Source of the DNA: Candidatus Desantisbacteria bacterium CG1_02_49_89
GTDB lineage: Bacteria; Desantisbacteria; UBA1551
Assembly (NCBI GenBank): GCA_001871075.1
Contig: MNUP01000083.1
Location: forward strand, 1 to 26,830
Direction of reading: 5' to 3'
DNA: 26,830 bases
Part shown: in pieces, positions 1-26,830 of the stretch
How the letters are laid out: each line of letters opens with the position of its first letter
How positions within the stretch are numbered: the stretch's first letter is position 1
The notes under the pieces: generated by a model
Databases searched by the model: none
Told to the model about the DNA's origin: nothing
The model's input: only the letters and a program-made list of their open reading frames with translations
Made by a program: the position numbers and the translations under genes

Positions 1-1
1 A

Positions 2-727
2 ATTGACTGCAGTGGCCAGTTGCCAGTTGTCAGCGAGATAAAAAAGGAAGAGAAACCCAAAGCCGAAGCAGTGAAGCCGAAAGCGGAGGCAGCAGGGGAA
101 CTGGGGGAAGTGTTCAGGGACGATTTTAGCAAGGGCGCGAAGAACTGGGATGTTCTCGGAGGGGAATGGGAGGTAAAGGACGGCAAGTATTTCGGGGCTG
201 AACTGGACGGGGGCAACGCCATTACTTATGCGGCCAGCGCGGCGGACATCGAGGCGGGCGCTTTTGAGGTGAAGGTTACCGTGACAGAGCGGGCTTTCGC
301 TGAGCAGTGGGCGTTCTTCGGGATAATAATAGGCACCGACGCTTCCAATTTCTGGCTGCTCGGTTTCACGGAAGGGCCTGCGCAGGAGCATTACGTGGAT
401 TTCCTTGAGAGCCTGGAAGGCACGTGGCAGGCGCAGAGCGAGGCAGCCACAAAGCTTAAGGCAAAGAACGAAAAGGACATGTACTTCAAATGGGAATACA
501 ATAAAGAATATAAGTTCAGGCTTGAGATGGGCGCGGACGGCATAACCGGCAAGATCGTAGATCTCAAGAAAGACAGCGTGCTGGCGCAGAGGACATGGGT
601 GTTCGGGGAGATGACCGCGGTCAGGATGGGCAAGCCCGGCCTGATATCAAGGGGCATGAAGGGTTATTATAAGGACGCGGTGGTGCTGGGCAAAGGCGTA
701 AAAAAAAATCTGAAGGATCTGCGATGA
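2..727 (+). CDS. N-terminal jelly-roll part of a secreted multidomain glycoside hydrolase (5' end outside window, frameshifted at 3' end)
   Basis: The frame is open to the window edge, so the true start (and any signal peptide) lies upstream; the TTG at 20 is only the first start-like codon. After a K/E/A/P-rich linker comes a beta-rich domain (DDFSKGAKNWDVLGGEW onward, about 190 aa) of the concanavalin-like LamG/DUF1080 type, usually carbohydrate-binding. It aligns from end to end with the N-terminal domain of the intact paralog at 7223-11452 (DDFTKGARDWEVIAGDW). The frame ends four bases into the next gene (ATGA overlap). A run of nine A's at 700-708 precedes the stop. Read in the -1 frame it continues VKKKSEGSA, matching VKKSEGTP of the paralog, so this ORF and the next were probably one gene. 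Confidence 0.8.
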   Translation: MDCSGQLPVVSEIKKEEKPKAEAVKPKAEAAGELGEVFRDDFSKGAKNWDVLGGEWEVKDGKYFGAELDGGNAITYAASAADIEAGAFEVKVTVTERAFAEQWAFFGIIIGTDASNFWLLGFTEGPAQEHYVDFLESLEGTWQAQSEAATKLKAKNEKDMYFKWEYNKEYKFRLEMGADGITGKIVDLKKDSVLAQRTWVFGEMTAVRMGKPGLISRGMKGYYKDAVVLGKGVKKNLKDLR

Positions 728-3700
728 AAACAGAGGAAGAAATGGCAAAACCCAAACCAGCTTTGAAAATAGAGGACGGAAAAGAAGGCAGGATCGCGGT
801 CCTGAAGGACGGGCTTCCCGGAATGGACCAGCAAGCGGTTGAACAGGCCGCGGCAGCCCTGCGCGCGAAGGGATTCGGCGTCACATTCCTTTCAGCTGAG
901 GATGCCTGCGGGGAAGACCTGAGCCGCGATAATTTTTTCCTTTACGTAATACCCAATTCAAGGTATTACCCGGCTAAGGGGATAGAGGTGCTGAGGAAAT
1001 ATATCCGCGGCAAAGGGAGCCTGGTCACGCTGGGCGGGCCGGCGTTCAAAAATATGCTGTGGAAGCAGAAGGTGGCGGGAAAGGACCAGTGGCTGGACAG
1101 GGAATCCTTCATAGAGCTGCTTTCAACTACCAAGCAGGAGAACATTTTCCTCAATTTCGAAGAAGACGATTTTTCCGGCTGGCAGCCTGCTACGAACGAG
1201 CCGGGCTCGGGTTCAATGGAGGCTGCGGCAGGCGGGGTTAAAGGCAAATGCCTGAAATTCGACATCTCAAACCTGAGCGGGTGGAGCACGTATTATTCAC
1301 CTTCCATCGACGGGATGTTCCCTGAGGGGCACGGCCTGCTGTGCTTCTGGGCAAAGGGGGACGACAAAACCCCGATGATGATAATAGAGATGAACGAGCA
1401 GGACGGGTCCAGGTGGATAGGGACCGTGAAGCTCACGGCCGGGTGGAAATACTACGTGATGTCGCCTGAGGAATTCCCCTACTGGCAGGATTCGCCCACG
1501 AAGGACAAGAGGGGGAAGCCCGGGGATTATTTCAATCCAGAGAACGCGGTAAAGATCAATTTCGGGATAGCGTTCAGCCACACGCCGATGGGAGGGGGGG
1601 CGCACACTTTCTGGATGGACGAAGTCGGCACCGCGAAGAATCCTTTCGGCAAGTTCGAGCAGGGGATGATGAGCGCTCCGCTTGTTATCGAGGCGATCTC
1701 GCCTTCATACAAGGTTTACAGGACAATGGAGCCGGTTTCTTCGGTTGCCGCGGACCAGGGCCAGGTAATAATAGACAAAAATACTTCTTTCGCCGCGCCT
1801 TCGGATTTTGTGTGCCCGGTGCACAGGCCTGTCGGGTCCGGCTACAAGAACAAACGCAGGCTGCGCTGGATCCCGCTTGCGAAATGCTTTGATAAGAACA
1901 AGGAAGAAAGGGGCGCCGTGATCTCAATTCTCGTGAACAACGCCCCGCCCTTCAAGGGCTCGATGTTCGCCGCCTTCGGAATGAACGACCAGGGGCTTTA
2001 CAAAGATGAGGCAGTGAAATCCGCGCTCGCGGAGGTCTGCCGCAGGATCAGGGACGGAATTTTCCTTTTTGAGGCAGGTTCCCAGTACTTCTCCTATTAC
2101 CCCGGAGAGGACGTTACGCTTGGGGCTGATGTCGTTAATTTCGGCGAAAAGGACGCGGACGTAACGGTAAGAATACAAATTATCCCCTCACCCCCATCTC
2201 AATCTTCCCCCGTCCCGCCCAGTAAAATTGGCGGGCAAGCCAAGGGGGAAGAGGATAAAACTAATGTAGCGGCAGGGCTTGCCCTGCAGCCTGTTTTTAA
2301 AAATGAATATAAAATTTCCTTGAAGGCGGGCCAGACCGGGTCCGCTGAATTCGCCTGGAGCCTTAAAGATCCGAAAGCGGACCTCTACGTTGTCAGGACC
2401 GAGCTTCTCAGGGACGGGAAGGTCATTGACGTTATAACCCACGAAATGGGCGTTCTGTCTGACAAGAAGCCCGCTCCGGATGATTTCGTTACGGTTAAGG
2501 ACGGCAATTTCTGGCTGAACGGGAAAAAATGGTATCCGGTGGCAATCAATTTCTGGCCCCTATATATTTCGGGCACTGAGCCGGGTGAATACCACCTTGG
2601 CTGGATCGACCCCGCGTACTACGAGCCGGCTGAGCTTGAGAAGGACCTTGAAAGGGCGAATGCACTGGGAATGACCATGCTCAGCGTCCAGATGGGCGGT
2701 AAGGGGAATGCGAGGAACCTTATGGATTTCCTGCGCCGCTGCGAAAAGCACGGCATAAAGGTGAACGGGTTCCTGAACGGCGCGTCTCCAATTGACTTCA
2801 ACGAGAAAACGGTAAGGGAATTCATGGAGGCCGGCAAATTAAAGGATAACCCCGCTGTTTTTGCCTATGACATAATCTGGGAGCCGGGCAATTCCATGTT
2901 CAATGCCGATGGCAGGAAGAGATGGGCAAAAGACTGGCAGGCATGGATAAACGAAAGGTACGGAAGCCTTGATAACGCTGAGGCGGACTGGGGCTTCACC
3001 ATACAGAAGGACGGCGCCAAAGCCCTGCCTCCAACAGACCAGCAGATGTCGCAGGACGGGGAATGGCGCGTGATGACAGCGGCTTATAGAAGGTTTATGG
3101 ACGACCTTATGAGCAGGAAGTGGAACGACGCGCACAGGAGGATAAAGAAGTACGATCCCAACCATCTTATAAGTTTCAGGCAGGGCAACACCCTTCCGCA
3201 CGATTTCGCTCTCACTGCCTGCTGCAAGCATATCGATTTCATATGCCCGGAAGGATATTCCATATCGAATTCAGATGACGGGTATAACGCTGCAGGCTTC
3301 ATAACCCGTTACGTCAACTTTACAACCCGGGGCAAGCCGATCTACTGGGCTGAGTTCGGGCAGAGCGTCTGGGATGGCTCAAGGATGGAGCCAAGCCTGT
3401 CCGCGATGAAGTCACAGGCTGAATACCATGACAGGTTCTACAGGATGGTGCTGGAAGCCTACGCGGTCGGCACAGCTCCCTGGTGGTGGCCGGGCGGTTA
3501 CAGGGTGGACGAGAAAAGCGATTACGGCATTATAAACCCTGACGGCACATTCAGGCCTTCGGCGCAGCTTTTAAAGAAGTATTCGCCGCTCATGCAGCAG
3601 GACAAGGCTTTACGCGTGCCTGACCACTGGATCACGTTTGACAGGGACACCCACGCAGGCGGCTACTGGTACATGGCTTTCCACGACGGCAAGGACGAGT

Positions 3701-4206
3701 ACAAGAAAGCGGTTTCATCTCAGAAGGTCCTGGGCATAAGATCCCCGGGTACAGGCATGAATTCCGCAAATGTCCTGCTGAAAGCAGTGGGAAACACCGC
3801 GTATAACGGCAAAAACCCGCCGAAATACCTTAACGCCGAGTTCAACTGGGTAAAGATAAAGGACGTAACAGGGGAATGGCAGGATATTTATTCAAGCAAG
3901 ACCATAGAGGTTGAAAAGGGAAAGCCGGTCCTGGCACAGGCAAGCATGGGGAACCTGGGTGAGGCTGAATGGTTCGCGCCCGCTCTTCATCCCGGCGCCG
4001 GAGGCGTGTGCCTCGGGTCCAGGGAAGGGGACGTGAAATTCAGCCAGCCTGTACCGAAGGATACGCTGTACCTCGCTGATGCCGTTATCGCGGAATTCAA
4101 GATTTGCGACGGAATAACAAGGGACGCGAAGGTCGTTTTTGAGATGAACGCGAAGGACCGCTGCTGGTTCGGCGAGAAACTAACAATAACCTTGATACCT
4201 AAATAA
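724..4206 (+). CDS. Multidomain glycoside hydrolase, clan GH-A-like TIM barrel (C-terminal part of a frameshifted gene)
   Basis: 1160 aa if started at ATG 724, which has AAGGAT 7 nt upstream but no signal peptide. Domains: Rossmann/flavodoxin-like (about 20-115), beta-sandwich carbohydrate-binding-like (about 140-305), an Ig-like region (about 465-590), TIM-barrel hydrolase (about 590-960), beta C-terminal domain. In clan GH-A a Glu after strand 4 is the acid/base and a Glu after strand 7 the nucleophile; the best candidates are E720 (IIWEPGN) and E877 (YWAEFGQ). WINERYGSLDNAEADWGF recalls GH5/GH42-like enzymes; the exact family and substrate are unknown. Collinear with the protein at 7223-11452, ending DRCWFGEK versus DRAWFGEK. 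A proline-rich stretch from about residue 487 to 522 is absent from the paralog and is encoded by palindromic repeats. The missing signal peptide fits this being the 3' part of one frameshifted gene. Confidence 0.85.
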   Translation: MKTEEEMAKPKPALKIEDGKEGRIAVLKDGLPGMDQQAVEQAAAALRAKGFGVTFLSAEDACGEDLSRDNFFLYVIPNSRYYPAKGIEVLRKYIRGKGSLVTLGGPAFKNMLWKQKVAGKDQWLDRESFIELLSTTKQENIFLNFEEDDFSGWQPATNEPGSGSMEAAAGGVKGKCLKFDISNLSGWSTYYSPSIDGMFPEGHGLLCFWAKGDDKTPMMIIEMNEQDGSRWIGTVKLTAGWKYYVMSPEEFPYWQDSPTKDKRGKPGDYFNPENAVKINFGIAFSHTPMGGGAHTFWMDEVGTAKNPFGKFEQGMMSAPLVIEAISPSYKVYRTMEPVSSVAADQGQVIIDKNTSFAAPSDFVCPVHRPVGSGYKNKRRLRWIPLAKCFDKNKEERGAVISILVNNAPPFKGSMFAAFGMNDQGLYKDEAVKSALAEVCRRIRDGIFLFEAGSQYFSYYPGEDVTLGADVVNFGEKDADVTVRIQIIPSPPSQSSPVPPSKIGGQAKGEEDKTNVAAGLALQPVFKNEYKISLKAGQTGSAEFAWSLKDPKADLYVVRTELLRDGKVIDVITHEMGVLSDKKPAPDDFVTVKDGNFWLNGKKWYPVAINFWPLYISGTEPGEYHLGWIDPAYYEPAELEKDLERANALGMTMLSVQMGGKGNARNLMDFLRRCEKHGIKVNGFLNGASPIDFNEKTVREFMEAGKLKDNPAVFAYDIIWEPGNSMFNADGRKRWAKDWQAWINERYGSLDNAEADWGFTIQKDGAKALPPTDQQMSQDGEWRVMTAAYRRFMDDLMSRKWNDAHRRIKKYDPNHLISFRQGNTLPHDFALTACCKHIDFICPEGYSISNSDDGYNAAGFITRYVNFTTRGKPIYWAEFGQSVWDGSRMEPSLSAMKSQAEYHDRFYRMVLEAYAVGTAPWWWPGGYRVDEKSDYGIINPDGTFRPSAQLLKKYSPLMQQDKALRVPDHWITFDRDTHAGGYWYMAFHDGKDEYKKAVSSQKVLGIRSPGTGMNSANVLLKAVGNTAYNGKNPPKYLNAEFNWVKIKDVTGEWQDIYSSKTIEVEKGKPVLAQASMGNLGEAEWFAPALHPGAGGVCLGSREGDVKFSQPVPKDTLYLADAVIAEFKICDGITRDAKVVFEMNAKDRCWFGEKLTITLIPK
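2184..2290 (+). repeat. Palindromic repeats inserted in frame in a hydrolase gene
   Basis: Two nested palindromes. CTTCCCCC (2204-2211) pairs with GGGGGAAG (2244-2251) around CCCGCC...GGCGGG. The inner hairpin at 2214-2235 recurs with 2 mismatches in 22 nt at 14217-14238 and 14288-14309. A second hairpin, CAGGGC-TT-GCCCTG (2273-2286), lies in a 25-nt segment (2262-2286) matching the intergenic copy at 25268-25292 at 22 of 25 positions. The insert keeps the frame open and adds about 35 residues that the paralog lacks. Confidence 0.8.
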
Positions 4207-4561
4207 ACCACAGGTTACCACCCTCCTACGCCATTTGTGGGTTCTCCTGCAAGCACGACCAGCTGCGGCGGGCAGGCAGGTTAACACTGTTTAAGACTAA
4301 AATTGATTTTAACAGGGATTCAAAGAGAATTTACTGAGAATCGCATAATACCTTGACAGTTGTCTTTGCGAGCGATAGCGAAGCAATCTCGTTTTTAACG
4401 ACGGGATTGCCACAGGCTTCGCCTTCGCAATGACATCAAAAAACGTCAACCAATTAAGCGAATATCAATAAGCTGCCTTTTAGATCTCTTAAGTTCCCTG
4501 TAAGGTATTTATTTTAAACTGTGTTCACCTGTGGTTAAAAAAGTTTTATTCCGGAGGATCT
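4207..4561. repeat. Gene-free 355-bp gap with a TTGCGAGCG-type inverted repeat
   Basis: No ORF with a ribosome binding site fits here. The recognisable content is an inverted repeat at 4361-4435: TGTCTTTGCGAG on the left, the complement of TTCGCAATGACA on the right, enclosing GCAATCTC and GGGATTGCC. The same family occurs at 26643-26727. The rest shows nothing I can name except the GGAGG (4553-4557) serving the next gene. Confidence 0.7.
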
Positions 4562-5092
4562 ATGTTCTTTTTTCTGACGAAGTTCATAACCAATATAATA
4601 AAGGAATTGCACTCGAAAGCAAGCCCGGCGCAGATGGGATGCGGGGCGGCCCTGGGCGCGATAGTGGGCCTGACGCCGTTCTGGTGCCTGCACAACCTTG
4701 TTATACTCCTTATTATAATGCTTGTGAACGTAAGCTCCGGCGCCGCTGCGTTCGCCGCCGTCATTTTCTCCCTGATAGCGTTTCTGTTCGACCCGCTCGC
4801 CAACGCCATCGGTTACTGGCTGCTGGCGGACGTTAAAGCGCTTGAGCCTTTCTGGACAAGAATCTACAACATGCCTGTTATACCCCTTACAAAGTTCAAT
4901 AACACTCTCGTGCTTGGAAGCCTTGTCCTGTCTTTGATCCTTTTTTACCCGGTTTACCTGCTCGCGATCTACGGCGTTAAGCAGTACAGGGCTCACCTGA
5001 GAGAGAAGATAGAGAAGATAAAGTTCTTCAGGATACTGAATGCAACGAAGTTCGCGCAGTGGTACCTTCAAGTTAGTGGGCTGGCAAAATAG
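4562..5092 (+). CDS. TIGR03546/DUF2062 family inner-membrane protein
   Basis: 176 aa with a GGAGG 4 nt before the ATG. The N-terminal segment after LHSKASPAQMGCGAALGAI has the DUF2062 pattern (G-x-x-x-G in a hydrophobic stretch followed by TPFW). Three to four membrane segments are visible (about 35-58, 62-82, 118-142), then a basic C-terminal tail (REKIEKIKFFR). The family is uncharacterised. From memory, TIGR03546 proteins are encoded next to TIGR03545 proteins in outer-membrane bacteria, and that is the arrangement here, with the partner starting 132 bp downstream. Function is unknown; an envelope role for the pair is inference. Confidence 0.82.
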   Translation: MFFFLTKFITNIIKELHSKASPAQMGCGAALGAIVGLTPFWCLHNLVILLIIMLVNVSSGAAAFAAVIFSLIAFLFDPLANAIGYWLLADVKALEPFWTRIYNMPVIPLTKFNNTLVLGSLVLSLILFYPVYLLAIYGVKQYRAHLREKIEKIKFFRILNATKFAQWYLQVSGLAK

Positions 5093-5098
5093 TTAAGA

Positions 5099-5211
5099 CA
5101 TTGCAAAAGTCAAATTGCAAATTGTAAAATGTAAATTTAAATTCCTTAAATCTACAATCTGCAATATTTTAATCACCGTAATCTCTTTAATAATCACCGT
5201 AATCATTTTTT
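5099..5211. repeat. Intergenic word repeats: inverted ATTGCAAATTGTAAA pair and paired AATCACCGTAATC
   Basis: The left arm (ATTGCAAATTGTAAAATG region, about 5116-5141) is mirrored by TTAAATCTACAATCTGCAAT at about 5147-5166, forming an imperfect inverted repeat. It is followed by two exact copies of AATCACCGTAATC at 5171-5183 and 5192-5204, 21 bp apart and 20 bp from the next start codon. Similar pairs precede the genes at 19942 and 23736. Confidence 0.75.
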
Positions 5212-5224
5212 AAGCGGAGCGAAA

Positions 5225-7093
5225 ATGAGGTGGAAGAATTTTATTCCTTTCGTAATAATAGTCGTCGCGGGGACAATCATATACCTTTTCTTCCTTGACA
5301 CGATCCTTAAGTTCAGCATTCAGAACCTTGGCAGTAGTATTGCAGGTGCAAAGGTCGAGGTGCGGAAGGTCCATTTTGACATTTTGAAGCTTTCCATAGA
5401 CGCCAGGGACCTGCGGGTGGGGAACAAGAAGGACGAATGGCGCAATCTTTTCGAGGCCGGAAAAATAAAGTTCGCCATGAACCCAGGGTTGCTTTTTGAA
5501 AGGAAGTTCATAATAGACGAGATGACTGCCGAAGGTGTAAAGTGGAACACCAGGCGCAAAACTTCCTGCAGGATTCCGGAGAAAAAGAAAAAGAAGGAAG
5601 ACGGGGAGGAAGATACCGAGACGGATGAGGTCAGGACAGAGAAACCCTCCTTTTTCCAGACGATGCTGAGCAAGGTGGATATAAAGCAGATCTTTGACGT
5701 GAACAAGATAAGCTCGGTGGCGGGAATAACGTCCATGAAGGCGGACGTGGAAACGAAAACCGCTTTCTGGCAGAAGGAACTTGCCGCCAGCGATTACAAA
5801 GCGCAGGCAGAAGCCATAGGAAAAACCGTCTCGGAAATAAAGGTAGGCGCGGGCATGAGCGTTGAGGACGCCCGCGTTGCTCTTGCGAAGCTCAACGAGG
5901 CGAAGGTACAGCTTGACAGCCTGACAGCGGATTACAACACGGTGAAGGCAAGGTTTGATTCCGATTATAAAACGGTTTCCGGTTATCCGGCCAGGATAAA
6001 CGACCTGAAACTGCTGGACATAAAGAAAATGATCGGCGAGGCAAAGGGCGGGATCGAACCGCAGGGCATAGCAAGGTCCGTGTTCGGGCCTGTGTGGATA
6101 GACAGGACAAATTCTGCCCTTTTCTGGGTCAAGAAGGGCAGGAAAATGATGCCGAAGAAATACAAGCTCAAAGCGCCGAAAAGAAGCAAGGGAATATGGA
6201 TCGCGTTCCCCGGAAAAAGGAACATGCCGGTTTTCCTCATAAAGAAACTGCTGCTGTCCGGAGAAGCGCCTAACGGGGTCGTGTTCAGCGGCATTATTAC
6301 GGGCATAACTTCAAGCCCCCCGGTCCTCGGCGAGCCGATCGTGGCGGATATAAAGGCATGGTTCCCCAATATAAACTCCGAAAAAACGTTCGCGAATATC
6401 AGGGCGGTGCTCGACCATACGACCTCGGACGCGAAGGATGATTTTACCGTCCTTGCCAGGAACTTCCCCATAAAGGAATTCAGGATCGGGCAGAGCGATG
6501 TCCTGCCCACGACCATGCATATCGGCGGCGCGGATATAAACATGGCCTTCGGCCTGCACGAGAAAGAACTTGATTCGAGCATTAATGTAGATTTTAATAA
6601 TGTCGGTTTCACGTCTGACGCCCCGCCGCAGACCGACCTGGCGAAGATAGCCGCTGACGCTCTCAGCAATGTAGGCAGGATAAGCGCGAAGGGCAGGATG
6701 TACGGCCCGATGAGCGCGCTTAAGTTCGAAATGAGCTCAAGCATGGACAGCATTCTTTCGCAGAAGTTCAACGAGGCGGTAGGAAAGCGGCTGAAAGAGG
6801 AAGAAGCAAGGATACGCGCCGAGATAGACAGGGCGGTTGACGCGGGTAAACAGGATCTGCAGGCGAAAACGGACGATTTCAAAAAGCAGGCCCAGTCGCA
6901 GATAGATGCGTATAAGGCGTCCCTGGATGCCCAGGCGCAGCTCGTGCAGGCGAAGACAGACGAGGTGAAAAAGCAGGGTGAGGCGTATGTGGACCAGGAA
7001 AAGAAGAAGGCTGAGCAGGAACTGCAGAAAAAAGGCGAAGAGCTTAAGAACCAGGCAGCTGACAAGCTGAAAGGCCTTTTCGGCGGCAAATAA
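5225..7093 (+). CDS. TIGR03545 family AsmA-like membrane-anchored coiled-coil protein
   Basis: 622 aa; ATG preceded by GGAG at 5216-5219. One N-terminal membrane anchor (residues about 5-24) puts the rest in the periplasm. Residues about 30-115 (VEVRKVHFDILKLSIDARDL, then KIKFAMNPGLLFERKFIIDE) have the AsmA/bridge-like pattern of alternating beta strands seen in proteins linked to outer-membrane lipid traffic. A highly charged K/E stretch lies at about 118-140. Coiled coils are predicted by eye at about 195-240 and from about 515 to the end (repeating A/Q/K/E heptads). Length and partnership with the upstream DUF2062 protein match the TIGR03545/TIGR03546 pair. The molecular role is unknown; outer-membrane or lipid transport is inference from the AsmA-like start. 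Confidence 0.82.
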   Translation: MRWKNFIPFVIIVVAGTIIYLFFLDTILKFSIQNLGSSIAGAKVEVRKVHFDILKLSIDARDLRVGNKKDEWRNLFEAGKIKFAMNPGLLFERKFIIDEMTAEGVKWNTRRKTSCRIPEKKKKKEDGEEDTETDEVRTEKPSFFQTMLSKVDIKQIFDVNKISSVAGITSMKADVETKTAFWQKELAASDYKAQAEAIGKTVSEIKVGAGMSVEDARVALAKLNEAKVQLDSLTADYNTVKARFDSDYKTVSGYPARINDLKLLDIKKMIGEAKGGIEPQGIARSVFGPVWIDRTNSALFWVKKGRKMMPKKYKLKAPKRSKGIWIAFPGKRNMPVFLIKKLLLSGEAPNGVVFSGIITGITSSPPVLGEPIVADIKAWFPNINSEKTFANIRAVLDHTTSDAKDDFTVLARNFPIKEFRIGQSDVLPTTMHIGGADINMAFGLHEKELDSSINVDFNNVGFTSDAPPQTDLAKIAADALSNVGRISAKGRMYGPMSALKFEMSSSMDSILSQKFNEAVGKRLKEEEARIRAEIDRAVDAGKQDLQAKTDDFKKQAQSQIDAYKASLDAQAQLVQAKTDEVKKQGEAYVDQEKKKAEQELQKKGEELKNQAADKLKGLFGGK

Positions 7094-7200
7094 CTCGTTC
7101 ATCGTGCTTCGTGCATCGTTCATCGCTGAAATAATATCCAGTAACAGTGTCCAGTATCCAGTAAAGACAAAATTCGCGGAAATTCGTGCTAATTCGTGGT
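7094..7200. repeat. Intergenic word repeats (CGTTCATCGTGCTTCG, CCAGTATCCAGTAA, AATTCGTGCTAATTCG)
   Basis: Three different degenerate tandem words lie one after another: CGTTCATCGTGCTTCGTGCATCG; TATCCAGTAACAGTGTCCAG; GGAAATTCGTGCTAATTCG. No ORF or clear terminator is visible. The CGTTCATCGTGCATCG word recurs at about 11455, 18884, 18967, 19815 and 20995. Confidence 0.7.
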
Positions 7201-7222
7201 TAAAATGTATTTAGGGGGAAAA

Positions 7223-10200
7223 ATGCGTAAAATAATATTTTTAGTTCTAATAACGTTTTTAACTTTCAACTTTCAACCTTTAACTTTTAACTGCGCGCCA
7301 GCGCAAGCGCAGGACAAGCCTCTCTGGTCCGACGACTTCACCAAAGGCGCCAGGGACTGGGAGGTCATAGCCGGCGACTGGGAAATAAAGGGCGGGAAAT
7401 GCCTTATAGCCGAACCGGCGCAGGCGTGGATCGTTTCCAGCAAGGCGCCTGACCTGGAGCAGCAGGTCCTGGAAGTGAAGATGACCGTGCAGGAAAGACT
7501 GAGCGAAGACGGCTGGTCTGTCGCCGGAATAATGATGTGGATAGACGCGGACAATTATTTCATGCTGGGGTTCACTGAGGCGCCTGATAAAAAACAGCAC
7601 TACATAGATTTTCTTGAGAACCTCGGCGGGAAATGGCAGGCTCAGCAGGAAGAGGGCACAAGGCTTAAGGCACTGAAGGAAAAGAACATGGCGCTGAACT
7701 GGAAATACAACACGGAATACAAGCTGCGTTTCGAGCTGGACAAGAAGGGGGTCACGGGAACGGTCCTGAACCCAGAAACGGACAAGGTTATTTCCCAGAG
7801 ACGCTACGAGTTCGGTGACGCGGAGGCGATACGCAGCGGCAGGTTCGGCATGCTTGTATGGGGCCAGACTGTTTCATACAGGGAACCTGCTGTCTGGAAA
7901 ACGCTTCCGGCTGTTGCGCCGGCTGCTGCTGCTCCTGCGGCTGTGCCGGCAACTCCGGCAGAGGTGAAGAAAGAAGTGAAAAAATCCGAAGGGACCCCTT
8001 TGGGGGAGGAGCCTGCTGCGGCTGCTGAACAGAAGAAGGAGGATGTTGTGAAAAAGAAATTTTCGGAAAAGATCGCGATCTTCGTTGAGCCTGACCTCGG
8101 GGCGGATAGATCCGCCGCGGAATCCTTAAAGAGCGCCCTGGACCAGGCAGGCCTGAAATCCAGGCTTATCAGCGGGGACGAGCTCTGCGACGGGGATTTT
8201 TTCAACCGCGGTAATTTTGACGTCGTAATTTTTCCCGCGGCAAAGACCTACCCCGCGGCCGGAGCGGCAAACATAGAGAAATTCCTCGCGAAAGGCGGCA
8301 ACCTTATAGCCGCGGGGGGGATCCCTTTTTCGAACCCCGCATGGAAAAAGGACAACAGGTGGATGGACAAAGAAACATTCATGCGCAGGCTCGCGGAAAT
8401 AAAAACAGAGAACATGGTCTTTGACTTTGAGGACGGAGACGTTTCAGGCTGGCAGAGAGGAGCCAACGATATGAATTCTCCCTCTGCGTTTGAGGTCCAG
8501 GACGGCGGTTTCAAGGGTTCCATGAACAGCCTGCTCATTGATATCGAGAACCTGTCCGGCTGGGATACCTGGAGGAAGGATTTCTCGGTCCCTCAGGGGC
8601 ACAACCTGTTCTGTTTCTGGGCGAAAGGCGACGACAGGACCGGGATGGTCTCGATCGAATGCGTTGAGGACGATTCTTCCAGGTGGATAGCAAGCGTCAG
8701 GATCTCGGACAAATGGGAAAAATACGCCATCTACCCGGAGGAGTTCAAATACTGGAAGGACAACCAGAGCAAGGGAAGGGGCGGCCCGAAGGACACGGTA
8801 AAGTTCGAGAACGTGAATGCTATTTCCGTGGGGCTTTCTTTCACGCACACGGCCGCGGTGGGGCCTGGACGGCACAGGCTCTGGATGGATGAGATAGGGA
8901 CCACCCAGAACACGCTTGGGAAACTTGACCAGCACAAGGAAATGGTTATCGACGGTCTGTGCCCCGCTTATAAGATGTTCCCGATGACGAATTACGCGTC
9001 AGCGAAGGTGGATGCTGGCCAGCTTTTTGTGAAGGACGCGGCAATACCCCGGGTCAAAGACCCGTTCTCATCAAGCCCCAGGCCCAAAGGGACCGGGTTC
9101 GGCAAGAAAAGAAGGATGCGTTTTATACCGTTGGTCAACGCCTATGACAAGAACGGCAAAAGATGCGGTTACCTTGCGTGGATGTTCGTCAACAATTTTT
9201 CCCCGCTGAAGGGCAGCGCGCTTGCCTGCCTCGGCATCACCCAGCAGGAGCTTTTAAAGGACAAAGCGTTCGCCGGGATGATCATTGACCTTGCGAAGAA
9301 GATGACGGACGGCGTTTATCTTTACGAGGGAGGGTCCCAGCTGCCTGTTTATTACCAGGGAGAAAGCGTGAAACTCGGGGCGCAGGTCGTGAATTTCGGC
9401 CAGAGTGAAAGCCAGGAACTTATTGCGCGGATAAAGGTCAAGCCCAGGGGTAAAGAAGAGATCGCTTTCCAGAAAGAACTGCCTGTCGTGATCGCGGACA
9501 AATCCATATCCGTGGATTGCGCCTGGGAGCCGGGCAAGTTCGCGGACAGGCTCTACGACGTCACGACCGAACTCGTCAGGAAAGGCCAGGTAATAGACAT
9601 GGCGCGGCAGGAACTGCAGGTATGGGAGCCAAAGCCGCTTGAAAAAAGGAATTACATGACCGTGAAGGACGGGGATTTTTACCTTAACGGAAAGAAATGG
9701 TACGCGCACGGCGTTAACTATATGTGCTCGACCGAAATAGCCATAGAGGACGGGGAGTATTTCGAGCAGTACTTGAGCGCACGGTCCTACGATCCCGATA
9801 TAGCGGAAGAGGACCTGGACAGGATGAAAGAAATGGGAATGAATATGGTCAGTATTTTTATATACCATCCCGCGCACAAGGCGCGCAACACCCAGGACCT
9901 TATGATGAGAAGCGAGAAACACGGAATAATGGTGAACCTTTCACTGCGGCCCAATGCCGATCCCCTGATGTTCAAGTGGAAGGAAGTAAAGGGGATGATA
10001 GAGGATATGCGCGCGGCTGAGTTCGACGTTCTTTTCGCCTATGACCTTGCCTGGGAGCGCACCTGGGGCACGTACGAATCCAGCTACGGGAACGCGAAAG
10101 GCAGGAAAGGATATGACAAAGAATGGGAGAAATGGATCATAGAAAGGTACGGCAGCATAGAGAACGCTGAAAAAGATTGGGAATTCCCGATCCCCAAAAA

Positions 10201-11452
10201 AGGCAAGGCAATCACCGGTCCGTCCGACCATCAGGTGCGGGAGGAAGGCGAGTGGCTGAAAATGGTCAGCGCTTACCGCAGGTTCGTGGACGACTTCGTG
10301 AGCAAGAAGTGCACTATCGCGACGCGTCTCATAAAAAGCATTGATCCGTACCATTTTGTGAGTTTCAGGATGGCGCATTCAGGCGATCCCACTGTCGCGC
10401 CCGAGGCATACGGCTACGATTTCAGGGCGTTCAGGTCCTTTGAGCTTGTGGAGCCTGAAGGGTACGGCAGGATAGGTGACTGGAACCGGGTGCGGGACGG
10501 AGCGTTCACCACCACTTACGCGAGATACACCGCTCCGGGAAGAGCGGTGATGTGGGCTGAGTTCGGGAACACGTCATGGTCAGGCACGAATTTCGGCCTT
10601 GCCCCTAACGTTGAAGCAGGCAAGGGGAAGCTTTACGACGATTTCTACAAAATGATAGTTATTTCCTATGCGAACGGAAGTTCATGCTGGTGGTTCCCGG
10701 GCGGGTTCAGGTTCGGGGAGAACAGCGATTTCGGGATAATAGGCCCTGACGGCTCCTGGCGCCCCACAACAGAGATGATAAGCAAATACGCGCCGCAGAT
10801 CACAACCCCGCGCCCGATGCCTGAAGTGGCAAAGTGGTTCGTGGTGGACAGGGACCTGACAGTGCGGGGGATAGCCGGAGTTTACGAAAAGATAAAGGAC
10901 GAATACTGGAGACTGCTTGACGCGGGCAAGTTGCCCGGGCTGAAAGACGAGGCAACAGGCACGAATTCGCTGAACACTCCCTTGAAAGCTGTGGGGAACG
11001 TGGAGTATAACGGCACAAACCCGCCCAAGTACCTGAATGCCGAGTTTAACTATGTCAGGATAAAGGTTGGAGTAGAGCCTTCCCTGCCCGCCAACGTATT
11101 AGTGGAGGGAGGCTCGTGGATTGAAGTTGAGGATGGCGCTCAAATAGAAGTTGCGGCCGGTGCTCCGGTGCAGTGCGTTGCATCCGCGGGAAATCTGCAG
11201 TCCGCGGCATGGATCGCGCCTGCGAATGCGAAGGGCGCGAAAGGCGCGGTTTACCTCTCAACCCCGAAAGAATCCGAGATACAGGCAAAGGCCGGGATAG
11301 CGAAAGACGCACCCTATTTTGCGGACGCGGATGTTCCTGAGTTCTTGCTGAGCAAGGGCATAAGCAAGGAAACGAAGGTGGTCCTGCAGATGACCGCGCT
11401 TGACCGTGCCTGGTTCGGCGAAAAGATCGAATTCACCCTGGTACCTAAATAA
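7223..11452 (+). CDS. Secreted multidomain glycoside hydrolase, clan GH-A-like (intact paralog)
   Basis: The start is ATG 7223 because AGGGGG lies 5-6 nt upstream and the protein then begins with a signal peptide (basic MRK, hydrophobic core, AQA/QD cleavage near residue 29); 1409 aa. Domains: jelly-roll LamG/DUF1080-like (about 33-230), A/P/E/K linker (about 232-283), Rossmann/flavodoxin-like (about 284-385), carbohydrate-binding-like beta sandwich (about 397-565), Ig-like (about 720-810), TIM barrel (about 812-1190), beta C-terminal domain. Putative catalytic glutamates are E945 (DLAWERTW) and E1113 (MWAEFGNT), equivalent to E720 and E877 of the upstream paralog. WWFPGGFRFGENSDFGIIG is shared almost exactly. 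Likely acts on a polysaccharide outside the inner membrane; substrate unknown. Part of the signal-peptide coding sequence (7260-7292) consists of the genomic word AACTTTCAAC. Confidence 0.87.
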   Translation: MRKIIFLVLITFLTFNFQPLTFNCAPAQAQDKPLWSDDFTKGARDWEVIAGDWEIKGGKCLIAEPAQAWIVSSKAPDLEQQVLEVKMTVQERLSEDGWSVAGIMMWIDADNYFMLGFTEAPDKKQHYIDFLENLGGKWQAQQEEGTRLKALKEKNMALNWKYNTEYKLRFELDKKGVTGTVLNPETDKVISQRRYEFGDAEAIRSGRFGMLVWGQTVSYREPAVWKTLPAVAPAAAAPAAVPATPAEVKKEVKKSEGTPLGEEPAAAAEQKKEDVVKKKFSEKIAIFVEPDLGADRSAAESLKSALDQAGLKSRLISGDELCDGDFFNRGNFDVVIFPAAKTYPAAGAANIEKFLAKGGNLIAAGGIPFSNPAWKKDNRWMDKETFMRRLAEIKTENMVFDFEDGDVSGWQRGANDMNSPSAFEVQDGGFKGSMNSLLIDIENLSGWDTWRKDFSVPQGHNLFCFWAKGDDRTGMVSIECVEDDSSRWIASVRISDKWEKYAIYPEEFKYWKDNQSKGRGGPKDTVKFENVNAISVGLSFTHTAAVGPGRHRLWMDEIGTTQNTLGKLDQHKEMVIDGLCPAYKMFPMTNYASAKVDAGQLFVKDAAIPRVKDPFSSSPRPKGTGFGKKRRMRFIPLVNAYDKNGKRCGYLAWMFVNNFSPLKGSALACLGITQQELLKDKAFAGMIIDLAKKMTDGVYLYEGGSQLPVYYQGESVKLGAQVVNFGQSESQELIARIKVKPRGKEEIAFQKELPVVIADKSISVDCAWEPGKFADRLYDVTTELVRKGQVIDMARQELQVWEPKPLEKRNYMTVKDGDFYLNGKKWYAHGVNYMCSTEIAIEDGEYFEQYLSARSYDPDIAEEDLDRMKEMGMNMVSIFIYHPAHKARNTQDLMMRSEKHGIMVNLSLRPNADPLMFKWKEVKGMIEDMRAAEFDVLFAYDLAWERTWGTYESSYGNAKGRKGYDKEWEKWIIERYGSIENAEKDWEFPIPKKGKAITGPSDHQVREEGEWLKMVSAYRRFVDDFVSKKCTIATRLIKSIDPYHFVSFRMAHSGDPTVAPEAYGYDFRAFRSFELVEPEGYGRIGDWNRVRDGAFTTTYARYTAPGRAVMWAEFGNTSWSGTNFGLAPNVEAGKGKLYDDFYKMIVISYANGSSCWWFPGGFRFGENSDFGIIGPDGSWRPTTEMISKYAPQITTPRPMPEVAKWFVVDRDLTVRGIAGVYEKIKDEYWRLLDAGKLPGLKDEATGTNSLNTPLKAVGNVEYNGTNPPKYLNAEFNYVRIKVGVEPSLPANVLVEGGSWIEVEDGAQIEVAAGAPVQCVASAGNLQSAAWIAPANAKGAKGAVYLSTPKESEIQAKAGIAKDAPYFADADVPEFLLSKGISKETKVVLQMTALDRAWFGEKIEFTLVPK

Positions 11453-11725
11453 CGTTCATCGTGCATCGCCCTGGCGGGTCGCGCATCGTCAAAAATAACC
11501 ACAGAGGCACAGAGGCACGGAGAAAAATTTCCACGAAAGCACTCCGCCCGTCTTCCAGCGGGCGAGACTTCGCCCACCTGAAAGGATGGGTGAGGAAACC
11601 ACGAAGGCACGAATGATTCAACTTCTTCCTCTCCCTTGACGGGAGAGGAAAGAGGTGAGGGTGGATTAAGCGTAACTCAGGGCTTTTCGAAGACCCGCCA
11701 ATCTTTAAGGAGGGAGCCCTGATTA
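11453..11725. repeat. Gene-free 296-bp gap made of nested repeat elements
   Basis: In order: CGTTCATCGTGCATCG words; CCACAGAGGCACAGAGG words; a hairpin cluster (CCGCCCGTCTTCCAGCGGGC, then GGCGAGACTTCGCCC) interrupting the CCACGAAAGCAC...CCACGAAGGCAC word; a CCTCTCCCTTGACGGGAGAGG palindrome at about 11630-11651 followed by AGAGGTGAGGGTG; and an inverted repeat TCAGGGCT (11677-11684) / AGCCCTGA (11715-11722). No gene is visible. Confidence 0.7.
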
Positions 11726-11748
11726 ATTGAAAATACGAGGAGCATCCC

Positions 11749-13272
11749 ATTCGCATAAAAAAAGTAATTTTAATCTTGGCGACTATTTTGTTCTGCGTGG
11801 TTTCAGCGCTTGCTGATGTAACCCTGCGCACGCCATTTAAAAACCACGCGGTTTTCCAGCGGGGTATAAAGATCCCGGTTTGGGGCACGGCTGACCCTGG
11901 CGAGAAGGTCTTGGTTGAACTTGGGAAACAAAAAGCAAACGCTGTTGCAGATGCCGCGGGAAAATGGATGGCAAGGCTGGATCCGATGGAAGCGGGCGGG
12001 CCGTTTGAAATGACGGTCAAAGGCAGCAACGAGATAACCGTTACGGACATTCTTATCGGCGACGTCTGGATCTGTTCCGGGCAGTCCAACATGGAATTTC
12101 AGGTGAACAGCGGGCTAAACGCCCGGCAGGAGGTAGCGGAGGCGGATTATCCGGAGATAAGGTTCCTGGCAGTGACAAAGAAGGTCGCGGACGAACCGCA
12201 GGAAAGCACGTGGGGTTCCTGGACTTTGTGCAGCCCGAAATCTGCCGGAGGATTCTCGGCAGTCGGGTATTTCTTCGGAAGGGAATTATACAGGGAGTTG
12301 AAAGTCCCTATAGGCCTGATAAACAGTTCCTGGGGTGGAACGCCGATCGAAGCGTGGATGAGCCGGGAGGTCCTTGAATCAGAGCCTTCATTTAAGGTAT
12401 TTATCACGCGCTGGGAAAGGGCAAAGGAAAGTTACGACAGGCAGAGGCAGAGATATGAAGAACAGCTCGCTGAATGGGATATTCTTTCAGAGAGCGCGGC
12501 GCTTGCGGGAGAGCCTGCTCCTAAAAGGCCCAAACCGCCCGTAGCGCTTAACGAATTCCTGATGAAACCGGCCTGCCTTTTCAACGGGATGATCTACCCG
12601 CTCATACCGTTCGGCATCAAAGGCGCCATATGGTACCAGGGAGAATCCAACGCGGGCGAAGCGCGCAAGTACCAGAAACTTTTTCCGGCCATGATCCGGG
12701 ACTGGCGCAGCCGCTGGAACCAGGGGGATTTCGGTTTCATGTTCGTGCAGCTCGCGAATTTTATGGCGGTCCAGAAAAGGCCGTCGGAAGGCGGTTGGGC
12801 TGAACTGCGCGAGGCGCAGCTCATGACGCTCTCAGTGCCGAAAACCGGAATGGCGGTGATAACCGATATCGGGGACGAAAAAGACATTCATCCCAAAAAT
12901 AAGCAGGATGTCGGGAAAAGGCTCGCACTCGCGGCGCTGGGGACCGTCTACGACAAAAAGATCGTTTATTACGGCCCTATATACGATTCCATGAAAGTCG
13001 AGGGGAGCAAGATCCGCCTGAGTTTCAAGCATGCCGGGACCGGCCTGGCTGTAAAAGAGGGTGAGGAGCTGAAAGGATTCGCGATCTGCGGGGAAAACAA
13101 GAGTTTCAAGTGGGCGAACGTGCAGATTGACGGGAACACGGTCCTTGCCTGGAACGACGAAATAGAGATACCGGTTGCAATAAGGTACGGCTGGGCGAAC
13201 AACCCTATCGGCAACCTATATAATAAGGAAGGCCTTCCCGCAACACCCTTTAGAACTGACGCGCCAAATTGA
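11749..13272 (+). CDS. Secreted sialate O-acetylesterase (SASA family)
   Basis: Removes O-acetyl groups from sialic acids or other acetylated sugars by an SGNH-type serine esterase mechanism. With the start at 11749 the protein has 507 aa; the catalytic block SGQSNM gives S113, and DIHPKNK gives the D379/H381 pair. The Glu-, Arg- and Lys-rich insert at about 225-270 is familiar in large SASA members. Start choice: there is no ATG, GTG or TTG between the in-frame TGA at 11728 and a TTG at 11776, and that TTG lies in the middle of a clear signal peptide (IRIKKVILILATILFCVV, then SALA/D). ATT 11749 has GAGGAG 6 nt upstream, so a rare ATT start is most likely. An indel in the A7 run at 11757-11763, linking to TTG 11727, is the alternative. 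It follows the large hydrolase and probably helps deacetylate its substrate. Confidence 0.88.
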   Translation: MRIKKVILILATILFCVVSALADVTLRTPFKNHAVFQRGIKIPVWGTADPGEKVLVELGKQKANAVADAAGKWMARLDPMEAGGPFEMTVKGSNEITVTDILIGDVWICSGQSNMEFQVNSGLNARQEVAEADYPEIRFLAVTKKVADEPQESTWGSWTLCSPKSAGGFSAVGYFFGRELYRELKVPIGLINSSWGGTPIEAWMSREVLESEPSFKVFITRWERAKESYDRQRQRYEEQLAEWDILSESAALAGEPAPKRPKPPVALNEFLMKPACLFNGMIYPLIPFGIKGAIWYQGESNAGEARKYQKLFPAMIRDWRSRWNQGDFGFMFVQLANFMAVQKRPSEGGWAELREAQLMTLSVPKTGMAVITDIGDEKDIHPKNKQDVGKRLALAALGTVYDKKIVYYGPIYDSMKVEGSKIRLSFKHAGTGLAVKEGEELKGFAICGENKSFKWANVQIDGNTVLAWNDEIEIPVAIRYGWANNPIGNLYNKEGLPATPFRTDAPN

Positions 13273-13331
13273 ATAAAAGGCGCTCAATAGTCCAATAGTT
13301 CATTAGCTCATTCGTATTCGTAAAACATCAT

Positions 13332-13883
13332 ATGGATTTTAAGACCGTATTAAAAATATTGCTTAAGAACTTCCGTAAAGAAAATATCCGCTATGCGTTG
13401 ATAGGCGGTTTTGCTCTTGGCGCGCTTGATACTCCGCGCTCGACCGTTGATATTGATTTCCTTGTTCATCTTGACGACATGCCGAAGGTTGACGAGATCA
13501 TGAAAGGCAGCGGTTACGAATGCAGGTTTAAGAGCGGGAATGTTTCGCAATACGTTTCACCGCTTGAAATGTTCGGGGAAGTGGATTTCCTGCACGCTTT
13601 CAGAAAAACCGCGGTAGCCATGCTTGAAAGAGCGGTTGAAAAAGATATTTTTAAGAAATTAAAAATCAGAGTTCTTCAGCCCGAGGACATAATAGGCCTG
13701 AAAATACAGGCGGCCGCCAATGACGAGAACAGAGTTGAACGGGAATATTCGGACATAGGAACGCTGATGAAGAATTACGGGAAGAAATTAAACTGGGATC
13801 TTTTAGAAGAATATTTTAGCATATTTAAAGAGAAAAAAAGATTCTCGGATCTAAAAAAGAGGTATCATAATGCTGAGCGCTGA
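13332..13883 (+). CDS. Nucleotidyltransferase of the MNT/AbiEii-like superfamily
   Basis: 183 aa. The nucleotidyltransferase signature is complete: G25-G26 (LIGGFALGAL), D40-x-D42 (TVDIDFLV) and a third acidic residue D85 (GEVDFLHAF), so it is likely active in transferring a nucleotide to a protein, RNA or small molecule. The C-terminal helical half (PEDIIGLKIQAAANDENR) resembles DUF6036/AbiEii-type stand-alone enzymes. There is no strong Shine-Dalgarno before the ATG. It overlaps the next gene by 14 nt, so the two are translationally coupled. Such pairs are often toxin-antitoxin-like; which partner is toxic, if either, cannot be told from sequence. Confidence 0.8.
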   Translation: MDFKTVLKILLKNFRKENIRYALIGGFALGALDTPRSTVDIDFLVHLDDMPKVDEIMKGSGYECRFKSGNVSQYVSPLEMFGEVDFLHAFRKTAVAMLERAVEKDIFKKLKIRVLQPEDIIGLKIQAAANDENRVEREYSDIGTLMKNYGKKLNWDLLEEYFSIFKEKKRFSDLKKRYHNAER

Positions 13884-14091
13884 AATCAAGAAAGAAATGC
13901 GGGAGCTTGCAAGATCATCCAGACTCCGGGAAGATATGAGATATGTAGCAGAGGGCAGGCACAATCCGTTTTTCGTAGATGGTAAAACGGACATGAACCG
14001 CCTGATCGAATTCCTGACAGAGTCAAACGCGTTTATAAACCATAAGCGCCGGCCTTTCCGCCGCATTAAAGATAAGATCATGAAATTATAA
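13870..14091 (+). CDS. Small charged protein coupled to the nucleotidyltransferase
   Basis: 73 aa, starting inside the last codons of the upstream gene with AGAGGT about 7 nt before its ATG. Rich in Arg, Lys and Glu, with the pattern RxREDMRYVxEGRHNPFxVDGKxDMNRLIEFL and ending FINHKRRPFRRIKDKIMKL. I recall similar short proteins next to nucleotidyltransferases in candidate-phylum genomes, but no function is assigned to them. The overlap suggests a two-protein unit, possibly antitoxin-like or a substrate-recognition partner; this is inference. Confidence 0.7.
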   Translation: MLSAEIKKEMRELARSSRLREDMRYVAEGRHNPFFVDGKTDMNRLIEFLTESNAFINHKRRPFRRIKDKIMKL

Positions 14092-14201
14092 TTTTGTTTT
14101 ACTAAAGACCACCCGTATTTACCGCAAACGTTTGTTTTTCGGATTTAGCAGTTCCTTGTAAACTTGTAAACTTATAAACTCTGCAAACTGTTTATTTTTA
14201 C

Positions 14202-14340
14202 GAAATCGGGGCGTAGCCCGCCCAGCAAGATTGGCGGGTAAACTCCTCAAAAGTGGAATTGTCATAATTCGGGAAATCGGGGCGTAGCCCGCCCAGCAAG
14301 ATTGGCGGGTAAACTCCTCCTGTTTAGCGCACACGCTTAC
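14202..14340 (+). repeat. Two tRNA-Pro-derived mosaic repeats
   Basis: An exact 47-nt direct repeat at 14202-14248 and 14273-14319 (71 bp apart). Each copy begins with the first 11 nt of the downstream tRNA (CGGGGCGTAGC) and continues into the CCCGCC...GGCGGG hairpin and TAAACTCCTC. The second copy also carries TAGCGCACACGCTT (14325-14338), an exact 14-nt match to tRNA positions 14404-14417. It therefore looks like a tRNA whose D-loop was replaced by a hairpin element. No functional cloverleaf can form. Confidence 0.8.
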
Positions 14341-14383
14341 GGCGGGTAAACTGTAAAAGTGGAATAATCGTTAATCAGTGAAT

Positions 14384-14457
14384 CGGGGCGTAGCGCAGCC
14401 TGGTAGCGCACACGCTTGGGGTGCGTGGGGTCATGGGTTCAAATCCCGTCGCCCCGA
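14384..14457 (+). tRNA. tRNA-Pro (anticodon GGG)
   Basis: A complete 74-nt cloverleaf can be drawn. Acceptor CGGGGCG pairs with CGCCCCG; D stem GCGC/GCGC with loop AGCCTGGTA; anticodon stem CACGC/GCGTG with loop TTGGGGT and anticodon GGG at 14418-14420; variable loop GGGTC; T stem ATGGG/CCCGT with TTCAAAT loop; discriminator A at 14457. CCA is not encoded. The GGG anticodon reads CCC/CCU proline codons. Confidence 0.96.
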
Positions 14458-14598
14458 TTGATTTTCTGCTTTGCAGAAAATCTGGAGTCCCGATGTTACA
14501 TCGGGACGGTCTATTGCTCAATTTTCTATTTTCGGAAAGATTTGTCGCCACTTCGGCGACCCGCCGATGAGGCGGGAAGCCAACTTTCGCGCATCCAT
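14446..14598. repeat. 153-bp direct repeat, copy 1 (begins in tRNA-Pro 3' end)
   Basis: Identical to 14743-14895 apart from one base (C at 14454, T at 14751), offset 297 bp. It starts with the last 12 nt of the tRNA, then TTTTCTGC-TTT-GCAGAAAA and GTCCCGATGTTACATCGGGAC hairpins and a CCCGCC-GATGA-GGCGGG hairpin. Short ORFs through it are translation artefacts of a tRNA-associated repeat. Confidence 0.9.
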
Positions 14599-14742
14599 AC
14601 GGATGAAAAGCCCGAAGGGCGTCAGCGAAAGTGGCCGGCTTCGGATGGTGAGTGGTCCGACGAATAAGTCGGACCGAGTTACGAACGCCACCGAGATGGT
14701 GAGGTGGCCGGGCGAGCAGAGCGACGAGGGAGAAGAAATCCT
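14599..14742. other. Spacer between the tRNA-associated direct repeats
   Basis: A 144-bp GC-rich spacer with several hairpins, for example GGTCCGAC-GAATAA-GTCGGACC and CCACC-GAGAT-GGTG. I see no credible gene: the open frames have no ribosome binding site and run into the repeats. Confidence 0.6.
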
Positions 14743-14895
14743 CCGTCGCCTCGATTGATTTTCTGCTTTGCAGAAAATCTGGAGTCCCGATGTTACATCG
14801 GGACGGTCTATTGCTCAATTTTCTATTTTCGGAAAGATTTGTCGCCACTTCGGCGACCCGCCGATGAGGCGGGAAGCCAACTTTCGCGCATCCAT
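14743..14895. repeat. 153-bp direct repeat, copy 2 (border of the AT-rich island)
   Basis: The second copy of the repeat at 14446-14598. It carries a 12-nt duplicate of the tRNA 3' end (CGTCGCC-T-CGA, one mismatch). Base composition drops sharply to AT-rich immediately after its end at 14895. Confidence 0.9.
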
Positions 14896-14930
14896 TATTA
14901 AAAATAGAAAAAACAAGCATCTAGGAAAAA

Positions 14931-15562
14931 ATGATAATTTTAGGAATTATTTTTATTATAATTGGTTTAATACTTATTCAATGGCATGGTAGAAATTATC
15001 TAAATCGTGGAAAAAGACCCTTTTCAATTGTTAATTCCTCGATTTTTAATTGGTTTTTTTAATAATTGAGAATGTTATAATTATTAGCGGTTTTATACTT
15101 ATTTTTAGATCTTCTATTTTAGCTGGATTCATTATTTTAGGTATATATTTGTTTATTTTTATTTGGATGCAAATAGGCGGTAGTACAAAATCAACGAGAA
15201 AGACAATGCTGAGTGCATATATTAATATAAAAAAAGCGAATCCTCTTAAAGAAGAGTTAAATGAAAATAAAAAAGAAGAACATGAAAAAGAAATTTTATT
15301 TTTAACATTAGTATCAAGATTTCGTATTGCACGATGGTACAACAATGATATTTCTATCACTAACCATATTTTAAAAGGAATGGTCAATGAATGCCCTAAT
15401 ATAGATGACCTGAGTAATTTTGTTATACTTTTTGAATTTAATGAAAACCCTGGAATGGATATTATGGATATTCAGGAAGTATTTGAAAAAACACAATATG
15501 AATTTTATAAGATAAAGAAAGCCGGTATTAATATAGAGGATTATATAAAAAAGCTTGAATAA
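14931..15562 (+). CDS. Membrane protein interrupted by a -1 frameshift at a T7 run
   Basis: ATG 14931 with AGGA 5 nt upstream opens a 43-aa frame (MIILGIIFIIIGLILIQW...) that stops at TAA 15060-15062, straight after seven T's (15054-15060). Adding one T, or a -1 slip, joins it to the frame that continues LIIENVIIISGFILIF to 15562. That downstream frame has no start of its own except a TTG at 15050 directly after a stop. Together they encode about 213 aa: three hydrophobic segments in the first 90 residues, then a charged cytoplasmic domain (KEELNENKKEEHEKE...). The family is not recognised. It may be a membrane component of the downstream operon, which starts 77 bp later. Confidence 0.6.
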
Positions 15563-15639
15563 TAAGCAAAAAAGTAAAAACAAATGAAAATTGGTAAGTT
15601 CAATATTGCAAATCTTAATAAATTCTTAAAGAGGTGATT

Positions 15640-16857
15640 ATGATGAAAAACCCAATTTTTATTTCAGAATTAATTCTAAAAAGGTTCAGAAGCATTCTTT
15701 CTGCTAAAATCCCTTTTGAAAATCTAACTTTTTTAGTCGGTAGAAATGGAGCTGGGAAAAGTAACATTGTAGATATATTTCAATTCCTTTCTGACTTAAT
15801 GACTGTCCCTTTAAAAGCAGCTCTTGATACACGCGGAGGATTAGATGCAGTTCGTCATAGAAGTTCTCAAAGAGGTTATCCTGCTAGTATGGGTTTAAGA
15901 TTAAATTTTACTATACCTATGTCAAATAATATTAAAAAAAAAGGAATGTATGCTTTTGAAATAAAAGCACTTCCTAAACACCAATTTGAGGTAGTTAGAG
16001 AACAATGTAGATTAGAAGGAAATCAAGAATTTGAATGGTTTGATCGCCACGTTACTTCTTTTTCATCGAGTTTGGGACTTAAACCTTCACTTGATCCCCA
16101 ATCCCTTGTTTTACCTATTATTGGTGGCACTTTTGAATTTATGCCAGTTCTAAAATCAATAGCTTCTATGCAGGTTTATTCTATTGTGCCTTCTCAAATA
16201 CGTGAGCTTCAATCTCCAGATAGCGGGCTAAGGTTGCAATCAGACGGAAGTAATATAACTAGTGTATTGCAGGAGCTACAAAGATCACACGAAGATGTAT
16301 TTAAAAACTTGGGTGAATTATTAAAAGCAGTAGTTCCTGGAATAAATAGCGTTCGTACTAAAAAGCATGCAAAAAAGTTATCTTTAGAATTTACACAATC
16401 ATGGAGTAATGGAAAAAATGGGCAAAAAAGCAAAGAGATAAAATTTGAATCTTTTTCAATGTCAGACGGAACTCTTAGGGCAATCGGTGTTTTGACTGCT
16501 CTTTTACAACAACCGATTCCGTCACTTATAGTAATAGAAGAACCAGAAGCAACTATTCATCCAGGTGCTCTCGGAGCACTTATGGATGGCGTTCGAACTT
16601 CATCAAGAAATACACAGATTATTTTAACAACTCATTGCCCAGAAATACTTGATTTTAAATGGCTTAATCCAGATCAAATTAGAGTTGTTGATTGGCAAAA
16701 GGGAGCTACGCAAGTCTATAAACCATCTCAAGCTGCTATCGAATCGGTAAGGAATAATTTAATGGGATTAGGTGATCTTATGAGGAGCGGTATTTTAGAA
16801 AGTGGCAATGAGCTTTTTGAACCGCATATAGCTCAACTTAATTTATTTGAGGATTAA
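15640..16857 (+). CDS. AAA/ABC-type ATPase (AAA_21, SMC/RecF-like) of a putative defence system
   Basis: 405 aa. GTG 15634 is part of the ribosome binding site AGAGGTG, so ATG 15640 (or 15643) is preferred. Walker A is GRNGAGKS at 34-41; an ABC-like signature S275-D276-G277 (SMSDGTLRAIGVL); Walker B LIVIEEPE with E300/E301; and a switch His H332 (TTHCPEIL). These order the protein as a head-domain ATPase like OLD, RecF and AriA, without a long coiled coil. Its stop is 2 nt before the next gene, a DUF4276 protein. ATPase plus TOPRIM-like pairs are typical of anti-phage systems, where the ATPase senses or scaffolds and the partner cleaves nucleic acid. The defence role here is inferred from family and context. 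Confidence 0.88.
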   Translation: MMKNPIFISELILKRFRSILSAKIPFENLTFLVGRNGAGKSNIVDIFQFLSDLMTVPLKAALDTRGGLDAVRHRSSQRGYPASMGLRLNFTIPMSNNIKKKGMYAFEIKALPKHQFEVVREQCRLEGNQEFEWFDRHVTSFSSSLGLKPSLDPQSLVLPIIGGTFEFMPVLKSIASMQVYSIVPSQIRELQSPDSGLRLQSDGSNITSVLQELQRSHEDVFKNLGELLKAVVPGINSVRTKKHAKKLSLEFTQSWSNGKNGQKSKEIKFESFSMSDGTLRAIGVLTALLQQPIPSLIVIEEPEATIHPGALGALMDGVRTSSRNTQIILTTHCPEILDFKWLNPDQIRVVDWQKGATQVYKPSQAAIESVRNNLMGLGDLMRSGILESGNELFEPHIAQLNLFED

Positions 16858-16859
16858 AA

Positions 16860-17519
16860 ATGGAGCCATTAATAATTCAACCCATAGTTGAAGGACATGG
16901 TGAAGTAGATTCCGTAGGGATTCTTTTAAGAAGAATGCTTGCTGAAATTCAAATATATAATGTTTTTATAAAGAGACCAATGCGTTGGCCCAAAAGCAAA
17001 CTTATAAATGTTGAGGAATTAAAAAAACGAGTTCAGCTAGCAAATATAAATTTGGGTGCAGCAAACAAAAAAGCTATTATTATAATATTCGATGCTGATG
17101 ATGATTGTCCACGTGATTTGGTAAACAGACTTTTGGGACCAGTAAAAGTTGTTGCGGGAAACACACCTTGTACAATTATAATAGCAAAACATGAATATGA
17201 ATCTTGGTTTTTAGGTTGCATAGAAAGCTTGCGAGGAAAAAGATCAATTAATACCGATGCAACCTTTAATGAGGATCCTGAAAATATTAGTGGGGCAAAA
17301 GGTCGTTTAGAGGAGATGATGAATCGTTCTTATCAGGAGACAACCGATCAAGCAGCACTTACTGCGCAAATGAATTTTGAGAACTGTTATCAAAATTGTC
17401 GGTCTTTTCGTAAATTGGCGAAAGATATTTTCGTAATAGTTCGTGATTTAGGATACGTTTATTTTACAGAAACTAATTGGGGAAATTTAATTGCTAACGA
17501 GATAAGAAATAATGTATAA
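16860..17519 (+). CDS. DUF4276 family TOPRIM-like protein
   Basis: 219 aa, starting 2 nt after the ATPase stop and overlapping the next gene by 8 nt. The N-terminal strand-turn PIVEGHGE gives E11-G12 and E15. IIIIFDADDD gives D78, D80 and D81. Together these make the acidic TOPRIM-like metal site. HEYESWFLG (E112, E114, W116) is the characteristic DUF4276 motif. TOPRIM folds in OLD and AriB proteins act as metal-dependent nucleases. Direct coupling to an ATPase gene suggests it is the effector or a regulated subunit. Nuclease activity is inferred, not shown. Confidence 0.85.
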   Translation: MEPLIIQPIVEGHGEVDSVGILLRRMLAEIQIYNVFIKRPMRWPKSKLINVEELKKRVQLANINLGAANKKAIIIIFDADDDCPRDLVNRLLGPVKVVAGNTPCTIIIAKHEYESWFLGCIESLRGKRSINTDATFNEDPENISGAKGRLEEMMNRSYQETTDQAALTAQMNFENCYQNCRSFRKLAKDIFVIVRDLGYVYFTETNWGNLIANEIRNNV

Positions 17520-18072
17520 TAGACTTAAAGAAGCTTTTAATTGTTTGAATAAAGAATATAGAAATAATCACTTTAGTCCAATTATCGAAGATGATTTTCT
17601 GGCAAGAATTTATTATCATATCTTAAAACATAATAAGGAACTTAACTCTAAAATATTTTTAAAAACTCGAATTTTTCAAAATATACCGCAATTAAGAAAA
17701 AATAAATATGATTTAGTTGTTGGCGAAAGAATAGAAAATAGAAATGAAGTATATGTGGAACCAGATCTTGTTGCTGAATTTAAAATATTCCCCGTTGGTT
17801 TTAGCTCATCAATACTTAGCAAAAGGCGAAATCAATCAGCCGAAGATATCTCGAAATTAAATGATATTTTTACATATTCTCACAACAAAACATGTCTAGT
17901 TTTTTGTTTTTTTGATGTTATAGGATGGCTAAAAGGTTCTAATCAAATAGATAATAATACACGTCTAGAAAAGTTAATAGAATTTCGCGATTCAATTAAC
18001 TCATCAATTAAAATATTGGGAATATCTGCTATCAACAAAGATGATAAAAGAACCCAAATTATAGAATTTTAA
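17512..18072 (+). CDS. Putative PD-(D/E)XK-like nuclease, third gene of the defence operon
   Basis: 186 aa; its ATG lies inside the end of the DUF4276 gene (8-nt overlap). There is no family I recognise with certainty. The order of E26 in an N-terminal helix (IIEDDFLARIYYHI), D67 (KYDLVVG) and E89-x-K91 (PDLVAEFKIF) on successive predicted strands fits the PD-(D/E)XK restriction-endonuclease-like core. The C-terminal half has KTCLVFCFFDVIGW, a plausible later core strand. The strict overlap suggests it is made in stoichiometry with the first two proteins. Without structure prediction the nuclease call stays moderate. Confidence 0.6.
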   Translation: MYNRLKEAFNCLNKEYRNNHFSPIIEDDFLARIYYHILKHNKELNSKIFLKTRIFQNIPQLRKNKYDLVVGERIENRNEVYVEPDLVAEFKIFPVGFSSSILSKRRNQSAEDISKLNDIFTYSHNKTCLVFCFFDVIGWLKGSNQIDNNTRLEKLIEFRDSINSSIKILGISAINKDDKRTQIIEF

Positions 18073-18159
18073 TAAAAATATAAAAGTAATTTCATTCAAA
18101 AAATTAATATCTATAATAACATTATTAGCGACAAACATGTACGAGAATGGAGTTTAATA

Positions 18160-18876
18160 ATGTACGAAGAGCGCATTTACCGCCGCGATTATATAACCGA
18201 GGACCTTAAAGGTTTTGAGGTGATGGTCAAGGAAAGCGACCTTTACATATGCGCCGCATCCGACCTTTCTTCCGAGGCGATCGAATCCACGCTCAAGTAC
18301 CGCTCCCAGATAGAGGAATATATAAAAAAGCACCCGCAGTTCCTCAGCAGTCTGACACCGCTGCCAATCGATGTTCTCGCGGCTCCCATAGTGAACGAGA
18401 TGCTGCGGGCGGGCGAAACCGCAGGCACCGGACCGATGGCGGCTGTTGCCGGAGCGATAGCGGAATACGTTGGCAGGGACCTTCTGAAATATTCGCCTGA
18501 AGTCATAGTGGAGAACGGCGGCGATATTTTTTTAAAAAGCCTGAAGAACCGCAGGCTCGGGATACATGCGGGAAACTCTCCCTTAAGCGAGAGGATAACG
18601 GTGGAGATCGAGGCAAAGCAGACGCCGGTCGGCGTATGCACTTCTTCCGGCACTGTCGGCCCGTCGCTCAGTTTCGGCAGGACAGATGCGGCACTTGTTG
18701 TCGCGTCTTCCGCGGCATTAGCGGACGCCTGCGCCACGGCGATAGGCAACATCGTCAAGGAACCCGGGGATATTAAAAGGGCTCTTGAGTTCGGAAAGAA
18801 AGCAAAGGGCGTCAGGGGAGTGCTTATAATAATGAAAGACAAGCTTGGTGCATGGGGAGCCATTAAAATCGTATAA
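18160..18876 (+). CDS. UPF0280 family protein (ApbE-like fold)
   Basis: 238 aa, GGAG 7 nt before ATG. It matches UPF0280/COG2122 by MAAVAGAIAEYVG, VENGGDIFL, and the C-terminal region with TSSGTVGPSLSFGRTDAA and ADACATAIGN. This resembles the flavin-handling ApbE fold, but no activity is firmly established. Composition is backbone-like, so the AT-rich island ends just before it. A TATAAT at 18112-18117 inside the island edge could serve as a -10 box, but no good -35 is visible. The first 8 nt of the gene (ATGTACGA) are also present at 18137-18144. Confidence 0.85.
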   Translation: MYEERIYRRDYITEDLKGFEVMVKESDLYICAASDLSSEAIESTLKYRSQIEEYIKKHPQFLSSLTPLPIDVLAAPIVNEMLRAGETAGTGPMAAVAGAIAEYVGRDLLKYSPEVIVENGGDIFLKSLKNRRLGIHAGNSPLSERITVEIEAKQTPVGVCTSSGTVGPSLSFGRTDAALVVASSAALADACATAIGNIVKEPGDIKRALEFGKKAKGVRGVLIIMKDKLGAWGAIKIV

Positions 18877-18881
18877 AAAAA

Positions 18882-18985
18882 CGTTCATCGTTCTTCGTTC
18901 ATCGTTAAAACTCCTTTGTTCCATATTTTTCAAAGAGGAGTAGCAGGGGCATTACAAAGCACGACGCACGATGAACGATGCACGA
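18882..18985. repeat. Inverted pair of CGTTCATCGT words around a hairpin
   Basis: The left arm CGTTCATCGTTCTTCGTTCA (from 18884) is mirrored by the right arm GCACGATGAACGATGCACGA (18966-18985). Between them ACTCCTTTG and CAAAGAGGAGT (about 18910-18940) form an inner hairpin with a one-base bulge. The right arm supplies the spurious upstream ATG at 18971 that would otherwise extend the next gene. Confidence 0.75.
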
Positions 18986-18997
18986 CCGGAGGTCATA

Positions 18998-19813
18998 ATG
19001 AAACTGTGCATAAACGGCGCCACAACAATGCCGTATCAGCTTCAGGAAGATATTGTTTTCGCGCATAAAGCCAAGTTTACGGGAATAGAGATCTGGTATG
19101 ACAAGCTGAAAAAATTCCTTGCCGACGGCAACACCCTCGTAAAACTGCAGGAGCTTCTCTGGAGCGCGGAGCTGGAGCCGGTTTCTCTCTGCCCGGTCCC
19201 GCTGATAGCGTTCTCAGATAACGAACAGGCGATACAGGAAGCGGTAAAGGCGGCGCAGATCGCGGCGCAGATCGACTGTTCAACCATTCTCGTGTACCCG
19301 GCGGACGCCCAGCCGGAAGGCGTTACCAAAGAGGATGCGAAGAAAAAAGCCGCGGCAGCCCTGAAGGCCTACGCTGAGGCGATCCAGTCCTGCAAGGTAA
19401 AGATCGCGTTTGAACCCATAGGGATGCACCCGTATGTTCCAAAGCCGCAGGACGCGCTCGAAATAATAAGCGCAGCCGGCAGCGATAACCTCGGGATAAT
19501 GTTGGATACGTTCCACCTTTACAAGTCAGGCGTGACGCTTGAAGAGATAAAGAGCGTTCCGGTTGAAAAGCTGCTTCTAGTGCACGTGGGTGACTGCGAG
19601 GACGCGCCCAGGGAAAAGCTCGGGGCTGAACAGCAGGTTTACCCGGGCCTGGGGGTTGTTCCGCTCGTGGACATTTTCAGGATCCTGAGGGATAAAGGCT
19701 ACAAAGGATTCCTTTCAGTGGAGATATTCAGGCAGGACTACTGGAAGGAGAACCCTGAAAAGATCGCGGCTGACGCCAAGAAATATCTGGACGCTTTGCT
19801 TGCCAAACTGTAA
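18998..19813 (+). CDS. Sugar phosphate isomerase/epimerase (xylose isomerase-like TIM barrel)
   Basis: 271 aa from ATG 18998, chosen because GGAGG (18988-18992) is 5 nt upstream and the codons before it derive from the intergenic repeat. The AP-endonuclease-2/xylose-isomerase-like barrel has its four metal ligands in order: E139 (FEPIGMH), D170 (MLDTFH), H196 (LVHVGD) and E242 (LSVEIF). These enzymes isomerise or epimerise ketoses, inositol derivatives or hydroxypyruvate; the substrate cannot be told here. The neighbouring Gfo/Idh/MocA dehydrogenase is a frequent partner of such epimerases in sugar or inositol catabolism. Confidence 0.88.
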   Translation: MKLCINGATTMPYQLQEDIVFAHKAKFTGIEIWYDKLKKFLADGNTLVKLQELLWSAELEPVSLCPVPLIAFSDNEQAIQEAVKAAQIAAQIDCSTILVYPADAQPEGVTKEDAKKKAAAALKAYAEAIQSCKVKIAFEPIGMHPYVPKPQDALEIISAAGSDNLGIMLDTFHLYKSGVTLEEIKSVPVEKLLLVHVGDCEDAPREKLGAEQQVYPGLGVVPLVDIFRILRDKGYKGFLSVEIFRQDYWKENPEKIAADAKKYLDALLAKL

Positions 19814-19928
19814 CATCGTGCATCGTAACATAGTAACATCGTCAGGACAGTTAAGCCTGTTATGCCTGTTTAGCCAGTTTGGCCTGTTTGAATAATCACT
19901 GTAATCATCTTTTAAAATCACCGTAATC
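19814..19928. repeat. Intergenic word repeats and paired AATCAC(C/T)GTAATC
   Basis: CATCGTGCATCGTAACATAG words are followed by a CAGTTAAGCCTGTTATGCCT-type word repeated about four times. Two AATCAC(C/T)GTAATC boxes then lie at 19894-19906 and 19916-19928, 22 bp apart and 13 bp before the next start codon. Confidence 0.75.
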
Positions 19929-19941
19929 AAGAAAGGAAACA

Positions 19942-20994
19942 ATGATGAAGAAACTACGGCTGGGGTTCGTGGGCGCAGGTTACATGGGGCAGCTCGCCCA
20001 CATTGAGAACTACTATAAAATGCCCAATGTGGAAATGGCAGCGCTTGCCGAGGGAAGGGCCAGGCTTGCCGAGAACGTGGCGCGCAGGTACGGCATCGCC
20101 AAGGTTTACCCGACGCACAGGGAGATCTGCGCGGACAAGGACATAGATGCGGTTGTGTCCATTATGTATTACTCGCTCAATTACGGGGTGGTGAAGGACC
20201 TGCTGAACGCGGGCAAGAACGTCATAACGGAAAAACCCATCTGCCTAACCTCGGAGGGCGGTAAAGAGATCACGGGCATCGCGGGCCGAAAGAAACTCAT
20301 ATACCAGGTCGGATACATGAAAAGGTTTGATCCCGGCGTTATCGCGGCAAGGGAAGCAGTGCAGGAGATGAAATCAACCGGCAAATTCGGAAGGCTTATG
20401 TACCTGCGCATATGGTGCGCCTACGGGGACTGGACCCAGCTCAGCCTACCGCCCTTAAGCACGGACGAAGCGCCGCCTGCGTATCCTATAGATATGGAAA
20501 AGTTTCCGGAATGGATGTCTAAGCCCCAGATAGAAAAGATCAACTGGTGGCTTAATTTCTACAGCCACCAGACAAACCTGGTGCGCTATTACCTTGGCGA
20601 GGATTACTCTTTTGACTACGCCAACCACGGGGATAACGGGACATACCTGCTTGGGAAATCCGAGAGCGGCGTGAACGTATTCATGGAAGCGTACCCGTAT
20701 GCCCACAACCACTGGGATGAGGGATGCAAGATATATTTTGAAAAGGCAACGGTAGAGGTGAGGAATCCCGCGCCGCTCGCGAAACAGCAGGCTGCCTCAG
20801 TAAGGATATTCAGGAATGAGGGAGCGCATTCAGCTATCACGGAGCCCGTGATACAGCAGCTTAACGCGTTCGACGCCCAGGCAAGGTCGTTCGTGGACTG
20901 CGTGCTGAACGGCACGCCCGTTCTTTCGCCGGCTTCAGAAGCGCTGAAAGAAGTGGAGCTCGCGGAGGAACTCGCGAAGAAATTTTTTAAATAA
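19942..20994 (+). CDS. Gfo/Idh/MocA family NAD(P)-dependent oxidoreductase
   Basis: 350 aa; ATG 19942 (a second ATG follows) with AAGGAA just upstream. An N-terminal Rossmann fold is shown by GFVGAGYMG with G11, G13 and G16, and by VITEKPIC with the family E97-K98-P99 motif. The C-terminal alpha/beta domain contains NWWLNFYSHQTNLVRYYLG, where the His-containing helix is the usual catalytic site. Members oxidise or epimerise sugars, inositols and their derivatives. The insert with two prolines (LSLPPLSTDEAPPAYP) is longer than usual. It probably works with the epimerase encoded upstream. Confidence 0.92.
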   Translation: MMKKLRLGFVGAGYMGQLAHIENYYKMPNVEMAALAEGRARLAENVARRYGIAKVYPTHREICADKDIDAVVSIMYYSLNYGVVKDLLNAGKNVITEKPICLTSEGGKEITGIAGRKKLIYQVGYMKRFDPGVIAAREAVQEMKSTGKFGRLMYLRIWCAYGDWTQLSLPPLSTDEAPPAYPIDMEKFPEWMSKPQIEKINWWLNFYSHQTNLVRYYLGEDYSFDYANHGDNGTYLLGKSESGVNVFMEAYPYAHNHWDEGCKIYFEKATVEVRNPAPLAKQQAASVRIFRNEGAHSAITEPVIQQLNAFDAQARSFVDCVLNGTPVLSPASEALKEVELAEELAKKFFK

Positions 20995-21110
20995 CGTGCA
21001 TCGTGCATCGTACGTCGCAATCCCCCCCCGTTTCCCCCTTTAGAAAAGGGGGATTGAGGGGGATTTCTAAACCTCCCCCTTTGAAAAAGGGGGATTGAGG
21101 GGGATTTTAA
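20995..21110. repeat. CATCGTGCATCG words and two GGGGGATTGAGGGGGATTT palindromic units
   Basis: CGTGCATCGTGCATCGTACG is followed by AATCCCCCCCCGTTTCCCCC, which pairs with AAGGGGGATTGAGGGGGATT, then a second copy beginning CCTCCCCCTTTGAAAAAGGG. The end of the second copy (GAGGGGGAT at 21097-21105) is the only Shine-Dalgarno-like stretch before riboflavin synthase, 11 nt from its ATG. Confidence 0.75.
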
Positions 21111-21116
21111 AACAAG

Positions 21117-21716
21117 ATGTTTACAGGCATTGTTAAGGAATTGGGCATAATAAAAGGCATAGCCCGGAAAGGGCTTTCGATAGAGATCACGGTCCAGTCA
21201 TGCCTTGCGAAAGGCCTGAAGCCCGGTGACAGCGTTTCAATAAACGGGGTATGCCTCACGGCCACGGAAACCAAAGATGGCGAATTCAGGGTTGACGCGG
21301 TCGCTGAAACCCTCGGAAAAACAACGTTTGGGAACCTGGGGGTCAGGGAAAAGGTTAACCTTGAGCCGGCTCTTGCCTCAGGCCAGCCGATGGGCGGCCA
21401 TATCGTGAACGGCCATGTGGACGGCGTTGGGATAATCAGGAGCAGGATCCAGAAAGGTAATTCGGTTATTTTTGAGTTTTCCCTTCCTTCAGAGGTCCGC
21501 GGGCTGTCAAAATATATCGTGGACAAAGGCCCTGTAGCGGTTGACGGCATAAGCCTTACTGTTGTCGAGGCTAAAACCTACGCGTTTACGGTTTCCGTCA
21601 TCCCTTTTACCATAGAAAACACGACCCTTGGTTTCAAGAAAGTCGGTGAAAAGGTTAATATCGAGGTTGATATTATTGCCAAATATGCAGAAAAAGCGGG
21701 TAGCCGCAACCTTTAG
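21117..21716 (+). CDS. ribE: Riboflavin synthase, alpha subunit
   Basis: Dismutates two 6,7-dimethyl-8-ribityllumazine molecules to riboflavin. 199 aa with the invariant MFTGIV start and two lumazine-binding repeats: repeat 1 has GDSVSINGVCLT; repeat 2 begins at MGGHIVNGHVDGVG and has GPVAVDGISLT and SVIPFTIENTT. Length is normal for the trimeric enzyme. The last codons (GSRNL and the stop) belong to a palindromic repeat at 21699-21749, so the C-terminus after VDIIAKYAEK was rewritten by the element. It stands alone, without ribD, ribBA or ribH, and I see no FMN riboswitch upstream. Confidence 0.96.
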   Translation: MFTGIVKELGIIKGIARKGLSIEITVQSCLAKGLKPGDSVSINGVCLTATETKDGEFRVDAVAETLGKTTFGNLGVREKVNLEPALASGQPMGGHIVNGHVDGVGIIRSRIQKGNSVIFEFSLPSEVRGLSKYIVDKGPVAVDGISLTVVEAKTYAFTVSVIPFTIENTTLGFKKVGEKVNIEVDIIAKYAEKAGSRNL

Positions 21717-21749
21717 GTTGCGTGGCGCGGACTAAAGTCCGCGGCTACC
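21699..21749. repeat. 51-bp three-way-junction palindrome covering the ribE stop
   Basis: The outer stem GGTAGCCGC/GCGGCTACC is perfect (9 bp) and encloses two perfect hairpins: GCAACCT-TTAGGTTGC and CGCGGACT-AAAGTCCGCG. The ribE stop TAG (21714-21716) lies in the first hairpin loop region. It looks related in style to the GTAG-GGCAAGGC and GTAG-GGCAGAGC hairpins at 25225-25292. Confidence 0.85.
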
Positions 21750-21765
21750 ATTATTGTAGAATACA

Positions 21766-22617
21766 ATGAAATCATATAAAAAATGCATCGCCTGTTTTTA
21801 TAAGCAGGCGAAAAGAACCACAAATCTTGTTACAGATGATCCTGAAAAACTTAAAGAGATAAACAGGAAGATAGCGTCCTATCTTAAAGGCGTTTCTTTG
21901 AAACGCGCGCCTGCGGACCTTTCCACCTGGACCGTGAAATTCGTTTACGGCGTTACCGGCTGCGCTGACCCGTACAAGAAATTAAAGGATAAATACAACC
22001 GCATCGCGAAAAAGGCCATCCCGTGGCTGAAAAAAATGGTCGTGAACGCTCCTGACCCGATCCTGATGGGCCTGAAGGTCGCGGTGGCGGGCAACATAAT
22101 AGACCTCGGCATCCTGACAGAGTTTGACCTGGACGGCACGATCAAAAAGGCAATAGGCGGCGGGTTCCCGCTTAAAAGCTATAAAGAGTTCCGTAAGGTC
22201 CTGGACAGGTCGAAAAAGATACTCTACATCCTTGATAACTCCGGCGAAATTGTGTTTGACAGGCCATTGATCGAAGAGCTGATAAAAAACCACGCGGTTA
22301 CGGCCGCGGTCAAAAGCGGGCCCATACTTAATGATGCCACGATGGAAGATGCGGCTTTTGCAGGCCTGACAAAGATAACAAGGGTGATAAAGACCGGTAA
22401 CAGCTGCCTGGGCGTGAACTGGCGCCTTTCTTCGAAGGAATTCAAAAAGGCGTTCAGGGAAGCCGGCCTGATAATTTCAAAAGGCCAGGCGAATTACGAA
22501 ACACTTGACGGTATGAAAACCAAAGCCCCGGTTTTCTTCCTTATGCAGTCCAAATGCCCGGTGGTGGCGAAATACATGGGTGTAAAGCTCGGCGTGGTCC
22601 TGTTCCTTAGAAAATGA
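21766..22617 (+). CDS. DUF89/ARMT1-like metal-dependent damage-control phosphatase
   Basis: 283 aa. DUF89 family (COG1578-like) signs: C7-x-x-C10 near the start, AGNIIDLGIL, LDNSGEIVFDRPLIEEL with D157-N158 and G160-E161, KSGPILNDATMEDA, and SKGQANYE. Characterised DUF89 enzymes dephosphorylate harmful phosphometabolites such as sugar phosphates using a divalent metal. No Shine-Dalgarno is visible before the ATG. Its position between riboflavin synthase and ketose-converting enzymes fits clearing side-product sugar phosphates or flavin-pathway phosphates; this is inference. Confidence 0.88.
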   Translation: MKSYKKCIACFYKQAKRTTNLVTDDPEKLKEINRKIASYLKGVSLKRAPADLSTWTVKFVYGVTGCADPYKKLKDKYNRIAKKAIPWLKKMVVNAPDPILMGLKVAVAGNIIDLGILTEFDLDGTIKKAIGGGFPLKSYKEFRKVLDRSKKILYILDNSGEIVFDRPLIEELIKNHAVTAAVKSGPILNDATMEDAAFAGLTKITRVIKTGNSCLGVNWRLSSKEFKKAFREAGLIISKGQANYETLDGMKTKAPVFFLMQSKCPVVAKYMGVKLGVVLFLRK

Positions 22618-22619
22618 AT

Positions 22620-22701
22620 GGTCGTACGTCGTAAGTCGTACGTCGTGCGTAAAATCACTTAAAGCATCTAACGTAAGACGTATGACGTTCGACCTACGAC
22701 G
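22620..22701. repeat. Inverted array of GTCGTACGTCGTAA words
   Basis: The left arm GTCGTACGTCGTAAGTCGTA (from 22621) is answered by a right arm of complementary words (ACGTAAGACGTATGACGTTC onward), separated by AAAATCACTTAAAGCATC. The right arm includes the upstream ATG at 22682 that makes the next ORF look longer than it is. Confidence 0.75.
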
Positions 22702-22723
22702 GATAAAAATGGAGCGCAGCGCA

Positions 22724-23584
22724 ATGGAAATAGGATTTTATGTTAACAACTGGATATTCGGGGACGCTGAACTTGAAGAAGTAGCCGGGCGTGTCGCAAA
22801 ACTCGGTTACGACGGGATCGAGCTGGTCGGGGAGCCCGGGATATATCCTGTCAAGGAAGTGAGCGGGCTTATGAAGGACAGCGGCCTTAAGGTCTGTTCC
22901 ATCTGCGGGATGTTCCCCGGGTCCGGAAAGGATGACCTGCGCGCGCTCTGCCATTATGACGCGAAAGAAAGGCAGAAAGGCATCGATTATATTAAGGCAT
23001 GCGTGGACCTCGCGAACGGAGTGGATGCTAAGAGCGTGCTTGTTGTCCCCGGTCTTGTAGGCCAGCCGGCTTATTTCAGATCTAAGGAAGAAGACTGGAA
23101 GTTCGCGGTTGGCTCACTTGCAAAGGCGGCGGAATACGCCAAAACCAATAAAATGGTCCTCACCATTGAGCCCATAAACCGCTATGAGGTCGGGCTTGTG
23201 AACAGCATTGAGGACGCTTTGAAGATGGCGAAAGAAATTAACAGTCCTTTTATGAAAATAATGGGAGATACTTTCCATATGCAGATAGAGGAAGGGGACG
23301 GCATACCCAACGCTATAAGGCGGGCCGGGGGAGAAATGCTGAAGCACATGCACGCGGCTGACAACACCAGGGAGGCGCCCGGCATGGGAACCATGAACTG
23401 GCGCGAGATCCTGCGCGCGCTCCGCGATATTGACTATAAAGGGGCGGTTTCGCTTGAGCCGCTTCCGAAAGGCGCTTCGCCTTACGACGCGCGGGACGGC
23501 AAGATCCCCAAAAAGAGCCTGGACGAAGGCCTGAAATACGGACTTGAGCACCTGCGCCGCGAGCAAACGAGAGTTAAAGGTTAA
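22724..23584 (+). CDS. Ketose 3-epimerase (D-tagatose/D-psicose 3-epimerase-like)
   Basis: 286 aa from ATG 22724, which has GGAG 9 nt upstream; ATG 22709 is possible and ATG 22682 lies in a repeat. The metal ligands of D-tagatose 3-epimerases are present at nearly the family spacing: E149 (IEPINRYE), D182 (GDTFHM), H208 (HMHAADN) and E245 (SLEPLP). So are E155, H185 and R216, which in characterised members contact the substrate. The enzyme should epimerise a ketose at C3, with D-tagatose, D-psicose or L-ribulose as typical substrates. The FGGY kinase gene follows, so the product may be phosphorylated there. Confidence 0.87.
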   Translation: MEIGFYVNNWIFGDAELEEVAGRVAKLGYDGIELVGEPGIYPVKEVSGLMKDSGLKVCSICGMFPGSGKDDLRALCHYDAKERQKGIDYIKACVDLANGVDAKSVLVVPGLVGQPAYFRSKEEDWKFAVGSLAKAAEYAKTNKMVLTIEPINRYEVGLVNSIEDALKMAKEINSPFMKIMGDTFHMQIEEGDGIPNAIRRAGGEMLKHMHAADNTREAPGMGTMNWREILRALRDIDYKGAVSLEPLPKGASPYDARDGKIPKKSLDEGLKYGLEHLRREQTRVKG

Positions 23585-23725
23585 AAGATTTCCACGAAAT
23601 CACGAAAGTATCACGAAAGCACGAAATTAACCACAGAGAACACAGAGAAATCTTTTCTAGTTTCAAACTTGACTCTTGATACTGAAAATAATCACCGTAA
23701 TCATCTTTTTAAAATCACTGTAATC
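23585..23725. repeat. CACGAAATCACGAAAG and CACAGAGAACACAGAG words with paired AATCAC(C/T)GTAATC
   Basis: Tandem words CCACGAAATCACGAAAGTAT and CCACAGAGAACACAGAGAAA are followed by AATCACCGTAATC (23690-23702) and AATCACTGTAATC (23713-23725), 23 bp apart and 10 bp before the kinase start codon. Confidence 0.75.
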
Positions 23726-23735
23726 CCAGAAAAAA

Positions 23736-25211
23736 ATGGACTATAAAATAGTTGTGCTGGACATCGGCAAGACAAACAAGAAGATAGTGGTGTTCTCTAA
23801 GGACCTTAAGATCCTTTCAAGGGAATCCACCCGGCTCGGGGACAAGCTTGTCAAAGGCGTTCTCTGCGACAGGATCTACGACCTTAACAGGTGGGTCCTC
23901 GGCAGGCTGAAAGCGATAAGCGGGAAACACAGGGTTAAAGTGATTTCCGCGACCACTTACGGCGCGACCATCGCCTGCATCGGAAAAGACGGAGACCTTG
24001 CGTTCCCGGTTGTTTCTTATATGCACGAGCCGGGCGAAAAAACCCGCAAGAAATTCTATTCGGCACTCGGTTCAGCGCAGGACCTTTACGTCAGGACAGC
24101 CACCCCGCTCTTTGAAAAATTGCTCAGCGTAGGCATGCAGTTGTTTTGGTTGAAGGAAAAAAGGAGGCCCGATTTTAATCGGGTAAAAAATATCCTGTTC
24201 CTCCCGCAGTATGAAGGATACGTTCTTACCGGAAAAAAAGCCGTTGAACTCACAAGCGTTGGCTGCCACACGTACCTTTATGACTTCTGCCGAAGGTCCT
24301 GGAGCGAAACGGCAAAAAAACTCGGAGCAACGGGAAAGTTTCCAGCGCGGTTTTCAAAGTCCTGGGATGATCTCGGCAGGATAAGCCCTCAAATAAGCAG
24401 GGCTACGGGGCTTGCTCCGGATTGCGCTGTTTCCGTGGGCATACACGATTCAAACGCGTCCCTGCTTCCGTACCTCCTTGCCAAAAAGGGCAGGTTCATA
24501 CTGGTAAGCACAGGCACCTGGGGTATACATATGTTCAGCGGCAGTTCCTTTTATTTATCCCCGGAGGATATGAAGAAGGATACGCTCTATTACCTGGATG
24601 TTTTCGGCAGGCCGGTCAGGGCGGCAAGGACCGCCATGGGCATGGAGCACGATCATTACAGCGGGTTGATCGAAAAGAAATTCGGTTTTGACCCGCGCAG
24701 CATTAAGCCGGATGCCGGCCTGATAAAAGAAATAATATCGGAAAATAAGTGCTTTATTATCCCGACAGTCATAAAGGGCACAGGCCAGTTCCAGGATTCA
24801 AAGCCCGGCATAACCGATCGCAGGTTCTTTTACAGGGACGCGAGAACCGCTTACACGGTTTTGAATATATCGCTCGCGCTCCAGTCCTATTTCGCCATCA
24901 AGCAGGCTTTCGGCAGGGAGGAAAGTAAGAGCATTCCGGTTTACGTGGAGGGAGGGTTCCGCAATAACGGGATCTACCTGAACGCGCTTTCCGCTCTTTT
25001 TACCGGGCAGCCCGTTGTCGCGACTGAGATACAGGAGGCAACTGCGCTGGGCGCCGCGATCTGCGGAAAGTGCGCCGCAGAGGGCATAAGCCCTCGGGAC
25101 ATAGACCCGCGCCTGATAAAGATCAGCGAAAAGCCTGTTTCAAAACTCGGTACCGATCCAGAAGTAATCCGTCAATATATTATCAGCTTCGAAAGACACT
25201 GTTTAATATAA
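23736..25211 (+). CDS. FGGY-family carbohydrate kinase
   Basis: 491 aa, the usual length for FGGY kinases. The first ATP/phosphate-binding loop is VLDIGKTNKK (D9, K12, T13). The catalytic base is probably D238 in GIHDSNAS, followed by LVSTGTWG and the C-terminal adenosine motif VYVEGGFRNNGIYLNAL. Overall closest in feel to L-rhamnulose/L-fuculose kinases, but the sugar cannot be assigned. No Shine-Dalgarno precedes the ATG; instead a pair of AATCAC(C/T)GTAATC boxes ends 10 nt upstream. With the 3-epimerase it makes a plausible ketose-use pathway: epimerise, then phosphorylate. Confidence 0.9.
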   Translation: MDYKIVVLDIGKTNKKIVVFSKDLKILSRESTRLGDKLVKGVLCDRIYDLNRWVLGRLKAISGKHRVKVISATTYGATIACIGKDGDLAFPVVSYMHEPGEKTRKKFYSALGSAQDLYVRTATPLFEKLLSVGMQLFWLKEKRRPDFNRVKNILFLPQYEGYVLTGKKAVELTSVGCHTYLYDFCRRSWSETAKKLGATGKFPARFSKSWDDLGRISPQISRATGLAPDCAVSVGIHDSNASLLPYLLAKKGRFILVSTGTWGIHMFSGSSFYLSPEDMKKDTLYYLDVFGRPVRAARTAMGMEHDHYSGLIEKKFGFDPRSIKPDAGLIKEIISENKCFIIPTVIKGTGQFQDSKPGITDRRFFYRDARTAYTVLNISLALQSYFAIKQAFGREESKSIPVYVEGGFRNNGIYLNALSALFTGQPVVATEIQEATALGAAICGKCAAEGISPRDIDPRLIKISEKPVSKLGTDPEVIRQYIISFERHCLI

Positions 25212-25223
25212 CGCAAAAGTTTT

Positions 25224-25292
25224 CGTAGGGCAAGGCTTTAGCCTTGCGTTATTGTCTTGTAAGCATGTAATGTAGTGGCAGAGCTTGCTCTG
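25224..25292. repeat. Two GTAG-type hairpin repeats
   Basis: GCAAGGCT-TT-AGCCTTGC (about 25230-25248) and CAGAGC-TT-GCTCTG (25279-25292) are perfect hairpins, each preceded by GTAG. The second, with its flank (25268-25292), matches 22 of 25 nt of the in-gene copy at 2262-2286. One stem pair differs by a compensatory change (G-C versus A-T). Confidence 0.8.
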
Positions 25293-25308
25293 TATAAGGA
25301 GTAAAAAA

Positions 25309-26277
25309 ATGAGAAAATTAATTTTGATCCCATTTTTAATACTATTTACAGCAACTACTTTTGCCCAGGATACAAAAACCACAACAGCTGCGGTGATGGA
25401 CTGGGAAGCAAAGCAGGGAGTGTCTGCCGGATTAGCCTCCATGCTTTCCGACTATCTTAGAGTCCAGCTTGTCAATACACAAAAATATACCATTGTCACC
25501 CGTGAAAACATGGAGCAGGTGCTGAAAGAGCAAAATTTCCAGATGTCAGGATGCACCAGCAACGAATGCGTTGTGCAGGCTGGCCAGCTTTTAGGTGTGC
25601 GCAAGATGTTTGCAGGCTCAGTAGGGAAGATGGGCAACATTTATCTTGTAACTATTAAAATAATAGACGTTCAGTCAGGATCGATTGAAAAGGCAGATTC
25701 AGAAAACGCTGCCAGCGAAGAGTTGCTATTACAGGCAGCATCCAGCATCTCCAAAAGAATAACAGGAGTTTTAGTTCCAAGTCAAGCTGCAAAAACAGAG
25801 ACAAAAACAGAGAATCTCGTAGTAGGCAAAAATCTTGTAGAAAACGGCGGATTTGAGGACGACCTTCAGTATGGATGGCAGATTGGTGAAGGAGCAGAGG
25901 TAGTTACAAAACCTGTACGTTCCGGTTCATATGCGCTTCTTCTGGACGGTGGTGATAAAATTCAAGCAACTGAATACCAAATGATTAATGTAAAGGGAGG
26001 AGAGAACTATTTAATTGAAGGTTTTGTGAAGTATGTATCAGGAGGAGAGGGCACAAATTCGATATACCAGGTGGCGATCTCCTGGCGCGGCGCTGATGAA
26101 AAAAACATTTCTGTCAGTAATGACTGGAAGGGAGCAGATAGACCTGTGAATTTTAAATCCCATGGCGGTGTATTCAAGGCGCCTTTGAAAGCACGCAGGG
26201 CTTATGTTGTACTGGCTGTTAGTAAAGGAGTAAAATGTATTTTTGACGACATTTCCTTCGCTCAAATATTGGAGTAG
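25309..26277 (+). CDS. Secreted CsgG-like protein fused to a carbohydrate-binding-like domain
   Basis: 322 aa. ATG 25309 is chosen because AAGGAG lies 7 nt upstream and a signal peptide follows (MRKLILIPFLILF, then FAQ/D). Residues about 20-155 (AAVMDWEAKQGVSAGLAS, SDYLRVQLVN, GCTSNECVVQAGQLLGV, GSVGKMGNIYLVTIKIIDV) follow the CsgG/TolB-like assembly fold often seen in spirochaetes and related bacteria. The lipobox Cys of true CsgG is absent. Residues about 175-320 (NLVENGGFEDDLQYGWQIGEG onward, ending KGVKCIFDDISFAQI) look like a CBM4/9-type carbohydrate-binding sandwich. Base composition is more AT-rich than the sugar genes. Function unknown; perhaps a periplasmic or surface glycan-binding protein. 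Confidence 0.78.
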   Translation: MRKLILIPFLILFTATTFAQDTKTTTAAVMDWEAKQGVSAGLASMLSDYLRVQLVNTQKYTIVTRENMEQVLKEQNFQMSGCTSNECVVQAGQLLGVRKMFAGSVGKMGNIYLVTIKIIDVQSGSIEKADSENAASEELLLQAASSISKRITGVLVPSQAAKTETKTENLVVGKNLVENGGFEDDLQYGWQIGEGAEVVTKPVRSGSYALLLDGGDKIQATEYQMINVKGGENYLIEGFVKYVSGGEGTNSIYQVAISWRGADEKNISVSNDWKGADRPVNFKSHGGVFKAPLKARRAYVVLAVSKGVKCIFDDISFAQILE

Positions 26278-26457
26278 ATATAGTTTTAAAGATGAAAGAG
26301 AGGAAGTCGAAAAGTAGATAGCAGGTAGATCAGGAGTTGATGGGGCGGATCAACCCAAGCTTTATCCTCAAGTGGCTTTTTTAATTTTATTTAAGTTTTA
26401 AAAGTTCTTATTTAAGTTCAAATATATAATAAGATCATATAAAAATAGGGAGGCAAA
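26278..26457. other. Gap with no recognised element other than a possible promoter
   Basis: An AT-rich 180-bp gap. No repeat word or strong terminator is seen; AAGC (26357-26360 region) and GCTTTTTTAA form only a 4-bp stem before a T run. Confidence 0.4.
26425..26430 (+). promoter_or_regulatory. Possible -10 box before the 46-aa ORF
   Basis: A perfect TATAAT lies 28 nt before the ATG at 26458 in an AT-rich stretch. No convincing -35 hexamer is present at 16-18 bp spacing, so this is weak. Confidence 0.3.
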
Positions 26458-26598
26458 ATGTCCACAGAAAGTGGGAAGAAAGCATGGTTAACTCGGTCAA
26501 TCAATCAGTATAAAAAAATTCGATTGAAAGCGGTTGAAGAAGAGGTAAGAATCTTGGAAAGAATTTTCAAGAAACTTCTTGAAATTAAAAGAATCTAG
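26458..26598 (+). CDS. Small basic 46-aa ORF, probably truncated by a MITE-like insertion
   Basis: Strong Shine-Dalgarno GGGAGG 4 nt before the ATG. The product begins MSTESGKKAWLTRSINQYKK and continues as a single amphipathic Lys/Glu-rich helix (EEEVRILERIFKKLLEIKRI). Its stop TAG (26596-26598) lies in the terminal inverted repeat of the element at 26595-26764, so the natural protein may have been longer. No family recognised. Confidence 0.55.
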   Translation: MSTESGKKAWLTRSINQYKKIRLKAVEEEVRILERIFKKLLEIKRI

Positions 26599-26764
26599 TG
26601 TGGTGTCGCATAAATCCCTTGACATTTGATTCTGCTTTGAGTTGTCATTGCGAGCGACCAAAGGGAGCGTGGCAATCTCGATTTTTAGGTCAAGATTGCT
26701 TCGTCGTTAACACTCCTCGCAATGACAGCCCAAATGTAAAGATCTGTTAGAGACACTACACTAG
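26595..26764. mobile_element. MITE-like 170-bp palindromic element with 13-bp terminal inverted repeats
   Basis: The ends CTAGTGTGGTGTC (26595-26607) and GACACTACACTAG (26752-26764) are inverted with one mismatch. Inside lie the inverted pairs CTTGACATTTG/CAAATGTAAAG (10 of 11) and TGTCATTGCGAG/CTCGCAATGACA (perfect 12 bp). It encodes no protein. A shorter relative of the core is at 4361-4435. The last 66 bases of the window after it show no gene. Confidence 0.7.
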
Positions 26765-26830
26765 CTCACTTCAAATATTGGATAGCGTTTAAAAAAAATG
26801 TGCTAATAGGTTCTTTGACTGAATCTTTTC

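Follow-up and report, generated by a model that had tools for sequence, protein, structure and literature searches.

The window, a 26,830-nt stretch of the CG1_02_49_89 genome, carries at 724-4206 (+) an open reading frame for a glycosidase-like protein of 1160 residues, as judged from the ORF call, its paralogs and a structure model. According to sequence comparison, this host protein belongs to a paralog family within the same genome, and the segment at 2184-2290 is read in frame within its gene. A profile search of the host protein against NCBIfam gave no match, and neither did a search against the contig collection for related loci. Across 145 genomes, no ortholog of the host gene was found in the same order, the only matches being paralogs from the genome itself and two weak ones. 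Two full paralogs both lack the segment, which accounts for 29 extra alignment columns, the absence being judged from paralogs at approximately 40% identity; this agrees with a preliminary description of the DNA, which reported about 35 residues missing from the paralog.

Repeats in the host gene and its neighborhood

The segment is composed of three repeats, A, E1, and E2. The left part of element A (CCCCTCACCCCCATCTCAATCTTCCCCC, 2184-2211, +) ends in the arm TTCCCCC at 2205-2211, and its right arm (GGGGGAAGAGGATAAAA, 2244-2260, +), with GGGGGAA from 2244, pairs with 2203-2211; the same tail is present in a copy on contig C104 (L051/L120). The loop of A holds the E1 palindrome CCCGCCCAGTAAAATTGGCGGG (CCCGCC...GGCGGG, 2214-2235, +), giving a nested fold. 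E2 follows (GTAGCGGCAGGGCTTGCCCTGC, 2266-2287, +), a 22-nt GTAG REP consisting of GTAG, CG, and a 7-bp hairpin, and read as VAAGLAL(Q). The DNA of the 107-nt insert folds as these hairpins (z = -3.24), and none of 200 shuffled sequences folds as well. Both of the hairpin elements recognized in the preliminary description are thus in place, the arms around E1 being a third family, A, which it had not separated. The left motif of A recurs elsewhere with short loops and without E1 (L120:288, L121, L135, and 11622-11661 on the reverse strand of the window), the loops being GTCTAA, GTTAGA or, by motif comparison, GTCAA at 11622-11661. Since copies of A without E1 exist, A with E1 represents a nested insertion, and we infer the order in which A, E1, and E2 were inserted.

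Neither E1 nor A has a 5' GTAG or CGTC tag: GT precedes most E1 copies, and A begins with CCCTCACC. From their sequences, both appear to be palindromic repeats outside the REP class, without the GTAG tag and with no transposase assigned to them. An Rfam search of the whole window matched only a tRNA.

E1-like palindromes also occur in the loops of other hairpins, for example at L091:986, L111:4482, L089:2606, and around 11676-11725 (-) of the window. Flanking arms of at least 7 bp surround 11 of 25 E1-like copies, compared to 168 of 4000 random positions (binomial p ~2e-9), and the remaining copies lie within tandem arrays of 7-8 nt units. In hycI and in L142, the nesting goes one level deeper. 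Insertion into REP sequences is known from the elements IS1397 and ISPpu9 (PMC1525189, PMC8450116), from which E1 differs in being a gene-free palindrome of about 27-30 nt found in the loops of several different hairpins.

Other parts of the window contain related units. Exact copies of the E1 consensus lie upstream of tRNA-Pro at 14217-14238 (+) and 14288-14309 (+), where the preliminary description had placed relatives. Two repeated 47-nt units upstream of the same tRNA (14202-14320 and 14383-14458) begin with the tRNA-like CGGGGCGTAGC followed by E1, as if they were partial tRNA-Pro copies interrupted by E1. Directly after the tRNA-Pro gene, a 153-nt direct duplication (14446-14598 and 14743-14895) is 99% identical. 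A GTAGC REP at 21700-21722 (+) supplies the last codons and the stop (..SRNL*) of a riboflavin synthase-like ORF (21117-21716), and forms a REP pair with a second GTAGC REP in the opposite orientation (21726-21748, -). Two intergenic REPs occur at 25225-25247 (+, GTAGGGCAAGGCTTTAGCCTTGC) and 25272-25293 (+, GTAGTGGCAGAGCTTGCTCTGT), the latter being an E2-type REP.

In-frame palindromes are present in all three paralogs compared, each at a different site. The paralog at 7196-11452 carries one at 11072-11115 (+), made of GTAG and a stem with an E1-like loop, which encodes 12 residues absent from the other paralogs, and the insert of the C104 paralog combines A/E1 in reverse with one REP (22 alignment columns). 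These inserts are independent of one another. At the site of 2184-2290, a more distant homolog (L104) carries another repeat, SNCKMQN.

In an AlphaFold2 model built from five sequences (mean pLDDT 77.9), residues 58-83, within the insert, have a pLDDT below 50 and lie between strands 42-52 and 89-97. Foldseek matches of the model are beta-sandwich domains of glycosidases (glycoside hydrolases). The insert lies in a loop of an Ig-like beta-sandwich domain, and the model fits a flexible loop. The loop whose surface exposure the preliminary description proposed to check is a low-confidence stretch between two strands; its exposure is only probable, as a low pLDDT alone is no proof of it.

E2 as a member of the REP/RAYT class

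Among the 256 tetranucleotides, GTAG ranks first on the 5' side of hairpins of at least 8 bp in CG1_02_49_89, with 49 occurrences for about 4 expected (11.8x). E2 has such an unpaired GTAG at 2266-2269, adjoining its hairpin, and its family has the traits of REPs, namely a palindrome of 20-40 nt, high copy number, and covarying stems. Genome-wide, the E2 core (at most 2 mismatches) has 40 matches against 2 in the reversed control (forward 25 versus 2, reverse 15 versus 0), corresponding to about 35 places given that some palindromic places match on both strands; E1 has 39 matches against 0 in its control. These numbers are far above chance. The reading of intergenic palindromic repeats inserted in frame holds. 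We also counted REP-like elements in 791,513 bases of CG1_02_49_89 (0.79 Mb of 2.48 Mb; 159 versus 30 in the reversed control) and in 608,055 bases of its nearest sequenced relative, CG1_02_38_46 (0.61 Mb of approximately 1.7 Mb; 169 versus 15). The family is mostly extragenic, only 24 of the 159 and 27 of the 169 lying in any ORF of at least 120 residues, spurious ORFs included.

For covariation, all occurrences of a 5' prefix were taken first and pairing was scored afterwards, which avoids selecting for pairing. With prefix GTAACTCA, 60 of 83 occurrences pair at all five tested positions and 63 at four or five, a bimodal distribution, and the perfect stems are of about seven types (GGGCT, AACCT, GACCT, AGGCT, AAACT, GGACT, and GGCCT). 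With GTAG[CT]GG in CG1_02_38_46, five or all six pairs are formed in 91 of 192, the stems comprising 20 combinations, whereas control prefixes gave 0 or 1 paired. Selected by prefix only, elements thus show nearly perfect pairing in a wide variety of stems; the covariation is therefore real, and hairpin structure is maintained across families, which is silent on any single site. The preliminary description had argued for maintained structure from a 25-nt pair, 2262-2286 and 25268-25292. This pair has exactly the three differences described, two of which form a compensated G-C to A-T stem pair. Nevertheless, as paralogous repeat copies, the two sequences bear on maintenance across the family and not at 2184-2290.

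RAYT genes are present in the genome, with ten Pfam Y1_Tnp matches. Two RAYTs of 163 residues on C23, above the NF047646 cutoff, lie inside GTAACTC REP arrays, and on account of these arrays we rejected them as partners of E2. On C57, inverted copies of GTAGCTGCAGGGCTTGCCCTGC directly enclose a RAYT gene at 16575-17003, and the downstream one adjoins its stop codon; PF01797 alone missed this gene, which came to light only when a profile of the short RAYT subfamily was used. E2 at 2266-2287 and these flanking REPs are identical except for one of 22 positions. The layout outlined for REPtrons is that of a RAYT gene between inverted REPs (PMC2817692, PMC3733652), and TnpA-REP proteins are described as using GTAG plus a palindrome (PMC8266576). 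The C57 RAYT with its inverted E2 copies has this REPtron layout, and we classify E2 as a REP of the REP/RAYT type.

Short RAYT genes in other genomes (L310 1456-1914 (-), L319, L326, L332, and L357) contain REPs of their own type in frame inside the transposase ORF. These occur at shared protein sites, KNI-VVAELALL-KEQF in L310 and likewise in L319 and L357, with no change in length relative to REP-free homologs. This may reflect overprinting, or REPs may have originated in RAYT genes. The exact 22-mer GTAGYGGCAGRGCTTGCYCTGC is found, among the matches listed (L195-L274), in Nitrospinae, Planctomycetes, Brocadiales, Elusimicrobia, WOR-3, Ratteibacteria, and more, which suggests that it has spread across phyla along with RAYTs.

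Coding repeats in two Desantisbacteria genomes

In-frame REPs occur in about 11 genes in the 0.79 Mb of CG1_02_49_89 and in 12 genes in the 0.61 Mb of CG1_02_38_46. In the former, they are found in gltX, hycI (two), fmt, a leuC-like gene, apbE, thrC, and a fused AmmeMemoRadiSam B/A ORF (two), as well as in a small secreted protein (L122), a glycosidase-like ORF (L104), the ORF at 724-4206, and its C104 paralog. In the latter, they are found in dprA, topA, ispE (seven tandem units), pstB, asd (at least four), oppD (two), thrC, the nrdG activase gene, hypF, apbE, trpE (two), and miaB. NCBIfam named most of these genes, many above cutoff, while trpE, miaB, and the CG1_02_49_89 thrC were named by sequence and alignment. 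Many candidates embedded in antisense or spurious ORFs, lying upstream of the start, or formed by chance hairpins were excluded (e.g. L109, L188, and L335, and matches in Ensifer and Mycobacterium). The inserts are absent from solved homologs in four proteins: Asd (39 residues between 179 and 186 of 2qz9), TopA (37 residues between 456 and 461 of 6ozw), GltX, and Fmt. E2 is free of stops in five of its six frames, and none of the in-frame copies uses the frame containing TAG. In L123 (7814-9409), AmmeMemoRadiSam B and A share one open frame and are joined by two REPs, possibly a gene fusion made by REPs. Among the matches listed, the exact 22-mer lies in credible genes in 8 of 25 cases in the two Desantisbacteria genomes, compared to about 3 of 66 in other phyla (Fisher p = 0.001); with gene credibility judged by eye, this enrichment is only suggestive.

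Since the same repeats are in frame in many well-known genes of both genomes, we consider that minute selfish DNAs are becoming part of proteins. In particular, we regard it as highly probable that 2184-2290 is a pile of small non-autonomous repeats which landed in a permissive coding loop, and that E2 is a GTAG REP whose mobility most likely depends on a RAYT. The RAYT, a REP-associated HUH/Y1 tyrosine transposase, would recognize 5'-GTAG and the hairpin in single-stranded DNA and move E2, whereas E1 would be carried in the hairpin loop of A. Recognition and copying of hairpins alone would, we propose, explain why the copies retain complementary stems. With five of six E2 frames open and the total insert preserving the frame, a flexible loop of the protein would be longer by about 30-35 residues and the protein would stay usable, and frame-breaking insertions would be removed by selection. 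It is presumably a RAYT that moved the copy at 2266-2287 itself, and the effect of the insert on the protein is probably near neutral. Neither a transposition event nor a polymorphism was seen in the two genomes compared.

The preliminary description called for empty sites in relatives. The host gene has no ortholog in CG1_02_38_46, and consequently 2184-2290 has no empty orthologous site there, whereas miaB, which carries a REP in CG1_02_38_46, has a clean empty site in CG1_02_49_89. At other orthologous sites, the nrdG activase gene, hypF, and dprA have a REP in CG1_02_38_46 and 8-nt arrays in the other genome; asd and gltX have different palindromes in the other genome; and the REP of topA is matched by an acidic linker and that of ispE by a short linker. 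Arrays of GTGTCAAC-like 8-mers are read in frame as octapeptides of the RVNVSTCQ type (L139 6230 (-), L139 3469 (-), and L354 1027). From these comparisons, insertion sites are shared while their contents turn over. In thrC and apbE (80% and 66% protein identity, respectively), the REPs of the two genomes, which belong to different families, coincide in nucleotide position and phase, and these two genes provide the same-site evidence on structure: the thrC stem shows one compensated double change, and the apbE stems show two, together with one broken outer pair.

These two genes speak for the view that the hairpins are old residents selected for function, as RNA or DNA structure or as peptide, rather than passengers, given that the stem changes are mostly compensated and that coincidence at the same nucleotide in two of about ten ortholog pairs exceeds chance placement. 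We nevertheless consider this view rather unlikely. Other ortholog pairs hold unrelated repeats, other palindromes, an acidic linker (topA) or nothing (miaB), and since site contents differ, no single structure or peptide is kept; moreover, same-site hairpins would equally arise from insertions in parallel or from conversion by resident copies. In this comparison of two genomes, same-site hairpins may reflect ancestral presence, preferred targets or such conversion. A broader proposal, which we put forward as a tentative idea more apt to fail than to hold, is that REPs have been coding hairpins since the ancestor of the two families, their stems changing in a compensatory manner at the same codons in thrC and apbE, that E1 is a mini-element entering hairpin loops specifically, and that the cognate REPs inside the RAYT genes of one subfamily, present without change in length, hint at REP families arising from, or stored in, RAYT coding sequence.

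The likeness to Rickettsia palindromic elements (RPE-1 and others) drawn in the preliminary description is one of style, with in-frame palindromes in many unrelated genes and several open frames. By description, those elements have longer units, no GTAG hallmark, and no RAYT link, whereas the units here are 22-23 nt long, begin with GTAG or GTAA, and occur in a Desantisbacteria genome, outside the Rickettsiales, that contains RAYT genes, one of them flanked by E2 copies. The GTAG hallmark and the C57 REPtron refute this assignment for E2, and we consider it very improbable that the repeats are of the RPE type or a close relative. We give equally little credit to an assembly or binning artefact: the metagenome assembly is repeat-rich and in 150 contigs, but the pattern recurs in the separately deposited CG1_02_38_46, where other genes contain the same REPs, and frames remain open across inserts in conserved genes. 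Least probable of all is an ancestral protein loop whose DNA is palindromic by accident. This reading, the one that the preliminary description named as refuting its own, has in its favor only that the exact site at 2184-2290 lacks an ortholog and is refuted by copy numbers, the DNA units recurring tens of times elsewhere while the paralogs lack the residues and carry similar units at other positions.

Relation to known elements and implications

The repeats of Desantisbacteria, a phylum that is not among the hosts in the portions of PMC2817692, PMC3733652, and PMC8266576 used here, resemble the GTAG REP superfamily and REPtrons as outlined in those papers (Nunvar 2010, Di Nocera 2013, and PMC8266576, respectively) in their 5' GTAG, 7-9 bp stem, and 2-4 nt loop, as well as in their high copy number, arrays and inverted pairs, RAYT flanked by inverted copies, and REP-supplied stop codons. 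They differ from the elements outlined there in that several GTAG and GTAA families coexist, the tag of the C23 REPtrons being GTAA. Intragenic GTAG/CGTC REPs were already recorded in 2013 in Opitutus terrae, Thauera, Xanthomonas recB, and, as RPE-4/6, in R. conorii (PMC3733652). In the same account, RPE-4/6 are grouped with CGTC repeats without a dedicated transposase, RPE-1 is longer, and the recB genes of two Xanthomonas species have different REPs at about the same site. As in the cases outlined there, the inserts described here are in frame, often grouped, and encode 20-80 residues in conserved proteins; unlike them, they share their protein sites with nested E1/A palindromes and 8-nt arrays, and orthologous coding sites show compensated stem changes.

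In-frame GTAG REPs having been described in 2013 in other phyla, their kind is already known, and the Desantisbacteria case is a new, heavily loaded example of it; the nested loop insertion and the REPs inside RAYT genes are less familiar. Selfish hairpins in proteins are thus not peculiar to Rickettsia, as they occur in two genomes of a poorly sampled phylum, in conserved and probably essential genes. They call for caution in the annotation and structure prediction of such genomes. They also amount to natural experiments on insertion-tolerant protein loops, and the ortholog pairs allow the fate of a coding hairpin to be traced.

Follow-up and report, generated by a model that had tools for sequence, protein, structure and literature searches.

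In the PARIS system, the AriA ATPase holds AriB, and a phage trigger frees AriB to cleave host tRNA (PMC12409363). The OLD and Gabija nucleases offer a further comparison for the roles of sensor and nuclease (PMC10568477), and OLD-ABC ATPases have been reported with PD-(D/E)XK, HNH or PIN nucleases as partners (PMC12839542). Another set of systems is known as HEC, for Hma-embedded candidate, several of which, including HEC-04 and HEC-06, have reported antiviral activity (PMC12111858, PMC12988326). A limited literature search found no published test of HEC-01 itself, and a literature search on DUF4276 found no paper.

Here we describe a locus of three genes within a stretch of 26,830 nucleotides, which we refer to as the window. 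Judged by their profile matches, the first two genes belong to HEC-01, a candidate anti-phage system catalogued in PADLOC. We consider it likely that the locus is a horizontally acquired HEC-01-type anti-phage module, with the ATPase as sensor and the TOPRIM protein as effector, and that the third gene, most likely of the PD-(D/E)XK type, is an accessory or a neighbour. The three genes are:

15640..16857, plus strand: gene 1, 405 aa, OLD/AAA_21-type ABC ATPase, HEC-01A-like, predicted sensor/regulator
16860..17519, plus strand: gene 2, 219 aa, DUF4276 TOPRIM-like protein, HEC-01B-like, predicted nuclease effector
17512..18072, plus strand: gene 3, 186 aa, orphan, candidate PD-(D/E)XK nuclease (D67, E89, K91)

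An earlier note on this DNA had described three AT-rich genes, and the ORF coordinates, all on the plus strand, agree with it: genes 1 and 2 are separated by 2 nt and genes 2 and 3 overlap by 8 nt. The motif residues that it named in the three proteins are all present in the translations, and the genes have a GC content of 0.26-0.35. An alternative GTG start upstream of gene 1, at 15634, would make the ATPase 2 residues longer.

The ATPase-DUF4276 pair and known systems

Gene 1 matches the PADLOC model HEC-01A (PDLC04178) with E=2e-109 and 364 bits, covering 3-394 of 399, and the Pfam family AAA_21 with 93 bits, above the cut-off. Its Walker A motif (GRNGAGKSN, residues 34-42, including K40), its signature (SDGTLR, 275-280), its Walker B motif, which ends in E300-E301-P-E303, and its switch histidine H332 are invariant in nine relatives at every position except R35 and A38 of Walker A. 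Together, these matches and motifs support the proposal that gene 1 encodes an ABC-type ATPase. MADS3 was rejected, its match of 106 bits falling short of the 420-bit cut-off.

Gene 2 matches HEC-01B (PDLC04196) with E=2.9e-60 and 202 bits, covering 3-191 of 197, and the Pfam family PF14103 (DUF4276) with 63 bits against a cut-off of 30. Among 23 related sequences, E11, D78, E112, E114 and K147 are invariant and D80 is nearly so; E11, D78 and D80 are the conserved acidic metal-site residues expected of an OLD-type TOPRIM domain. An AF2 model of gene 2 built from 15 sequences reached a mean pLDDT of 93.9 and a pTM of 0.90, and the solved structures closest to it are the OLD TOPRIM domains from Xanthomonas and Burkholderia (6nk8/6njv), which take ranks 1 and 2 in Foldseek (E of 1.4e-3 and 2.1e-3). 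With VIA-align, Z is 8.4 for 6nk8_A (171 of 198 residues aligned) and 8.2 for 6njv. Unrelated alpha/beta folds follow closely at a Z of about 8, and because this margin is small we regard the structural match as supportive, not decisive, for a TOPRIM-like fold. The case otherwise rests on the conserved VEG...E, DxD and ExE residues, and with the PF14103 match it upholds the earlier identification of gene 2 as a TOPRIM-like DUF4276 protein. From its conserved residues alone, gene 2 is predicted to be a nuclease.

Both proteins thus match HEC-01 near full length, and their gene order and tight spacing are those of the relatives; what differs here is the extra overlapping 186-aa gene and a stretch of about 20 C-terminal residues of the DUF4276 protein that is absent from relatives. 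The earlier note had not recognised the combination of genes as described, but the pairing of an ATPase with DUF4276 is a catalogued one. The naming within the catalogue deserves some care, as the PADLOC model PDLC04144, named HEC-01B, matches the ATPase and PDLC04143, named HEC-01A, matches DUF4276, so that the two labels look swapped.

The locus had also been called PARIS-like, and here the comparison divides. Like PARIS, it has separate genes for an OLD-like ABC ATPase and a TOPRIM protein, and a functional analogy to OLD and PARIS is reasonable. However, gene 2 comes from another TOPRIM family (PF14103, DUF4276) and has no match to the PADLOC AriB models at E<=1, while the AriA model matches gene 1 with E=3e-27 and 94 bits, 270 bits below HEC-01A, reflecting the common ATPase domain only. 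We therefore rejected membership in PARIS for want of an AriB match. With OLD and GajA of Gabija the locus shares an ABC ATPase and an OLD-type TOPRIM, as seen in the best matches of the gene 2 model, but the two are encoded here by two genes rather than in one polypeptide. Among the four island ORFs of at least 100 aa (opposite-strand shadows excluded) none encodes a helicase, and Gabija was rejected for want of GajB. The AbiLi model matches gene 1 as well (E=1.4e-26), although far more weakly than HEC-01A, and AbiL was rejected because its partner is missing, with no match of AbiLii to gene 2 at E<=1.

By analogy with PARIS and OLD/Gabija, the ATPase probably serves as the sensor, and the effector is probably the TOPRIM protein, acting as a metal-dependent nuclease; the defence activity of the pair, its sensing, its cleavage and its target are inferred. 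In the mechanism that we propose, the OLD-like ABC ATPase would act as the sensor, holding or gating the DUF4276 TOPRIM protein, which upon a phage trigger would cut nucleic acid through a metal site formed by E11/D78/D80. The cutting, whether of host tRNA (the PARIS case) or of DNA (the OLD/Gabija case), would stop the infection.

Recurrence and genomic setting

The ATPase and DUF4276 genes are a recurrent unit that is tightly linked across many phyla. A profile search identified 61 DUF4276 ORFs in the fetched loci, and for 52 of them the gene directly before is the ATPase; as two of the resulting pairs are copies of the window itself, 50 others remain. A contig pattern scan that was built on the ATPase alignment and covered one genome per species found relatives of the ATPase in Poribacteria, Verrucomicrobia, Proteobacteria, Actinomycetota, Meiothermus, Planctomycetes and others. 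Within the genome studied here, the ATPase, the DUF4276 gene and gene 3 each occur only once.

The neighbourhoods of the related pairs bear on whether the pair is antiviral or instead a housekeeping or DNA-repair module of the RecF/SMC kind. Many related pairs lie among metabolic or housekeeping genes, outside defence islands, and SMC/RecF models also match the ATPase, albeit weakly, both of which would suit such a module. Against this stand the island setting of the pair, the patchy distribution of DUF4276, which occurs in 72 of 386 sampled genomes, and the clustering of pairs with HEC-03, restriction-modification-like and Gabija-like genes. In locus L101, a HEC-03B ATPase (446 bits) follows two genes after the pair; on a Streptomyces plasmid (L174) the pair, with a 2-nt gap, stands 1.1 kb before an AAA ATPase and a helicase that resemble Gabija; and, as read from sequence, Mod-like and Res-like genes flank the pair on either side in L064 and an HsdM-like gene lies near it in L072. 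We thus regard a housekeeping or repair role as very improbable, and the HEC-01 matches, the island setting and these defence neighbourhoods together favour the candidate defence operon that the earlier note had proposed.

The locus L101 also shows an arrangement of its own. Between 655 and 3678, the DUF4276 gene is followed by a 145-aa gene without a known family, with an overlap of 4 nt, then by the HEC-03B ATPase and a PIN-like ORF, and from its gene content this segment is two candidate systems in tandem.

In the window, the three genes lie in an island whose composition differs sharply from that of its surroundings:

14383..14458, plus strand: tRNA-Pro(GGG), found by ARAGORN and by Rfam (61.7 bits), to the left of the variable region
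14896..18140, approximate ends, no strand: AT-rich island, GC 0.27-0.36 compared with about 0.5
15050..15562, plus strand: membrane-protein-like ORF, 170 aa, no family match, possible fourth island gene

GC3 is about 0.2 in the island and about 0.65 outside it, and gene by gene the contrast is between 0.16-0.22 in the island genes and 0.62-0.70 in four flanking metabolic genes, whose GC content is 0.54. In G001, a genome from the same phylum and order, tRNA-Pro and the downstream genes are kept in the same order (with counterparts matching the window at 18160-18876, 18971-19813, 21117-21716 and 23736-25211), the island is absent and two other genes occupy its place. The comparison fits a variable site beside tRNA-Pro, occupied in the window by a foreign-looking island.

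Several further features surround the pair. Directly upstream of the ATPase, an ORF for a 43-aa membrane peptide (14931-15062) is followed by a run of T and then by the 15050-15562 ORF in another frame, so that 14931-15562 looks like a single gene split by a frameshift; no relative of the 15050-15562 ORF was found beside other pairs. Stretches resembling the 5' start of tRNA-Pro lie upstream of it at 14178-14347, and a 153-nt repeat that begins within its 3' end is present at 14446-14598 and at 14743-14895, the end of the second copy marking the start of the island. More than 50 places in the genome match pieces of this repeat region (14178-14895). At 13332-14091, across tRNA-Pro from the island, a gene for an AbiEii/NTP_transf_5-like nucleotidyltransferase (183 aa) overlaps a 73-aa ORF without a family match, and the two are possibly a small toxin-antitoxin-like pair. 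Farther away, 724-4206 and 7196-11452 encode two very long proteins (1160 and 1418 aa) that look related, contain glycoside-hydrolase-like stretches and are probably paralogues.

The third gene

Gene 3 carries D67, E89 and K91 in the context YD67LVV...LVAE89FK91I. Because 79% of shuffled versions of the protein contain the bare spacing D-x(10-30)-[DE]-x-K, this spacing was rejected as evidence. With its hydrophobic context (YDLV...LVAEFKI) the pattern, which was written post hoc, occurs in 0.4% of gene 3 shuffles and in 3 of 933 background ORFs, and among the fetched loci the window is the only one with a PD-(D/E)XK-like pattern in the ORF straight after the pair. Moreover, the protein can be read as a helix (about 26-40), a strand, YDLVVG, LVAEFKIF, a helix (about 110-121) and a strand (about 127-134), which is the order expected of a PD-(D/E)XK core. 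Taken together, we find it fairly probable that gene 3 belongs to the PD-(D/E)XK type.

Profile searches gave gene 3 no family match in Pfam, NCBIfam or PHROGs and none at E<=1 to PD-(D/E)XK families, those of PADLOC included, and such searches often miss remote members. The sole sub-threshold PADLOC match, RTasDUF1848 (E=0.004), was set aside as a chance match. Searches uncovered no credible relative in 403 genomes, that is, 386 broadly sampled ones and 17 further ones from the four small phyla of G040, which has two HEC-01 pairs, and of G328, G222 and G086, which have DUF4276; nor was there one in plasmids, phages or PDB sequences, or in pattern scans of one-genome-per-species and viral contigs, which reach close relatives only. 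Weak fragments in L075, L077 and L080 were rejected as short chance matches. Gene 3 follows DUF4276 in none of 26 HEC-01 loci inspected (one of which ends at a contig edge), where the next gene instead reads as a sulfatase, an RlmN-like gene, a restriction gene or the like, or lies on the opposite strand, and it is missing from all of the about 50 other ATPase-DUF4276 pairs.

These results weigh on a true three-subunit variant, in which a PD-(D/E)XK nuclease encoded by gene 3 would work with the pair in a role such as that of second effector or DNA-cutting arm. The 8-nt overlap, the common strand, the shared AT-rich composition and the catalytic pattern in its correct hydrophobic context would all fit such a variant, as would the PD-(D/E)XK, HNH and PIN partners reported for OLD-ABC ATPases (PMC12839542), but in the other examples the pair occurs without gene 3, and gene 3 lacks a homologue in every collection searched, which leads us to think this variant unlikely. 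Recurrence of the trio in other genomes had been set as a test beforehand, and no recurrence was seen in the collections searched. As gene 3 has no detectable relatives, the trio finds no support beyond the adjacency of its genes, and the earlier view of gene 3 as an added subunit is left unsupported. A dedicated HEC-01 subtype with a PD-(D/E)XK third subunit, in which one sensor ATPase would preside over two nuclease folds and which would so far be confined to this genome, seems to us more doubtful still.

At the other extreme, gene 3 may be an unrelated orphan, either a non-nuclease or a decaying gene, that overlaps gene 2 by chance. No homologue was found at any sensitivity tried, the gene is very AT-rich and its protein rich in Asn, Ile and Lys, and a single-sequence AF2 model gave no confident structure (pLDDT 34.8, too poor for a fold search), although this last result is uninformative because single-sequence AF2 usually fails for orphans. 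The intact frame of 186 aa, the tight overlap and the rarity of the ordered D...ExK pattern in background ORFs speak against it, and we consider this reading rather unlikely. Our preferred reading remains that gene 3 most likely encodes a PD-(D/E)XK-type nuclease that the island carries, whether as an optional accessory of the HEC-01-type pair or as an independent neighbour. OLD-type ATPases with PD-(D/E)XK nucleases in the place of TOPRIM have already been reported (PMC12839542), so that a gene 3 nuclease, if confirmed, would combine known parts in a new way.

If gene 3 were indeed a subunit, an OLD-type ATPase would drive two nuclease folds at once. For gene 2, the confident TOPRIM-like model supplies conserved residues for testing. 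Finally, an unnamed DUF4276 operon, from a phylum represented by two genomes in our comparison, can now be placed in a catalogued candidate defence system.
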